Notes under the pieces: generated by a model
What the model was told of the DNA's origin: nothing
Database searches by the model: none
What the model saw: the letters and a program-made list of their open reading frames with translations, nothing else
Origin: Kordiimonadaceae bacterium
GTDB lineage: Bacteria > Pseudomonadota > Alphaproteobacteria > Sphingomonadales > Emcibacteraceae
DNA: 64,000 nt
Assembly (NCBI GenBank): GCA_018675425.1
Contig: JABGYD010000035.1
Coordinates: 62,001-126,000, forward strand
Direction of reading: 5' to 3'
Position numbers and translations under genes: made by a program
Part shown: in pieces, positions 1 through 64,000 of the stretch
Layout of the letters: every line of letters starts with the position of its first letter
Numbering within the stretch: the first letter of the stretch is position 1

Positions 1-1
1 G

Positions 2-160
2 GAACAACGCCCAATCGTTAAAAATGGTGAGTTAAGCATAGCTACTGTGATGACAGTGACACTTTCGTGTGATCATCGTGTTATCGACGGTGCGGTTGGT
101 GCAGCTTACCTTGCTGCAGTTAAGACGTTTCTTGAGCAACCTTCTGCAATGTTGCTTTAA
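2..160 (+). CDS. pdhC: Pyruvate dehydrogenase E2 (dihydrolipoyl acetyltransferase), C-terminal end only
   Basis: The reading frame is open from the left edge and ends at TAA 158-160, leaving the last 52 residues. It contains [10 protein letters not shown], the catalytic DHRxxDGA signature near the C-terminus of 2-oxoacid dehydrogenase E2 acyltransferases (His and Asp of the active site). E2 passes acetyl groups from lipoyl arms to CoA in the pyruvate dehydrogenase complex. The next gene is lpdA (E3), only 13 bases downstream, followed by lipA, which makes the lipoyl cofactor; this favours pyruvate over 2-oxoglutarate dehydrogenase. The lipoyl and E1-binding domains lie outside the window. Confidence 0.9.
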
Positions 161-173
161 AAAAGGGCTAATT

Positions 174-1592
174 ATGAGTAATCAAAAATTTGATATAGTA
201 GTGCTTGGATCTGGTCCAGGTGGATATGTAGCAGCAATCCGTTCTGCACAACTTGGTTTTAAAACAGCAATTGTTGAGCGCGCTGAACTTGGTGGAATTT
301 GCCTTAATTGGGGCTGTATTCCCACAAAGGCGCTCCTAAGGTCTGCAGAAGTTTTTCATAATATGAAAAATGCGAGTGAATACGGCCTTAGTGCTAATCA
401 GCCAGGGTTTGATCTTGAAAAAGTTGTTGCACGTAGTCGTGGTATTGCTGCTCAATTGAGTGGTGGTATTAAGCACTTGATGAAGAAAAATAAAATAACA
501 GTAATTGAGGGTAACGGTGTGCTGGTTTCACCCGGTAAACTGTCTGTTGAGAAAGATGGTAAAAAAATACTAATTGATGCAACAGATATTATTTTATCAA
601 CTGGAGCACGTGCAAAGGAACTCCCCCACCTAAAACCCGATGGAGACATGATTTGGAACTATCGCCATGCATTAGTACCCAAAAAGATGCCAAAAAAGAT
701 GTTAGTTATAGGATCGGGTGCTATTGGAATAGAGTTTGCTAGTTTTTATAACGAACTTGGGGCTGATGTAACAGTTATTGAAATGATGGACCGGGTATTA
801 CCTGTAGAAGATGAAGAAATTTCAGCGTTTGCTGCGAAGTCATTTAATTCACAAGGAATTAAAATTTTGACTTCGGCCTCCGTAACTAATCTTGATAAGA
901 AACAAACAAGTGTTGTGTGCACCGTTGAGCATAAAGGCGGTAAATCAGAAAAAATTGAAGTTGATGTAGTTATTGTAGCTATTGGTATCGACGGAAATGT
1001 TGAAAATATTGGTCTTGAAGTTAATAAAATAAGAGTAGAGCGGGGTCATGTTGTTACAGATGAGTGGGGACACACTGGAGTGAAATCAGTTCACGCAATT
1101 GGTGATCTTACAGGTCCACCATGGCTTGCGCACAAAGCAAGTCATGAAGGGGTCATCTTGGTTGAAAAAATTGCACGAGATAAAGGTAATAAAGATATCA
1201 AAGATCTGCATCCGATAAACAAGGGTAACATTCCAGGTTGTACATATTGTCGCCCTCAGGTAGCTAGTGTAGGATTGACAGAGAAAGCAGCTATTTCAGC
1301 TGGTCATAATGTTAAAGTTGGACGTTTTCCTTTTATTGGCAATGGCAAGGCCATTGCAATGGGTGAAGCAGAAGGAATGGTTAAGACAGTGTTTGATGCT
1401 CAAACAGGAGAGCTGCTTGGTGCTCATATGATTGGAGCCGAAGTGACGGAAATGATCCAAGGTTATACAATCTCTAAAACTTTAGAGACAACGGAAACAG
1501 AGCTGATGCACACAGTTTTCCCACATCCAACAATGTCTGAAATGATGCACGAAGCGGTTCTCGATGCGTTTGATAAAACATTGCACATGTAA
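174..1592 (+). CDS. lpdA: Dihydrolipoyl dehydrogenase (E3)
   Basis: A 472-residue flavoprotein that reoxidises dihydrolipoyl groups of 2-oxoacid dehydrogenase complexes with NAD. The FAD-binding GSGPGG is at residues 12-17, and the redox-active disulfide pair is Cys43 and Cys48 in GGICLNWGCIPTK. A second nucleotide fold begins with GSGAIGIEF near residue 180, and the C-terminal dimer domain ends with the HPHP-type segment FPHPTMSE carrying the active-site His. The frame is open upstream to 69, but that stretch overlaps the E2 end in another frame. ATG 174 with AAAGGG about 8 bases upstream gives the normal family N-terminus. It lies in the E2-lpdA-lipA operon. Confidence 0.97.
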   Translation: MSNQKFDIVVLGSGPGGYVAAIRSAQLGFKTAIVERAELGGICLNWGCIPTKALLRSAEVFHNMKNASEYGLSANQPGFDLEKVVARSRGIAAQLSGGIKHLMKKNKITVIEGNGVLVSPGKLSVEKDGKKILIDATDIILSTGARAKELPHLKPDGDMIWNYRHALVPKKMPKKMLVIGSGAIGIEFASFYNELGADVTVIEMMDRVLPVEDEEISAFAAKSFNSQGIKILTSASVTNLDKKQTSVVCTVEHKGGKSEKIEVDVVIVAIGIDGNVENIGLEVNKIRVERGHVVTDEWGHTGVKSVHAIGDLTGPPWLAHKASHEGVILVEKIARDKGNKDIKDLHPINKGNIPGCTYCRPQVASVGLTEKAAISAGHNVKVGRFPFIGNGKAIAMGEAEGMVKTVFDAQTGELLGAHMIGAEVTEMIQGYTISKTLETTETELMHTVFPHPTMSEMMHEAVLDAFDKTLHM

Positions 1593-1603
1593 TAGGAACT
1601 CTT

Positions 1604-1621
1604 ATGAGTGAAGATAAATGA
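1604..1621 (+). other. Five-codon leader ORF overlapping the lipA start
   Basis: ATG 1604 starts MSEDK and stops at TGA 1619-1621, sharing ATGA with the lipA start at 1618. The only well-placed ribosome site here (TAGGA at about 1593-1597) serves this first ATG, not the lipA one. The leader repeats the first bases of lipA almost exactly (ATGAGTGAAGATAA versus ATGAGTGAAGAAAA), as a short tandem duplication would. Translation of lipA may depend on re-initiation after this peptide. The coupling is inferred. Confidence 0.4.
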
Positions 1622-2601
1622 GTGAAGAAAAAAAATTGCAAGAATATAAACGTAAACCGGACTGGATACGAGTGAAAGCCCCTACATCTAAGGGGTATAA
1701 TGAAACTCGCAATCTTATGCGAGGTCTCAAACTCACTACAGTATGCGAAGAAGCAGCTTGCCCAAACATTGGTGAGTGCTGGACAAAAAAACACACGACT
1801 GTGATGATTTTGGGTGACACGTGTACGCGTGCCTGTAAATTTTGTAACATTAAAACAGGTAAAGGAAACCCTGTCGATCCAGACGAACCTGCTCATGTTG
1901 CTGAAATGGTTTTAGTTACCGAGATGAAACATATTGTTATTACTTCTGTTGACCGTGATGATCTTGATGATGGTGGTGCAGATCAATTTGTTAAAGTGAT
2001 TGCAGCTGTTCGTAAGGCGTCTCCGGAAACAACAATTGAAATACTAACACCAGACTTCAGAAATAAACCTGGTGCTCTTGAAACTGTCATCGCTTCTAAA
2101 CCTGATGTGTTCAATCATAACTTGGAAACTGTTCCTCGTCTTTATTCATATATACGGCCGGGGGCACGTTACTTTCACTCCTTAAATCTTCTTTCCAAGG
2201 TTAAAGAAATTGATCCAGAAATATTTACTAAGTCAGGAATTATGGTTGGACTTGGGGAAAGTGAAACTGAAGTTCTCCAGGTTATGGATGATATGCGTTC
2301 TGCTGATATCGACTTTATGACAATTGGACAGTATTTGCAGCCTACTAAAAAACATGTGAATGTTGAAGAATTTATCAAACCGGATCAATTTTTAAAATTT
2401 AAAAAAAGAGCTAAAGCTAAAGGTTTTCTTCATGTATCATCATCACCTCTGACTAGATCATCTCATCATGCCAGTGAAGATTTTGAGGTATTACAGGCAG
2501 TTAGGCGTGAAAAAATTAAAAAGGCAGAAAATGTATTTTGTCAGGATGCGCCGATTGATTTTGAAGAGATGAAAAAATATAATCCAAATTATGATCTATA
2601 A
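1618..2601 (+). CDS. lipA: Lipoyl synthase
   Basis: A radical SAM enzyme of 327 residues that inserts two sulfurs into octanoyl groups on E2 and H-protein lipoyl domains. Both clusters are visible: the auxiliary-cluster motif C-x4-C-x5-C at Cys43, 48 and 54, and the radical SAM motif C-x3-C-x2-C at Cys69, 73 and 76. The C-terminal [12 protein letters not shown] matches the RSS(Y/H)HA end of the family, whose serine ligates the auxiliary cluster. The gene follows lpdA by 25 bases and ends overlapping the next start by one base. A five-codon ORF with its own AGGA sits directly upstream and overlaps the lipA start (see separate entry). Confidence 0.97.
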
Positions 2602-3038
2602 TGCCACAATTTATTGAAGATAGAATTTTTCCTTATAGCGCTGAGCAGATGTATGATTTAGTGGCGGATGTTAATGAGTACCCGAACTTCTTACCGTGGT
2701 GTATTGGCGCTAGGCTTTATAATATAAATGATGATGATTTTTATGCGGATTTAATTATTGGTTTTAAAGTATTTCGTGAACGCTTTACCTCTCATGTGAT
2801 GCTTAGTGATGGAAAAATACAGATTAATTATATAAAGGGCCCTCTTGAGCACCTTCATAATGTCTGGTGTTTTGAGGATCGTGATGAGGGTGGTTGTAAA
2901 CTTCATTTTGAAGTGGATTTTGAATTTAAAAATAAAATTTTTCAAAAAATGGTTGGTGGACTTTTCACCGAAGCGGTTCGTCGAATGGTAAGCTCTTTCG
3001 AATTACGCGCAAAAGAAATATACAAAAATAAGGACTAA
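2601..3038 (+). CDS. RatA/COQ10-like START-domain protein
   Basis: 145 residues with the SRPBCC (START-like) fold pattern; the opening FIEDRIFPYSAEQMYDLVAD followed by Y-P-x-F-L-P-W-C is typical of the COQ10/RatA family. Relatives bind polyprenyl quinones (COQ10) or, in E. coli RatA, were reported to affect 70S ribosome assembly. In Alphaproteobacteria this gene usually follows lipA, so a respiratory or quinone role is more plausible than a toxin. No antitoxin partner is present. Its ATG overlaps the lipA stop by one base (TAATG), so it is probably translationally coupled. No signal peptide or membrane segment is visible. Confidence 0.85.
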   Translation: MPQFIEDRIFPYSAEQMYDLVADVNEYPNFLPWCIGARLYNINDDDFYADLIIGFKVFRERFTSHVMLSDGKIQINYIKGPLEHLHNVWCFEDRDEGGCKLHFEVDFEFKNKIFQKMVGGLFTEAVRRMVSSFELRAKEIYKNKD

Positions 3039-3040
3039 AA

Positions 3041-3727
3041 ATGAGTTTGATCTTTGAGCCCAAACCAACTCCAGTGGTCGAAATCTCTGGATCAAAACAA
3101 AAATTCCCTGTAAATCGTATCTATTGTGTAGGATTGAATTATATTGATCATGTTCTTGAATTTGGTGAAGACCCCAAGAAGGTAAGGCCAGTTTATTTTA
3201 TGAAACCCGCCGATGCTGTTATAGCCGATGGCCACAATGTTCCCTATCCCGCGCATACAAAAAACTTTCATTATGAAGTTGAGCTTGTCATAGCTATAGG
3301 TAAACGTGGATCAAATATTAAAGAAAGTGAAGCTGAAGATCATATTTACGGCTACGCTGTTGGAAACGACTTAACGCGTAGAGATATGCAAATATCACTC
3401 AAAAACAAGGGGATGCCATGGGGACCATCAAAGGGCTTTGATAAGTCAGCTCCTATTTCTGCTATTTATCCAGCTAATATTATTGGTCATCCTAAAAAGG
3501 GAAGAATTTGGTTAAGTGTTAATGGTGTTATTAAACAGGATAGTAACATAGATCAGATGATTGCAAGTAATTCTAAAATTATCGCCGAGCTTTCAGAACT
3601 TTTTGTGCTAGAGCCGGGTGATCTTATTTATACAGGAACGCCATCTGGTATCGGTGCTGTTTTTGCTGGAGATCAGATGGATGCAGGTATTGATGGAATT
3701 GGTACTCTAATGAATAGAGTTGTATAA
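3041..3727 (+). CDS. Fumarylacetoacetate hydrolase (FAH) family protein
   Basis: 228 residues, the length of single-domain FAH enzymes that split C-C bonds in acylpyruvates or decarboxylate oxaloacetate. Visible family features are GLNYIDHV near residue 31, the metal ligands in YEVELVIAIG (E-x-E) and the Asp in VGNDLTRRDMQ, and the end motif GDLIYTGTPSGIG. It starts two bases after the RatA-like stop and is therefore likely in the same operon. The true substrate cannot be told; fumarylpyruvate hydrolase or acylpyruvase are the nearest family activities. The start is at ATG 3041. Confidence 0.88.
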   Translation: MSLIFEPKPTPVVEISGSKQKFPVNRIYCVGLNYIDHVLEFGEDPKKVRPVYFMKPADAVIADGHNVPYPAHTKNFHYEVELVIAIGKRGSNIKESEAEDHIYGYAVGNDLTRRDMQISLKNKGMPWGPSKGFDKSAPISAIYPANIIGHPKKGRIWLSVNGVIKQDSNIDQMIASNSKIIAELSELFVLEPGDLIYTGTPSGIGAVFAGDQMDAGIDGIGTLMNRVV

Positions 3728-3736
3728 TTACTGGCC

Positions 3737-3752
3737 TTTATGACTTCATAAA
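3737..3752. terminator. Possible bidirectional hairpin between convergent genes
   Basis: TTTATGA-CT-TCATAAA is a near-perfect inverted repeat in the 50-base gap between the FAH gene and the convergent class V aminotransferase gene. It is short, all but AT-only and lacks a strong T-run, so a termination role is only suggested by position. Confidence 0.25.
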
Positions 3753-3777
3753 ATTAATTAATGGGACTTATAAAAAT

Positions 3778-5025
3778 TTATGAGGTAATTTTTTTCATAA
3801 TTTTTAAAAACTTTACTACTTCTTCAGTCGTATTGTAATGGCACATTGAAACCCTTACGCAATTTTTTTGACCGAGGGGGACAAGAATATTGCCAGAAAA
3901 ATTGTCATCTTTTCTTACATGTACGCGTATTCCATTATCTCGTAAATAATCGACTACATCAATACTGTCAGTACCGTCAACCCATAGGGAAACTAATCCT
4001 TTACGGGATTGATTATCGTTACCACCGATGATAGTTACTTTTTTCATATCTGCAAGTCCAGTAATTCCATCAAAACCGTAAATCATTTGTTTTGTGAGGT
4101 CTTTTTCATGCTCCATTACTGCCTTGCCTGCTGCGAGAAGCCTTTCACGTAGATTAGCTGAATTGCTATAAAATTTACCAAGCCAGCTAAAGTAATTTAC
4201 TACTTCTGAAAATGTAGCATAAGATGCTGTATCGCGTGTACCGAGTTCCCACTGCTCTTCCGGCGAGCCAATTATCTGGTTATGGGGAAGTTTAGCCAAT
4301 CGGGGTGATATCCAGGCAATACCGTAACCATGGCGCGAAAAAACTTTATAAGGGGATATTACGTAACCATCGATATCATATTCGTCGACATTTAGGGCTC
4401 CGTGAGCAGCATGTTGTATACCATCAACTATGATATAACAATCAGGAGATATTTCTCTGATAGTTTCAGCAACAGCCTTAATATCTACAGAAATTCCAGT
4501 TACAGGACTTGTATGTAAAATTGTGGCTACTTTAGTATTTTTATTTATATAAGAACGATAATTTTCAGCAGTAACCGTTCCCGTATTATCATTATGAGGA
4601 ACTTTGACGTAATTTGCTCCGGCTATATCAGCCCATCGCGTAGAGGCGCTGACTGTAGCAGGATGTTCAAGGGTACTACCAACTACATCACAACCTTTTG
4701 AAGCACCGAGGATTGCAGTACTTATTAAACGAAATAGAAGCTCAGTACCACTTTCCCCAACAAATATTTGTCCTTTAGCTGCGCCAAGAAAGGAACGCGT
4801 ATCCTCTTTTGCTTTATTGATTATTTTTACCAGTTCATGTGAAGCAGGGTTGTCACGACCCTGATTATCCGGAACAGCCGATAAAGCGGTTGAACGATCA
4901 ACAACGGATTTTAAAGTTAACGCGCCTCCAGCATTTTCAAAAAAAATTCTTTTTCCTTGGTATGGACAAGTATCTACTAGCTCGAAACGATCGCGGATTT
5001 CTAACATCAATTCGTTATTAAACAT
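3778..5025 (-). CDS. Class V aminotransferase-fold PLP enzyme (cysteine desulfurase-like)
   Basis: 415 residues of fold-type I PLP enzyme. FFENAGGALT near the N-terminus is the substrate-loop motif of SufS/CsdA-like proteins, YIIVDGIQHAAHG carries the Asp and His that hold the cofactor, and Lys227 in SPYKVFSRHG is the Schiff-base lysine. The family includes cysteine desulfurases, isopenicillin N epimerase and similar lyases. No suf or isc genes are near, so sulfur transfer is not supported by context. ATG 5025 gives the usual start; an in-frame TTG at 5031 is closer to the AAGG and cannot be excluded. The gene stands alone on the minus strand. Confidence 0.82.
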   Translation of the reverse strand: MFNNELMLEIRDRFELVDTCPYQGKRIFFENAGGALTLKSVVDRSTALSAVPDNQGRDNPASHELVKIINKAKEDTRSFLGAAKGQIFVGESGTELLFRLISTAILGASKGCDVVGSTLEHPATVSASTRWADIAGANYVKVPHNDNTGTVTAENYRSYINKNTKVATILHTSPVTGISVDIKAVAETIREISPDCYIIVDGIQHAAHGALNVDEYDIDGYVISPYKVFSRHGYGIAWISPRLAKLPHNQIIGSPEEQWELGTRDTASYATFSEVVNYFSWLGKFYSNSANLRERLLAAGKAVMEHEKDLTKQMIYGFDGITGLADMKKVTIIGGNDNQSRKGLVSLWVDGTDSIDVVDYLRDNGIRVHVRKDDNFSGNILVPLGQKNCVRVSMCHYNTTEEVVKFLKIMKKITS

Positions 5026-5179
5026 TATCAATAGTACCTTTATTTAAATTATGATTATTCATAGCGACAATGGGAACATTTATCAATCATACTCGAATGA
5101 AAATTCTTTAGTATGATAGTTCTAGGATAAACTAGCTTATAAAACTAAATTTGTTATACACGGGCAGTTCTTAATTTGT

Positions 5180-6457
5180 TTATCTAGCATTGAGGTATTC
5201 CAAGGTTAAACCCTCGTTACTTTGATTTTCAAAACCCTTCCATTCAATTTTTTCTTTACCATCAATAGATTTGGTAGCAAAATTTAAAAAAGTATCCATC
5301 TGTATATTATTTTTTAAAATTTTTGAAAAATAAGCTGTGACAAAATGTTGGGCAATGTTATTCATGCGCAATTGATCCCAAACTGGATCTGTATAATGGG
5401 AAAAGGCAACACTTTTACCATTATTATAAATAGCAGTCCAAGCCTCTAGGGGGGCAGGAATTGGGGCTGCTGAATTATGATTACCGTTTTCAAACGTGAG
5501 AAGGTAGCGGTTACTATTCACGACTTTTTCATAGATAAGTTTTGTACCACTTTCGTAACCAGACACATCATCCACACTTCCTGAAATAAAAAACATTGGT
5601 TTTCTAATGTTTGCAAGACCTTGATCAGACCAAAAATTATGCTCCATTCCCCAGGGGGATATTGCTACGATTGCTTTAAAACGACTATCCAGGAGAGTTT
5701 CATGAGTGTTACTGTTTTCTATAAGGTCGTTTAAAAGGCCATTCGGAGACACCTGTGCAGTTTGTGCTATGTTTTTGGTAACACCTGCTCCCGCAGTTAT
5801 GAGAGCTCCATAGCCACCCATAGAATAACCAATAAGACCTGTTTGGTTGGTGTTTATCTTATTTTCAAGAAAATGACCTTGTAATGCATTCATACGTGTC
5901 ATTTCATCAAGAATAAATTTTTGATCGTGCGGACGATTAAAAAGTGTGCTTGGAAAGGGACCTGCATCCTCATAATTACTATCTGTATGATCTATAGATG
6001 CAACTATATAGCCCTTTGATGCAAGGTTTTCACCAAAATGGCTCATTAGGTAGCGGTTTCCAGGATAACCATGAGAAATAATTATTAAGGGATATGCCTT
6101 GCCATCAAGTGGCACCGCATCGCGAACAGCGGTTCCGTACAAGTTAACTTGTGTTTTTCCATCACGTAAATATACACTTTTATAAACACCACCTATATCA
6201 GGTGTATTAGCAGGATACCATACCTCAACTGTTAATGGGCGATCGTAAAGTGGGAATGGCTTGCCAATTTTTATGTTTATTGCGTCAATTTGATCTTTAT
6301 GAATTAATTTTAAAGTACGAACCCCAATTTTAAACGGACCTAGTATAGCTAACTCGGGAGCATCTGGTCGTAGACCATCAATACGGTTATCCTTGGCAAT
6401 CAGAGGGCTAGAAAATAAAGTCAAACAAAATAATACAATTAAAGTTCTTGTTTTCAT
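5180..6457 (-). CDS. Exported alpha/beta hydrolase (dienelactone hydrolase / PAF-acetylhydrolase type)
   Basis: 425 residues with a cleavable signal peptide (residues 1-21, ending LIAKD). The alpha/beta-hydrolase core shows the oxyanion HGYPG at 129-133, the nucleophile elbow GYSMGG with Ser212, and a likely catalytic His in FENGNHNS. The layout resembles periplasmic lipases and PAF-acetylhydrolase-like esterases; the substrate is unknown. The frame continues upstream to 6910, but that part is antisense to nothing and simply overlaps the helicase in another frame. ATG 6457 is chosen because AGGAAAT lies 5-6 bases upstream and a signal peptide follows directly. It begins 19 bases after the helicase stop and may share its transcript. 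Confidence 0.85.
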   Translation of the reverse strand: MKTRTLIVLFCLTLFSSPLIAKDNRIDGLRPDAPELAILGPFKIGVRTLKLIHKDQIDAINIKIGKPFPLYDRPLTVEVWYPANTPDIGGVYKSVYLRDGKTQVNLYGTAVRDAVPLDGKAYPLIIISHGYPGNRYLMSHFGENLASKGYIVASIDHTDSNYEDAGPFPSTLFNRPHDQKFILDEMTRMNALQGHFLENKINTNQTGLIGYSMGGYGALITAGAGVTKNIAQTAQVSPNGLLNDLIENSNTHETLLDSRFKAIVAISPWGMEHNFWSDQGLANIRKPMFFISGSVDDVSGYESGTKLIYEKVVNSNRYLLTFENGNHNSAAPIPAPLEAWTAIYNNGKSVAFSHYTDPVWDQLRMNNIAQHFVTAYFSKILKNNIQMDTFLNFATKSIDGKEKIEWKGFENQSNEGLTLEYLNAR

Positions 6458-6476
6458 TTTATTTCCTAACAGTTTA

Positions 6477-7868
6477 TTAAGCTTTGGAGGGACGATAGTG
6501 TTTTCTGTTTTTATTTTTTTTCTTATTGATGGGTCCACTATCTTCGTTAAGGCTGGCAGTTTGATTTGGGCGCCTTGAATTTGATGGGTTTTTTGAACCA
6601 TTACTTTTTTGATTATTTTTTTGTCCATTACCTCTGCGGTGAGGACTACCTCTTCTAGTACCTTTTCTTGGGCCGCGCCTGCTATCATCATCATCATCAT
6701 CTTTATCGGCATAATCTGCTGGCTGCATTCCTTCAAGATGAAATGGGTGGTTATCCATAAGAGGAATTTTTTGGCGGATAAGCTTTTCAATGTCGCGAAG
6801 ATAATTACGTTCTTCATGGTCGCAAAAAGAAAGTGACACTCCAGTTGCACCAGCCCTAGCTGTTCTGCCAATTCTATGAACATAACTATCCGGTTCATTA
6901 GGAAGATCATAATTAATTACATGAGTAATTTCATCTACATCAATTCCTCGCGCCGCTACATCAGTTGCTACAAGAACTCGGATCTTACCATCACGAAATT
7001 CATTAAGGGCCTTTTGACGAGCATTTTGTGATTTATTCCCATGAATAGCACTAGACAATATTCCAAGCTGTTCAAGATTACGTGAAACCCGGTTTGCGCC
7101 ATGCTTAGTGCGAGTGAAGATAATTACCCTTTTCAGGGCTCCATCACTTAAAACATGAGCAAGGAGCTTTCGTTTCATGTTCTTGGGGACCATTAAAACG
7201 TGTTGCTCTACTTTTTCAGCTGTGGTTGCGGTAGGTGCAACCTCGACCCGCTCAGGTTTTGTTAGTATGCTGTTTGCTAGGCCTTCAACTGACTTTGGCA
7301 TTGTAGCTGAGAAAAACAATGTTTGGCGCTTATCTGGAAGCTTTTGAACAACTCGACGGATATCTCTAATAAATCCCATATCCAGCATCCGGTCGGCTTC
7401 ATCAAGAATAAAGAATTCAACTTCGTGAAGTTTAATATGCCCCTGGTCCATTAGATCGAGTAGACGACCGGGGGTAGCAATGAGAATGTCAACTCCCAGA
7501 GCTATAGACTTTATTTGTGGGTTTTGATTTGCGCCACCATAAACGAGACTTATTTTATAGTGCAGGTGCTTTGCATACCTACGTACATTTTCTTCAATTT
7601 GAATAGCTAGTTCCCGAGTTGGGGCAAGGATCAGTGACCTTACAGTCTTGGGTTTTCTTTTACCTTCTCCGGAGAGAAGCAACTGAATTAATGGTAATGA
7701 AAAAGCTGCCGTCTTTCCAGTTCCTGTCTGTGCAACGGCAATAAGATCATGACCAGCGAGAACTATTGGGATTGACTTGCTTTGGATAGGGGTCATAATT
7801 TCATAACCACCTTCCTCCACGGCTCTGAGAATAGGTGCGCGAAGATCAATATCCGTAAATTTTGCCAT
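6477..7868 (-). CDS. DEAD-box RNA helicase, RhlE type (copy 1)
   Basis: 463 residues. The motifs come in the usual order: Q motif region (YEIMTPIQ), Walker A AQTGTGKT, PTRELA, TPGRLLD, LDEADRMLDMGF, SAT, then ATDVAARGID and HRIGRTARAG. The last 90 residues are a poly-Asp patch and a basic, Gly/Arg/Asn/Lys-rich tail that probably binds RNA. RhlE-type enzymes unwind short RNA duplexes in ribosome assembly, RNA decay and cold adaptation. ATG 7868 is preferred; a GTG at 7892 would add eight residues. A second, longer RhlE-like gene is at 42325-44076. Confidence 0.93.
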   Translation of the reverse strand: MAKFTDIDLRAPILRAVEEGGYEIMTPIQSKSIPIVLAGHDLIAVAQTGTGKTAAFSLPLIQLLLSGEGKRKPKTVRSLILAPTRELAIQIEENVRRYAKHLHYKISLVYGGANQNPQIKSIALGVDILIATPGRLLDLMDQGHIKLHEVEFFILDEADRMLDMGFIRDIRRVVQKLPDKRQTLFFSATMPKSVEGLANSILTKPERVEVAPTATTAEKVEQHVLMVPKNMKRKLLAHVLSDGALKRVIIFTRTKHGANRVSRNLEQLGILSSAIHGNKSQNARQKALNEFRDGKIRVLVATDVAARGIDVDEITHVINYDLPNEPDSYVHRIGRTARAGATGVSLSFCDHEERNYLRDIEKLIRQKIPLMDNHPFHLEGMQPADYADKDDDDDDSRRGPRKGTRRGSPHRRGNGQKNNQKSNGSKNPSNSRRPNQTASLNEDSGPINKKKNKNRKHYRPSKA

Positions 7869-7950
7869 AAAGACTGCTTTCTGGGAATACACCCGACAAT
7901 TGAATGGCGCTTGATACCCTTATGCGTTGTTACTGTCAATCAATAGTAAG

Positions 7951-10458
7951 CTACTTCCAATCAGGAGGTGTGATCAGGTTTGCAAGCAATCGAGCGGCAC
8001 CCGGAACCTGATGTTCAAGCTGATGATGAAGTATTAATGAGCAATGATGATGCCAGCCAGCCCCAATTGAAGCACTAATTAATGCGCTGTTAAGGGGAGG
8101 TTTTCCATGATCGGAAATAGAAAGTAAGAATTCATACTCAGGGGAGGCCTCCATTGGAAAATAAAGTCCTCGTTCCTGATGCCAATTCTCCCAATCTGCG
8201 CCATCTATTTTATTTGGGGTGGTTAGCAAATGATGATTTGGTTTTAAGTGGATAACTTTCGCATTTGGGTCGGTAATCCTCCAGCGGAATGATGGTGAGC
8301 CAATAGTAATGGGTCGTGGGGGGGTAGTTTTACTATTCCAGTCATCGTCGGTACGATTATATTGGGTCACTAGATTACCGCCATTTTCAACATAGTCACG
8401 AAGAAATTGGCTTGTAGAATTAAGGTCTGAATCAAAGGCCCGAATACCGATAACAATACTATCATAGATAGATAAATCATTATATTTTATGTTATCTGGG
8501 CTGAGCATAGTGACGTTAACACCAAATCTCTTCAGCCAATAATAAACTCGGTCCGCACCTCGATCCACGTAACCGATATTTAGACGTGCTGGTATTTCTA
8601 AGTCAATGGGTTGCACAGCAAGTTTTGCAGGAATAATATTACAAGTATTTCTTATGTGGGCATAATCCATCATCAGAACATTTTCTTCAAATTGATCTTC
8701 TTCAATGTTAGCAAATGGTGTTATTTCAAGTCGTTCACTATTAGTTGGACCTGCAATTGTAAAGGGGTAATTAGATGAATTGGCTAAGTTCTCGGCCTTC
8801 ATAGAATAATTAGGTGGCATTACTGTCCAGCCTTCCGGTGCTTTAAGGCCAATGTTAACATCTGCATAAATTTCAGTTAATTTATCAACTCTCAGGGTCG
8901 CCTGCACGGGGTCCCCATCAGTCAAACGGTTATAAAATAAGCCACTGGCTTCCCAACTTAAATTAACATTGGGTACTATAAGTACGGGGTCTGAGGGAAG
9001 TAGGTTGATGGTTGCGTGTTTACCAAGTGTTGGTAGGTCGAATACAGCAGAGAACCTCTCCATTTGCCACATTGGCTCATAGTTTTTATTAAGCGGATGG
9101 TGGAATGCTGCCTGATTTGAAACTATAGCGCTAATTTCAATATTTTTTCTTTCACCACTTCTAAGTTTAAATTTTATAGGGTCTGCACGCTCAAATTTTT
9201 TCACTGTTTCACCCACAAGATAAAGTAACAGGCCGTTCCATTCTTGATCACTGGTATTATAAAGTGCGAGCTTACCCTTAAGTTTTTGCCCCGGGCTGAT
9301 AAAATTGCTATCCCAAGTAATATTTGCCTGGATGCCAGATGCCTCAAAAAAGGCGATGCCAAGTTGCTTTTTTTTGAGTTTAATTCTATGTTCTATTTCT
9401 GAAAAAATATGCTCTGGTTGGTTTTTTAATGCTCCAGTTATGTCATCAAGCTGCTCTGATAACCTATTTAGTTGTAAAAGGATCTTTGTACGATCGGGGA
9501 ATGCACCTATAATTTTGTAAGTTGTTTTTCCTGCTTCTTTCAATAGTTTTGAGAGCACGCCATCACAGATCAGGGCAAGATCGTCATAGTCTTTTATAAG
9601 GCCTACAAAAATATCATCCTCTTGCAATGGAATATCGAGCTCACACAGTAGACGGTGCATATGGCTCATTTCTGGTTCTGCTTCGTACCACCGGCCCATT
9701 CCTTGGGTTAAGTGTCGAACCCGAGACCATTCACTAATTTGGCGATAAGTTGCGCCAATTATTTGATCAAAATTTCCAGTCGGTATTGATACTGTGGGTT
9801 CAGGTGGGGGTTCGGTGTCATCATAGACGTCACCACGTCCTGATATAGCAGGTAAATATAGTTTTTTTACCTGCCATGGTTTGAGTCCATCTTCACCTAT
9901 TTGTTTTGAAAAAGCGTCTGGATTAGCGGCAAGATAATAAGCATCGATGGTAGCCCGTGTTATTGCTCTATGGTGGCCATGCTGCCCTTCCGTATCAAGA
10001 AATGCAGCAGATAAAATATCAGGCTTTTGTTCACGAATAATACGAACTAATCTCTCTCGCATTCTCGTGTGACCCCATTTTTTTTCTACTTCCGCTGGAT
10101 CAGTTGAAAATCCAAAATCATCTATTGCATCACCAAATTGCTCAGAATAATAATGAACGGACATTGGTATTTGGCTCGCTGCAGCTTCTAGTTCCTCGGT
10201 TCGTAAGGTGCCAAGATCATTACCAGATTCGGTACCAATGGCATTTTGTCCACCTTTACCGCGAGTAGCTGTTGCATACATAACACGGACGCCTTGGTTT
10301 CGCGCAAGGTAGGCAAGAATATGTGAGCGTTCATCATCTGGATGCGCGCCACTATTCATAAAACTGCCTAGATGCTGCAAAGGTATAAGTGAATTCCATA
10401 ATTTTTTTATGCAACTATTACTTTGCTGTATTGCAATTCTGCGCTGAGCCTCAGTCAT
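7951..10458 (-). CDS. Large PIG-L family deacetylase with NEW3-like and amidotransferase-like regions
   Basis: 835 residues. The zinc motif AHPDDE (His39, Asp41, Asp42) and the later HGHHRA give a PIG-L/LmbE deacetylase domain over about residues 30-270. This family removes acetyl groups from N-acetylglucosamine-type amines. A middle region (about 380-640) looks like beta-sandwich and NEW3-type domains; the last third, with IVIGIRAFD and YVENGGNLVTQY, resembles a class I amidotransferase-like fold seen in other large PIG-L proteins. No clear signal peptide is seen. The start is ATG 10458 with GGAAAA upstream. It is divergent from an ABC importer operon, sharing a 111-base promoter region, so it may process the imported compound. 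Confidence 0.85.
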   Translation of the reverse strand: MTEAQRRIAIQQSNSCIKKLWNSLIPLQHLGSFMNSGAHPDDERSHILAYLARNQGVRVMYATATRGKGGQNAIGTESGNDLGTLRTEELEAAASQIPMSVHYYSEQFGDAIDDFGFSTDPAEVEKKWGHTRMRERLVRIIREQKPDILSAAFLDTEGQHGHHRAITRATIDAYYLAANPDAFSKQIGEDGLKPWQVKKLYLPAISGRGDVYDDTEPPPEPTVSIPTGNFDQIIGATYRQISEWSRVRHLTQGMGRWYEAEPEMSHMHRLLCELDIPLQEDDIFVGLIKDYDDLALICDGVLSKLLKEAGKTTYKIIGAFPDRTKILLQLNRLSEQLDDITGALKNQPEHIFSEIEHRIKLKKKQLGIAFFEASGIQANITWDSNFISPGQKLKGKLALYNTSDQEWNGLLLYLVGETVKKFERADPIKFKLRSGERKNIEISAIVSNQAAFHHPLNKNYEPMWQMERFSAVFDLPTLGKHATINLLPSDPVLIVPNVNLSWEASGLFYNRLTDGDPVQATLRVDKLTEIYADVNIGLKAPEGWTVMPPNYSMKAENLANSSNYPFTIAGPTNSERLEITPFANIEEDQFEENVLMMDYAHIRNTCNIIPAKLAVQPIDLEIPARLNIGYVDRGADRVYYWLKRFGVNVTMLSPDNIKYNDLSIYDSIVIGIRAFDSDLNSTSQFLRDYVENGGNLVTQYNRTDDDWNSKTTPPRPITIGSPSFRWRITDPNAKVIHLKPNHHLLTTPNKIDGADWENWHQERGLYFPMEASPEYEFLLSISDHGKPPLNSALISASIGAGWHHHCSLILHHQLEHQVPGAARLLANLITPPDWK

Positions 10459-10569
10459 ATAATATTTTCCTTTATTACCAGTATTAAGTTAACGTCAATA
10501 TTCTTTAAGTCAACAGACTAGAATTCAAAAATTATTCAGTCTATTATAATACAAATTTAAAGGACTATA
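10459..10569. promoter_or_regulatory. Divergent promoter region between PIG-L deacetylase and ABC importer operon
   Basis: The 111 bases between the two divergent starts must hold both promoters. It is strongly AT-rich, with AAAGGAC as ribosome site just before ATG 10570 and GGAAAA before the PIG-L start. No clear operator palindrome or sigma-70 pair could be picked out by eye. Confidence 0.4.
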
Positions 10570-11811
10570 ATGCTAAAATCCATAATTACTATTATTACTA
10601 CTGTGGTTCTTACTTGTTCTTCATGGGCAGTTGAAATTGATTATTGGCAGTATAGTTATAAATCTCGAATTGATGCGATGGATAGACTTATCCAGGCCTT
10701 TGAAGCTATGTATCCTGATATTACAGTAAAGCATAGTAATTTTCCTTACGCACAATTTAGAACAAAAGTAGCAGCTGCAGTTTCAGCAGGCGAGGGCCCG
10801 GATGTTGTGCAGTTATATTATGGATGGCTTAAAGATTATCGTCGTGCAAAAATTTTAAAACCATTATCTCCCAAATTGTTTCCAATAAATGAAATTGAAG
10901 CAGAATATTTTCCACTTGTTCGTCTAATGAAGCAAGATGGGGATTACTATGCACTCCCAACTGCAGTAAGGTCACTTGCTCTCTTTTGGAACAAAAGTTT
11001 ATTTGAGGATGCGGGACTTGATCCTGAGGTTCCCCCAAAAACATTAGACCAGCTTTTAGAGATGGCAAAAAAATTAGTAAAAAGAGATAAGGCAGGCAAT
11101 ATTATCCAAGTAGGACTTACTATGGGACCTATTAATCAAGATCACAATTGGTGGCGTGAAGTTCTAGTTCGTCAGTTTGGCGGAACGCCGTATGATAAGA
11201 ACACCAGTAAAGTAAACTATTTTAATGATGCTGGTATTAAGGCCTTTGAATATTATGTTAGTTTGCTTACAAAACATAAGGTTAGTGTTGTTGATTTTAT
11301 GGATAAAGGGGAAATTGCATTTAAAGCTGGCCGTGCTGCTATGCATATTGATGGATCATTTGTACTTAGTACCTTTGATAGAACCCGACGACTTGATTAT
11401 GGTGTCACCGAACTTCCTGTACATAATGGAATAAAGGCTAATTTTTCTTCTTATTGGGTGAATGGTATAACTACAAAGGTGAATAAAAAAAAACAAATAG
11501 CCGCAGAAAAGTTTCTCAAATTTATAACATCAGAGCCAGCCCAACAGTTGTGGCTTGATGAAGTGGGTGAACTTCCGTCCCGCAGGGCAGTGGCATTAAG
11601 GGAGAAAAATCTTAAACATCCAAAATATGGACCATTTATCAGAGGCTTAGAGTATGCAGTTACAACAGATTTTAAATCTGAAATTGCTCAAAGGAAGACT
11701 TTTGTAGATATGTTTGATCGAGTAGTACTGACCAATATGGGTGTTATTGAAAGTTTAAGAATTGGTGCAATGGAAGATCAAAATATTATCAATGAGGGAC
11801 TAAAGAGATGA
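10570..11811 (+). CDS. ABC importer solute-binding protein, family 1 (sugar type)
   Basis: 413 residues with a signal peptide (about residues 1-20, ending SSWAVE) and no lipobox cysteine at the cut site. The sequence has the family 1 binding-protein layout: a start like IDYWQYSYKSRIDAMDRLIQ, GEGPDVVQLYY near residue 75, and FKAGRAAMHIDGSF in the second lobe. Such proteins deliver sugars, polyols or glycerophosphodiesters to ABC permeases; the ligand here is unknown. The last four bases overlap the next start (ATGA at 11808). First gene of a five-gene operon with two permeases, a lyase and the ATPase. Confidence 0.92.
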   Translation: MLKSIITIITTVVLTCSSWAVEIDYWQYSYKSRIDAMDRLIQAFEAMYPDITVKHSNFPYAQFRTKVAAAVSAGEGPDVVQLYYGWLKDYRRAKILKPLSPKLFPINEIEAEYFPLVRLMKQDGDYYALPTAVRSLALFWNKSLFEDAGLDPEVPPKTLDQLLEMAKKLVKRDKAGNIIQVGLTMGPINQDHNWWREVLVRQFGGTPYDKNTSKVNYFNDAGIKAFEYYVSLLTKHKVSVVDFMDKGEIAFKAGRAAMHIDGSFVLSTFDRTRRLDYGVTELPVHNGIKANFSSYWVNGITTKVNKKKQIAAEKFLKFITSEPAQQLWLDEVGELPSRRAVALREKNLKHPKYGPFIRGLEYAVTTDFKSEIAQRKTFVDMFDRVVLTNMGVIESLRIGAMEDQNIINEGLKR

Positions 11812-12680
11812 CTGTGTCGCAAAAGCGGGCAATGTGTGCATGGTCCTTTATTGGAATTCCTTTGATATATTTTATTCTTATTCGATTTTATCCTAGCCTC
11901 GATGCATTTTCAATTGCCTTTACTGACTGGGATATTGTTGGAGAAAAAAAATATATAGGGTTTGATAATTTTAAAGTACTTTGGAATGACCCTATTTTTT
12001 GGATTGTGCTTTCTAATACTTTTGAATATCTTTTGCTCGGTGTTCCAATCTCACTATTACTCTCGTTTGTTATTGCCTACTTTCTTGATCAGGTTCGCTT
12101 TGGTCATGGGTTTCTAAGAGCGTGCTACTTCATCCCATTTCTTACCACTGCTGTTGCTATGGCCTGGGTGTGGCGCTGGTTTTATCAGCCGGTACCAGTT
12201 GGTGTAATTAACCTTGCGCTGGGTAAGGTAGGTATTTTGCAACTTGACTTTTTGCGTTCAACTACTGAGGCACTTCCGGCGGTGCTTGCTCCGGCTATTT
12301 GGGCAGGTCTTGGATTTCAAATTGTTATATTTATTGCCGGATTGCGAGCCGTGCCGGTCACTTATTATGAGGCAGCAAAAATTGATGGAGCTACTTCTTG
12401 GCGTATACTAAGGGATATAACATTACCACAGTTGCGTCCAACAATAGTATTTTTGGTGGTCATCAGTTCTATTGGTTTTCTTCGTATTTTTGATCAAGTT
12501 TATAATATGACCCAGGAAGGAGAGGGCGGACCGCTTAATGCTACACGTCCTTTGGTTCTAAATATTTACAAACTGGCATTTGAAAATTTTGATATGGGTA
12601 TGGCCGCTGCCCAAACAGTAGTTTTATTTGTTTTACTTCTCATAATTACAATTATTCAACTTAGGATGCTAAGAAAGTGA
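11808..12680 (+). CDS. ABC importer permease, MalF/UgpA type
   Basis: 290 residues with six predicted membrane segments, the first right after the N-terminus. The EAA loop that docks on the ATPase reads YYEAAKIDGATSWRIL near residue 187, matching the EAAxxDGA consensus. It forms the channel heterodimer with the next permease. The start overlaps the binding-protein stop as ATGA and the end overlaps the next gene as GTGA, so the three are translationally coupled. Confidence 0.93.
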   Translation: MTVSQKRAMCAWSFIGIPLIYFILIRFYPSLDAFSIAFTDWDIVGEKKYIGFDNFKVLWNDPIFWIVLSNTFEYLLLGVPISLLLSFVIAYFLDQVRFGHGFLRACYFIPFLTTAVAMAWVWRWFYQPVPVGVINLALGKVGILQLDFLRSTTEALPAVLAPAIWAGLGFQIVIFIAGLRAVPVTYYEAAKIDGATSWRILRDITLPQLRPTIVFLVVISSIGFLRIFDQVYNMTQEGEGGPLNATRPLVLNIYKLAFENFDMGMAAAQTVVLFVLLLIITIIQLRMLRK

Positions 12681-13507
12681 ATGAGAAAAAAATAAAATTA
12701 AACCCAAAAAAAATTGTTATTTGGACATTTTTATTTATTGGTGCGGTTATTATGATGACACCAATTATTTTCATGTTTTCAGCAAGCTTTAAATATAATG
12801 ATCAAATTTATGACTTAGCTTTATTTTCTTCAGATTTTACATTAGACAACTATATCTATATTATTGAAAATACTGATTTTATTATCTGGTTGTTAAATTC
12901 ATTATTTGTTTCTCTTTTCACTACCTTTTGCGTATTATTTTTTGATAGTTTAGTGGGATATACGCTTGCTAAATTTAAATTTAATGGTCAAAAGATCGTT
13001 TTTATTGCTATTCTCAGTACCTTGATGATACCAACTGAAATGCTGGTAATTCCTTGGTATATCATTGCCCAAAATTTTGGTTTGCTTGATAGTTATTTAG
13101 GATTAATTCTTCCAGGTATTATGACAGGGTTTGGTGTTTTTCTTATGAAACAGTTTTTTGAAGGCGTGCCCGATGATTATTTAGAAGCTGCTCGGATTGA
13201 TGGTGTTGGAGAATTTACTATCTTTATAAGAATAGCCCTACCTTTGGTGACGCCGGCATTATCAGCTCTTGCTATATTTACTTTTCTGGGAAATTGGACG
13301 GCTTTTTTATGGCCTCTTATTGTAAGTTCAAGTGCAGAAATTTTTACTGTGCCTGTTGGATTAGCCTCATTTTCGGGTGAGTTCCAAAGTGATTGGGAGC
13401 TTATCATGACAGGGGCGGCTTTAGCTACATTGCCAACCCTACTAGTATTTTTAATATTACAACGCTATATAATTCGCGGAGTAGTTTTGGGTGGATTAAA
13501 AGGATAA
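12677..13507 (+). CDS. ABC importer permease, MalG/UgpE type
   Basis: 276 residues, six predicted membrane segments, with the EAA loop DYLEAARIDGVGEFTIF about residue 172. The start codon is GTG at 12677, inside a GTGA overlap with the upstream permease stop; no in-frame ATG fits. The C-terminal QRYIIRGVVLGGLKG is the usual end of this subfamily. Partner of the MalF-type permease. Confidence 0.93.
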   Translation: MNEKKIKLNPKKIVIWTFLFIGAVIMMTPIIFMFSASFKYNDQIYDLALFSSDFTLDNYIYIIENTDFIIWLLNSLFVSLFTTFCVLFFDSLVGYTLAKFKFNGQKIVFIAILSTLMIPTEMLVIPWYIIAQNFGLLDSYLGLILPGIMTGFGVFLMKQFFEGVPDDYLEAARIDGVGEFTIFIRIALPLVTPALSALAIFTFLGNWTAFLWPLIVSSSAEIFTVPVGLASFSGEFQSDWELIMTGAALATLPTLLVFLILQRYIIRGVVLGGLKG

Positions 13508-13518
13508 ACAATAAAGTA

Positions 13519-15018
13519 ATGACAAAATTAATTGATAATTCAATATTTCCAAATAAAACCTATAAAGAAACAGTTCTTGCCCCCCTGTTTGATGCTAGCA
13601 AGAAAACGTTTGCGGACTACCATTACCGAGTCAATCTTGCCCATTGTGTAATGCTTACAGAACAGGGAATACTTAGCACTAAAGAGGGTGCAAAGATAAT
13701 AGACGCATTAATTAAAATAGAAGAAGAACTTAATCTAGAGGAGCTTGTGTACACTGGAGCTGTTGAGGATTATTTCTTCTATGTTGAGGATGAGCTGATA
13801 AAACGTATTGGTGTTGACCTGGCTGGGCGACTTCATACTGGTCGTAGTCGTAATGATATTGATCATACTATTTTTAAGATGCACCTTATGGCCCTTTCCG
13901 CGGTGCTTTTAGAGGAGCTTGCGGGATTGATTTCCAGTCTACTGACTGCTGCAGAGAAAGGTAAAGGTACAATAATCCTTGCTTATACTCATGGTCAACC
14001 AGCTCAACCAACCACTTGGGGGCACTATTTAGGAGCATTTATTGAAATATTACAACGTGATGTGGAACGAATTACGGTGGCCCGCAGTTCATCCGAACTA
14101 TGCTCCATGGGTGCCGCGGCGATAACCACCACTGGTTTTAACTTAGATCGGAAGCGGATGTCGGATTTACTTGGGTTTGCGGCTCCACTTGAAAATTCTT
14201 ATGGCTGTATTTCTAGCGTTGACTATGTGACTGGTTTGTATTCGGCGCTTAAGGTTATGTTTCTCAATATGGGTCGATTTATACAGGATCTTGCACAACG
14301 GAGTGCCTTCGAGGTTGGTCACATATACGTGCCCAATGAATTTGTTCAGATCAGTTCAATTATGCCTCAAAAAAGAAACCCCGTTCCCATTGAGCATATG
14401 CGACTAATAGCGAGCCTTTCTAGTGGTCACTGTGATACTATTATTAACACTATGCACAATACGCCCTTTACTGACATGAATGATAGCGAGACTGAAGTTC
14501 AGCGGGCAGGCCATCAGGCATTTGAGAGCGGTTCTAGGTTGTTATTGCTTCTTACAGATTTTATTAATGTGGTACAAATCGACGAAGAAAAAGTAATGAA
14601 AGATATTGGAAAAAGTTGCGCTACCATCACTGAAGTTGCCGATAGTATAGCCCGTATAGAGGGTGTATCCTTTAAAATTGCTCATGAAATTGCAGGTGAT
14701 ATGGCTAAACGTGTTACCGCTGATGAAATAACTCTTGAGGATTTTGTTTATAAAGAGTTTCAAGATATTTATAGAGATCATACTGGAATGGAAACAAATA
14801 TAACAATTGAAAAACTTAAAGAAATTGGAAGTCCCGATTACTTTATAGCTGTTCGTAAAATTATTGGTGGTCCAGCGCTGCCAGCTTTTGAAGCAAGCCT
14901 TGAGAAATATTGTAATATTGCATTGAAGCAATCCGATGAAAATTTGACATTCTCAAGGCGGTTAATTTTTGCTAGGGAACTTCTTACTGCGGCTGTCAAG
15001 AAACTTAGGGTAAAGTAG
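13519..15018 (+). CDS. Argininosuccinate lyase-like enzyme (aspartase/fumarase superfamily)
   Basis: 499 residues. All three superfamily regions are visible: HTGRSRND (106-113), THGQPAQPTT (157-166) and the mobile serine loop SSIMPQKRNP (279-288). The fold eliminates fumarate from N-substituted aspartates or similar compounds. True ArgH has HTARSRNDQ and a QK(K)NPD loop; the differences here, together with its place between the permease and ATPase genes of an importer, suggest a non-arginine substrate, as in EDDS lyase-type relatives. The frame is open back to 13393 within the permease gene; ATG 13519 fits the family N-terminus. Arginine biosynthesis cannot be excluded. Confidence 0.85.
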   Translation: MTKLIDNSIFPNKTYKETVLAPLFDASKKTFADYHYRVNLAHCVMLTEQGILSTKEGAKIIDALIKIEEELNLEELVYTGAVEDYFFYVEDELIKRIGVDLAGRLHTGRSRNDIDHTIFKMHLMALSAVLLEELAGLISSLLTAAEKGKGTIILAYTHGQPAQPTTWGHYLGAFIEILQRDVERITVARSSSELCSMGAAAITTTGFNLDRKRMSDLLGFAAPLENSYGCISSVDYVTGLYSALKVMFLNMGRFIQDLAQRSAFEVGHIYVPNEFVQISSIMPQKRNPVPIEHMRLIASLSSGHCDTIINTMHNTPFTDMNDSETEVQRAGHQAFESGSRLLLLLTDFINVVQIDEEKVMKDIGKSCATITEVADSIARIEGVSFKIAHEIAGDMAKRVTADEITLEDFVYKEFQDIYRDHTGMETNITIEKLKEIGSPDYFIAVRKIIGGPALPAFEASLEKYCNIALKQSDENLTFSRRLIFARELLTAAVKKLRVK

Positions 15019-15019
15019 C

Positions 15020-16030
15020 ATGACAAGTGTGAGTTTAAAAAATATTTCAAAAAGTTACGGTACAGGAAAAAAACAATTAGAAGTGATTAAGAACCTTGAT
15101 CTTGAAATTTTCAGCAAAGAGTTTCTGGTACTAGTTGGCCCATCAGGCTGCGGTAAATCAACATTACTCCGAATGATTGCAGGGCTTGAGGATATAAAAG
15201 AAGGTAAAATTTTTATTGGTAAGCAGGAGGTCAATAATATAGAACCTCGCGATAGAAACATCGCTATGGTTTTTCAAAATTATGCCCTTTATCCACACAT
15301 GAATGTATCAAATAACATAGGTTTTGGTCTACGTGCGCGTAAAACTCCAAAGATAGAAATTGAAAAAAAGGTAAAAGAGGCCGGAGAAATGCTCGGAATA
15401 TCTGGACTTATGAACCGCAGACCATCTGAACTTTCCGGAGGTCAGCGTCAGCGTGTAGCCATGGGGCGGGCAATTGTAAGGGAGCCTAATGTATTTCTTT
15501 TTGATGAACCACTTTCTAATTTGGACGCTAAACTACGTGGCAATATGAGAGCTGTGATTAAAAAACTTCACTCACAGCTTGATACTACGATGATTTACGT
15601 TACTCATGACCAGGTGGAGGCCATGACACTGGCGGATAGAATTGTCATCATGGATGAAGGCAATATACAGCAGGTGGGCACTCCAATGGAACTCTACGAT
15701 ACTCCAATAAATAAATTTGTAGCTAGCTTCATTGGAAGCCCAGAGATGAACTTTATAATTTGTAATGATGGTAAAACATTAGGAATTAGACCTGAGGACA
15801 TATATTTATTAAAAGACTACGATGATAAAAAGAACCATAGAAAAATAATGGTCTCAATTGAGGTCATCGAGCCCCTTGGACCAGAAACGCTGATTACGGT
15901 GATTTATGATAATACAAAAATTGTTGCTAAAATAAGCGGGACAAAGAAGTTTTCTCCGGGAGACGAAATACAATTAGTGTTAGATATGAATAAAGCTCAC
16001 TTTTTTGAGGTAAATGGTGAGCGAACTTAA
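15020..16030 (+). CDS. ABC importer ATPase, MalK/UgpC type
   Basis: 336 residues: Walker A GPSGCGKST near residue 39, signature LSGGQRQRVAMGRA, Walker B FLFDEPLSNLDAK and the switch His in THDQ, followed by a C-terminal OB/TOBE region (from about 235) with LGIRPEDI. It energises the import of the compound bound by the upstream binding protein. ATG 15020 comes one base after the lyase stop, so all five genes form one operon. The TOBE part is a little shorter than in many MalK proteins. Confidence 0.94.
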   Translation: MTSVSLKNISKSYGTGKKQLEVIKNLDLEIFSKEFLVLVGPSGCGKSTLLRMIAGLEDIKEGKIFIGKQEVNNIEPRDRNIAMVFQNYALYPHMNVSNNIGFGLRARKTPKIEIEKKVKEAGEMLGISGLMNRRPSELSGGQRQRVAMGRAIVREPNVFLFDEPLSNLDAKLRGNMRAVIKKLHSQLDTTMIYVTHDQVEAMTLADRIVIMDEGNIQQVGTPMELYDTPINKFVASFIGSPEMNFIICNDGKTLGIRPEDIYLLKDYDDKKNHRKIMVSIEVIEPLGPETLITVIYDNTKIVAKISGTKKFSPGDEIQLVLDMNKAHFFEVNGERT

Positions 16031-16154
16031 TATGGGACAGCTGTTAATTTTATCTTTTATTTTTATTTTAAGGTATTAAAAATAATTTTTAGTTGAGAAG
16101 ATAACTATTTGGGTTTAATTATCAGAGTTAATCAACAATAAATGGGAATAAATT

Positions 16155-16382
16155 ATGAATGCATGGCAAAGTGGCCCTTTTATACTGAATGTATCTTCTG
16201 GGGATATTAAAGCTTTCTGTATGTGTGGTCTCTCTAAAACTGGACCATTATGTGATGGAACACATAAGATTACTGATATTAAACCGGAGGTAGTTAAATT
16301 TACTGAAGATAAACGGCTCAGAGTTTGTGGTTGCCAGAAATCGAAAAGGTTACCCTACTGCGATGGTAGCCATAACGGTTAA
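16155..16382 (+). CDS. Double CDGSH iron-sulfur domain protein
   Basis: 75 residues with two CDGSH-type 2Fe-2S motifs: Cys22, Cys24, Cys33, His37 (ending LCDGTH) and Cys58, Cys60, Cys69, His73 (ending YCDGSH). Each 3Cys-1His set would bind one cluster, as in the tandem type related to mitochondrial Miner2/MiNT. No membrane anchor is present, so it should be a soluble cytoplasmic protein. Its partner in redox or cluster transfer is unknown. It lies alone, 124 bases after the importer operon. Confidence 0.92.
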   Translation: MNAWQSGPFILNVSSGDIKAFCMCGLSKTGPLCDGTHKITDIKPEVVKFTEDKRLRVCGCQKSKRLPYCDGSHNG

Positions 16383-16465
16383 GTATTATTTTAATGGTGC
16401 TGTGTTTAGCCTGATTTTAGAACATCTATTTCATTAAAAATTAATTGCAATGAAGAACCAAATAT

Positions 16466-16834
16466 CTACTTTAGAAGGGCCGTCAGTGTGTTGGGAGACC
16501 AATCATGCGCCTCGATAATACCCTTAGGTAGAGTGTTTTGTGGGTGTGCTAGAAGAGGAAATATCCGTTTACCAATATTTTCTGCTATATCCAGCTCGTG
16601 TCTGACACCCTCTGCCGTTTCTGTATTCACACCTATGACAACCACAAAGGCATCGCACCGACTTATGTGATATTTAGTTTCCTTTAGCCATTTAGGATCA
16701 ATATTTGCAGGTTTCGTAGACCAATTTGCAATTTTAAAATTGGCACCTTCAGCTTGCGATGCAGCGACGAGCTCATTTTTAAACGCGCGGTCATTCTGAA
16801 AATCAAAGCTTATGTAGACTTTTTTCTTAACCAT
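16466..16834 (-). CDS. Stand-alone TIR-like (MTH538/DUF1863-type) protein
   Basis: 122 residues made of a single domain. The opening KVYISFDFQND, the central FKIANWSTKP, then SRCDAFVVVIGVNT and VRHELDIAENIGKRI follow the flavodoxin-like TIR-like pattern (MTH538, DUF1863; ThsB of Thoeris is related). The Glu in VRHELDIA is where TIR enzymes carry their catalytic Glu. Such proteins make or sense NAD-derived signals in phage defence, but no ThsA or other effector is nearby, so a defence role is speculation. A perfect 8-bp inverted repeat lies 26 bases upstream of its ATG. Confidence 0.8.
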   Translation of the reverse strand: MVKKKVYISFDFQNDRAFKNELVAASQAEGANFKIANWSTKPANIDPKWLKETKYHISRCDAFVVVIGVNTETAEGVRHELDIAENIGKRIFPLLAHPQNTLPKGIIEAHDWSPNTLTALLK

Positions 16835-16860
16835 GGGCTATCCGTTTTGTTTTTTTACTT

Positions 16861-16880
16861 TTTACATTGTAAAATGTAAA
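16861..16880. promoter_or_regulatory. Candidate operator palindrome upstream of the TIR-like gene
   Basis: TTTACATT-GTAA-AATGTAAA is a perfect inverted repeat with 8-bp arms, 26-46 bases upstream of the TIR-like start. Size and position fit an operator for a dimeric repressor or an mRNA hairpin in the leader. No regulator gene lies next to it. Confidence 0.4.
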
Positions 16881-16960
16881 GATACAAGGCGTTAAGTAGT
16901 AACAAATAAACTTATAATATTTTCTTTATATATTTATTTTTTATAAGAAATTTTCAATTT

Positions 16961-17104
16961 ATGAGATTATTAAAAATTATTGAAAAATTTATTAAAGGAT
17001 TATCTGGAGAACGATTAACAGAGGAGTTTGGAAAGTTTTTTATTTATTTTTTAACTATGATTATATTTCTAAATAAAAATAAGGAGTTACTACTTAAATA
17101 TTAA
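16961..17104 (+). CDS. Possible 47-residue small protein
   Basis: An ATG-started ORF of 47 codons in the 334-base gap before the cyclodeaminase-family gene. The start is charged and amphipathic (MRLLKIIEKFIKGLSGERLT), followed by a hydrophobic stretch FFIYFLTMIIFL and a lysine-rich end, as in small membrane-associated peptides. There is no convincing ribosome site, and AT-rich DNA readily gives such sequences by chance, so it is listed only as a candidate. Confidence 0.25.
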   Translation: MRLLKIIEKFIKGLSGERLTEEFGKFFIYFLTMIIFLNKNKELLLKY

Positions 17105-17168
17105 TGGCCTTTGTGAGAAAAATATTCTAACTTCGCTTCTAGAAAAATCTTTATTAGGAAATCTAAAT

Positions 17169-18107
17169 ATGAAAATAATTACTAAGGCTGAAATTGAATT
17201 GCTTTTACCATCTCTAGATCCTATTGCCAGCATAGAGCAAGGGTTTGTGGAGTATTCGGCAAACAAATGTAATGTCCCGCCAGTTGGAGAGCTGATAATG
17301 GATAAGGGTGAAGTTCATATAAAATATGGATGTGTAACTGGCGAAGATTTTTATGTTATTAAAATCGCGTCTGGCTTTTATGGTAACCAGAAAATAGGCC
17401 TTTGTACTAGTAATGGTATGATGTGTGTCTTTTCACAAGATACTGGTGAGGCAGTTGCCATCTTACACGATGAATGTTTATTGACGGATATAAGAACTGC
17501 TATTGCCGGAACTATTTCGGCTAAGTACCTTGCTCCAAAGGATGTCAAGGCAATAGGTATTGTAGGAACTGGTGTTCAGGCACGCATGCAATTAGAATAT
17601 CTTAATTCAGTTACTGATTGCAGGGATGTCATTGTTTGGGGAAGATCTCAAGAGGGTTTGTTGTCTTATAAAAAAGATATGAATGCTGCTGGGTATAAAA
17701 TAAAAACAACTAATGATATGGATGAGCTTTGTGCCAATGCAAATCTCATAGTTACTACAACACCAGCCCTTGAGCCCCTAATTAGTAACGATATCATTCG
17801 TGCTGGGACACATATTACGGCAATGGGTTCGGATACTTTGGAAAAACAAGAACTTGACCCTGAAATACTTTCACGGGCAGACATCGTTGTGGTTGATAGT
17901 ATTCCGCAAAGTGAAACTCGTGGTGAAGTTTGTAAAGCAATGGAAGCTGGAAAGATATCGATCGAAGACATAACTGAATTGGGTAGTATGATCAATGCTT
18001 GTGGCGGTCGTACTTCAGAAGATCAGATTACTGTAGCAGATTTAACTGGAGTAGCTGTTCAGGATATTAAAATTGCTGAAGCTATTTATTTAGCCAGCCT
18101 AACTTAA
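17169..18107 (+). CDS. Ornithine cyclodeaminase / mu-crystallin family protein
   Basis: 312 residues with the two-part layout of the family: N-terminal dimerisation and substrate part (ITKAEIELLLPSLD, then VHIKYGCVTG), and a Rossmann domain with IGIVGTGVQARMQL near residue 132. TDIRTAIAGTISAKYL is the conserved segment before it. Members convert ornithine to proline or reduce imines and ketimines such as delta1-pyrroline-2-carboxylate; which one applies cannot be seen. ATG 17169 is preceded by TTAGGAAAT at good spacing. It has no operon partner. Confidence 0.88.
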   Translation: MKIITKAEIELLLPSLDPIASIEQGFVEYSANKCNVPPVGELIMDKGEVHIKYGCVTGEDFYVIKIASGFYGNQKIGLCTSNGMMCVFSQDTGEAVAILHDECLLTDIRTAIAGTISAKYLAPKDVKAIGIVGTGVQARMQLEYLNSVTDCRDVIVWGRSQEGLLSYKKDMNAAGYKIKTTNDMDELCANANLIVTTTPALEPLISNDIIRAGTHITAMGSDTLEKQELDPEILSRADIVVVDSIPQSETRGEVCKAMEAGKISIEDITELGSMINACGGRTSEDQITVADLTGVAVQDIKIAEAIYLASLT

Positions 18108-18206
18108 GAATAGGAAATTTTAACAGATTTAGTAGTTAATTTTTAGACCAAATCATTAATAACCTAGACCTTAAAATTTATAGTAACTTCGCTAAGCTTA
18201 ATGAAA

Positions 18207-18716
18207 TTAGTTACGACTATTATTAAACTCTACTGATAAAAGTTCTATGCCGCCTTCAAAAGTAGCCGTTCTAAGGTCTCCAATGCCCTCTACGTTGACG
18301 GTGTTAACCTGATTTGTCCATATGTCACGAAGAGCATTATGGATCATGCTTAAGCCTTTGAGGTCTTTTGGTGCAGTTACTTCTTGATAAACCCAAAAAT
18401 ATATCCGTTCGATTTCATGACCCACCGGTGTTAGCTTAAGTTCTTCTCCGTCTATAGGTTTTATAGCAAAGCGATTAGAAACATAGTTGGCAAAAAGTTC
18501 TCTTGTATCTGCCGAGTTTCTAATATCTGCTTTTTTATCAAACAACATTTGCACCGCATGCTCTGTGTCATGAAGATAAAAACGGTGCATCACTTCAAGG
18601 TTGCCACTATTCTTATTAAATAGCACCTTTGTAATTGCTGTGCGAAGCTGATGTGACTGAGCCGGCAACGCTATCATACTAGATAATGCTATAATTATAA
18701 TGAAAACCTTCTTCAT
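18207..18716 (-). CDS. Exported DUF6702-like protein coupled to an M1 peptidase
   Basis: 169 residues with a signal peptide (about 1-21, ending AQSHQ). The rest looks like a small beta-rich domain, with HRFYLHDTEHAV and IERIYFWVYQEV segments like those of DUF6702 proteins, which often accompany secreted M1-family peptidases. Its ATG overlaps the stop of the upstream M1 gene by one base, so the two are made together, and it may be a periplasmic partner or chaperone. No catalytic motif is visible. Confidence 0.7.
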   Translation of the reverse strand: MKKVFIIIIALSSMIALPAQSHQLRTAITKVLFNKNSGNLEVMHRFYLHDTEHAVQMLFDKKADIRNSADTRELFANYVSNRFAIKPIDGEELKLTPVGHEIERIYFWVYQEVTAPKDLKGLSMIHNALRDIWTNQVNTVNVEGIGDLRTATFEGGIELLSVEFNNSRN

Positions 18717-21130
18717 TAATTATCATCTTCCTCGGTTTTAAGCTCGGTCTTAATATCGTGCATTATGTCCCGGCGCTTAAGGCCAGTTCGGGGCAGGCTT
18801 TTAAAGGCCTCGATGCGCGATGGAATGATACGGCGTGGATAATGGTTATTTTCAACATCTACATCCGCTGTTTCCCAGCGTGGATCAATCACAACCTTTA
18901 CAAGCTCTTTATCAAGCACGAGAAGCTTTTTCACTGATTTATAGCTACGGCGCCAGATTTCAGCTGGGATATTGTAATTTTCCTTTGAGCCATCTGTATA
19001 AGTAAGCTCAAGAAGAATAGGCATCACTAGCCCACCTTTATTGGAAAATTCTAGAACATAGTAATTCTTGTCTTCTTCCACAGCGCGGGTGAAAGTTGCT
19101 TTTTCAATATCGTCCAGACCATTTAAGAAATCAAAATATGAATTGCGTTCTTTATTAGTAACCGTGAACTGATCATTTTCATCATGGAAGTCACGAACGT
19201 CAGGATTACGGTCTACCCATGACATCATGCCTTCTTCCTGATTACGTGCACTAAACACTGAAGAAGGCTTGGCGTTATTTTCATTTCTACGACGACTGAA
19301 ATCAATGTCAGGATCTTTGGTATCCATCCGCATGGCATAAATATGATCGAGCGAAATATCCACATGATCGGTGGTGTAATACCATCCGCGCCAGAACCAG
19401 TCGAGGTCAACGCCTGATGCTTCCTCCATAGTACGGAAGAAATCAGAAGGGGTAGGGCGCTTAAACATCCAGCGTCTTGAATATTCCTTAAAGGCGAAAT
19501 CGAATAGATCGCGGCCAAGGATTGTTTCACGAAGGATATTAAGAGAAACGGCTGGTTTAGTATAAGCATTAGGACCAAGACGCAGCACGCTATCAGACTG
19601 GGTCATGATGGGCGTTTGATTTTGTGATTTCATATATTCAATTATATCTGATGGTTCTGTTGAACCCATTTCATAGTCCCATTCTCGGCCCGCAACACTA
19701 TCAAGATAGCTGTTCAAGCCTTCATCCATCCATGTCCATTGACGTTCGTCTGAATTTACAATCATGGGGAAGTACATATGCCCAATTTCGTGAATAACTA
19801 CGCCAATGAGGAATTCTTTTTCGGCAGCGGTGTAGGTGCGTGTTCCATCATCATGGAGAATTGTGCGGGGTCCATTAAAAGTAATCATTGGGTATTCCAT
19901 ACCACCAACTGGTCCGTTTACAGAAATTGCGACGGGGTAGGGATAGTCGAACGAAATGCGGCTATATACCTCCATTGTATGGATGACTACTTCTGTTGAA
20001 TATTTTTCCCAAAGTTCGCCACCCTCTTTTGGAAAAAATGACATTGCCATTACAAATGGACGAACAGTTCCACCTTGGTTATAGCCTTTTGCATCCCAGG
20101 CAAATTTACGCGAGGCTGCCCAAGCAAAATCACGGATATCTTCTCCTTTGAAGTGCCAAGTTTTTTTATTCGAAGTCCCTGATTGTTCATTTTCAAGGGC
20201 CTCTTCAGGTGTTACAATATAGACTGGGGTCTCAGAATTTTTGGCTTGCTCCAAACGGTTAATTTGCTCAGATGTCAAAACATCAGACATGTTTTGAAGA
20301 ACGCCCGTTGAAGCTACTATATGATCATCAGGAACCGTTAAGCGCACATCAAAATTTCCAAATTCTTGTGTAAACTCGCCAGAGCCAAGAAATTCTTTTG
20401 CTGTCCACGCTTCATAGTCAGTATAAGCTCCCATACGCGGATACCACTGTGACATTTCATATATGTAGCCGCCACCTTCAATTTGGTCGTCTGGAAAGTG
20501 TTCAAAGCCACCACGACCGCCTATTACATCGCTTTCTATAATATTAAAGGCGTAGTTAATGGAAAACTTTACTGCAGAACCCGAAGCTAATGTTTTTGGT
20601 AAGTCAATGCGCATTTTTGTGCCAACAATTGTAAACTTAAGGTCTCGATCTTTAGATTTGACAGTGTTAATTTCAAAACCAAATTCACGGTCAGCCATAA
20701 GTTGTTGTTGACGAAGTTGACCAAGGCTCAGGCGGGCGGGGTCGCCGTTGAAGCCTTTAAGATTTGAGGGCGATCCGTATGTAGACGTTTTATTTTGCAT
20801 GGAGTTTTTATTAAATCGATTTTGATCTAACTGCACCCATAGAAAACGTAAGTTATCAGGTGAATTGTTATGATAGGTAATTTCTACATCACCTGTAATT
20901 CTATGATTTTCCTCATCTAGACTAACGTCAATTAAGTAATCAGCCCGTTGTTGCCAATATTCATGGCCTGGTTCACCACCCGCGGTTCTGTAAGTATTAG
21001 CCGTTGGTAAAATTTCGTCAAGCTGTCTGAACTTATCAACATAATCACCTTTCGTTTGCTCTACTTGTGTAAAGGCAATACCTGTGCCGAAAAAAGTGAA
21101 TACGAGTAAAAGTAATATTTTGCGAAACAT
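18716..21130 (-). CDS. Exported M1-family zinc metallopeptidase
   Basis: 804 residues counted from ATG 21130. The zinc motif is HEIGH at about 447-451 with the third ligand Glu exactly 18 residues on (WMDEGLNSY), preceded by GGMEYP, the counterpart of the GxMEN exopeptidase motif. A signal peptide (MFRKILLLLVFTFFGTG) marks it as periplasmic or outer-membrane bound. An in-frame ATG at 21145 would add five residues but has no better ribosome site. It probably trims peptides outside the cytoplasm. A small exported partner overlaps its stop. Confidence 0.9.
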   Translation of the reverse strand: MFRKILLLLVFTFFGTGIAFTQVEQTKGDYVDKFRQLDEILPTANTYRTAGGEPGHEYWQQRADYLIDVSLDEENHRITGDVEITYHNNSPDNLRFLWVQLDQNRFNKNSMQNKTSTYGSPSNLKGFNGDPARLSLGQLRQQQLMADREFGFEINTVKSKDRDLKFTIVGTKMRIDLPKTLASGSAVKFSINYAFNIIESDVIGGRGGFEHFPDDQIEGGGYIYEMSQWYPRMGAYTDYEAWTAKEFLGSGEFTQEFGNFDVRLTVPDDHIVASTGVLQNMSDVLTSEQINRLEQAKNSETPVYIVTPEEALENEQSGTSNKKTWHFKGEDIRDFAWAASRKFAWDAKGYNQGGTVRPFVMAMSFFPKEGGELWEKYSTEVVIHTMEVYSRISFDYPYPVAISVNGPVGGMEYPMITFNGPRTILHDDGTRTYTAAEKEFLIGVVIHEIGHMYFPMIVNSDERQWTWMDEGLNSYLDSVAGREWDYEMGSTEPSDIIEYMKSQNQTPIMTQSDSVLRLGPNAYTKPAVSLNILRETILGRDLFDFAFKEYSRRWMFKRPTPSDFFRTMEEASGVDLDWFWRGWYYTTDHVDISLDHIYAMRMDTKDPDIDFSRRRNENNAKPSSVFSARNQEEGMMSWVDRNPDVRDFHDENDQFTVTNKERNSYFDFLNGLDDIEKATFTRAVEEDKNYYVLEFSNKGGLVMPILLELTYTDGSKENYNIPAEIWRRSYKSVKKLLVLDKELVKVVIDPRWETADVDVENNHYPRRIIPSRIEAFKSLPRTGLKRRDIMHDIKTELKTEEDDN

Positions 21131-21244
21131 GAAACTAGACCCCATTAAATTTTTTGAAAAATATAACTACCAGAGGGGTCTCTGACTAGTAAATAATACA
21201 TTTTATTTCTATGTTTGCATAATTAGTTAAAAAAATTTTAGGTA

Positions 21245-21733
21245 TTAATTTATTTTTTCTGCTTCTCGCTCTAAGTTTTTTTTTATGTTTATGGTTTGTG
21301 GATGTTTTTCACCAAGATATTCAGAAATTATTTTGTAGGCTACATTAAAATGATGTATGGCATTTTTTCTATTCTCTAATAGGCTATAAACATTGCCCAT
21401 GTTATTATGGATTGCTGCTACGTTAGGGTGATTATTTCCAAACTTTTCTATATCAATATAAAGTGCTTTCTGTAAGTAATTTAATGAACTTTTAAACTCT
21501 CCGAGTTTCATTGCCATATATGCCGTACTATTGATAAAAGTTGAATTACTGGGGTCAAGGTTTGTTGCTTCTTGAAGGTGTTTATATGCCTTAATATCAT
21601 TTTTCGCTAACATTGCTGCTTTTGCAAGTTCATTCTCTGCAATAGAGTTACTGATTTTTTGGTGACTAATTTGAGCAAATGAGGGGCTATCATGTATAAT
21701 AATTATTAGGCTTAAAATAATAAATTTAAACAT
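21245..21733 (-). CDS. Exported tetratricopeptide repeat protein
   Basis: 162 residues with a signal peptide (about 1-20, ending SFAQ). At least two clear TPR units follow, e.g. SSLNYLQKALYID and NMGNVYSLLENRKNAIHHFN, the second kind typical of TPR_12/kinesin-light-chain-like repeats (NNMGNVY). TPRs hold partner proteins; none can be named. It lies between the M1 gene and the tRNA-Cys gene and is transcribed away from the latter. Confidence 0.75.
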   Translation of the reverse strand: MFKFIILSLIIIIHDSPSFAQISHQKISNSIAENELAKAAMLAKNDIKAYKHLQEATNLDPSNSTFINSTAYMAMKLGEFKSSLNYLQKALYIDIEKFGNNHPNVAAIHNNMGNVYSLLENRKNAIHHFNVAYKIISEYLGEKHPQTINIKKNLEREAEKIN

Positions 21734-21815
21734 AATATTGTCCCTTAATTAGTCTTGAAATATCTTTTTTCATCATACAAAAATTTAGATATCATAAGGT
21801 TTGGAAATAATAAAA

Positions 21816-21889
21816 TGGAGGTGCGGACCGGATTTGAACCGGTGTACGCGGATTTGCAATCCGCTGCGTAGCCTCTCCGCCACCGCACC
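21816..21889 (-). tRNA. tRNA-Cys (anticodon GCA)
   Basis: On the minus strand the 74-base sequence folds as a cloverleaf. The acceptor arm pairs GGTGCGG (21889-21883) with CCGCACC (21826-21820), the anticodon loop is ATTGCAAAT in a CGG/CCG-closed stem, and the T arm holds GGTTCAAATCC. The discriminator base U and an encoded CCA end follow. GCA reads cysteine codons, and U73 is the usual cysteine identity base. No integrase or att-type duplication was seen beside it. Confidence 0.95.
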
Positions 21890-21976
21890 ATTCCGTGAAA
21901 ACTTTACTTCGCACAATAGTGTAGGCATATCAAGTAAGAAATTGAAAAAAAATTTAAAACAGGATAGGTTTGTCAA

Positions 21977-22501
21977 ATGGCTTATTTTAAAAATTTTATA
22001 TTGTTGCCAATATTTTTTATAGCAATCAGTTGCAGTGGAGTTGACATGTATAACACGTCCTACACACCAAGCATGTTGATGCCCTTAGAAACACGAGCTT
22101 TCCTTCTTGAGGAGGGAACGCGGCCAACATTAATAATGACACCTGATATAGAAAAAGATCTTGAGGTTTTGATAAATCAAAATTATGTAATTGTTGGGGA
22201 AAGTAAATTTAATGGGCCTGAGGGTGGTGTAGATGATGCTATTGGACTTGCAAAAAAACTTGGCGTCACACATATTTTATTAAATGCAAAATATGCTTAT
22301 GATGCCTCCAAAAAAGCTTATAAGTATGTTGAAAATTTTGATTACATTCCACTAGAATCTGGCTACCTTGCAGGTACGGGACAAGTTTATAGCCAAATAT
22401 TCTATGAAAAAATTCCAAATCCAATTTATGTTCCCTATCGAAAAAATGTATCTGTTTATCATCACCGGGCTATTTTTTTGGTTAAGATGAAGAAGCAATA
22501 G
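21977..22501 (+). CDS. Putative lipoprotein of unknown function
   Basis: 174 residues. The N-terminus (FKNFILLPIFFIAISCSG) is a lipoprotein signal with Cys at about residue 19 in IAISC. The mature part has a segment YVIVGESKFNGPEGG followed by AIGLAKKLGVTHILLN, a pattern seen in uncharacterised proteobacterial lipoproteins; the rest is rich in Tyr. I do not recognise a catalytic motif. It starts 88 bases downstream of, and divergent from, the tRNA-Cys gene. Confidence 0.65.
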   Translation: MAYFKNFILLPIFFIAISCSGVDMYNTSYTPSMLMPLETRAFLLEEGTRPTLIMTPDIEKDLEVLINQNYVIVGESKFNGPEGGVDDAIGLAKKLGVTHILLNAKYAYDASKKAYKYVENFDYIPLESGYLAGTGQVYSQIFYEKIPNPIYVPYRKNVSVYHHRAIFLVKMKKQ

Positions 22502-22515
22502 AATTGAAGAATTAA

Positions 22516-22977
22516 TTATGGATTTAAAAATACACAAACATCAGTTTTTCCTTTTGGTAGGATGTATAAGTTAAATTCGCTTATATTATTTGGTCCAGAC
22601 GCAAGACTATTTTCAAGACGGCGCAGATCATCTTCCAATGCCTCAAGCACCCTTTCATCGGAAAGGTTTTTGGATTTTTCACTAAGTGTAATTCTTCGTT
22701 TAGTTATTTCCATTTGCTGTTTTGGTCTGTGAATACTCTCATAGTTTTTTATATAAGATTCATAAATTTCACTTCTATGCTCTATGTTTATCTTAGCAAC
22801 ACAGTTACAGTCAGTATAGTTATTTTTAATCTTACAACCATTAAAAGTTTGTTTGTAGAGGTCTTGATCACGTTTTGTTACATTCGATAAGTCGAGGTTG
22901 CTTTGTGAATTTTTATCACATGAAATTAAAACAATGAGGAATAATAGGCTAAAAATATTTAGTAACGTGTTTATCAT
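22516..22977 (-). CDS. Putative small lipoprotein
   Basis: 153 residues with a lipoprotein signal peptide ending in VLISC (Cys about residue 20). The mature chain has three further cysteines close together (CKIKNNYTDCNC), so a disulfide-stabilised region is likely, then a long charged helical stretch around SEKSKNLSDERVLEALEDDL that may form a coiled coil. Function unknown. It converges on the preceding lipoprotein gene with a 14-base gap. Confidence 0.6.
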   Translation of the reverse strand: MINTLLNIFSLLFLIVLISCDKNSQSNLDLSNVTKRDQDLYKQTFNGCKIKNNYTDCNCVAKINIEHRSEIYESYIKNYESIHRPKQQMEITKRRITLSEKSKNLSDERVLEALEDDLRRLENSLASGPNNISEFNLYILPKGKTDVCVFLNP

Positions 22978-23057
22978 TTTTGTACATTCTTAACTTAGAT
23001 ATTAAACTCGCGTGTTAGGGTAAATGATGTTCATTTGGAAATATGTAATAAGAACTT

Positions 23058-23663
23058 TCAGGTGTGGTTCCAGTCATCTGGATTGTTAGAATTTCCAGGA
23101 CTGAGCCCTATGATATCTCCTTCTGTGTGTACGCCAAGCCCAAGAACAGTTCGGTTTGCATAGTTGAAATACGAAGTTACTTGATTAACCTCTAGTATTT
23201 CTCCATCACTGATACCTATTTCTCTCATTTTTTCTATTTGCTGTTTTGTAATTTCAGAAGGATTTTCGGTTAGGCGACGCGCGTAATTAAGCATCAGAAC
23301 ATGTTTACTATCAAATGCTTTTTTTGGAGAATGAATTTCAAGGGCAGCACGAATTTCTAGAGCCCGGTTTTCGTCACCAATTAATCTAGACATTCCTGCA
23401 TAATGGTGATCCACACAATAAAAACATTTATTAATAATTGAGACATAAACCCCTATACATTCTAAAAAATCCTTAGGTATTTCGTTTGATGTATGATGAA
23501 GAACACGCTTGTACATGGACATGTGTGCTTCCATAGTATGGGGGCGAAGTGAATGCGACATCATAATGTTGTCTACATTATTGTTTGGCCCCTTAACTCT
23601 ATCATAAAGTTTTCTTAATTTACCTGCAGCATCTTGATATGAAACAGTATTTATCCAGGCCAT
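23058..23663 (-). CDS. AhpD-like / carboxymuconolactone decarboxylase-family peroxidase-related protein
   Basis: 201 residues. The CxxC of the AhpD fold is in KCFYCVDHHYAG near residue 78, with the His three residues after the second Cys as in alkylhydroperoxidase AhpD. The C-terminal YFNYANRTVLGLGV matches the peroxidase-related branch of the family. It may reduce peroxides with thiols, though many relatives have no tested activity. A very strong ribosome site (GAGGAGGAT) lies a few bases upstream of its ATG, suggesting high expression. It has no operon partner. Confidence 0.85.
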   Translation of the reverse strand: MAWINTVSYQDAAGKLRKLYDRVKGPNNNVDNIMMSHSLRPHTMEAHMSMYKRVLHHTSNEIPKDFLECIGVYVSIINKCFYCVDHHYAGMSRLIGDENRALEIRAALEIHSPKKAFDSKHVLMLNYARRLTENPSEITKQQIEKMREIGISDGEILEVNQVTSYFNYANRTVLGLGVHTEGDIIGLSPGNSNNPDDWNHT

Positions 23664-24015
23664 CTTATATCCTCCTCTTTAGATAGTAATAATCAAATAT
23701 AAACAATTTATATTAATTTTTTTGATTAAACCAGTCCTTAGATCGTGACTAGAAAACCATTTTTATTATTAGCTAATGTATAAATTGTAATACAGTAAAT
23801 AGGCTTAGAGTTACTATCAAGAATTTTATTATATGCCCGATCATTAGAGCTTAGTTATTTTCTTAGTTTAACTAAGGCCGAGTGAATTATCAATAACGAC
23901 TAATGTGGTAATATTTGTTATATTACTAGGAAATAGATTACTGCTATAAACATTCATTGTAGTTATCTTTAAAATTCGATGTTATGTTATCGCTATTTAC
24001 ATTAAGGTTTCAAAA
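23664..24015. other. Intergenic region without a gene
   Basis: 352 bases between the divergent AhpD-like and LysE-type genes, very AT-rich, with stop codons in every frame. Only one notable structure was seen, the inverted repeat at 23908-23926, described separately. Both promoters must lie here, but no convincing sigma-70 pair was found. Confidence 0.5.
23908..23926. promoter_or_regulatory. Candidate operator upstream of the LysE-type exporters
   Basis: GTAATAT-TTGTT-ATATTAC is a perfect inverted repeat with 7-bp arms about 90 bases before the first exporter gene. It contains a T-N11-A box as bound by LysR-type regulators, which commonly control LysE exporters. No such regulator gene is adjacent and the DNA is AT-rich, so this is only a candidate. 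Confidence 0.3.
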
Positions 24016-24606
24016 TTGTCCCTCTTCATACCAATGTTTATATATTCATTCTCAATGGGCATAACACCAGGCCCAAATAACATTATTGCACTTAGCACTG
24101 GTGTTAATTATGGTTTTAAAAAAGCCCTACCATTCGCATTTGGGGTAATAGTAGGCTTTAATCTTCTGATAGCGGCCCTTGGTTTTGGAATTGGAGGTAT
24201 AATAGCAAACAATAATCAATTAATGGATTTGCTGGCTTTTGTGGCGGTAGGATTTATAACGTTTATGGGGTTTAAAATTGCAAGTTCTCCTACTGAAATA
24301 AAAGATGGAAACAATGATAACCCTGGTTTTATTTATGGAGTATTTTTACAACTGATAAATCCTAAAGCATGGACCTCATCTCTTGGAGCTATTGCCGCTT
24401 TTAATCTTGCAGGTAATAATATTGGCATCCTTCTTTACATGTTAATATCTGTTTTTGTCGTATTTTTTTGCATAGTCTTTTGGGCTTATGCGGGATCAAA
24501 AATAACACGATTTCTCTCGAATAAGACCAAACATAGAATTTTTAACTTATTGATGGGCGGTAGTCTTATTCTATTGGCAGCCTATCTTTTCTTTATGAAA
24601 ATTTGA
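24016..24606 (+). CDS. LysE/RhtB-family amino acid exporter (copy 1)
   Basis: 196 residues with about six hydrophobic segments and the hallmark FSMGITPGPNNIIALS near the N-terminus (SxTPGPNN of LysE/RhtB proteins), followed by GxxxGF in the second segment. The family exports lysine, homoserine, threonine or other amino acids. The start is TTG at 24016: AAGG lies nine bases upstream and the next ATG would cut into the first membrane segment. The stop is five bases before the ATG of a second, related exporter gene, and a homoserine dehydrogenase follows in the same direction. Confidence 0.87.
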   Translation: MSLFIPMFIYSFSMGITPGPNNIIALSTGVNYGFKKALPFAFGVIVGFNLLIAALGFGIGGIIANNNQLMDLLAFVAVGFITFMGFKIASSPTEIKDGNNDNPGFIYGVFLQLINPKAWTSSLGAIAAFNLAGNNIGILLYMLISVFVVFFCIVFWAYAGSKITRFLSNKTKHRIFNLLMGGSLILLAAYLFFMKI

Positions 24607-24608
24607 AT

Positions 24609-25208
24609 ATGACTGCCTTTGTCATTACTATTATATTTTATGCTTTTGGTATGTCGATTACACTAGGACCTACGAATATCATTATGATGTCTACAGGGGC
24701 AAACCATGGTTTTAAAAATACCATTCCATTTGCCACTGGTGCTGCATTTGGATTTACTATACTTGTAGTTATTGTTGCATTGGGATTTGGTGAGTTACTA
24801 ACTAAACACATAGTTATTATGCAAACCATGACTTATATTGGATCAATAATGATATGTTTCATGGGTTTTAAAATTGCCTTTTCAAACTCGCATATAAACG
24901 AGAAAAGGACATCTCAACCAAGTTTCTTTTACGGTGCAGTTCTTCAATTTTTAAATCCAAAATCATGGATTGCTTGTATGGCCGGAGTTAGCGCTTTTCA
25001 AATTTCAATAAGCGGAGAACGTTTGGTTATTTACTTATTAATCTATGTGGCTATAGGGTATCTATGCATGCTTGCGTGGGGATTTGCAGGAGTGAAAATA
25101 AATCAATTTTTAAAAGTTGGGCAAAATTTACGTATTTTTAATTATATAATGGGGGCAAGTCTAATTGTTATTGGGGTTTACTTAGCAATTATGGATCAGG
25201 CCATTTAA
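24609..25208 (+). CDS. LysE/RhtB-family amino acid exporter (copy 2)
   Basis: 199 residues, clearly related to the preceding protein throughout (same ITLGPTNIIMMSTGANHGFK layout and the FLNPKSWIAC segment matching LINPKAWTSS of copy 1). The signature is changed here from TPGPNN to TLGPTN. The start is ATG 24609, two bases after the upstream stop; a TTG at 24603 would overlap it. The two may act as a heteromer or as separate pumps with different substrates. Confidence 0.85.
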   Translation: MTAFVITIIFYAFGMSITLGPTNIIMMSTGANHGFKNTIPFATGAAFGFTILVVIVALGFGELLTKHIVIMQTMTYIGSIMICFMGFKIAFSNSHINEKRTSQPSFFYGAVLQFLNPKSWIACMAGVSAFQISISGERLVIYLLIYVAIGYLCMLAWGFAGVKINQFLKVGQNLRIFNYIMGASLIVIGVYLAIMDQAI

Positions 25209-25217
25209 GGATAAAAA

Positions 25218-26231
25218 GTGAAAACTGTAAAAGTGGCTATGCTTGGAATGGGTAGTGTAAATAGGACCCTTTTAAGAATTTTATCAACAAAAAAAGATCG
25301 TTTGGCTAAAAACTATGGAATAGTGTTTAAAGTTATAGCTGCCACGGACACTAGTGGCATTGTGATAGATCATAGTGGCCTAGATTTCTTAGCGCTTGCA
25401 GACCATAAATCGGCTGGTGGATCCTTATCAGATCTAATATCCTATAAGGGAGTTCAGATTGAAAATATACTTAACTCGTTAGATTTAGATCTTCTCTTTG
25501 AGGCTACTCCGGTTCACTTAGAAACGGGTGGAGAGGCACTTAATATTTGCCGGACGGCACTTACACGCGGAATATCAGTGGTGCTAGCTAACAAAGGGCC
25601 TCTGGTACACGGAATTAAGGAGTTGCTTGAAATAGCCAAATTAAGTGGGGCTGGTCTCGAATACTCTGCTACCGTTTGTGGTGGGCTCCCTATCTTAAAT
25701 ATAGGGGCTCGCGATATGATTGCTGGTGATATAAAAATAATTCGTGGAGTTTTTAACGGAACGAGTAATTTTATCATTGAGGCGATGTCAGAGGGTATAA
25801 CTTTTGATCAAGGAATAGAGAAAGCCCAAGCTGTAGGGGCCGCTGAGGCAGACCCTAGCCTTGATACAGGCGGTTGGGATACAGCGTTCAAACTTCTAAT
25901 TATAGCTAATACATTAATGGACGTTAACTTAGGGTTATCAGATATTTCAGTTGAAGGTATAGATAATATTACTCCCAAAAAAATTCAGAGTGCAGAGGCA
26001 TTAGGTAAAACCATTAAACTGGTGGCGTCTGCAGAGGGTGGTAAATTTATTGTTAAGCCAATCGCAGAACCCCGTGAGAGCTTTTTGGGCTCAATTAATG
26101 GTTGGGAGATGGGGGTTGAAATACATTCGGATATTTACGGAGTTAGTTACCATAAATTATATGAAAAAGAACCTATTCCAACAGCTGCTAGCATGATGCG
26201 TGATGCAGTCAATATATTTACAGGTAAGTAG
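25218..26231 (+). CDS. Homoserine dehydrogenase family protein, short form without ACT domain
   Basis: 337 residues. The NAD(P) site is at the N-terminus (VAMLGMGSVNRTLL), and the homoserine dehydrogenase core is clear in the middle: GVFNGTSNFIIEAMSEG and AVGAAEADPSLDTGGWD, with the catalytic Lys expected in DTAFK. It reduces aspartate semialdehyde to homoserine, or runs in reverse. The C-terminal ACT regulatory domain of the 430-residue form is absent, so feedback inhibition by threonine is not expected. Translation starts at GTG 25218 with AAGGAT upstream. It sits nine bases after the second LysE-type gene. Confidence 0.87.
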   Translation: MKTVKVAMLGMGSVNRTLLRILSTKKDRLAKNYGIVFKVIAATDTSGIVIDHSGLDFLALADHKSAGGSLSDLISYKGVQIENILNSLDLDLLFEATPVHLETGGEALNICRTALTRGISVVLANKGPLVHGIKELLEIAKLSGAGLEYSATVCGGLPILNIGARDMIAGDIKIIRGVFNGTSNFIIEAMSEGITFDQGIEKAQAVGAAEADPSLDTGGWDTAFKLLIIANTLMDVNLGLSDISVEGIDNITPKKIQSAEALGKTIKLVASAEGGKFIVKPIAEPRESFLGSINGWEMGVEIHSDIYGVSYHKLYEKEPIPTAASMMRDAVNIFTGK

Positions 26232-26256
26232 TTCTTTATTAACTAGATTAACATCT

Positions 26257-27057
26257 TTATAAAAAATTATTAGGATAGATCATCGTGCGCCACATGTGAG
26301 CTGAAGAGCTTCCATCATAACCAAGACCCTCTTCTGGATCACGCCAGTTTCTAGCAATAATATCATGGAAATCATCAAGGCTTACTTGGATATTTGGATC
26401 AAAACTATAAACGTCATTAATACAAATTTGACGTGCTGTCATATACCATTTGTGATTTCTGGCATATTCACCATCCTTAAAAATATAGGGCTCAGGCTTA
26501 TAATCCTCACCAAAGTAACGAACGTATGCCTCAGGGTATGGGTAGTTGACTTCCTCATCTGGAATAAAGCGTAAGGATTGGTGATATTTAATAGCCCATG
26601 AAATCTCCTCTTCCACGTAGGGCGCAACAAGTTGTGCTCCATAATAACCATGATCTACATTAATATAAGCGGTAACAGAAATGTCATGGAGTAAGCATGC
26701 TAATATCATTTTTTCTGGCAACCCGTTTAGTTTAGCTAGGCGGGCTGATTGTAAAAGGTGACTTGAGTGGCCAATGCGTTTGTCAAAAAATTCAAGCAAT
26801 GTTGGTTTTTCTGACATTTTAGGTAGTCTTGGATCATGCCCCATATGGCGAAGCTGTCCACCTATACGTGGTCCACTTTCCCAATCGTTATCAACACCAT
26901 AGGCTCTGCAGAAGGGAGATTTTGAAACATGGTTGAGGTTTGCAATTTCAAGTTCCTGTTCCATCGCCATTTCAAGAGCATCGGCTTTTTGATTTGCATT
27001 CATGGCAGCTAGAGCACTTGCTCCGCCAACAAATGATAAAAATTTACGCCTATCCAT
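26257..27057 (-). CDS. Exported HD-domain protein with Tat-like signal
   Basis: 266 residues. The N-terminus MDRRKFLSFVGGASALAAM looks like a twin-arginine export signal (RRKFLS). HD-domain ligands appear in order: HSSHLLQSARL, LLHDISVTAY (the HD pair), KYHQS and ICINDVYS. HD enzymes use one or two metals for phosphohydrolase or, in the PhnZ/MIOX branch, oxygenase reactions; an exported, Tat-dependent copy suggests metal loading before export. ATG 27057 is chosen for the GGGGGGA just upstream; ATG 27072 would add five residues. It converges on the homoserine dehydrogenase gene. Confidence 0.75.
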   Translation of the reverse strand: MDRRKFLSFVGGASALAAMNANQKADALEMAMEQELEIANLNHVSKSPFCRAYGVDNDWESGPRIGGQLRHMGHDPRLPKMSEKPTLLEFFDKRIGHSSHLLQSARLAKLNGLPEKMILACLLHDISVTAYINVDHGYYGAQLVAPYVEEEISWAIKYHQSLRFIPDEEVNYPYPEAYVRYFGEDYKPEPYIFKDGEYARNHKWYMTARQICINDVYSFDPNIQVSLDDFHDIIARNWRDPEEGLGYDGSSSAHMWRTMIYPNNFL

Positions 27058-27158
27058 TGTTTTTCCCCCCATTATGCAAATTATAAAACCACAAAAAAGT
27101 GTTAGTTGTCAAATTTCATAAAATAAAAGGGCAGGAAATGTAATTATTATAACCTTTT

Positions 27159-27455
27159 TTAATTGTGTGGAATGTTTATATTTTTAAAATAAAGCTTAGC
27201 AATTTTAAAACGTTGATAATACGGACAATTATCAGAAAGCTCTAAAACTTGAATGTACTCTTCAAGCATATCGATAATGATAGTAGAGCGAATTATTAGA
27301 TTTTTTTCTTCGCGGCAGGGTTGGTCTAAGTTCATCCACTCAGGGTGGGCGTGATGTAATTGAATTTCTTCCTCAATTGTGGTTATAAATTTATCAAGGC
27401 CTGCATCAATCTGTTCTTGTGTTATATTCGTTGGAGTTTTGTGATTATCTTTCAT
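27159..27455 (-). CDS. Conserved-looking small protein of unknown function
   Basis: 98 residues, acidic in the first half (TIEEEIQLHHAHPEWMNLD) and helical throughout by composition, with no signal peptide or membrane segment. Codon use matches its neighbours and the start is a normal ATG. I do not recognise the family. It is separated from the HD-domain gene by about 100 bases and is read in the same direction. Confidence 0.5.
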   Translation of the reverse strand: MKDNHKTPTNITQEQIDAGLDKFITTIEEEIQLHHAHPEWMNLDQPCREEKNLIIRSTIIIDMLEEYIQVLELSDNCPYYQRFKIAKLYFKNINIPHN

Positions 27456-27759
27456 AAAATTATAATTATAACAGATACAGATGCAAATATTAACGCAAAA
27501 GTATTGTTCCTTAAGTTAATTATTGAATAGTCACTCTAACTAATACTTTTTCTTAAGACAATTAATTACTGTGAATTGTTTAAAGTTAATTCCATGAATA
27601 GATTACAAAATAATTATTAATCAACCTTTGTAAAATCAATCTCATATTAAAAATTTAGCTTATAATTTTATAAACTTGGGCTTGCACTTGCTCCAATACT
27701 ATCTCCCGTGGTAGCGTAAATTTAGTATAAATATTGTAGTAATATATGGGAATATAATT
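27456..27759. other. Intergenic region without a gene
   Basis: 304 bases between divergent genes, the promoter region of the 1021-residue repeat protein. It is AT-rich and closed by stops in all frames. No operator, tRNA or recognisable riboswitch was seen. Confidence 0.5.
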
Positions 27760-30700
27760 ATGAAAATTAAGATTTTATTACTCCTCATTGCAGGTATTAT
27801 TAGTTTCACAACATTTTTTTCGCGTGTGGCTATTGCTACGGGTGTCAATGTTGGTGGAAAATATGAAAGCTATGAGTTTCGAAATGTTGGCCCAACTCGA
27901 GGCGGCCGAGTTACGACGGTAACGGGAACTGTTTCTGAGATGGGGACATTTTATTTGGGCGCGTCTGGTGGTGGTGTTTGGAAAACTTATGATTATGGCA
28001 CCACCTGGAATAACGTATCTGATGGCTATTTCTCCACACCATCGATTGGCGACATAGCGGTTGCACAAAATGATGCAAACATTGTTTATGTGGGAACTGG
28101 CTCAGATGGTCTCCGTTCTAATGTTATTGTAGGAAAAGGAGTTTATCGTTCAATTGATGGTGGTGAAACTTGGAACCATATAGGTCTAGAGAAGACCGGC
28201 CAGATTGGTGCGGTAGAAATAGATCCTCGTTCTAATGATACAGTTTATGTTGCCGCTATTGGTAATGCCTTCGCCCCGAATGAAGATAGGGGGCTTTATA
28301 AAACAACTGATGGGGGTGAAAATTGGAATAAAGTTCTTTTTATTTCAAAAACCGTTGGCATTGTAGATGTTGAAATGCATCCAAGTAATCCCAATATTGT
28401 ATATGCGTCCGCCTGGAAGACCGAGCGTAAACCCTGGACAATTATTTCTGGAGGTGAAATAGGTTCTGGTGAAGGGGGCATTTATAAATCAATCGATGCA
28501 GGCAAAACATGGAAAAAAATTAATGAAGGCCTTCCTACTGGTTTAGTGGGTAAAATTGATCTTGCTGTGACACCTGCTAATTCAAGTGTGATTGGAGCCA
28601 TTGTTGAAGCGCCAAGTCCAGATGGAGGCCTTTATTGGTCGGAAGATCAAGGCAATAATTGGACACATATTTCTAATGATAGTGGCGTTCAAAACAGACC
28701 TTTTTATTATACTAATCTTGATATAGACCCTACTAATGAAAATATAATTTTTTCAAATGCCAACCCATTAAGAAAATCTATAGATGGTGGAAAGTCATGG
28801 ACTAGTATGTCTGTTCCTCATGGAGATAATCATGATATGTGGCAAAATCCAAATAATCCTGACTTACTAATTCAGGCTAATGATGGTGGAGCAAATGTAA
28901 GTTTTAATGGAGGAAAAACATGGTCAACTCAATTTAATCAACCGACAACCGAAGTTTATCAGGTAGAGGTTGATGACCAACACCCATATTGGCTATATGC
29001 AGGGATGCAGGATAATGGATCCACTATTTCAGTACCTAGTAACGCGCCATGGGGAACACAACATACAAATGCTTATATTCAATATGCCGGTGGTTGCGAA
29101 ACCGGTCCAGCGGTTCCAAAACCAGGTAATCACAATATAGTTTACTCCGATTGCAAGGGGCGTTTTGGAACTTACGACAAACGTACCGGCACTGAGCGTG
29201 CTTATTACGTCGGTGCGACAAATATATATGGTCATAATCCGGCTGATCTAAAATATCGTTTTCAGCGGGTTGCACCAATTCACATTTCACCTCATGATGC
29301 TGATGTAGTTTATCACGGGTCTCAATATTTACACCGCACAGTTGATGATGGTGTTACATGGGAACAAATATCACCAGACCTCACAGCAAATGAGGCAGAT
29401 AAGCAAGTTATATCTGGAAGTCCAATTACTCGCGATATTACCGGTGAAGAATATTATTCTGTAATTTACTCTATTCAAGAAAGTAGGATTGAAAAGGGTG
29501 TTATTTGGACTGGTTCAAATGATGGCCCTGTATTTTTAACAAAGGATAACGGAAATACATGGAAAAATGTGACACCAAGAATGCCTGCTGGTGGCAGGGT
29601 AGACAGCGTAGCACCAAGTCCCCACACTCCGGGAAAAGCCTTTATTACAGTGTTAAGGTATCAGTTTGATGATTGGAAACCGTATATTTATAGAACAGAA
29701 AATTATGGGAGTAGTTGGAAATTAATTACTAATGGAATACCACAAGATTTTCCGGTTCGTGTCGTAAGGGAAAGTCCAGATCATGAAGGATTGTTGATAG
29801 CAGGAACTGAATTTGGAATGTTTGTGTCGGTCAATGATGGCGAAACATGGGAAATTTTTCAACAAAACCTTCCAATAACACCAATAACAGATGTTAAGTT
29901 TATTCGTGGGGACCTTGCTGTTTCAACTATGGGACGGGGATTTTGGGTTTTAGATAATATACAATCAGTTGCTTCTGCGGGAAGATTTGATGGGGATAGC
30001 GTTTCAGTCTTTAAACCTGCAAACACATTTCGATATAGACGTCCTCGTGGAGTTCCCCGGGATGGTACTTCAGACGGTGTGCCAGACCTTCCAAAACCAA
30101 CAGTTTCAATTGATTATTTTATTCCAAAAGGCGAGTATGAATCAATTAGACTAGAAATACTTGATGCCCAGAATGATTTTGTTACAGCCTATGTAAATAA
30201 TGGGTTATCGGCGAATGAAGATAATAAGGACTCACCCAATTATATTTTAACCGATAATCTTCATATGAGAGCTGGTCTTAATCGTTTTCGTTGGGATATG
30301 TCTCGACTTGGTCCATGGAATGCAAATTCGAAACGCCGCTATTCCGATGGTCCAATTGCTGCACCTGGGCTATATTCAGTGCGTCTTATAATTGATGGTC
30401 AGGTGGCTGAGACAAGTTTTGAACTAATAATTGACCCTAGGGTAACAGTTCAGGGTATCAAGGTTTATGATATTGCGGCTCAAAACGAGTTGCAGGGAAA
30501 TATCTCTAGTTTACTTACTAAAGCAAGAAAACTAGAGATGGTTGCAAAGAATGAGCACGTATCCTTACACAAACGCTATCGAGGAAAAACAGATATTGAA
30601 CGCGGGTCAGAAGTAAACTCTGATTTTGACCGTGTTCATGGTGCCATTAGAGCCTTGAGTACACCCAATATTATTTATCCTAAAGCCGGATTAGTTGGAA

Positions 30701-30825
30701 TGATCAGTTACTTGTATAATATTAACAGTGATGCTGATCAAATACCCGGGCGAGACAGTATTGAACGCTTTGCCGAACTTACTAATGAATATAATACCGT
30801 CGAAGCGGCATACTCAAGGAAGTAG
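27760..30825 (+). CDS. Exported WD40/YVTN/BNR-like (sortilin-type) Asp-box repeat protein
   Basis: 1021 residues with a signal peptide (about 1-26). At least nine Asp-box repeats of the form SxDGGxTW are spread over residues 60-700 (DYGTTWNNV, DGGETWNHI, DGGENWNKV, DAGKTWKKI, DNGNTWKNV, DGETWEIF), giving the Vps10/sortilin-type beta-propeller pair. The last third is a beta-sandwich region of unknown role. Relatives are annotated as glycosyl hydrolase-like or photosystem II assembly-like proteins, often without proof. An oxidoreductase gene starts five bases after its stop. Confidence 0.85.
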   Translation: MKIKILLLLIAGIISFTTFFSRVAIATGVNVGGKYESYEFRNVGPTRGGRVTTVTGTVSEMGTFYLGASGGGVWKTYDYGTTWNNVSDGYFSTPSIGDIAVAQNDANIVYVGTGSDGLRSNVIVGKGVYRSIDGGETWNHIGLEKTGQIGAVEIDPRSNDTVYVAAIGNAFAPNEDRGLYKTTDGGENWNKVLFISKTVGIVDVEMHPSNPNIVYASAWKTERKPWTIISGGEIGSGEGGIYKSIDAGKTWKKINEGLPTGLVGKIDLAVTPANSSVIGAIVEAPSPDGGLYWSEDQGNNWTHISNDSGVQNRPFYYTNLDIDPTNENIIFSNANPLRKSIDGGKSWTSMSVPHGDNHDMWQNPNNPDLLIQANDGGANVSFNGGKTWSTQFNQPTTEVYQVEVDDQHPYWLYAGMQDNGSTISVPSNAPWGTQHTNAYIQYAGGCETGPAVPKPGNHNIVYSDCKGRFGTYDKRTGTERAYYVGATNIYGHNPADLKYRFQRVAPIHISPHDADVVYHGSQYLHRTVDDGVTWEQISPDLTANEADKQVISGSPITRDITGEEYYSVIYSIQESRIEKGVIWTGSNDGPVFLTKDNGNTWKNVTPRMPAGGRVDSVAPSPHTPGKAFITVLRYQFDDWKPYIYRTENYGSSWKLITNGIPQDFPVRVVRESPDHEGLLIAGTEFGMFVSVNDGETWEIFQQNLPITPITDVKFIRGDLAVSTMGRGFWVLDNIQSVASAGRFDGDSVSVFKPANTFRYRRPRGVPRDGTSDGVPDLPKPTVSIDYFIPKGEYESIRLEILDAQNDFVTAYVNNGLSANEDNKDSPNYILTDNLHMRAGLNRFRWDMSRLGPWNANSKRRYSDGPIAAPGLYSVRLIIDGQVAETSFELIIDPRVTVQGIKVYDIAAQNELQGNISSLLTKARKLEMVAKNEHVSLHKRYRGKTDIERGSEVNSDFDRVHGAIRALSTPNIIYPKAGLVGMISYLYNINSDADQIPGRDSIERFAELTNEYNTVEAAYSRK

Positions 30826-30829
30826 TCTA

Positions 30830-31783
30830 ATGGTCCGAGTATTGGTTGTGGGTGTTGGTGTTATGGGTTTTGCCCATGCCAAAGCCTGTGCATCTATAAA
30901 AAACAATCAAATAGTAGGTCTAGTGGCGAGGGATTGGAAAAAATGGAATTTAGTAGCTGAATATTTTTCAGAAATTCCACGATATGAAGACTTTTTTTTA
31001 GCCCTGATTAAGACTAAACCTGATGTTGTCATTATCTCAAGTTTTACTGATACACACGCATCATACGCAATAAAAGCCTTGAAGGCTGGCGCGGATGTTT
31101 TTGTTGAAAAGCCCCTCGCCACAAATATTTTGGATGCTAAATTAGTAATAGCAACAGCACGAAAATATAAAAGAAAACTTGTTGTTGGCTTTATTCTTAG
31201 ACACCATGATATGTGGAAAAAATTTGTTGAGTGTACAAAATCTCTTGGGAAGCCGGTTCATTTAACAATTACAAGTAATCAGCACAGTATGGGCAGGGAC
31301 TGGCAACACCATATGAATATACTTAATTCGGGATTATCACCACTAGTAGATTGTGGGGTACACTATACAGACCTGATGCTCCAAGTGGTTAGTGGAAAAG
31401 TGATAAAGTCATATGCTAATGGAACAAAAACAAACTCTGAAGTAAGGGTTTCGAATAAAACAAATATGACAATTAACTATAGTGATGGGTCAACTCTTGA
31501 TTTCGAAAGCGGCTATGGCCCTGAAATCAATTTGGAAGAAAATATATCTAAAAAAGCTCAAGGACCACTTGGTTTTGTTTATATAAAATCGGAAAATATT
31601 GTAATACATAATGATCAAGAATATAATTTTTCTTCAAAGGCTTATGAAAAATCTATAAATACACAACAATCCTATTTTTTTGATGTAATAAAAAAAGATA
31701 TAGATTTGGAGCCGCACTATGAGACAGTTATGCTAAGTTTACAAATTGTACTAAATGCTGAACGTATTATGGCTGAAAATTAA
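30830..31783 (+). CDS. Gfo/Idh/MocA-family oxidoreductase
   Basis: 317 residues. The Rossmann motif is GVGVMG near residue 8, the family segment VFVEKPLATN around residue 95 carries the EKP lysine, and HMNILNSGLSPLVDCGVHYTDL has the D-x-G-x-H catalytic-type pair. Such enzymes oxidise sugars, inositols or biliverdin with NAD(P). ATG 30830 is chosen because AAGGA lies nine bases upstream; the frame is open further back but inside the preceding gene. Placed five bases after the Asp-box gene, it may act on the sugar product of that system. Confidence 0.87.
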   Translation: MVRVLVVGVGVMGFAHAKACASIKNNQIVGLVARDWKKWNLVAEYFSEIPRYEDFFLALIKTKPDVVIISSFTDTHASYAIKALKAGADVFVEKPLATNILDAKLVIATARKYKRKLVVGFILRHHDMWKKFVECTKSLGKPVHLTITSNQHSMGRDWQHHMNILNSGLSPLVDCGVHYTDLMLQVVSGKVIKSYANGTKTNSEVRVSNKTNMTINYSDGSTLDFESGYGPEINLEENISKKAQGPLGFVYIKSENIVIHNDQEYNFSSKAYEKSINTQQSYFFDVIKKDIDLEPHYETVMLSLQIVLNAERIMAEN

Positions 31784-31812
31784 ACTATTAGAACAACTGG
31801 CTATATAAAATT

Positions 31813-32457
31813 ATGATAATTAAAACTTATTTATTTGCATTAATTATTTTTGTTGTTTTTTGCTGTAATATTACAGTTAAGGCTCAAAATACATATCAAT
31901 ATATGGCTAATACGTCTGCTAAAGTTGTACAGGGGCGTATAATATCCAAAAAAGAAGTGCGGTATAATTACGACATCGAAAACCCTAACCTTATTTGTGG
32001 TTATATTTTGAATATTAAAGTAACTAAAAGTTACAAGGGTGGTGAAGAAGACTTTAGGGTATTTGCCACGAATAGTGACGTACTTATGGATAAAGGAAGT
32101 GAATATCTTCTTTTTGCTAGAAAAAATATAAAATTTGGTAAAAATGGTCGTGATGCAATTGATTTCATCAATTGTGATCAAGAAAAGTCAACCAGAATGG
32201 ATATTTCTGATTTTGAATTTCTTTCTACTCGTCTCAGTCAACAAATTTTTCCTTTAATTAGTTATAGTACTGAAAAGACTATTGTTGATGAAGATACAGG
32301 GATCATGAAACGTGGTGAATGGATGTTGATTGTTGACCGGATATCCAACAATGCACTTCCTTATAGCATTACGCGACGCCGCCTTAATAATGGAAACTTA
32401 AATGTTATTGAAGAAATGAATTATAAAGACTTTCTTTCGGCCTTTAAACTGAAATAA
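31813..32457 (+). CDS. Exported protein of unknown function
   Basis: 214 residues with a signal peptide (about 1-24, ending TVKAQN). The mature part has YILNIKVTKSYKGGE and later KGSEYLLFA, reminiscent of the OB-fold of TIMP/netrin-like domains in bacterial secreted proteins; that resemblance is weak. Two cysteines (ICGY and FINCDQ) could form a disulfide. It is 29 bases after the oxidoreductase gene and on the same strand. Confidence 0.6.
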   Translation: MIIKTYLFALIIFVVFCCNITVKAQNTYQYMANTSAKVVQGRIISKKEVRYNYDIENPNLICGYILNIKVTKSYKGGEEDFRVFATNSDVLMDKGSEYLLFARKNIKFGKNGRDAIDFINCDQEKSTRMDISDFEFLSTRLSQQIFPLISYSTEKTIVDEDTGIMKRGEWMLIVDRISNNALPYSITRRRLNNGNLNVIEEMNYKDFLSAFKLK

Positions 32458-32569
32458 TTAAAAGAAACATTGATTTCAGGTTTTATGTTTAAAGGGAATA
32501 TAAGAACGTAATTGGTTTTGAGGGGTTATATTTATAAGTTTTACTTCAGTAGTTAGATTATCAAAGAGG

Positions 32570-32887
32570 TTATATTTTTGTGATGGGTTCTTGGAGATTT
32601 TTTAACATATTATCATTAAAAAAAGTGCCGAATGGAATTACGGAAGCAATTATAACGCGTATAAATTGAATTATATTTAATCTTCGCCTCGCAATAGTAT
32701 CTAGGGTAATAAAAATATAAATAACAAAAAGAGCTCCGTGAAGTGCTCCAACATAAAAACTAAATCCCCGCATGCCCATATAGTATTTAAGAGGCATGGA
32801 AACAAAAAGTAGTAATAAAAATGAGAACCCTTCAATTAGCGCAATACTGCGAAGACGATAGATAGGGTCACTAAGATTGATTAACAT
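32570..32887 (-). CDS. DUF3817 small integral membrane protein
   Basis: 105 residues with three hydrophobic segments (IEGFSFLLLLFV, ALHGALFVIYIFITL and IRVIIASVIPFGTF). The order RLRSIALIEGFSFLLL, then YVGALHG, then IPFGTF matches DUF3817 membrane proteins, for which no activity is known. It is alone on the minus strand between two plus-strand genes. Confidence 0.78.
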   Translation of the reverse strand: MLINLSDPIYRLRSIALIEGFSFLLLLFVSMPLKYYMGMRGFSFYVGALHGALFVIYIFITLDTIARRRLNIIQFIRVIIASVIPFGTFFNDNMLKNLQEPITKI

Positions 32888-33088
32888 TTTTATCCTTAAA
32901 ATTTATAATACAAATATTTGATTTTTCCAAACTGTACAGACAAATCATACTGATAATTGTTGTGTGTATATAAATTATTAGGCAGTTTCAAAGAACCTAA
33001 TTAATTAAAGACAAAATATATTTAGTTGTATCATAAAAAAAAGAGTTTACAATAATTTAATATTATTTTCCTGGGGAGGGGAGTGGTT

Positions 33089-34246
33089 ATGAAATATATA
33101 ATTTTTTGTTTTTCAGTTCTAATGGTTTATCTTTCTCCTGTTATTGCTGCTGAGAAAATGGACGTTTATTACGGCGGAGTTTCTTTTATCGGAAATTTTG
33201 CTGACAATAAACGTCTCTATGAACATAGTTTTGCATTATCAGAAGAAAAAAATGCTGAAGGACTACCTATATTGGAGCAAGCACTTCTTGCCAGAGTAAA
33301 AAAAATAAATCGAGATGATATTAATTTTGTTATAGGTGGTCTTGGAAATTTAGACACTGGAAGCGCAATTACACTAGCCTTTGGAGTAGATTGGGAAAAT
33401 ATTTCAGTTGAAAATATTGCGGGACTTTATAAAATTGTTGTTGATTTACATGCGCAAATATTAATCTTTGATTATAATTCACAAAAAATAATTGGGAGCT
33501 ATCCAGTAGCTCTCCAGGTAAGAGATGTCTCGGAAACAGAGCCTTCACCAGAACTTATTCGCTCAATTATACGCTCCTTATATTTAAATGATGAATACGG
33601 GATGAATATTTTTGAAACTTTTGCAGAGAGGCTCAAAGAAGTGCCAATCCAAGCTTCTTTTGGTCAATATTTACGCGTGAACAATGTAATTTTAGAGGAA
33701 AAATCCCTACCTTTTATACCTACCGGTAACCAAGGAGCTTTTAAAACATTAGTTGCTCAAAGTTTTGGGAAGTACCTGTCTACGAACCAGAATGTGTCTC
33801 TCCTTCCTTATACTAAAGGCGAAGCTATTGGATCAAAGATGGCCTTACGTTTTTCAAATGGGGATATCTTTAATTTAATAACTCCAAGTTCTGATTACGG
33901 AATTGACTTAATTATACGCGGTTTCAAAAAAGTAAAAGCGGGGGAAAATCATGCTAAAGTATCCTGGGTATATGGTAGTTATGTGCGAATAAAAGTTGAG
34001 CAACCCGACACAAACAAACTATATATGGATATCCCGTTCGTAAATGCAGCGGTTAAAGAAGTCCCAATTAGTCAGTCAAGTGTTGATGATTGGTCTGCTT
34101 ACCAGGAATCTTTATTCTCATTTTTTGACCAATTTTCCAGAGAGATATCAAAACCTTCTAAAAAATGGTTAGGTAAGGTTACAAAAGTAAAAAATGCTTC
34201 GAAACAGTTGAAGGCCTTCAATAACATACTCAATAAAAGTCGATAA
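33089..34246 (+). CDS. Exported protein A of a FlgT/CsgG-like operon
   Basis: 385 residues with a signal peptide (about 1-20, ending PVIAAEK). Two halves can be seen: an N-terminal mixed region with YYGGVSFIGNFADN, and a second part around QSFGKYLSTNQNVSLLPYTKGEAIGSK that reads like the alpha/beta core of CsgG/TolB-N domains, which would fit a weak relative of the fourth operon member. The C-terminus is Lys-rich. ATG 33089 is preferred over GTG 33083, because the strong GGAGGGG is nine bases before it. Function unknown. Confidence 0.75.
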   Translation: MKYIIFCFSVLMVYLSPVIAAEKMDVYYGGVSFIGNFADNKRLYEHSFALSEEKNAEGLPILEQALLARVKKINRDDINFVIGGLGNLDTGSAITLAFGVDWENISVENIAGLYKIVVDLHAQILIFDYNSQKIIGSYPVALQVRDVSETEPSPELIRSIIRSLYLNDEYGMNIFETFAERLKEVPIQASFGQYLRVNNVILEEKSLPFIPTGNQGAFKTLVAQSFGKYLSTNQNVSLLPYTKGEAIGSKMALRFSNGDIFNLITPSSDYGIDLIIRGFKKVKAGENHAKVSWVYGSYVRIKVEQPDTNKLYMDIPFVNAAVKEVPISQSSVDDWSAYQESLFSFFDQFSREISKPSKKWLGKVTKVKNASKQLKAFNNILNKSR

Positions 34247-34274
34247 ATATTAAAGATATAAAAGGATAATAAAA

Positions 34275-35393
34275 ATGAAGTTTGCTGGTACTCTAAAAAC
34301 ATTTATTCAAATCACAATACTTTTAATATGCATGCTTAACATTACCATTGCGTCTGCGGTTGAATTTCAAGCAAGGGGCAGCGGAATTTTTCAATATGAT
34401 GAAAGATTTAAAAAGAGAAACTATGAGGGTTATAAGGAACAGGCAATTAAGCAAGCAGTTCAAAAGGCATGGTCTCAATATGTATCATCTTTGCCACAAG
34501 TAAAACGATCTTCTTATCAAAGAATTGAAGCTAACTTTATGAATAACCTTAATCGCTACATATCTAGTGTTGTTGTTTTGGATGAAAGTCACAATAAAAG
34601 GACAAAAACAGTTGAAGTTCTCATCCGTGCAGCAATTAATGATGATGAGGTTAACGCCACCTTAAATGCAAATTCTGCAATAAAACAAGCACAAGCTAGC
34701 GACGACGCTAGTTATTTTAGCGTTGTTTTTTTAGCGAGAAAAGTAACTAAAGTAAAACAATTCAGGGACTTAGAGACAAGTATTGTTGCAAAGGAAGGAG
34801 TAGCGATGGCTTCTGAGAGCGCCGTTGTAAGCGGAACTTCTATTTCTACCTCACAAAGTAATGAATCATTCAGTAAAACCAAGACTGGTGGTAACACTGA
34901 GATAAAGCGGGACATTTTAACATATGAAGTAACTAGCCCCGCTAGTATAAATTCTTCTATGGAAGAAATACTTTCTCCTGCAGGATATGAAGTTGTAGGT
35001 TACGGAGATATTGTTGGGGAATGTGGCGGGGTAGAGCCTTCTCAAATAATGCAAGAGTTTATGGAGTCGGATGATATGTCTCGTCAAACAAGGAGATCAG
35101 CTATTAATGCCGCTAGAGAATGTGATGTTTCATACTTCGCAACCGGAACTCTTGATATTGGCGAGCCTGGTACAGACCCTATTTCAGGAAATACAATGAT
35201 TTATGTCGCGGTTCGTGGACAAGTCTGGGACATTACTAAACGCCTTCCAAGAGGAGTTGCGTCAGTTGGTCCTGTTCAGTTTGCGGGGATGGGTCCAAAC
35301 GCTACAGTTGCAGAAAATAATGCTTTAATTCTTGCTTCAAAAGGGGCAGCACAAAGTCTCGTTGACCAAATGAATGCTAAAGGTCTTCGTTAA
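34275..35393 (+). CDS. Exported protein B of a FlgT/CsgG-like operon
   Basis: 372 residues with a signal peptide (about 1-29, ending ASAVE). Residues 30-130 resemble the FlgT N-terminal domain (GYKEQAIKQAVQKAWSQYVS, then YISSVVVLDE and KTVEVLIRAAI), as in protein D. A Ser/Thr-rich linker (SGTSISTSQSNESFS) precedes a second domain with DVSYFATGTLDIGEPG and a C-terminal A-E-N-N-A helix. AAGGATAA precedes the start. The two-domain plan suggests a periplasmic or outer-membrane assembly factor; its function is unknown. Confidence 0.75.
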   Translation: MKFAGTLKTFIQITILLICMLNITIASAVEFQARGSGIFQYDERFKKRNYEGYKEQAIKQAVQKAWSQYVSSLPQVKRSSYQRIEANFMNNLNRYISSVVVLDESHNKRTKTVEVLIRAAINDDEVNATLNANSAIKQAQASDDASYFSVVFLARKVTKVKQFRDLETSIVAKEGVAMASESAVVSGTSISTSQSNESFSKTKTGGNTEIKRDILTYEVTSPASINSSMEEILSPAGYEVVGYGDIVGECGGVEPSQIMQEFMESDDMSRQTRRSAINAARECDVSYFATGTLDIGEPGTDPISGNTMIYVAVRGQVWDITKRLPRGVASVGPVQFAGMGPNATVAENNALILASKGAAQSLVDQMNAKGLR

Positions 35394-35424
35394 TTATTAA
35401 TTAACTATATTTAAAGGAATTTAC

Positions 35425-36093
35425 ATGTTTAAATTACTAAAAACCTTTCTATTATTTACACTATTTTCAATTATTACTTCATCTAATGCGAATGCACAAT
35501 TTGGCGGTCTTTTAAAACAAGTGACTGGGGGCGACTTAGGTGCATTAACTGGCCAACAAACAGAAATTGTTCAGACCCTTGTGAATGGCTTAACAGAATA
35601 TACTAATGGACAATCTCAAGTTGCAAAAGCGCTGGGCTTAAAAAAACAAGTAGACATACTCGATAGTGAACAAGATGCCTTATCTAGCGGGAATGTTAAA
35701 GATAAAAAAAGTATACAAAGATCCATGAAAGTCAGTACTAATGCCCAAAAAGCAATAGATAAAAAAATGGCTGAAGGTTCAGAGATTAGTGCTGAAGCGA
35801 AAGTTGAGTTTAGAAAAGCATTGCCATATTACGCTCGCGGCACTGCCAGTTCAATTGCGTTAGTTCCCCAAGTTATTTCATGGGGTAGTGGTGCAACAAA
35901 TGCTGTTAAAAGTGGAGGAATGATGGGGGGGCTAAAAATAGCGAAAAGTTTAGGCACGGGAATTTTTCTTGTCAAAAACCTGCCCGGTTATGTAACAAGT
36001 GCTAAAAAAAGCTACGGGACTATGATGGCTTTTTCAAAGAAAAACGAAATAGATACCTCAGAAGCTGAAAGCCTTCTGGGTGACGATCTTTAA
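35425..36093 (+). CDS. Exported protein C of a FlgT/CsgG-like operon
   Basis: 222 residues with a signal peptide (about 1-24, ending ANAQ). The mature protein begins with a Gly-rich stretch (FGGLLKQVTGGDLGALTGQQ), continues with a Lys-rich helical middle, and has a mildly hydrophobic Gly/Ser part (SGATNAVKSGGMMGGLKIAK) that might insert in or lie on a membrane. AAAGGAA precedes the ATG. It might be the small secreted or oligomerising partner of proteins A, B and D, but no homology is recognised. Confidence 0.7.
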   Translation: MFKLLKTFLLFTLFSIITSSNANAQFGGLLKQVTGGDLGALTGQQTEIVQTLVNGLTEYTNGQSQVAKALGLKKQVDILDSEQDALSSGNVKDKKSIQRSMKVSTNAQKAIDKKMAEGSEISAEAKVEFRKALPYYARGTASSIALVPQVISWGSGATNAVKSGGMMGGLKIAKSLGTGIFLVKNLPGYVTSAKKSYGTMMAFSKKNEIDTSEAESLLGDDL

Positions 36094-36121
36094 TTTAATT
36101 TATCGTGAAAGGACATTACTT

Positions 36122-37567
36122 ATGAATTTTTTTAAATGCCTATTTGCTGGGTTTAGTTTAACAATATTGTCGGTGGTCCTTCTAGTATCAACTAGTTTAG
36201 CCGATGTCGAAGTCGTAGTAGTTGAAAGCGAGGGACGAGGTAGCAGTAGAGATGCGGCTATTAACGCGGCCCTTAGTGCTGCTGTCGCAAAGGTTAATGG
36301 TGTTTCCTTAACTTCTAATTCTCGGTCAATATCCGGACAGTCCTCTTCACAAATAGAAAATAATAGTCAATCTGTATCAGCTATATCATCACGAGTTGAT
36401 ACACAAGCAGCGGCTCAGGTCAGGTCGCGTCAATATAAGGATGGTCAAATACCGCCTGTATCAGATGTGACCGATGTATCTGTCGCAACTACATCAAGAG
36501 CTCAGGGTATCGCCGTTAGGGCTTCTGCATCAAAGATTAATAATAAAACATCATATGATGCTAGTCAGAAAGAAATTGATGTAAAGACAGCAGGGCAAAT
36601 TAAATCTTATGAAGTATTGAGTTTTCAAGAAGTACCACAGGGTTTTATTGTCCGTATTTCTGCGTCTATTTCAAAATTTGTAATATCAATCGAGGCAGAA
36701 CGTACCAGAATTGTTGTTGCACCGTTTAGAATGAAAACTAGAGGAAACACTATTAATGAATTTGAACGCCAATTTTCACAAACTTTGATTAACCAACTCA
36801 CTCAATCGCGTAAATTTGCCGTCCTTGACCGTGACTATATCAATGAGCAAGGTGTTGAATTAAATCTCTTGCAAGCTGGTGAAGTTCCAATCGATGAAAT
36901 GACTAAATTAGGGAACAAGCTTGGGACAGATTTTATCATAGTGGGCGCTGTTGATGAGTTTGTTTCTCGCCGTCGCAATCTAATAATGAAATCAACAGGG
37001 CAAGAAATACCTATGATTGATCAAGGCGCGAGGCTCTCTTATAGAATAATTAATGCAGCAACAGGGCAAGTAAAATTCTCAGATACATACGACAGCATTG
37101 AAACAAAACAAGGAACTGCTATCGCTTCTAAAATAATCGCAAACAAGGCTGCTAATGAGGTGTCACAGAATATTTTGATGAACTTTTACCCTGTTATGGT
37201 TGAAGCAATACAGGGCGATACTATAGTACTTGGTCAAGGTGGAGGTACTGTTGAGGCGGGTCAACAATTTACTCTTGTCCAATACGGTAAAGAAATAATT
37301 GATTCATATACTAAAGAGTCGCTTGGTCGCATAGAAAATAATGTTGGAACGATAGAAATTACTAGGGTGACCAATAATCAATCTTATGCTCGCATCCTCA
37401 AAGTTACGATTGATGTTGAAGCAAATTTTGAACCACAAGGTTTTATTGTTCGCCCGCTTCCAAAAAAACGTGCAAATGAGAATAACGAAAAAATTGCCGC
37501 TAAAATAAAAATAGAAACTGCAGCAAAATTAAATAATTTGCAAAAAGAAAGTGACAATGACTGGTAA
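36122..37567 (+). CDS. Exported CsgG-domain protein with FlgT-like layout (protein D)
   Basis: 481 residues, signal peptide about 1-28 (STSLADVE), and no lipobox Cys, unlike curli CsgG. The layout matches FlgT: an N-terminal domain (EGRGSSRDAAINAALSAAVA), a Ser/Gln-rich insert, a CsgG-type domain (about 190-330: ERTRIVVAPF, FAVLDRDYI, LGTDFIIVGAVD) and a C-terminal beta domain (TIVLGQGGGTVEAGQQFTLV). FlgT assembles the Vibrio H ring and CsgG is the curli pore, but no flagellar or csg genes are present. The start is ATG 36122 with AAAGGA; the frame is open to 36080. Operon end. Confidence 0.82.
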   Translation: MNFFKCLFAGFSLTILSVVLLVSTSLADVEVVVVESEGRGSSRDAAINAALSAAVAKVNGVSLTSNSRSISGQSSSQIENNSQSVSAISSRVDTQAAAQVRSRQYKDGQIPPVSDVTDVSVATTSRAQGIAVRASASKINNKTSYDASQKEIDVKTAGQIKSYEVLSFQEVPQGFIVRISASISKFVISIEAERTRIVVAPFRMKTRGNTINEFERQFSQTLINQLTQSRKFAVLDRDYINEQGVELNLLQAGEVPIDEMTKLGNKLGTDFIIVGAVDEFVSRRRNLIMKSTGQEIPMIDQGARLSYRIINAATGQVKFSDTYDSIETKQGTAIASKIIANKAANEVSQNILMNFYPVMVEAIQGDTIVLGQGGGTVEAGQQFTLVQYGKEIIDSYTKESLGRIENNVGTIEITRVTNNQSYARILKVTIDVEANFEPQGFIVRPLPKKRANENNEKIAAKIKIETAAKLNNLQKESDNDW

Positions 37568-37591
37568 AGCAATTAATTATATCTAAAATAC

Positions 37592-37611
37592 TAAATCCTT
37601 TTATGGATTTA
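37592..37611. terminator. Likely bidirectional terminator between convergent genes
   Basis: TAAATCC-TTTTAT-GGATTTA is a perfect 7-bp inverted repeat 25 bases after the protein D stop, followed on the plus strand by a T-rich run (TGTTGTGTTTTTT). It overlaps the stop codon of the convergent M1 peptidase gene, so one hairpin may end both transcripts. Confidence 0.4.
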
Positions 37612-40158
37612 TGTTGTGTTTTTTAAAATTTTATTTGCACGCTTCATTTGATCAGAGTTTTGTAGTATTTTTAACTTTAGTTGATAATTATAATCGGGGT
37701 TTTTGGTAAGAAAATTATTGACCGTAGCTATGGCAACATCACTTTGATAATATTTGAATGTGGCATTAAGCCACCTTCCAGGAAAAAAAATATCGCCTGT
37801 AATTTGTATATCTTCTAATACATTTAAACTTCTTTTAAGATAACCCTCGGAAAAATCAATTCGCAAGGGGTGATGTAAATATCTAAGTGCAGAAAGAACC
37901 CAGGGTTCTGTGTGTCTATTTTCTGCCTTCATGAGAGTACTAAAAAAATTGTCTCGAATATATTGATCTGAAGACAGAGCGGGAATTATAAATTGAAATC
38001 TTGCCTTATTATCTGGGCCCTTGATTTTAAGTAATTGTGTTTCAATTATTTGATCTGCAGAATTTGGAATCTTAATTGCTAGGGAAGCAGCGATGTTTGT
38101 GTAGTCACGAGTTGATAGATTAAGATTTTTTATTTTTAAACTTTCATTCCATACTGACTGAACATTAGATAGAGCACTAGGGGTTAGTGCAAGATTGGCA
38201 TAGTTACGAAAATAAATGCGCCTTATTCCTGTATTGTGTGCTTCATTCACGACTTGATTCCAAATGGCCTTTTCCAGGAACGGTGCTATATCTATTCGAT
38301 TTTTTTGATTAAATAATGACCAATAAATGTCTATAGTTTGTCGCATTATATGGTTTATTATCAATGGATTTTTTTCTCTACCAACAGCCCAAATAATTAA
38401 TTCGATATATTCCTGTGGTTCTATCGTTCCATTATTTTGCATTAATTGTTCGTATAATTTCACAAATGCTGATGCTCGCTCAAGGTCTGAGAGGTCACCC
38501 CAGTTTTCTCTTAGAAAATTTTTCTCTATTGAAAATAGTCCGTAGCCCATACCATCAGAGTTTAATAAAATTTTTTCATTAAGATTATTATCAAATTTAT
38601 TGAGATTAATTTCTTTCTTAAGATAAGGCACATTATAACTTTGATTACCCTTTCTAATTTCAAAAGTTTGTGACCAAATTCTTTTCATTTTTGATGTATC
38701 AGTTTGACTTAAAATCAAACCCTTATCAGGATATTTTTTAATATTAAATGTTGGTATCCCAGCGGTATTTACCCAAACATCGCTCCATGCATTAAGATCT
38801 TTTTCTGAACGTTTATCAAGAATACTTATAAGGTCAGGCCATGTAGCATTTGAAAATGCATAAGTTGATAAATATTCTCGCACACCTTCGCGAAAAAGAT
38901 CTTCACCGAGCAATTTTTCAAGCTGCTGCATCATAATTGGTGCTTTATTATAAATTATTGCACCATATAAGTTTCCAGCCTCATTTAGATTAGGTAACTG
39001 CTGTCTTATTGGGTTTGAGCCTTCAGATCGATCTACAGCGTAGGCGCCAGGATGAAGCCTTAAATGTGATCTAAGCTGGTGATCAATTCCTGGAAAATTC
39101 GGGTAGATCATTTTAGCAGCAAAGAAATTTGCAAATACCTCTTTTGTCCATACATCATCAAACCAATCCATTGTAACCAGGTCGCCAAACCACATATGTG
39201 AGGTTTCGTGGCCTATAAGCGAAGCCCTCGAGAGGAGGTCAGTCGTGGAAGGATTTTCATCAAGCATTAAACTTGCGGCTCTATATTGAATGGCACCTAT
39301 ATGTTCCATGCCACCAAATTGAAAATCCGGGATTAGCACAAAGCCAAACTTTTGGAATGGAAATTTAATACCTGTGTAATTTTCCATATAATTGATGGAA
39401 TCTTTATGAAGGGAAAATATTTCTTTAAGGTTTCGATTTACTTTTTCAGTATCGGGCTCTCGGTGGAGCATTGTCATTTCTAGCCCATCTAATACTGCTT
39501 TTATTTTAATGAACCGTCCAGCGACAAAGGAAAATAAATAAGTACTCATTTTGTCTGATTTTTTAAACCGCACTATTTTTTTTCTATTTCTTTGGGTTTC
39601 TCGAGCTATGGTGGTGCTGGACATAGTTTCCCAGCTTTCAGGCACTCTAAGTGTAAGTTCAAATGTTGCTTTTAAATTCGGCTGATCAAAGCTCGGAAAA
39701 CTTGTGCGCATACGGTCGGGCACAAATAGTGTGTAGAGAAAATTAGCTGATCTGTTTAATGCGTCATCACCAGCATTATATTTGATTTTTATTTTATTTT
39801 GACCAATTTTAAGTTCATTTTTATCAATAATAATATGTTCGTTATGATGCTTAATTTTCTGACGTGAACCATTAACGTGAACAGTTTGAATTTGATTTTT
39901 AAAAGCTTTAAAGTCAATTTGCAGGTCTTGCGAAAGGTTGTTGAGGTTAAATATAATTTCCGTCAGGCCTCGGATAGGAAGGTCAAGCTGTTCGGGAATA
40001 GTCAAATCCATTTTATAACTTAGATTTGATATATGTTTTTTACGGTAAGTTGCTAACTCCCAGGAAACACCTTTTACTATTGGCATGGTTGATAAATTTT
40101 GTGATTGCGCTGGAAAAATCAATAAATATAAAATTATAATACTACTAATATATCTCAT
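37609..40158 (-). CDS. Exported aminopeptidase N-like M1 metallopeptidase
   Basis: 849 residues with a signal peptide (about 1-19, ending AQSQN). The M1 layout is complete: N-terminal beta domain, FGGMEH (282-286) in place of the GAMEN motif, HETSH (317-321) with Glu340 exactly 18 residues on in WTKEVFANF, and an ERAP1-like helical C-terminal half from about 530. It should cut N-terminal residues from peptides in the periplasm or outside. The Asn of GxMEN, which helps bind the substrate amino group, is His here. Unrelated in detail to the other M1 gene in this window. Confidence 0.92.
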   Translation of the reverse strand: MRYISSIIILYLLIFPAQSQNLSTMPIVKGVSWELATYRKKHISNLSYKMDLTIPEQLDLPIRGLTEIIFNLNNLSQDLQIDFKAFKNQIQTVHVNGSRQKIKHHNEHIIIDKNELKIGQNKIKIKYNAGDDALNRSANFLYTLFVPDRMRTSFPSFDQPNLKATFELTLRVPESWETMSSTTIARETQRNRKKIVRFKKSDKMSTYLFSFVAGRFIKIKAVLDGLEMTMLHREPDTEKVNRNLKEIFSLHKDSINYMENYTGIKFPFQKFGFVLIPDFQFGGMEHIGAIQYRAASLMLDENPSTTDLLSRASLIGHETSHMWFGDLVTMDWFDDVWTKEVFANFFAAKMIYPNFPGIDHQLRSHLRLHPGAYAVDRSEGSNPIRQQLPNLNEAGNLYGAIIYNKAPIMMQQLEKLLGEDLFREGVREYLSTYAFSNATWPDLISILDKRSEKDLNAWSDVWVNTAGIPTFNIKKYPDKGLILSQTDTSKMKRIWSQTFEIRKGNQSYNVPYLKKEINLNKFDNNLNEKILLNSDGMGYGLFSIEKNFLRENWGDLSDLERASAFVKLYEQLMQNNGTIEPQEYIELIIWAVGREKNPLIINHIMRQTIDIYWSLFNQKNRIDIAPFLEKAIWNQVVNEAHNTGIRRIYFRNYANLALTPSALSNVQSVWNESLKIKNLNLSTRDYTNIAASLAIKIPNSADQIIETQLLKIKGPDNKARFQFIIPALSSDQYIRDNFFSTLMKAENRHTEPWVLSALRYLHHPLRIDFSEGYLKRSLNVLEDIQITGDIFFPGRWLNATFKYYQSDVAIATVNNFLTKNPDYNYQLKLKILQNSDQMKRANKILKNTT

Positions 40159-40356
40159 AACTTTTAAACCTTAAGACAGTTAATTGGTTACTATAATGCT
40201 ATATAAAAAACTTTAACAAATTTTTTTAAAAATTAAATTGTGTAATATTGTATTTGTTTATAAGAAATATTTCTCGAAATTTCTTTTTTACGCACCTGAA
40301 TGTTGTTATTAATATATAAAAATAAATTAAACTATATTTAATTTGGGCCAAAATAG

Positions 40357-40947
40357 ATGAAAAAATTATTAATTATTGCTATTAATTTGATGCTAGCACT
40401 TACAGTTTCTATTGCTAAGGGTGATGAATATAAGATAGATATCGAGGGAATGCACGCGGCCATTAATTTTAAAGTACGTCATATCGGCATAAGCTGGCTT
40501 TCTGGTCGGTTTGATAAATTTGATGGTTATTTTGTTTTTGATGAAAGTAACCCGGCTGCATCAAAGGTTATTGTTAATGTAGATGTTGCCAGCGTGAATT
40601 CGAACCATGAAGCTCGTGATGCGCACATACGAGAAGAAAACTACTTGAATGTCACGAATAATCCCACGGCACATTTTGAAAGTACGTCAATAGAAATTTT
40701 AGATAAAAGAAGTGGTTTAATCCATGGTCAGCTTACTCTAAATGGCGTTACTAATAGTGTTTCCCTTGATGCTGAATTTGTCGGTAAGGGTGATGATCCT
40801 TGGGGTGGGCACCGCGCTGCATTTGAAGCAAAATTATCAATTAATCCAACGGATTTCGACTTCAAATTTGAATATGGAGATGTTTACCTAACCTTATATT
40901 TAGAAGGTATTCGCAAAACTGCCGATAATACTAATGAAGACCATTGA
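40357..40947 (+). CDS. Exported YceI-family lipid-binding protein
   Basis: 196 residues with a signal peptide (about 1-22, ending AKGDE). The lipocalin-like YceI pattern is clear: YKIDIEGMHAAINFKVRHIG, GRFDKFDGYFVFDE, REENYLNVTNNPTAHFES and a C-terminal DFDFKFEYGDVYLTLYLEG. YceI proteins bind polyisoprenoids or similar long lipids in the periplasm and are often alkaline- or stress-induced. The gene is monocistronic, with a long AT-rich upstream region shared with the divergent M1 gene. Confidence 0.9.
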   Translation: MKKLLIIAINLMLALTVSIAKGDEYKIDIEGMHAAINFKVRHIGISWLSGRFDKFDGYFVFDESNPAASKVIVNVDVASVNSNHEARDAHIREENYLNVTNNPTAHFESTSIEILDKRSGLIHGQLTLNGVTNSVSLDAEFVGKGDDPWGGHRAAFEAKLSINPTDFDFKFEYGDVYLTLYLEGIRKTADNTNEDH

Positions 40948-40954
40948 TGTTTGT

Positions 40955-42079
40955 TTAGTAGTTTTTCTTTAAATAGTGATAAAATATATCCAACATTTCA
41001 TCCATTCCACTTCGGCCGAATCCTATTCTAAAGCGGTCTTGTGGTGCATCTAGCAGCTCAGATTTATAAATTCGTGGCGGGAGGATCATAATTCCAGTTT
41101 CTTCCAGTAAGTCTTGGCAAAATTGATCCGTTGAACCAGGGCCTATATATTTTGGGTAAGCTACTGCGCCTCCGTCAGGCCTTTTCCATTCAAACGTATT
41201 CGGAAACTCTAAAAAGAAATTATCCAATTTATTTAAGTTATCAAATATTAATTTATTGTTTTTTAGCAATATCTTATCTCGAGCTTTTAATGCAATAAGT
41301 GACAAAATTTCACTGGGCCCACTGTTACATATAGTTAAATAATGTTTAAAACGCTCAAGCTTTTCAAGTAGTGCTGTATCCTGACCTGCAATCCACCCAA
41401 TACGCAGACCTGGTAGGCCATATGCTTTTGACATTACGTTAAGTGATAGCCCTTTCTCATAAACATCTGCTACCTGTGGCATTCTTTTAGTCTCATCAGT
41501 TTCTATACCGCGGTAAACTTCATCACTAAATATATAAATATTAAATTTACGAGCAAGCTTTATAAGATTATTTAATTCATCACTGGATATGATTTTGCCA
41601 GTGGGATTATTTGGAAAGTTTATAGAGATTAACTTCGTGTTTGGCCTAATAGCTGCAATGATTTCATTAATATCGAGGGCCCAGTCATTTTCCGCTTGGA
41701 GAGCAACCCCAGTAACATCGCAAATACTAAGAGGTATAGTCTCAGCTGCTTGATAATTGGGAACGACTACTATCGCGTGGTCCTCTTTATTAAGGATTAC
41801 TTTCATTGCAACATAAAGTCCTTCTTCAGCACCAGCAAAACAGAGGATATTTTCACCTTTTAAATTATCGTAAGTTGACGCTATCTCTGACCTGAGCTCT
41901 GGTAAACCATAGGTCTGTGTATATCCAAGCCATAAATTTTCATACTTGTCACGATCTTCTGAACTTGCCATGGCTAGCAGTTCTTTGGTTGACATACTTT
42001 CCATATCAGATGCAGTTAAATGGTATTTGGCTTTAAATTCCCATTTAGAAAAAAATATTTCCAATTCAAAATTACGCAT
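40955..42079 (-). CDS. Class I/II aminotransferase
   Basis: 374 residues of fold-type I PLP enzyme. NFPNNPTG (154-161) places the cofactor Asn, FSDEVYRGIE carries the Asp and Tyr, and Lys218 in SKAYGLPGLRIGW is the Schiff-base lysine, with the Arg of RIGFGR near the end binding the substrate carboxylate. It falls among the general aspartate/aromatic/Ala transaminase-like proteins; the amino acid used cannot be told. No signal peptide. It converges with the YceI gene, leaving seven bases between stops. Confidence 0.87.
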   Translation of the reverse strand: MRNFELEIFFSKWEFKAKYHLTASDMESMSTKELLAMASSEDRDKYENLWLGYTQTYGLPELRSEIASTYDNLKGENILCFAGAEEGLYVAMKVILNKEDHAIVVVPNYQAAETIPLSICDVTGVALQAENDWALDINEIIAAIRPNTKLISINFPNNPTGKIISSDELNNLIKLARKFNIYIFSDEVYRGIETDETKRMPQVADVYEKGLSLNVMSKAYGLPGLRIGWIAGQDTALLEKLERFKHYLTICNSGPSEILSLIALKARDKILLKNNKLIFDNLNKLDNFFLEFPNTFEWKRPDGGAVAYPKYIGPGSTDQFCQDLLEETGIMILPPRIYKSELLDAPQDRFRIGFGRSGMDEMLDIFYHYLKKNY

Positions 42080-42324
42080 AAAACTTTTCCTTATTATAAA
42101 ATTTATTTATTTTGTAGCATGCCATTTTTAAATAAGAAAGGTTATTGCTTGACTTGATTAGTGAAAAGGCGCATCAAGCGGCCGTTACAGGATTATTATA
42201 TAATTCAATTCCGCTGAGCAGCCGTGACTAGTAACTATCACGAGTATCCCAACATAGGGCCATGTGCATTCGCGGAAATAAATATAGTTCTAGAAAGTAT
42301 GGAACAAACGCGAAGGATTACACA

Positions 42325-44076
42325 ATGACGCAGGAAATTGCGCCTGAAGAAAATTCGTTTGGCTTTAACGACTTTAGTTTTGATAAAGCTATTATAAAGT
42401 CTATTAAAAATGAAGGGTTTATTACACCAACGCCTATACAAAAAATGGCGATACTACCTGTTATGAGTGGGGTAGACTTAATGGGAATAGCTCAGACCGG
42501 AAGTGGTAAAACAGCAGCATTTTCTCTACCCACTATGAATAAAATTCTTCACGAATATAAAGCACCTGAAAAAAACAAACCCAAAGTATTAATAATTGCT
42601 CCAACCAGAGAGCTAGTAATGCAAATAGGAAAATTTATTGATACATTTAGCCGAGGCACCCCTATTAAAAGCCTTGTTGTTGCCGGTGGGCAGCCTTACC
42701 AACCCCAAATACGGAAACTTAAATATGGAGTTGATATTTTAATATCGACCCCTGGTAGGTTAATTGACCATATGGGTTCTGGAACAGTAAGATTAGATCA
42801 ATGTCATACATTTATTCTTGATGAAGCAGATAGAATGCTGGATATGGGCTTTATTGATGAAGTTAAGGAAATACAAGCAGCTTTGCGGGAGGATCATCAA
42901 ACTGTAATGTTTTCTGCGACTATGAATGCAAAGGTTCGTAGGCTTTCAGGTGATTTATTAAAAAACCCCGAATTCGTTGAGCAGGAGCGCAAAAACCTTG
43001 TTGCAGAGACAGTCACTCATAAATTAATGAATGTAAGACGTAAAAGTAAAACAGACCTACTTATTGAACTTCTGAAAGACGAAGGAATTGGTAAAGCCCT
43101 TATTTTTGCTCGAACTAAGCTTGGGGCTGATAATATTTGTGGCTTACTTAAAGAGGCTTTTCGCGACACTCCAGTTAGAGTTGATGCCATTCATGGTGAT
43201 AAAAAACAACGAACCAGAGAAAAAATTCTTTTAAACTTTAGAAAAGGCCGCACTACAGTTCTCGTTGCAACTGATGTTGCAGCACGTGGTATTGATGTTG
43301 ACGGTATTACGCACGTTATAAATTATGAACTGCCAATTGAAGCAGAAAATTATGTTCATCGCGTTGGAAGAACGGGAAGGGCGGGTGCATCCGGGCTTGC
43401 AATCTCTTTTTGTGATCCAAGTGATGTTCGTTTATTGAGAGAAATAGAGAGTTTAATAAAAATTAAAATTGATGTTGATGTAAATCACAAATATCACTTT
43501 GATCTCTCTGAAGTTCGGGATTTCAAAAGGGGCGGCAGAGGTAAGTTTGATAAACCTCGCAGTCGAAGAAAAGATTCCGGTTCTGATGGTAGGCGTAAAG
43601 ATAGCGGTGAAAAGAAACGTAGAGAGTTCAAGAAAGACGATGGTGGATTTAAGAAAGCTGGGGGCGGGTTCAAAAAACCTAATCAGGATGTTCGACGTTC
43701 TTCTAGACCAGAACATGCAAAAAAACCTGAGTATGCAAAACAAACAACCTCCAATAAACCTTCTTTCTCTGCCAAACCTAAACGTGAATATGATCCAAAG
43801 CGCGATAGTTACAAATTTGATTCAGATGCATTTGGCGATGATCCTGTAATGAAAAAGCTTCGTGGAAAACCAGTAAAAAATATAGTTAAAGATAATGGTG
43901 AAACTAAGGTTAGGCCAGAAAAAAAATACGATAAAAATAAAAGTACTGTATCTAAAGGAAAGAAAGATCGTACTTCCAATAAACGGGTAAAGTTAACCAC
44001 TACTAAAAAACAAACGGGTGGTTATAAAACGTTTACAGCAAAGCGTAACGTTGTAAAAGGTAATAGAAATAGTTAA
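42325..44076 (+). CDS. DEAD-box RNA helicase, RhlE type (copy 2) with long basic tail
   Basis: 583 residues. The helicase core (about 1-400) has AQTGSGKT, PTRELVMQ, TPGRLIDH, LDEADRMLDMGF, SAT, ATDVAARGID and HRVGRTGRAG. The last 180 residues are a Lys/Arg-rich, disordered-looking tail with short repeats of GGFKK type and later KKYDKNK stretches, probably binding RNA. The start is ATG 42325 with AAGGAT six bases upstream; the frame is open to 42262. The 245-base leader upstream is long and more GC-rich than its surroundings, as in cold-regulated mRNAs, but no known cold-box was identified. Confidence 0.92.
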   Translation: MTQEIAPEENSFGFNDFSFDKAIIKSIKNEGFITPTPIQKMAILPVMSGVDLMGIAQTGSGKTAAFSLPTMNKILHEYKAPEKNKPKVLIIAPTRELVMQIGKFIDTFSRGTPIKSLVVAGGQPYQPQIRKLKYGVDILISTPGRLIDHMGSGTVRLDQCHTFILDEADRMLDMGFIDEVKEIQAALREDHQTVMFSATMNAKVRRLSGDLLKNPEFVEQERKNLVAETVTHKLMNVRRKSKTDLLIELLKDEGIGKALIFARTKLGADNICGLLKEAFRDTPVRVDAIHGDKKQRTREKILLNFRKGRTTVLVATDVAARGIDVDGITHVINYELPIEAENYVHRVGRTGRAGASGLAISFCDPSDVRLLREIESLIKIKIDVDVNHKYHFDLSEVRDFKRGGRGKFDKPRSRRKDSGSDGRRKDSGEKKRREFKKDDGGFKKAGGGFKKPNQDVRRSSRPEHAKKPEYAKQTTSNKPSFSAKPKREYDPKRDSYKFDSDAFGDDPVMKKLRGKPVKNIVKDNGETKVRPEKKYDKNKSTVSKGKKDRTSNKRVKLTTTKKQTGGYKTFTAKRNVVKGNRNS

Positions 44077-44109
44077 TTAAAAAAATTTATTTTTAGTTTT
44101 CTTAATCAA

Positions 44110-45036
44110 TTATTTAATTTTCAATGTGGATTTTATAAAACTCATAATATCATTAGAAAATACACTAGGACCTGTATTAAAATGAAATACCTCTGAGAGA
44201 TGATTGTGGTTTATAATTTTTCTGACTTTAGGCATCTCTTTGTCGCGCAGGTAAAGGCTATTTACCAAGCTGTTAGCTTGATATTGGAAATTGTCCTTAT
44301 CATACTCTGCGTAGGATACGAAGATTGGAATTTTACGTCCGTCGAGGCTATTTAGTACTGAGCGAACAGGATAAAGTTTATTATCGTGACCAAAGTAATC
44401 ATAATATTGAGGATCAGCTTTTTGATTAAGGACATCTGTGTCATAAACTGACCCACTGGCTAATATAGCGCCAATTACCCCATCATTTTTAATTTGAAAT
44501 TTTTCTTGAAAAACATAACTCGCTGCATGTTGAGCTCCAGCAGAATGACCAAATAAAAATACTTTCGAGGTATCTCCATTTTTAATTTGTTGGGGATTAT
44601 CACGTATCCATTTTAATTGGTTTGCAACATCAATTGTTCCACTTGGCCATTTGTACTTTGGAGCTAGGCGATAAGTCATGATAATTGAAGTAATTCCAAG
44701 TTTAGCAAAATGGTAACCTACATTTTTGTAAATGGATTTGTCGCCCGCCACAAAGGAACCTCCGTGAAGAAAAACTATTATCGGGAATGATTTTTGAGAA
44801 GAATTAATAGGTTCATAAAGATCAAAAGCTTGCTTGGAATGTAACCCGTACTTCAAGTCAAAAGTAACCTTGACTGCACTGTTATTTGTAGCCTCCCAGA
44901 GTGGCTGCCAACGCAATAAAGATTGGTTTAGATCTATAACCTTACCGTCGTCACGAATTTGTTGTTTAATTGAAGTGGCATACGAAAAAGAACAAAAAAA
45001 TATGATTATTAAAAAAGTTAATATAAATTTTGTCAT
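44110..45036 (-). CDS. Exported alpha/beta hydrolase (esterase, HGG type)
   Basis: 308 residues with a signal peptide (KFILTFLIIIFFCSFSYA). The oxyanion motif HGGSFVAGDKS and the nucleophile elbow GHSAGAQHA are those of BD-FAE/hormone-sensitive-lipase-like esterases, and the catalytic His is expected in NHNHLSEVFHF near the end. The start is taken as ATG 45036; TTG 45045 is in frame but has no ribosome site. The gene follows a membrane protein gene by about ten bases and is likely co-transcribed. Substrate unknown. Confidence 0.85.
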   Translation of the reverse strand: MTKFILTFLIIIFFCSFSYATSIKQQIRDDGKVIDLNQSLLRWQPLWEATNNSAVKVTFDLKYGLHSKQAFDLYEPINSSQKSFPIIVFLHGGSFVAGDKSIYKNVGYHFAKLGITSIIMTYRLAPKYKWPSGTIDVANQLKWIRDNPQQIKNGDTSKVFLFGHSAGAQHAASYVFQEKFQIKNDGVIGAILASGSVYDTDVLNQKADPQYYDYFGHDNKLYPVRSVLNSLDGRKIPIFVSYAEYDKDNFQYQANSLVNSLYLRDKEMPKVRKIINHNHLSEVFHFNTGPSVFSNDIMSFIKSTLKIK

Positions 45037-45046
45037 CCTTTTCAAA

Positions 45047-45655
45047 TTATTTATTTTCGTCTTGGTATTTTTTTAAAATTGAAGGATGAAGGTTTGCTTT
45101 TAATTCTTCTATAGATTTTTTTTTAAATTTTTGTCGATGTTTGTTCTTATTTATTATTTTTTCTTCTTTCTCACTCATCAAACTTATAGCAAGGATAGTA
45201 AGTATAATAAATCGACTAACACTAAGACAAAACATGAATGCGTATTTAAAATTTGGATAAATCACATATTCGGGAAGTTGCTCAAATGGTACGTCCCGCC
45301 AAACAATATCACGCGGTCCAATTTTATTTTGTAAAATAGTAAAATTACTCTGCATATAATATGCGGTAACACCATCATACATTATCCAAAAAAGAATTAG
45401 GATAACTACTAAGTACTTTAGATAAACTAAATCGTATATACGGTTGATAAGCAGTTGATGAAAATACATAATAAATAAAAAGTATGTAATCATAATTCCT
45501 GTGAGAGGAATAAATATATTTAGATAATGTTTTACTTCTGTAACACCAAATAAGGTAATTACAAATTGTCCAAATATTTGAGGTAAAATTAGTAAAACAA
45601 AAATTACTGCAACTTGAGCTAGGTCAAGACCTTTTTCCTTTAATTTTTTTTGCAC
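45047..45655 (-). CDS. Multi-pass membrane protein of unknown function
   Basis: 202 residues with four or five hydrophobic segments (AVIFVLLILPQIFG, NIFIPLTGIMITYFLF, YLVVILILFWIMY, FKYAFMFCLSVSRFIIL) and a cytoplasmic-looking basic C-terminal tail (KNKHRQKFKKKSIEELK). I do not recognise the family. The start is GTG 45655, supported by GAGGTAAC upstream at normal spacing. An exported esterase gene follows on the same strand. Confidence 0.65.
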   Translation of the reverse strand: MQKKLKEKGLDLAQVAVIFVLLILPQIFGQFVITLFGVTEVKHYLNIFIPLTGIMITYFLFIMYFHQLLINRIYDLVYLKYLVVILILFWIMYDGVTAYYMQSNFTILQNKIGPRDIVWRDVPFEQLPEYVIYPNFKYAFMFCLSVSRFIILTILAISLMSEKEEKIINKNKHRQKFKKKSIEELKANLHPSILKKYQDENK

Positions 45656-45763
45656 TTGTTACCTCAGTTAGTAAAAATATTTTAATAGTTAACTTTTGTT
45701 ATTTTAATATTGGCATTTCGTTATTATTCAGTAAAGTCATATTTATAAATTAAGGAATTTTAA

Positions 45764-47110
45764 ATGAAGTTTAATCAACCATTATATGACTATGTATTAC
45801 AGGCCACAAAAACATTTGAAGAAAGTTTGGATACTCGTCCAGTTACACCAAACACAGTTTCAGTGAAAAACCTTTCTTGCTTTGAAGAGCCTTTAAGTAA
45901 AAAGGGTGCCGAAGCGTTAGATGTTATTAAAATGCTCTATGAAACAGGAGAACCAGGCGTAGTTTCATCGCGTGGCGGTCGTTACTATGGATTTGTTACG
46001 GGAGGAGCTCTTCCTGTGGCCGTTGCAGCTAATTGGCTTGCGGCTAGCTGGGATCAGAATGGGGGCCCAAGTGTCATGAGCCCCACATCAGCAAAGATAG
46101 AAGAGGTCGCAGGGAATTGGGTTCTTGATCTCCTTAATCTTCCGAAGAAAAGTGATTTTAGTTTTGTTACTGGTGCGACTATGGCTGGTTTTACTGCTAT
46201 TTCTGCAGCTCGAAATAGAATGTATAAACAATTAGGTTATAATGTTAAAGAAGATGGGATTAGGAATGCTCCCAAAATCCGTTTTATTATGTCGGATGAA
46301 ATTCACCCGACTAACATCATTGCACTACAATACATGGGTTATGGAAAAAGTGAACTTGAATTTGTTCCCTGCGATGAACAGGGTAGAATTAATCCATCTT
46401 TAATACCATCTTTAGACGATCATTCAATTGTTCTTTTACAAGCCGGTAATGTTAATAGCGGCGCTTTCGATCCGATTGACGAAGTTGCCAACTTAGTTAA
46501 AGATACTGGAGCATGGTTGCATGTAGATGCTGCCTTTGGTGGTTGGGTAAGGGCATGTCATTCCCGTTCATTTTTAACCCGTGGGATGGAGCGAGCGGAT
46601 AGTTGGGCACTTGACTGCCATAAATGGATGAATGTGACCCATGATAGTGCAATAGCTATTTGCCGTCGTCCTGATGCTATTAGTGAAATGTTTGGTGTTC
46701 AAGCAGCTTACCTAGTTCAGGGGTCACTTCGTGAACCAAATCATTATACCCCTGAGCTTTCACGTAGGGCGAGGGGTATTGAAATTTGGGCTACTTTGAA
46801 GCATCTTGGTAAGGATGGGTTTAATGATTTGGTGGAAAGAACTTGTAATCATGCTAAATATATTGCGGAGGAATTAGAAAAATTAGGCTTTGAAATTCTG
46901 AACGAAGTAGTGATAAACCAAGTTGTTGCTACTATGGATGATGATAAAATTGATGATTTTATAACTACAGTCCAAAAAAGTGGAAAAACATGGTTTGGTC
47001 CGACCTATTGGAAGGGTAGAAAAGCTTTTCGCATTAGTATTTCATCCCACGCAACTAAAAAAAATGATGTTGATATTGCACTGTCAGCAATTAAGGAAGC
47101 AATTTCATGA
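45764..47110 (+). CDS. Group II PLP-dependent decarboxylase-family enzyme
   Basis: 448 residues. HVDAAFGGW (253-261) carries the cofactor-binding Asp and Ala-Phe, and DCHKWMN places the Schiff-base Lys at 287. The N-terminal SSRGGRYYGFVTGGALP and GGPSVMSPTSAKIEE are typical of the group II decarboxylases (aromatic amino acid, glutamate or 2,4-diaminobutyrate decarboxylase-like). Some close relatives have other reactions, so the substrate is open. AAGGAA precedes the ATG. A MazG-like gene lies 62 bases downstream. Confidence 0.87.
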   Translation: MKFNQPLYDYVLQATKTFEESLDTRPVTPNTVSVKNLSCFEEPLSKKGAEALDVIKMLYETGEPGVVSSRGGRYYGFVTGGALPVAVAANWLAASWDQNGGPSVMSPTSAKIEEVAGNWVLDLLNLPKKSDFSFVTGATMAGFTAISAARNRMYKQLGYNVKEDGIRNAPKIRFIMSDEIHPTNIIALQYMGYGKSELEFVPCDEQGRINPSLIPSLDDHSIVLLQAGNVNSGAFDPIDEVANLVKDTGAWLHVDAAFGGWVRACHSRSFLTRGMERADSWALDCHKWMNVTHDSAIAICRRPDAISEMFGVQAAYLVQGSLREPNHYTPELSRRARGIEIWATLKHLGKDGFNDLVERTCNHAKYIAEELEKLGFEILNEVVINQVVATMDDDKIDDFITTVQKSGKTWFGPTYWKGRKAFRISISSHATKKNDVDIALSAIKEAIS

Positions 47111-47172
47111 CACTGATGTGAATTGATTAGAATTATAAATAAATAAAATGTTAATTAAATAGTAGGGTCATC

Positions 47173-47667
47173 ATGAAGAAATATCTAGCCGAGAGTGAAC
47201 GCACAGCGTCAAATAATTATTTTACAGACAAAGTAACTGATGTTGAAGTGAAAGAAACTTTTGAAAAATTTTCTACTATTGGTGAAACATTGGATAATCA
47301 GAAAAGACGTCTCTTCTATGGCAAGGGTAATCGGTTGGTTGATGGTGATGTTGATGGTTTTTCTATTGAGGGACTAAACGGTAATATAGTTCATGCAATT
47401 TTTGGACTTTGTACGGAAGCTGGGGAAATTAGTGAAGCACTTTTAAAAGCAGGTGAATTGGGCGGTTTCGACGAGGTTAATTTAAAAGAAGAGGCTGGGG
47501 ACCTTCTTTGGTACCTTGCAATGTTATTTAGAGAACTTGACACTGACTTTACAGAGGTTGCAACTACAAACATTAATAAGCTTAAGGCTCGGTTTCCTGA
47601 AAAGTTTACGAAAGAGAAAGCTTATGTTCGTGACCTTATTACTGAACGCAAAATATTAGAAGATTGA
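47173..47667 (+). CDS. MazG-like nucleotide pyrophosphohydrolase-family protein
   Basis: 164 residues. The all-alpha NTP-pyrophosphatase pattern appears in the second half: LCTEAGEISEALLKA, then KEEAGDLLWYLAMLF, i.e. the ExxE and ExxD metal-binding pairs. The first 60 residues form an extra helical, charged part, as in MazG-like proteins of phages and bacteria. It probably hydrolyses a (d)NTP to the monophosphate, cleaning up unusual or signalling nucleotides. AGGG precedes the ATG. No RelE/MazEF-type partner is near. Confidence 0.8.
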   Translation: MKKYLAESERTASNNYFTDKVTDVEVKETFEKFSTIGETLDNQKRRLFYGKGNRLVDGDVDGFSIEGLNGNIVHAIFGLCTEAGEISEALLKAGELGGFDEVNLKEEAGDLLWYLAMLFRELDTDFTEVATTNINKLKARFPEKFTKEKAYVRDLITERKILED

Positions 47668-47734
47668 TTAACTGAAATATGAAACCCAATCGTAGTATCT
47701 GATTAATTAAGTGAAAATATATCAGTTTGGGCTA

Positions 47735-48096
47735 AAATTGAGTGCAATTATTTTAAATATTTTAATCGCATTCTTTTTTAAGTACTTTCAAGCGGTCTAT
47801 TAATTGCTAGAGATAAAACTTATAATTTAACTATAAAATGAGCTAGGCAAAAACAATTAATGACAATGCTGGTTCACGCACTTAAGGACTGCTGAATATA
47901 CTCTTAAGCAGGGTTATGATTACTTTATTATTAAAAATTCACGGATTTATGATAATACTAAAAAAAACAAAAGACTGTAAAATTTGGATAATGGCGATCA
48001 AAATTTCCACAAATTAGAACAGAATTAATCATACAAAGTCAGGATGAGCTGGCAGTATTAGATCAAGTATACAGAACAGACGATACTAAGGATTAA
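47735..48096 (+). pseudogene. Remains of a small exported or lipoprotein gene
   Basis: Within the 479-base gap after the MazG-like gene three in-order protein-like fragments survive. A hydrophobic signal-like start (KLSAIILNILIAFFF) is at about 47735-47794. The fragment AEYTLKQGYDYFIIKNSR is at 47891-47980, and a C-terminal-like piece ending DQVYRTDDTKD at 47998-48096 is in another frame. AAExTLxQGYDYF is the core motif of small proteobacterial lipoproteins of the CC0125/CC1285 type. Stops and a frame change separate the pieces, so the gene is not functional as read. The identity rests on that one motif. Confidence 0.45.
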
Positions 48097-48146
48097 ATTT
48101 TTAAAAAATATTATACTTAGTATATTTTAAATTTCGAAAATAAATT

Positions 48147-49709
48147 TTAATTTTTTATTATTTTGATGAAATCAAGGTCATGAAAATCATAACTAAAATC
48201 AGTAAGTGGTGATATAGCTTTCATTTTTAAGCCATTTACGTTGCCATAAAAATCTGTACTAAACATTGCAAATGCGTCAGCATTAAAACTACGATCAGTC
48301 CAACTTACTTTAAATGTATTAAACATAATTGGACTAAGTGACCCTTGAAGTTTAAGTGATTTTTGAGCTGTAAAATAAAGTTCACCGTCAATTAAAGTAA
48401 TATCAACATCACCAAACCATTTATCTCGATAGAGGCCAGTATAATCCTCAAGTCGTAACAACGGTTTAGTCTCTTTGTTTTCTAATTCTTCTGCTACTGT
48501 TTTAGTAGCCTGTGCAAGGCTTCTAGTTTGGATTTTAGCAAACCTGTCAACCCAGTTTATGTTTCCGGTATCTAGATATATTTGAAGGATATTTTCCATA
48601 ATTGCACGCATTGCATAACTATTTTCTTGATTAGTTAAAACAACAATTCCAAGGTTTTGGCCAGGGATCATTACCACGTAAGTTACCATGCCCAGTAACC
48701 CTCCGGTGTGAGAAACATGTTTAAAACCATGATAATCCTTTAGCCTAAAGCCTAGGCCATAGGCACTAAAGTTGGTTCCATGCCAGTTATTATCAGTTTT
48801 GCTAACAGGAATTATTGTCTGTGGTGATAACATTTCATTATGCTGTGTTTTTGAAATAAGACCGGCGCCATCGTTAAGGTGAATATTGACCCACTTCATC
48901 ATTGCTCTCGCGCTACATTGAATGCCACCCGCAGCAGCAATAACCATTGGCTTGCCAGGCTCATTTAAACGGCCGACTACCATTAACTCTCCATCTAAAT
49001 TGACATGCGGAGATGCTATATTGTCATTATTAGAAATTTTTGTAATATCTGCTTTACAACCATTACTTATTGCCAATTGGTCCATAATTCGTATTTGCAC
49101 AAAATTTTCGAAAGACATATTACTGGCGGAAGCAATTACTTCGCCGGCAACCACATAAAGGGTGTTATCGTATGCGTACTTCGCTCTAAAGCCACTAACC
49201 ATTTTTAAATATCGAACATTTTTTACTATTTCTTCTCTCGTTACACCCGTGGAAGGCCAGAACATCAAATCGCCAGCACCAAGGCCAAGCCCACTTCTGT
49301 GTGTGAGTAAGTCACGTATTGTAAACTCTGCTGTTATCCATGGATCCATCATTCTGAAGTTGGGAAGGTAATCAATTACCTTATCGTCCCAATTAATTAT
49401 TTCATCGTCAACAAGGATAGCTAGAGCTGATGCCGTAAAAGCTTTAGTGTTTGAAGCAATAGAATACATAGTATCTGCATCAATTAATTCGCTTCTGTTA
49501 ATATTTTTAACGCCGTAGCCTTTTAGATGTTGTATTTTATTATTTTTTATTACGCCAATTGCTACACCAGGTATTTTAAAGCTCTTCATCGCGGCATTAA
49601 CAAAAGTATCTAGTTCTAGTTCCTTTAAATCTCTTGATGAGGCGGGAATTGTAAATATGCCAAAAATCGTAACTAAAATAAAAATTATTTTTAAAAATAT
49701 TTGCAGCAT
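48147..49709 (-). CDS. Exported serine beta-lactamase-like hydrolase
   Basis: 520 residues with a signal peptide (about 1-24, ending PASSRD). The class C/DD-peptidase-type triad motifs are S-x-x-K at Ser86-Lys89 (SNTK), Y-x-N at Tyr176-Asn178 (YDN) and H-T-G at 329-331 in place of KTG. Such HxG proteins are usually esterases or D-amino acid peptidases, not drug-resistance beta-lactamases. The last 100 residues form a beta domain with LRLEDYTGLYRDKWFGD, like DUF3471. It stands alone on the minus strand, divergent from the TonB receptor genes. Confidence 0.9.
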   Translation of the reverse strand: MLQIFLKIIFILVTIFGIFTIPASSRDLKELELDTFVNAAMKSFKIPGVAIGVIKNNKIQHLKGYGVKNINRSELIDADTMYSIASNTKAFTASALAILVDDEIINWDDKVIDYLPNFRMMDPWITAEFTIRDLLTHRSGLGLGAGDLMFWPSTGVTREEIVKNVRYLKMVSGFRAKYAYDNTLYVVAGEVIASASNMSFENFVQIRIMDQLAISNGCKADITKISNNDNIASPHVNLDGELMVVGRLNEPGKPMVIAAAGGIQCSARAMMKWVNIHLNDGAGLISKTQHNEMLSPQTIIPVSKTDNNWHGTNFSAYGLGFRLKDYHGFKHVSHTGGLLGMVTYVVMIPGQNLGIVVLTNQENSYAMRAIMENILQIYLDTGNINWVDRFAKIQTRSLAQATKTVAEELENKETKPLLRLEDYTGLYRDKWFGDVDITLIDGELYFTAQKSLKLQGSLSPIMFNTFKVSWTDRSFNADAFAMFSTDFYGNVNGLKMKAISPLTDFSYDFHDLDFIKIIKN

Positions 49710-49946
49710 ATTAACCTCATAGATGTACGTGTTTCAATGTTCTATTGATAGTAATCACTGTGTTGGGACTTGAAAAGTAAAAATATATTTAAATTAATAA
49801 AGGTCCATAATACGTATTAAAATCATTAATGATCACTTTCAAAAATTTAAATTAATATGAGATGCTATTTACCATTGAACTTTGGGCGTAATAATATATA
49901 CGATACCTTATTACATTTCCTTTGTTTTTATGACGGACTTACAAAT

Positions 49947-52184
49947 ATGATTTCTGGCTTACTCATTAAAATTAACCCGTGTAAAAAACATATGGTTTTA
50001 AAAGTTTTAGCTTTCTTTTGCTTATTCATTAATACAGCTTTTGCCGCGCAAACAACCACAACTACTAATGATGCATCAATCGTTACTTACGAAAAACAGT
50101 TTTTTGAACTTTATGCTCCAGTAACCCTTATTGACATGCTTCAGCGGGTGCCAGGTGCACCTGAGATACTTAATGCCAGTCGTCAACGAAGTGGAGGTGG
50201 AGGTCAAAATCAAGAAAGAGGATTTGGTTCAGGAGGGGATCAAATTCTGATTGATGGTAAGCGTCTGGCGGGTAAAAGTAACAACATTAATGATACACTC
50301 TCTAGAATTTCAGCTAATTCTGTGGAAAAAATAGAATTGATCAGAGGTGCTGCAGGTGGTTTGGATGTTCAAAGTCAGGGTCTGGTAATTAATATACTCC
50401 TCTCTGAAGGGGCGGCTAAATCTACAACTTTTTGGAATATTACCTCTGAAACAAAGCAGGGAAATTCCCCCGGGTTGGAATTTTTATTATCCCACAGCGG
50501 TTCAAAAAATAAACTGGATTATGTATTTAGTGCTGAGCGTGCAAGTAATAAAAGTTTCAACACAGAAAAAAATCAATTTTATGATACCTCAAACTTAAAA
50601 ACTGGCGATAGAACTATTGGAACCAAATTCCTACAAAAAAGTTTAAACTTCAACTCGAACCTTACTTATAATTTTGAAGATGGGGCAATTTTGCGTTTAA
50701 ACGGTTTGTTTGAAACTGGCAATCAAAATTTTGATCAAGACCGTGTGAGGACAGGGGACGACGCCTCTAACCTTTTATGGAGTAACAAGGAAGATCAAGG
50801 GGAGTGGGAGTTCGGAGGGGACTATACTAAAAATCTTGGTAAAATCGGACAATTTAAAGCTGTATTTGTTGCTAATAGAGGTAAAGATGATCAATCGGTA
50901 AATCGTAGTCAAGATATTAACACTACTCCATTTATTTATACTGTAGAAAGAACTATTGAAATAAAGAAAGAAAAAATACTTCGTGCCTCAATTTCAAAAA
51001 CGTTAAACACTTCACAGACTATTGAGTTTGGTGGTGAGGCAGCTTTTAACTCATTTAATAAAAGTTTTGATAGCAAAGATCGTGACTTAGCTGGAGACCC
51101 ATATGTAACCGTGGCTGTAGACAATGTTAAAATTAAAGAAAATCGTTATGAAATTTTTACAAATCACACGTTCAACATTTCGAATTCACTAGTTCTTCAA
51201 AGTAGTCTTACCACAGAATTTTCTCAGATTATTGCTGATAATATATTGCCGGATTTGACTATAAGTCGCCGCAATACTAATTTTACTTATATTAAACCAC
51301 GTATAAATATCCGCTACGACGTAACACCCCGTAATCAAATTAGGGCTACTATCGAGAAAAAAGTAAGTCAACTAAATTTCAATAACTTCGTAACACGTTA
51401 CGATACGAGAAATGAAGAATTTAAATATGGTAATACAAATATAAGACCAGAACAAATTTGGGAATTTCTAACTGCGTACGAGCATCGATTTGCAAATGAT
51501 GGAGGCTCTTTAGAAATTGAGGGCTTTTTCCGCAATTATACTGATAAGATTGTTCGGACTGATTTTACTGAGTATGTTGACTTAGGCTTTGCCTCTATTG
51601 GAAGAGAGGCTTTTTTTGCTTTGCCGCCCAACACTTCTATTCGCTCATACATAGAGGACACTGGTTCTGGATTTATTTCTAAATCTGGAAATGTTGGGAA
51701 GGCGAGTTCATATGGATTTAATATTAAAAGTAGTTTACGTCTTGGTCTCGTGGGTTTAACGGATGCCGTACTCAGTGCTAAGTATACATTTGAAAAATCA
51801 AAAATTATTGATCAATTTACTCGCCTAGAACGTTCTTTTTCACGTTTATCCGATCATATATGGGATTTGAATTATCGTCATGACCTAACTAACTTAGGCC
51901 TGTCTTATGGTGGTCGCGTTTCATTCAGCAGTGATGCTGCAAACCATGACATAAGATATTACCAACCCTATAATCCTCAGGCAAATGTCAGCGTTTTTGC
52001 GGAATATAATATTTTTGATGGTATTAAGGTCAGAATTGACGCTAAACAGTTAACTCAAAAACGGGGGACTTCGTCCCGATATAATTATTCAGACCACATA
52101 CGTATTAATAGCCTTTCCTCAAGTGAAAAAAGACAAACTACGGTTCCAAGAGAATTGGAAATTTCAATCCAAGGTACGTTCTAA
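49947..52184 (+). CDS. TonB-dependent receptor (tandem copy 1)
   Basis: 745 residues counted from ATG 49947 (CGGA nine bases upstream); earlier and later ATGs (49857, 49992) are also in frame. After the signal peptide (ending NTAFAAQ) comes SIVTYEKQFF, a likely TonB box shared with the next receptor. The plug domain follows (TLIDMLQRVPG, FGSGGDQILIDGKRLAGK, VEKIELIRGAAGGLD), then a 22-strand barrel ending in an aromatic residue (IQGTF). It imports an unknown iron complex, glycan or cofactor. Its neighbour is a clear paralogue. Confidence 0.9.
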   Translation: MISGLLIKINPCKKHMVLKVLAFFCLFINTAFAAQTTTTTNDASIVTYEKQFFELYAPVTLIDMLQRVPGAPEILNASRQRSGGGGQNQERGFGSGGDQILIDGKRLAGKSNNINDTLSRISANSVEKIELIRGAAGGLDVQSQGLVINILLSEGAAKSTTFWNITSETKQGNSPGLEFLLSHSGSKNKLDYVFSAERASNKSFNTEKNQFYDTSNLKTGDRTIGTKFLQKSLNFNSNLTYNFEDGAILRLNGLFETGNQNFDQDRVRTGDDASNLLWSNKEDQGEWEFGGDYTKNLGKIGQFKAVFVANRGKDDQSVNRSQDINTTPFIYTVERTIEIKKEKILRASISKTLNTSQTIEFGGEAAFNSFNKSFDSKDRDLAGDPYVTVAVDNVKIKENRYEIFTNHTFNISNSLVLQSSLTTEFSQIIADNILPDLTISRRNTNFTYIKPRINIRYDVTPRNQIRATIEKKVSQLNFNNFVTRYDTRNEEFKYGNTNIRPEQIWEFLTAYEHRFANDGGSLEIEGFFRNYTDKIVRTDFTEYVDLGFASIGREAFFALPPNTSIRSYIEDTGSGFISKSGNVGKASSYGFNIKSSLRLGLVGLTDAVLSAKYTFEKSKIIDQFTRLERSFSRLSDHIWDLNYRHDLTNLGLSYGGRVSFSSDAANHDIRYYQPYNPQANVSVFAEYNIFDGIKVRIDAKQLTQKRGTSSRYNYSDHIRINSLSSSEKRQTTVPRELEISIQGTF

Positions 52185-52278
52185 ATTTAATTTATATACT
52201 ATATCATATACCAATTGATTTTTAAGGCTACTTTCGCTATATCGGTTCAAAGCTTTTCTTTAATAATTGATAAATTAT

Positions 52279-54483
52279 ATGAAATTTTACTTAGTATTTT
52301 TCTTAATCTTCTCAACTTACATGAATGTGGCAGTACTTGCAGCTGAGGATACATCCATAGGCTCATCCGTAGTTACCTATGATCAAAATTATTTTGATAG
52401 TTTTAACCCTGTAACTCTTTTAGATATGCTGATGGCCGTCCCTGGCGTACCAGATATTCTTAATAAAAATCAACAACAAGCTCGACGGGCTGCGTTTAGT
52501 GGTGGAGGTGGTCAAAGAGGGTTTGGTTCTGGTGGGGATCAGATATTGATGGATGGTAAACGCCTCGCCGGTAAAGCTAATAATATTAATGATACTCTCT
52601 CTAGAGTATCTGCTACTCAAGTAAATAGGGTTGAATTGATACGTGGTGCAGCAAGTGGTCTTGATGTTCAAAGTCAGGGTCTTGTTATTAATATCATAAT
52701 GAAGGAGGGGGGGTCAACGTCAACTACGTTTTGGAAAATTAAAGGAGAATATACAGAAAATTATGATTTTGTTCCCGAATTTCTTCTTTCTCACAATGGA
52801 TCACTAGGAAAGCTTGATTACACATTAAGTTATGAACGCCAGAACAATGATTTTTTCTTTAATGGAAAAGAAAAATTTTATGGTCCAACCAATCTTCTTA
52901 TTTCTCAACAAACACTTACAGGAAATTTTGATCGCTTTGGTCATAAATTAAATACCAATATTGAATATGAATTTAAAGATGGCAGTCGTCTTCGTTTAAA
53001 TGGTCTTTATGAACCAAACGGGATGAACGGTAAGGAATATAGAGATAAAACTAGTGATAGCTTGAGACCTATATTCTGGGATACTGATCGTGATGATAAA
53101 AAATGGGAGGTTGGCGGAGACTATACTAAAAATTTAGGCTTTTTAGGCTCCTTGAAAAGCTTATTTGTCATAAATCAAAGTAATCTTGATCAAATAGTTT
53201 TTCGTTTCAAGGGTGAAGGTATTAATAAATACGAATATACTCGGGATATCACAGATGAAGATCGTAGCGAAGGGATCTTTCGATCATCACTTACTAAAAA
53301 GCTTACTAGTGAGCAGTCTATTGAGTTTGGTGGAGAGGCGGCAATTAATAAATTTGATAAAGTTTTTAAAAATTATGATCGTACTAATATTACAAGTAAT
53401 CTTTTCCTGGATAGCAGTGATAACGTCAAAATAAAGGAAAACCGGTATGAAGTATTTGCCAATCATAGTTATAACATATCACCTTCTATGACTTTACAAA
53501 GTTCACTAACTTCTGAGTTCTCTAAAATAGTTGCAGATAATTTATTTCTGGGAGGTGAGGTTGATCGGCGTAACACAAGTTTTACATATTTAAAGCCAAG
53601 AGTAAACTTCCGCTATGATTTATCCTCCCAGGATCAAGTTAGAATTTTACTTGAAAAAAAAGTAAGTCAATTAAATTTCAATAATTTTGTTACTCGCTTC
53701 GACCCTCAAGAATTACTATATAGAGTAGGTAATACTAAAATTCGTCCTGAACAAACTTGGGACTTTGCTGTCACTTTTGAACACCGCCTTTTGAATGATA
53801 AAGGCTCTTTTGAAGGCGAACTATTCTACCGTAAGTATACGGATCATATTTCCTCTACGGATTTTACTAATTATGTTGATGACAGTTTTAATCCAATTGG
53901 AGTTGATAGTTTTTTTGCTTTACCACCTAGCAAAGCCTTGCGTGATTACGTTGATGATACAGGTAATAGTTACTCAGCAAAGTCTGGGAATATCCCAACA
54001 GCAAAAGGTTATGGAGTAAAACTAAAAAGTAATTTACGGTTAGCTTTTATAGGGTTTCCTGATGCTACACTTAGTATTAATTATATATATGAGCGCAGAC
54101 GAACTAAAGATCAGTTTACTGGTCTGATGCGAAATTTTGATCGTCATTCAGACCATCGGGTTGATATTAATTTCCGTCATGATATATCAACATATAAAAT
54201 TACCTATGGTTTCGATTTTAGTGCAAGAAGTGATAGTTCACGTCATTATATAAGTTATTATTGGCCTGACAGTCCTGCAGCTAACATTAAAATATTTGCA
54301 GAAAAAACAATTTTTTCAAAATATAAACTGCGCTTTGAGGCTGAGGGTCTTACTAGAAATCGCGGGAGCTCGAAATATTATATATACAATGATCATATCA
54401 GATTTTCTGATCTTAAAGAACGTCAAGATAAATTTAATAGGAGACCAATAGAGCTTAGAGTTTCAATTCAAGGAACTTTTTAA
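52279..54483 (+). CDS. TonB-dependent receptor (tandem copy 2)
   Basis: 734 residues. Signal peptide about 1-22 (ending AVLAAED), then SVVTYDQNYF as probable TonB box, plug (TLLDMLMAVPG, FGSGGDQILMDGKRLAGK, VNRVELIRGAASGLD) and barrel ending IQGTF, all collinear with the preceding receptor. ATG 52279 is chosen; TTG 52267 is in frame but has no ribosome site. The barrel loops differ much more than plug and strands, so the two receptors may take different but related ligands. Arisen by tandem duplication. Confidence 0.9.
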   Translation: MKFYLVFFLIFSTYMNVAVLAAEDTSIGSSVVTYDQNYFDSFNPVTLLDMLMAVPGVPDILNKNQQQARRAAFSGGGGQRGFGSGGDQILMDGKRLAGKANNINDTLSRVSATQVNRVELIRGAASGLDVQSQGLVINIIMKEGGSTSTTFWKIKGEYTENYDFVPEFLLSHNGSLGKLDYTLSYERQNNDFFFNGKEKFYGPTNLLISQQTLTGNFDRFGHKLNTNIEYEFKDGSRLRLNGLYEPNGMNGKEYRDKTSDSLRPIFWDTDRDDKKWEVGGDYTKNLGFLGSLKSLFVINQSNLDQIVFRFKGEGINKYEYTRDITDEDRSEGIFRSSLTKKLTSEQSIEFGGEAAINKFDKVFKNYDRTNITSNLFLDSSDNVKIKENRYEVFANHSYNISPSMTLQSSLTSEFSKIVADNLFLGGEVDRRNTSFTYLKPRVNFRYDLSSQDQVRILLEKKVSQLNFNNFVTRFDPQELLYRVGNTKIRPEQTWDFAVTFEHRLLNDKGSFEGELFYRKYTDHISSTDFTNYVDDSFNPIGVDSFFALPPSKALRDYVDDTGNSYSAKSGNIPTAKGYGVKLKSNLRLAFIGFPDATLSINYIYERRRTKDQFTGLMRNFDRHSDHRVDINFRHDISTYKITYGFDFSARSDSSRHYISYYWPDSPAANIKIFAEKTIFSKYKLRFEAEGLTRNRGSSKYYIYNDHIRFSDLKERQDKFNRRPIELRVSIQGTF

Positions 54484-54518
54484 AATGGTTGGCTGTTTAT
54501 TATTGAAAAAATGGATCG

Positions 54519-54866
54519 TTGACTATAACTTATTGTTTAACAAGTTTATTAATAGGAAAAATAATTATAAAAAATTTAACAATAGCTATCGTGTCAATTG
54601 TTCTTGGTTTTACTGGAGCTTACGCGGATAACAATAAGGGCCAAGTAGCTTATTCTCAGGGTCTTTACGATATAGCGCTCAAAGAATTTACTGCAGCTGC
54701 AGCTGAAGATGATAGAAACGCTCAATTTAATTTGGGAATTATGTACGAAAATGGTCACGGGGTTAAACAAAGTGATGTGAAAGCCGGAGAATGGTTTCAG
54801 AAAGCAGCCGATAATGGGCACCCTGAAGCGCCTATGGCCTTAATGCTACTATACGAATACTTTTAA
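54519..54866 (+). CDS. Exported SEL1-repeat protein with an unusual start
   Basis: 115 residues as drawn from TTG 54519. Two SEL1-type repeats are seen (AAEDDRNAQFNLGIMYENG and KAGEWFQKAADNGHPEA). A normal signal peptide, KNLTIAIVSIVLGFTGAYAD, begins only at codon 17, and no ATG, GTG or TTG lies next to it. The one good ribosome site, AGGA at 54554-54557, is six bases before ATT 54564 and nine before ATA 54567. The real start may therefore be ATT/ATA, or the ATG was lost by mutation. A second SEL1 gene follows after 14 bases. Confidence 0.7.
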   Translation: MTITYCLTSLLIGKIIIKNLTIAIVSIVLGFTGAYADNNKGQVAYSQGLYDIALKEFTAAAAEDDRNAQFNLGIMYENGHGVKQSDVKAGEWFQKAADNGHPEAPMALMLLYEYF

Positions 54867-54880
54867 CTGTTAGGTGAAAA

Positions 54881-55375
54881 ATGATATTAAAAAACCAAAT
54901 TGTAAAAATTATAAAAATTGGGCTTATAGTTGTTATTTTAACACCAATTATGTCGGCTAATGCAAGCTATGAAACAGGTAAAATTGCTTACGATGAATAT
55001 CGCTATGATGAAGCATACCTTGATTTAAAAGCTGAGGCTGAGAATGGACATATGCTAGCACAATACTATCTGGCAGTAATGTATGCGATGGGACACTCTG
55101 TTCCTCGTAATGATATTTCTGCTTATAGTTGGTTTATGAAAGCCGCCCTTCAAGGCCACCCAATATCTCAAGGAAATATTGGAACTATGAAACTAAATTC
55201 TCGTGGCACTGACTATGACTTAACTGGCTCTTATTACTGGTTTATCCTTGCGGAAAACGGGGGCTTTGAAAAAGCTCGTAAATTTATGTGGCGAGTGACC
55301 AATTATATGAAACGTGAAGATATAGAAAGTATTCAAATTAAGGCTGACGATTGGATAAAAAACAATCGTGAGTAA
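54881..55375 (+). CDS. Exported SEL1-repeat protein
   Basis: 164 residues with a signal peptide (about 1-28, ending MSANASY). SEL1 repeats appear as AENGHMLAQYYLAVMYAMG, SAYSWFMKAALQGHPISQ and GSYYWFILAENGGFEKAR, three units. The start is ATG 54881 with TTAGGTG upstream. SEL1 proteins are scaffolds in envelope and secretion processes. It follows its relative by 14 bases, just downstream of the receptor pair and before the VanX-like dipeptidase gene. Confidence 0.82.
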   Translation: MILKNQIVKIIKIGLIVVILTPIMSANASYETGKIAYDEYRYDEAYLDLKAEAENGHMLAQYYLAVMYAMGHSVPRNDISAYSWFMKAALQGHPISQGNIGTMKLNSRGTDYDLTGSYYWFILAENGGFEKARKFMWRVTNYMKREDIESIQIKADDWIKNNRE

Positions 55376-55417
55376 AAATGATATAATTATATTTTTATAG
55401 ATCAGGGATTATTATAA

Positions 55418-56449
55418 ATGGTTAACAAAGTTTTTATTATTTTAATAACTCTGATAATTGGTCCCCTTACATCCGCTCAAGTGCAGGTTATTGAAAAACC
55501 TGCTCCGGCCCCTACGCATTGGGAAGGATTTTATGGGGAATATACTTTTGAAGATGAAAAAATTCTTTTTCGAGAAAATTTAGGTCACTTTGAAGCTCTC
55601 TTTAACCCACCAGCCGACGGCATAAATATAGAAAATTTAGAAATTAGGAAACTAATCCAAACTTCACACTCAACCTTTACATCAAATTTTATTTCATTTT
55701 CATTTAAAGTTAATGAAAGTGGCATGGCTGTTGTTGTTATGATGGATGACAAGGCTTACTTAAGAAAATTTATAGAACCGGGTAATGGTGCTACATTTAA
55801 GGTTGATCTGGATAAAAGTATTGAAGAGTATACCAAAATTGCTCTAAATGCAGATCCCCCTCAACAACTTGGTGAATTTGTTAAATCAGATCTAGTTGAT
55901 GTAACCACGGTTCTTGAAAATGTAAAATTGGACATTCGTTATGCCACAAAAAATAATTTTCTTAACGTAGCCACTTATTCTCTTCCAAAAAGTTTTCTGC
56001 AGAGGCCGGCTCTAATGGCCCTTAATAGGGCTAATAAACGTCTTAATTCAATGGGTTTTGGTATACTTATTCACGATACATATCGTCCTTGGTACGTTAC
56101 TAAAATTTTTTGGGATGCTACTGAAGGGGCCGAACGTAATTTTGTTGCAGATCCAAAAAGTGGTTCAAAACATAATATGGGTAGTGCTGTTGATCTTACC
56201 CTTTATGACTTGAGTACAGGTTCAGTTATAAAAATGGTTGGAACATATGATGAAATGTCCGATCGTTCCTACCCTCATTATCTTGGTGGTACGACACTTG
56301 AAAGATGGCATCGTAATTTACTTAGAACTATAGTGGAAGCAGAAGGATTTAGGGTTCTTTATAACGAATGGTGGCATTTTGATCATGAGGATTGGCAAAA
56401 ATATCCAATACTTAATGATAAATTTGAAGATTTGATTGGCTACGAATAG
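55418..56449 (+). CDS. Exported VanX-like (M15D) D,D-dipeptidase with N-terminal beta domain
   Basis: 343 residues, signal peptide about 1-20 (ending TSAQ). The C-terminal two thirds (from about 160) is an M15D dipeptidase: HDTYRP with Arg223, SKHNMGSAVD with His252 and Asp259, and EWWHFDH with Glu317 and His320 as catalytic base and third zinc ligand. It cleaves D-Ala-D-Ala or similar dipeptides. Residues 25-150 form an extra domain (HWEGFYGEYTFEDEKILFRE) like a DUF3471-type beta barrel. No van genes are present, so peptidoglycan recycling or scavenging is more likely than resistance. Confidence 0.9.
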   Translation: MVNKVFIILITLIIGPLTSAQVQVIEKPAPAPTHWEGFYGEYTFEDEKILFRENLGHFEALFNPPADGINIENLEIRKLIQTSHSTFTSNFISFSFKVNESGMAVVVMMDDKAYLRKFIEPGNGATFKVDLDKSIEEYTKIALNADPPQQLGEFVKSDLVDVTTVLENVKLDIRYATKNNFLNVATYSLPKSFLQRPALMALNRANKRLNSMGFGILIHDTYRPWYVTKIFWDATEGAERNFVADPKSGSKHNMGSAVDLTLYDLSTGSVIKMVGTYDEMSDRSYPHYLGGTTLERWHRNLLRTIVEAEGFRVLYNEWWHFDHEDWQKYPILNDKFEDLIGYE

Positions 56450-56535
56450 TGGTTCTTAATTTGTAAATATACACGTTATTAAATGCCTGCTATGTTGCAG
56501 AAATAATGTAATAACTAGCTTAAAGAAATAAAATT

Positions 56536-59500
56536 ATGAAAGTATTCGAAAGTAAACCTCCTTCATATACGATTAATGAAATGGCTGAAATTGCCACTGA
56601 ATATTTCGGAAAATCTGGATCTTTAAAGACACTTGTTAGTGAGCGTGATCAAAATGCCAGAATTACTACAGGTGACGGCGATTACGTTCTTAAAATTGCC
56701 AATAGTGCCGAAGATAAAGAGTTTCTTGAATTCCAAAATTCTGTCCTCAACCATATTGCTGAGCTTGATCCGACCCTTCCAGTACCTGCTGTTATAAAGG
56801 GAAAAAATGGTGAAGAAATATACAAACATAATAATAATTACATTAGATTAATTTCCTTTCTTGAGGGTGATATTTTTGGTGATGCGGATAAACCAATAGC
56901 GCTTTATGAGGATCTTGGACGTTTTATGGGCCGCTTTTCTAAAGCAATGCAAGGATTTGGCCATCCAAAGGCTCACCAACCAAGTTTTCTTTGGAATATG
57001 GATGCTGCTCCTCATTGTAAAACTTATATTTCAGATATTATTGAAGACGACGTAAAGGAACTTATACAGTTTTTTTATAAGCGCTATGATAATTTTGTAA
57101 TGCCGCGGATCAAAAAGATGCGTTCAAGTGTAATACATTCAGATGCAAACACATATAACCTTGTTGTTGGTGATAAAAAAATTAATGGTTTAATTGATTT
57201 TGGCGACATGCTTTTTGGCAAGCAGATTAACGAGTTGGCTATTACTCTTGGTTATGCGATGATGGACGTTGATGAATTTTACGCTGTATCGCGAGCGCTT
57301 ATCACTAATTATACTTCTGAATTTAAACTATATGAAGATGAGCTTGAAGTTTTATTTGATCTTGCTTGTATGCGTTTAGTAATGAGTATTTGCATATCGT
57401 CTAATAGAGTAATCAAGGCAACAACAAATGAGCACCGAGACTATTTATTGGTTACTCAAGCCCCCGCAATTAGAACTCTAAAAAAAGTCCGTGATATTGG
57501 TCTTGGCTTTCTCTCTTCTTTTGCGAGAAAAGCTGGCGGATTTACGGCTACTCGAACTTGCTATGAACTCATTAGTTCGTTAGAAAATATTACTCCAGTA
57601 AACATGTTTGATTTTGATCTACACAGTGAGCCTCGTGTTTTATTTGATAATAAAACTGGATCACCAGGAACCAAACATATTCAAGATGGTTCTAAACATA
57701 AAGAGTGGGTAGGAGAATTTCTGGATAAACACGAAGGTCGTTTTGGTTTAGGAAGTTACGGAGAGGACAGGACTAGTTTTTTATTTGATGGATTTGACGG
57801 TATTGGAAGCTCTAAACCCAGAACTGTTCATATGGGCATTGATATATGGTTAAGGGAGCCAGAGAGAATTTATGCACCCCTTACCGGAAAAGTTCACTCT
57901 TTAGCTACCAATAATATTCCATTTGATTATGGGACGGTCTTAATTTTAAGTCATAAAATTGGTAATGGTCCTAATTTCTATACATTATACGGTCATCTCA
58001 GTAAGAAAACTACCAGCCACTTAAAAATTGGTGATGAGATTTCTGCGGGTAGTTTTTTGGCGTCTCTTGGTGATGTTCATGAAAATGGAGGCTGGACGCC
58101 ACACCTTCATTTCCAAATTATATCAGATTTAATAGGAATTAAAGATGGTAACTTTCCAGGGATTTGTTCGCCGTCCGTATGGGATGTCTGGACAGATGTA
58201 TGTCCAGACCCAAACCTTATTCTTGGTTTTATTCCTGAAAGTTTTGAGCAGCCTGAGAATACAGTTAAAGATATTATGCAATTAAGAAAAATGGTTTTAG
58301 CTCCATCATTAAGTGTTGCTTATAAAAAACACCTCCACATTGTTCGTGGCAAAGGTGCTTATCTTTATGATAGTTCTGGTCGTGCATTTCTTGATTGTGT
58401 AAATAACATTACTCATGTTGGCCATTGTAATCCTCATGTTGTTAATGCAATAAGTAAGCAAGCTGGAGAACTGAATACTAATTCACGTTATTTATATGAT
58501 GGTATTAATAAGCTAGCGTCTCGGGTTCTGAGTACTTTGCCCCAACCGCTTTCTGTTATGTTTTTTACAAATAGCGGCTCTGAAGCAAATGAATTGGCAT
58601 TAAGGCTTGCTCGACAATACACAAGTAGAAAAACTACCGTTACTGTTGACTGGGGCTATCATGGCAATACGAATGCTACTGTAGCCATAAGCCCATATAA
58701 ATTTAATAGAAAAGGCGGTAAGGGTTGTCCCCCAGAAACACGAATAGCAGAGTTTCCTGATCCATATCATGGGCGCTTTAAAGATTATTCTTTAGAGAGC
58801 GGAATGGGTTATGCATTGGATGTCGATATTCAAATTAACGATTTAATTAAACATACTGGCGAAGGCCCGGCTGCTTTTATTGCAGAGTCAATTGCGGGAG
58901 TTGGGGGCCAGGTTGTTTATCCAGACGGTTATTTAAATTCTGCTTATGATAAAATTCGTTCATCTGGTGGTCTTTGCATTGCAGATGAGGTGCAAACTGG
59001 TTTTGGGCGTGTGGGTGAAAAAATGTGGGCTTTTCAACTTCAAGGTGTAGTTCCAGATATAGTTTGTTTTGGCAAACCTTTTGGTAATGGCCATCCAATG
59101 GCAGGCGTTGTCACTACCAGAGAAATAGCAGAAAGTTTTGCAAATGGAATGGAATATTTTAATAGTTTTGGTGGTAATCCAGTTTCGTGTGCCATAGGTA
59201 TGGCGGTGTTAGATGTTGTTGAGGGTGAGGGCCTTATGGAAAAGGGGTTAATTACTGGAAACTATATAATGGATGGAATGAGTGATATGATGGACCGGTA
59301 TCCTCTTATAGGTCAAGTCCGCGGTAAAGGTATGTTTTTTGGTGCGGAATTAGTTAAGGACCGAGACACAAGAGAACGAGCCCCAAATGAAGCTAGCTCA
59401 ATAGTGCAGTTTTTGCGTGAGGATGCTGTTCTCTTTTCAACCGATGGTCCTTATGACAATGTTCTTAAAGGTAAACCACCAATGGTATTTGGATTAACCG

Positions 59501-59565
59501 AAGCAGAAATTTTTATTATGAAACTTGAAAAAGCATTTAAACGTCTTTATGCAGATGGTTTTTAA
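56536..59565 (+). CDS. Three-part fusion: APH-type kinase, M23 metallopeptidase fold, class III aminotransferase-fold enzyme
   Basis: 1009 residues. The APH-type kinase covers 20-320: His201, Asp203 and Asn208 in [10 protein letters not shown], and Asp221 in the DFGD metal motif. The M23/LytM fold covers 400-560: His432 and Asp436 in HMGID, and HLH at 523-525. The class III aminotransferase fold covers 590-1000: GSEANE, Asp817 in ADEVQ and Lys847 in [10 protein letters not shown]. It resembles hydroxylysine kinase joined to an ethanolamine-phosphate or phosphohydroxylysine phospholyase. No signal peptide is visible, so the M23 part would be cytoplasmic, which is odd. The upstream gene encodes a D,D-dipeptidase. 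Confidence 0.9.
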
Positions 59566-59606
59566 TTTGATTAATTGTTTATTTAGATTTTCTCTGGGGA
59601 TGTGAA

Positions 59607-59888
59607 ATGTGTCAAAAAGTTGAAATTGAAAAAATTCTTTCAATACTTCGCGGCTGGAAAGTGGTAGAAGGCAGAAATGCTATATACAAAAAATTCGTAT
59701 TTGATGATTTTAAAACCTGTTTTGATATGATGACAAAAATAGCATTGAAAGCTGAAGAAATGAACCATCATCCTGAATGGTTAAATGTATATAATCATCT
59801 TGAAATAACGTTGACCAGTCATGAAAAAAATGAAGTTACGAGTTCTGACTTTAAATTGGCACAATTTATTGATTCAATAATTAGCTAA
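59607..59888 (+). CDS. phhB: Pterin-4a-carbinolamine dehydratase
   Basis: 93 residues, normal family length. FDDFKTCFDMMTKIALKAEE and the signature MNHHPEWLNVYNHLEITL hold the active-site His pair of PCD/DCoH proteins, which dehydrate 4a-hydroxytetrahydropterin after aromatic amino acid hydroxylation. No phenylalanine hydroxylase gene is nearby, which is common, and in bacteria the protein may also serve Moco-related or other roles. GGGGAT precedes ATG 59607. It follows the fusion gene by 41 bases. Confidence 0.92.
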   Translation: MCQKVEIEKILSILRGWKVVEGRNAIYKKFVFDDFKTCFDMMTKIALKAEEMNHHPEWLNVYNHLEITLTSHEKNEVTSSDFKLAQFIDSIIS

Positions 59889-60055
59889 GTATTTCTTATC
59901 ATATTAACTGACTCCATTGTCATTATTATTATAATCTACGAGTATTAGGGGGCACCTTGCAATAAAATATTGTATTTTAACAGTTGGTTATTGTTGCTGT
60001 TGTAATGAATATTTATCCGTATTATAAGGTGAAAAATTAGTTGAGGATTTAATCG

Positions 60056-60727
60056 ATGGATATTACAGTTTCAGACAAAATAAGTGCCTCTCGTCGACGT
60101 CACATGATTGATGGTCACTTGTTGCCTAATGAGGTGACAGACCAGAATGTAATAGACGCCATAGAACAGGTAAATAGAGAAGTATATGTTCCTTTAGCTC
60201 GAAAGGGTGTAGCTTATATAGATAAGAGTATTAACGTAGGGGAAGGTCGTTACCTTATGGAACCACTTACTTTTGCTAAATTGCTTAATGCAGCCAATAT
60301 AAAGAAAGACGACCTTGTTCTTGATATAGCACCTGCCACTGGATATTCATCAGCAGTTTTTAGTAAACTTGTAGGTTCAGTGGTTGCTTTAGAAGAAAAC
60401 CCGACACTTGCTGAACAGGCAACAGAAAATTTGGCTAAAGAAAACTGTGATAATGTTGCTCTAGTTACAGGCTCACATATTGATGGGTTGGCTAAACAGG
60501 GACCATATGATCTTATTTTTATTGGTGGAATGATTGATACAATTCCTCTTTCATTACTTAATCAACTTAATGAGAATGGAAGAATTCTTTGTGTATTAAA
60601 CCATGATGGTCATGGGCGAGCGTCTTTTGTTACTTATAATAATAAAATTATGGGGGTTAGAAATTTATTTGATACTTCTGCGCCTTCACTCAATGGGTTT
60701 GATAAAAAGAAAGATTTTTTATTTTAA
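60056..60727 (+). CDS. pcm: Protein-L-isoaspartate O-methyltransferase-like protein
   Basis: 223 residues. The class I methyltransferase SAM motif reads VLDIAPATGYSSAVFSKLVG with ALEENP after it, and the N-terminal RRHMIDGHLLPNEVTDQNVI is the PCMT signature region. PCMT repairs isoaspartyl damage in proteins. This short alphaproteobacterial branch normally lies before tolC, as it does here, and may have a different target. GAGGAT precedes the start at ATG 60056. Confidence 0.87.
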   Translation: MDITVSDKISASRRRHMIDGHLLPNEVTDQNVIDAIEQVNREVYVPLARKGVAYIDKSINVGEGRYLMEPLTFAKLLNAANIKKDDLVLDIAPATGYSSAVFSKLVGSVVALEENPTLAEQATENLAKENCDNVALVTGSHIDGLAKQGPYDLIFIGGMIDTIPLSLLNQLNENGRILCVLNHDGHGRASFVTYNNKIMGVRNLFDTSAPSLNGFDKKKDFLF

Positions 60728-60810
60728 TTATGTTAGTTAACAAAGAATGTTGACAGTGGTAACATATTAAGGCAAATTCTATAAATACTACTACAATGAG
60801 AATATAAAAA

Positions 60811-62178
60811 ATGTCTGGAAAAATAAAAGTGACTAAATTTAATGCAACAATGGCATTAGCCATAGTATTTATTTCACCATTATTAGCACAAGCTGATACT
60901 TTAAAAGATGCTCTGACTAAAGCATATGTAAATAATCCGTCGCTTGAAGCAGCGCGTGCAAGTCAGCGTGTTACTGATGAAACAGTAAATCAAGCTACAT
61001 CAGGGTGGAGACCTACAATTGAAGCTACGGGTTCATGGGCAAGACAGGAAAATAATAGAACAGGTTCATTTCTTAGTGCATCTACAACAAAGCCAAAATC
61101 TCTAGGAGTGTCAATTCAACAGCCGGTATTCAGAAGTTTTCAAACAATGAATAATACTAATGAAGCAAGGAAACAAGCTGAGGCTGGTCGAGCGCAATTA
61201 ATAAATACTGAACAACTAATTTTTATGGCCACTGTTTCTGCTTATTCAGATGTAATCCGTGATGAAACTGTTCTTAAATCAACCGCAAATAATGTAATTG
61301 CATTGCAACGCCAGTTACAAGCTAGTGAGGATCGTTTTGAAGTAGGTGAGATTACCAGAACCGACGTCGCTCAATCTAGTGCACGGTTATCACGAGCTCA
61401 ATCAGAAAAAATTAATGCTGAGGCAATACTAACTGCAAGCCGAGCAGCATATCGAAGGGTTGTCGGTGATGAGCCTGGTACTTTGGAACAAAATATTGAA
61501 ATTCCCATGCTCCCGGCCTCCGAAGAGGCAGCATACAATCTCGCTACCCGCAATCATCCAATAATTTTAGCTACTAAGGCAACAGAGTCTGCTGCCAATT
61601 TTGCTGTAAAAAAACAATTAGGGGGTCTTGGCCCAACATTAACAATTGGTGCTAGTTATCAAAAAAGTTGGGATACATTCCTTCCTGGGGATCAAACCAA
61701 TGCTAAAACCGTGCAGGCTAATTTACGCGTACCTATATATCAAGCCGGGGTGCAGGCTTCTGTTGTCCGCCAGGCAAAACAACGCAGAAGTCAGTTGCGT
61801 ATGGAAGCTATTGCAGCTGAGCGTGAAGTGGCAGAATTAGTTCGCAATGTTTGGGAAAGTTACCGTGAGGCAGCGGGTCGTATTTTGTCCACAGAATCCC
61901 AACTCGAAGCTAATAGCATTGCCCTGGAAGGTGTCCGACAAGAAGCAGAGGTTGGTTCACGAACGATTCTTGATGTACTTGATGCAGAGCAGGAGCTTCT
62001 TGATGCTCGTGTTAATAATGCCCGTGCAGTTAGGGATCGAATTGTTGCTGCATATAATTTACTTGCATCAATTGGTAAATTAAACGCCAAGGAACTTGGA
62101 CTGGATGCAGAAATTTATGATGCAAAGGGGAAAAGTGACGAGGCGGAATGGAAAGTTTATGGGTATGGGGTTGAATAA
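60811..62178 (+). CDS. tolC: TolC-family outer-membrane efflux/secretion channel
   Basis: 455 residues with a signal peptide (about 1-28, ending AQADT). TLKDALTKAYVNNPSLEAAR begins the first helical hairpin, GEITRTDVAQSSARLSRAQ is the conserved GExTRTDVAQ coil, and the repeat copy is GSRTILDVLDAEQELLDARV, so the internal duplication of TolC is visible. As a trimer it would span the outer membrane and periplasm for RND/MFS/ABC pumps and type I secretion. It is about 80 bases after the pcm-like gene and has no pump genes next to it, which is usual for tolC. Confidence 0.95.
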   Translation: MSGKIKVTKFNATMALAIVFISPLLAQADTLKDALTKAYVNNPSLEAARASQRVTDETVNQATSGWRPTIEATGSWARQENNRTGSFLSASTTKPKSLGVSIQQPVFRSFQTMNNTNEARKQAEAGRAQLINTEQLIFMATVSAYSDVIRDETVLKSTANNVIALQRQLQASEDRFEVGEITRTDVAQSSARLSRAQSEKINAEAILTASRAAYRRVVGDEPGTLEQNIEIPMLPASEEAAYNLATRNHPIILATKATESAANFAVKKQLGGLGPTLTIGASYQKSWDTFLPGDQTNAKTVQANLRVPIYQAGVQASVVRQAKQRRSQLRMEAIAAEREVAELVRNVWESYREAAGRILSTESQLEANSIALEGVRQEAEVGSRTILDVLDAEQELLDARVNNARAVRDRIVAAYNLLASIGKLNAKELGLDAEIYDAKGKSDEAEWKVYGYGVE

Positions 62179-62319
62179 AAACTCCAATAAAATTTTTAAA
62201 ACCTATAATTTTTATTGTATCTTGTAACAAATTAATTTTTAATTAGTTGGTGTGTTTAGATGGTGGTAATTTTCCAACTATTAAGCTAACTAAAATGATC
62301 ATGATACGGAGCATTAATT

Positions 62320-62772
62320 GTGAAAAGTCGAAACAATGACGAAGAACAAAGCATGGAAGAAATTCTCGCATCAATTCGGCGCATAATTTCAGAAGATGAC
62401 AAAAATGTTAAACTCGATGATGTAATTGATTTGCATCCTAATCGCGAGCCTTTAGATCCAGAATTTACTGACATTAAAATAGATGAAAATATTCTACATT
62501 TAACTGAAGATGATCTTGAAGTGACGTCTGATAATAGCGGCACTGAAAAGATTATATCCGATGAAATTTCTGCAGAAGTTAAAAACCAATTTGATATCTT
62601 ATCAAAACTTCTTACTCCTGACTATAAAGGTGCAGATGCTAAGATTGATACGCTTGTAAGCGACCTTTTACGGCCAATGCTTAAACAATGGCTTGAAAAA
62701 AACCTTCCTAGTTTAGTAAAAAAAATGGTGTCTAAAGAGATTTCAAGGCTTATTGAAACAAAAAAACCCTAA
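62320..62772 (+). CDS. popZ: Polar organising protein PopZ (DUF2497)
   Basis: 150 residues. The N-terminal helix SMEEILASIRRIISEDD and the C-terminal KIDTLVSDLLRPMLKQWLEK with LVKKMVSKEI are the two conserved ends of PopZ, joined by a short acidic linker. PopZ forms polar condensates that anchor the chromosome origin and cell-cycle regulators in Alphaproteobacteria. The start is GTG 62320 with CGGAG upstream; ATG 62353 would remove the first eleven residues. It precedes valS as in many Alphaproteobacteria. Confidence 0.92.
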   Translation: MKSRNNDEEQSMEEILASIRRIISEDDKNVKLDDVIDLHPNREPLDPEFTDIKIDENILHLTEDDLEVTSDNSGTEKIISDEISAEVKNQFDILSKLLTPDYKGADAKIDTLVSDLLRPMLKQWLEKNLPSLVKKMVSKEISRLIETKKP

Positions 62773-62867
62773 TTTATTAAAGACTTTTATCCAAAGAAGT
62801 TATATTTTAAAATCAATTGTAATGTTAAGTCGTTATCCTACTTTTACCCTAATAAAGAAAATTAACA

Positions 62868-64000
62868 ATGCTAGATAAAACCTTTGATTTTTCTATCCGA
62901 GAAAAAAATATATATGATAATTGGGATGACAGTGGTTCCTTTAAGTGTGGGCAACGACCAAATGCGGAACCTTACACAATTATTTTACCGCCTCCAAATG
63001 TAACGGGGAGTCTACATATTGGTCACGCTCTTAATCATACCCTACAAGATATACTCATCCGATGGCAGCGTATGCGTGGTAAGGACGTGCTTTGGCAACC
63101 TGGTATGGATCACGCTGGTATTGCAACACAGATGGTTGTTGAGCGCCAAATGGATACTGAAAATATCAATCGTCACGAACTGGGTCGCGAGGCTTTTATA
63201 GAGAGAGTTTGGCAGAGGAAAGAAGAAAGTGGAGGTATTATATTCAATCAGATGCGGCGTCTAGGCCAGTCCTGTGACTGGTCACGTCAAAAATTCACTA
63301 TGGACGAAGGCTTTGCAAATGCTGTGTTAAAAAAATTTGTAGATCTTTACCATAAGGATTTAATATATAAAGCTAAGCGCTTAGTAAATTGGGATCCTAA
63401 ACTTTGCACTGCTATTTCAGATCTTGAAGTTGAACAAAGAGAAGTAAATGGCAACTATTGGCATTTTAGATATCCTGTTGATGGGGAAGATAGTCGATTT
63501 TTAACCGTAGCGACTACTCGTCCAGAAACTATGCTAGGAGATGTTGCTGTTGCCGTCCATCCAAGTGATGAACGGTATCAGGATCTTATTGGTAGAACAT
63601 TAACCTTACCGCTAGTTGGCCGAAAAATAATTGTTGTGGCTGATGAACATGCTGATCCTGAAAAAGGTTCAGGTGCGGTTAAAATTACCCCCGCGCATGA
63701 TTTTGATGATCATATGGTAGGAAAAAGACATAATCTTGAAAATATAAATATTTTTGACAAATTTGCTAATTTAAATGATTGTGTGCCAAAAAAATATCGG
63801 GGAATAGATCGTTTTGAGGTAAGAAAAATGATAGTTAATGATATGGATAGTATTGGCCTACTTGTTAAAGTAGAACCTACTGTTCATATGGTTCCTTATG
63901 GGGATCGCTCCGGCGTTCCTATTGAGCCTTGGCTTACTGACCAGTGGTATGTTGATGCAGAAAAACTAGCTAAACCTTCAATTAAGGCTGTAGAAGATGG
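62868..64000 (+). CDS. valS: Valyl-tRNA synthetase, N-terminal part
   Basis: The frame runs from ATG 62868 off the right edge (about 377 of an expected 850-950 residues). [14 protein letters not shown] at 41-54 contains the class I HIGH motif of ValRS; the valine-specific DHAGIATQ, the zinc-free [14 protein letters not shown] segment and the editing-domain entry [15 protein letters not shown] follow in order. It charges tRNA-Val and edits threonine. The gene starts 95 bases after popZ. The KMSKS motif and C-terminal coiled coil are beyond the window. Confidence 0.97.

Follow-up and report, generated by a model that had tools for sequence, protein, structure and literature searches.

A recurrent four-gene set that includes predicted envelope proteins of the FlgT/CsgG class in a genome without flagellar rod genes

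What does a protein with the domain plan of Vibrio FlgT do in a bacterium that has no flagellum, and what are the exported proteins encoded beside it? The question comes from a Kordiimonadaceae genome in which a 64,000-nucleotide stretch, called the window here, carries four consecutive genes that we refer to as A, B, C, and D (Table 1). An earlier note had described them as an operon and offered a ring- or pore-forming envelope complex as a guess. We found no description of the A-B-C-D set in the open-access literature, which is weak evidence of absence, and no mention there of DUF6844 (a domain family encountered below) or of "FlgT-like" proteins. One survey lists a hypothetical protein of Stenotrophomonas maltophilia with CsgG, LpoB, and FlgT_M matches solely as a predicted CsgG (PMC8159010); this protein is perhaps a D.

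Layout and distribution of the gene set

Each of the four genes is preceded by a purine-rich site (GGGGAGGGGAG for A and AAAGGA for B, C, and D), and all four products begin with a hydrophobic N terminus of the signal peptide type. Strand, protein lengths, ribosome sites, and signal-peptide-like starts all match what the earlier note had reported. Shuffled sequence yielded promoter-like sites at least as often as the region did, and a terminator scan found no convincing site at the ends of the operon. The G+C content of the operon (37.1%) is close to that of the window (36.6%), and recent transfer as judged by odd composition was rejected on this ground.

Table 1. Positions of the features discussed (in the window unless a locus name precedes the coordinates)
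Feature	Position	Strand	Description or basis
Gene A	33089..34246	+	385 aa, predicted exported; two tandem LptE/CsgG/FlgT-class domains (model)
Gene B	34275..35393	+	372 aa, predicted exported; FlgT-N-like N-terminal domain (profile comparison)
Gene C	35425..36093	+	222 aa, predicted exported small partner; seen only with the set
Gene D	36122..37567	+	481 aa, predicted exported; FlgT plan (HMM, profile, model)
Signal peptide of D, without lipobox	36122..36202	+	N-terminal sequence
Segment missing in closest relative	32909..37597		Operon and upstream region; flank alignment
DUF6844-related genes	L017:6359-7705; L019:7030-8565; L020:7655-9052; L046:13208-14632; L049:10868-12286; L052:12004-13368; L053:1005-2351; L073:11272-12621		
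Shared envelope-gene stretches	L019:328-6993; L020:13894-19488; L021:10164-14046; L028:1137-3693; L046:10-6488		
Second cluster kind	L022:8675-12261; L023:9026-12229; L024:7031-10680; L017:3957-8960		

Scanning the genome collection with D alone returned no relative, and one alignment (A2) was too diverse, but a closer alignment of B worked and yielded 50 loci on genome contigs. With family HMMs, all four genes were found on the same strand in 54 of 61 loci (a few contigs being counted twice), separated by short gaps and, in most loci, with an overlap of 10 bases between A and B. This recurrence is far beyond chance and bears out the proposed four-gene operon. The set occurs in alpha-, beta-, and gammaproteobacteria, Desulfobacteraceae, and Opitutales; hosts include Stenotrophomonas, Xanthomonas, Dyella, Lysobacter, Solimonas, Zoogloeaceae, Cupriavidus, Pandoraea, Burkholderia, and alphaproteobacterial metagenome-assembled genomes (MAGs). 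B was present in 7 of 398 genomes sampled across the phylum, and the strong cases that we inspected had A to D in order. BLAST on loci found via D placed the four genes together in Cupriavidus metallidurans CH34 and Caballeronia sp. SBC2. A class-mate of the window's bacterium gave A, B, and D by BLAST, with C later recovered by HMM, and a Geobacter MAG contig that is cut within the set retains B, C, and D. No relatives were found among viral contigs and phages.

The layout varies in places. The gene order differs in Burkholderia and Caballeronia, where D is found upstream of A, and C is duplicated in L046. In Pandoraea anapnoica the whole set occurs twice on different contigs (L084 and L089) in diverged copies that trees place as distinct paralogues. 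In three alphaproteobacterial MAGs a DUF6844-related gene separates C from D, and in others it flanks the set; its product, an exported protein of about 450 to 510 residues, adjoins the set in alphaproteobacteria, Desulfobacteraceae, and Opitutales. This protein is probably a fifth component that is missing beside the window's set, and a search of the window's genome, run without a positive control, gave no DUF6844 match. A second kind of cluster combines a D-like CsgG protein with LpoB-like, YcfL-like, and other lipoproteins.

Predicted folds of the four proteins

Pfam and NCBIfam searches with the single A to D proteins yielded almost nothing, and the domain assignment of D draws on several kinds of comparison. 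D consists of an N domain (residues ~28 to 187), a CsgG/FlgT_M middle domain (~190 to 355), and a FlgT_C/TsaP-like C domain (~357 to 445), followed by a helix and a DNDW tail. When the genome was searched in all six reading frames, D scored 34.6 bits against CsgG (cut-off, 20.8) and was the sole match, in line with the CsgG-type middle domain that had been noted. The FlgT_M match of the single protein was below the Pfam cut-off (E = 0.006). Among 23 D homologues, Pfam matched CsgG in 20 and LpoB in 14, and the NCBIfam LpoB model was matched by 6; the window's D has no LpoB match, whereas some relatives' D proteins do. LysM was absent from the Pfam scans of D. A search of PDB sequences with D alone gave no match, but the family profile matched TsaP in the C domain (E = 1.7e-5) and CsgG in the middle domain (E = 0.001).

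A single-chain AlphaFold model of D, built from an alignment of 23 sequences, had a mean pLDDT of 72.7 and a pTM of 0.56, with residues 62 to 141 weak and largely unresolved. Foldseek comparison of this model with the PDB put FlgT entries in the first two places, 3w1e (E = 4.7e-19; 318 columns) and the LPHT ring structure 8z5n (E = 2.4e-18); HpaA, CsgG, GNA1162, and PelC (a dodecamer) followed at later ranks. These results uphold the three-part FlgT plan that had been suggested for D. Global TM-scores between D and FlgT were low (0.26 to 0.34; RMSD, 20 Å); we therefore claim, from the model, common domains in a common order and not a similar overall arrangement.

The middle domain of the D model has one long hairpin (residues 271 to 311). 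The aligned region of CsgG (residues 57 to 183) stops short of the second membrane hairpin, whose position we take from established knowledge, and in the model a helix (335 to 355) begins almost as soon as the middle domain's last strand (317 to 330) has ended. Since this leaves no room for the second hairpin, we do not take D for a pore of the CsgG type, and the pore-forming part of the earlier guess is unsupported.

A lipobox is present in D at 44 of 58 loci and is missing in the window, as previously noted, and in alphaproteobacteria, Desulfobacteraceae, and Opitutales; D is thus probably a lipoprotein in about three-quarters of its relatives, though not in the window. At its C terminus, D carries an acidic-x-W (or Y) tail in 55 of 58 loci; a strict pattern recovers 53 of these, and two (L046 and L021) were recognized by eye. 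This tail (window positions 37543 to 37564) is conserved and preceded by a variable linker, and it may be a docking motif. It is found in every D beside a C gene and is missing in L017, L019, and L020; a link between the tail and gene C was considered and dropped, there being a weak C-like match in a neighboring protein of L019.

The model of A (single chain; pLDDT, 87.3; pTM, 0.83) contains two successive domains, at about residues 24 to 182 and 195 to 352, each made of a strand, helices, three long strands, and a helix. Foldseek matched it to LptE, CsgG, HpaA, FlgT, and Cj1090c with probabilities of ~1 and modest E values (4e-5 to 1e-4). Thus, as modeled, A also belongs to the FlgT/CsgG fold class, as a tandem, which goes beyond the earlier note; that both A and D show this fold class was the outcome of its proposed fold check. 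None of 23 A homologues contained a Pfam family, and a viral fold search with A gave no usable match. A near-terminal cysteine of A (KSCR) is kept in nearly all relatives and is lost in the window (NKSR; positions 34231 to 34243).

A profile comparison (E = 2e-4; 42 columns) shows that B and D have in common a segment from the final part of the N domain, which agrees with the FlgT-N-like start attributed to B. Its C-terminal half is conserved, with the motif V[AS]SVGPVQ.xG.GP, and resembles a CsgG/FlgT-class domain by eye only. Pfam gave no family of note for B or C. The description of C as a dedicated glycine-rich partner held for its dedication, whereas it is only mildly glycine rich (10.4% in the window's copy; family median, 7.5%). 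No significant similarity emerged when the profile of A was compared with those of B and D, or that of C with those of the N domains.

Genomic setting and the empty site

The window's genome is 99.6% complete. No flagellar rod protein (Flg_bb_rod) was found anywhere in it, although control genomes were positive, and no secretin was found, although positive controls matched; the reported lack of flagellar genes thus holds genome-wide for rod proteins. A survey of 95 neighboring proteins from 19 loci matched 93 Pfam families, 68 of them with a single member; among the other 25, which were listed, none was a flagellar, curli, or pilus family, so that within these families relatives of the set do not lie beside such genes. 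Neither this survey nor the fold models refuted the earlier reading by the tests that it had set. Most loci lack a neighboring peptidoglycan gene. Four alphaproteobacterial loci have the set near shared envelope genes, for an SLT transglycosylase, a peptidoglycan-binding domain, and several small membrane proteins without a Pfam match, and two of these loci have three more genes, for products of ~590, 180, and 410 to 440 residues that have no assignment.

Relatives of the window's bacterium show how the operon is distributed at close range. In the closest one, whose aminopeptidase is 95% identical, the window flanks 22000 to 32908 and 37598 to 43220 align contiguously with 61 bases between them. 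The flanking genes are directly adjacent in three of four other congeners inspected and ~0.7 kb apart in the fourth (G020). The operon is a 4.7-kb unit that is cleanly present or absent, and the clean empty site in the closest relative indicates that its gain or loss happened in one piece. No match to B turned up in the other 32 genomes of the family; compared with repeated loss, a gain is the more parsimonious history, although not proved. No target-site duplication was found at the junctions. In a tree of B, the window's copy groups weakly with Burkholderia/Caballeronia (82/74) at long distances; the A tree, also with long distances, does not resolve its placement. The best reading is that the operon is transferable between bacteria, with neither tree singling out a donor lineage.

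Candidate role and likeness to known systems

We propose that the four genes are a single transferable operon whose products would make up a periplasmic complex at the outer membrane. D would be its anchor, lipid-bound in most relatives and secreted in the window's bacterium; A, whose tandem domains both fall in the fold class of D, and B, with the N domain of D, would stack with it, and C would be a small dedicated partner. The result would be an H-ring-like scaffold lying between the outer membrane and the peptidoglycan, working with no flagellum and not itself an export pore. We give this flagellum-free, outer-membrane-associated complex with D as anchor about an even chance. The analysis shows the conserved gene set, the predicted folds of D and A, the empty site, and the lack of flagellar rod and secretin genes; that A to D bind one another, form a ring, and play a structural role is what we infer. 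FlgT, CsgG, and PelC belong to this fold class and form ring assemblies, which makes a ring shape plausible for the scaffold by analogy, and several PDB entries matched by the models are ring structures. The class also includes LptE, GNA1162, LpoB, and TolB_N, and its members do very different jobs; function is therefore not given by fold alone. A bolder version sees in A-B-C-D an envelope nanomachine, so far undescribed and spread horizontally, that would consist of FlgT/CsgG/LptE-class proteins in one ring or a stack of rings and would be a stand-alone kin of the H ring, independent of flagella, pili, and curli; this version is tentative, its chance somewhat short of even.

The same data could be read in other ways. 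D and B could act like LpoB, reaching through the wall from the outer membrane to activate a synthase or hydrolase, with the set regulating peptidoglycan synthesis or remodeling. The LpoB matches among D homologues point this way, and we keep this reading alive because D-type genes without A to C adjoin annotated YcfL and LpoB genes in Azospirillum, with similar clusters in L022 to L024, and the four alphaproteobacterial loci have lytic transglycosylase, peptidoglycan-binding, or related envelope genes in the vicinity of the set. We nevertheless consider it unlikely: the LpoB matches are weaker than those to CsgG and FlgT, LpoB is a single-domain lipoprotein whereas D has three domains, A and B have no LpoB match, and most sets adjoin no peptidoglycan gene. 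The set could also be an export apparatus in which D forms a CsgG-like outer membrane pore and C is substrate or gate; this would account for the CsgG domain of D, for CsgG and the PelBC exporter among its structural matches, and for the lipobox in most relatives. It is quite improbable given that the CsgG alignment stops before the second membrane hairpin and the model has no place for it, that we saw no curli-like or repeat substrate gene in the set, and that the window's D has no lipid anchor.

The top rank of FlgT also raises the possibility of an H-ring remnant or accessory, borrowed from flagellated ancestors and acting on flagella where these are present. Rod genes occur in 13 of 18 relatives' genomes, but they are missing from the window's genome and from at least one isolate, Lysobacter profundi, which is among the five relatives without them (MAGs may be incomplete). 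Moreover, S. maltophilia D457 has its set at around 0.52 Mb and its rod genes at around 2.31 Mb, and a BLAST survey found no FlgT, FlgO, or FlgP homologue in S. maltophilia R551-3 (PMC6375700), a member of a genus that otherwise carries the set widely. We regard this explanation as very unlikely.

The operon is a testable candidate for the source of the add-on rings that polar flagella carry, or for what such rings become without a motor. It has this candidate status because it pairs a core protein of the FlgT plan with a tandem partner of the same fold class and is widespread and flagellum independent. It also brings together several uncharacterized families, which occur throughout Stenotrophomonas as well as in Pandoraea and Cupriavidus, as a single defined unit open to joint deletion and study.

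Several known systems resemble parts of the set. Each half of A has the alpha-beta layout of the LptE/CsgG class, but A is a tandem with no Pfam or PDB sequence relative, and the set holds no LptD-like partner gene. The LpoB/YcfL/DUF6844 clusters, as on Azospirillum sp. TSH100 plasmid p1, hold D-type proteins but no A, B, or C; DUF6844-related genes also adjoin A-B-C-D-type sets in nine other loci. TsaP, associated with the type IV pilus secretin, is matched by the C-terminal domain of D, which differs in having no LysM match and a genome with no secretin. CsgG, the curli secretion channel, shares with D its middle domain and, in most relatives, lipoprotein status; D has additional N and C domains and, in the window, no lipid anchor, and no curli genes were seen. 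Vibrio FlgT differs from D in being encoded with FlgO/FlgP rather than A, B, and C, and D superposes poorly on it overall and carries the acidic-x-W tail and, in most relatives, a lipobox. FlgT is nonetheless the best structural match of D, an exported protein with the same three-domain plan and a CsgG/TolB-like middle.
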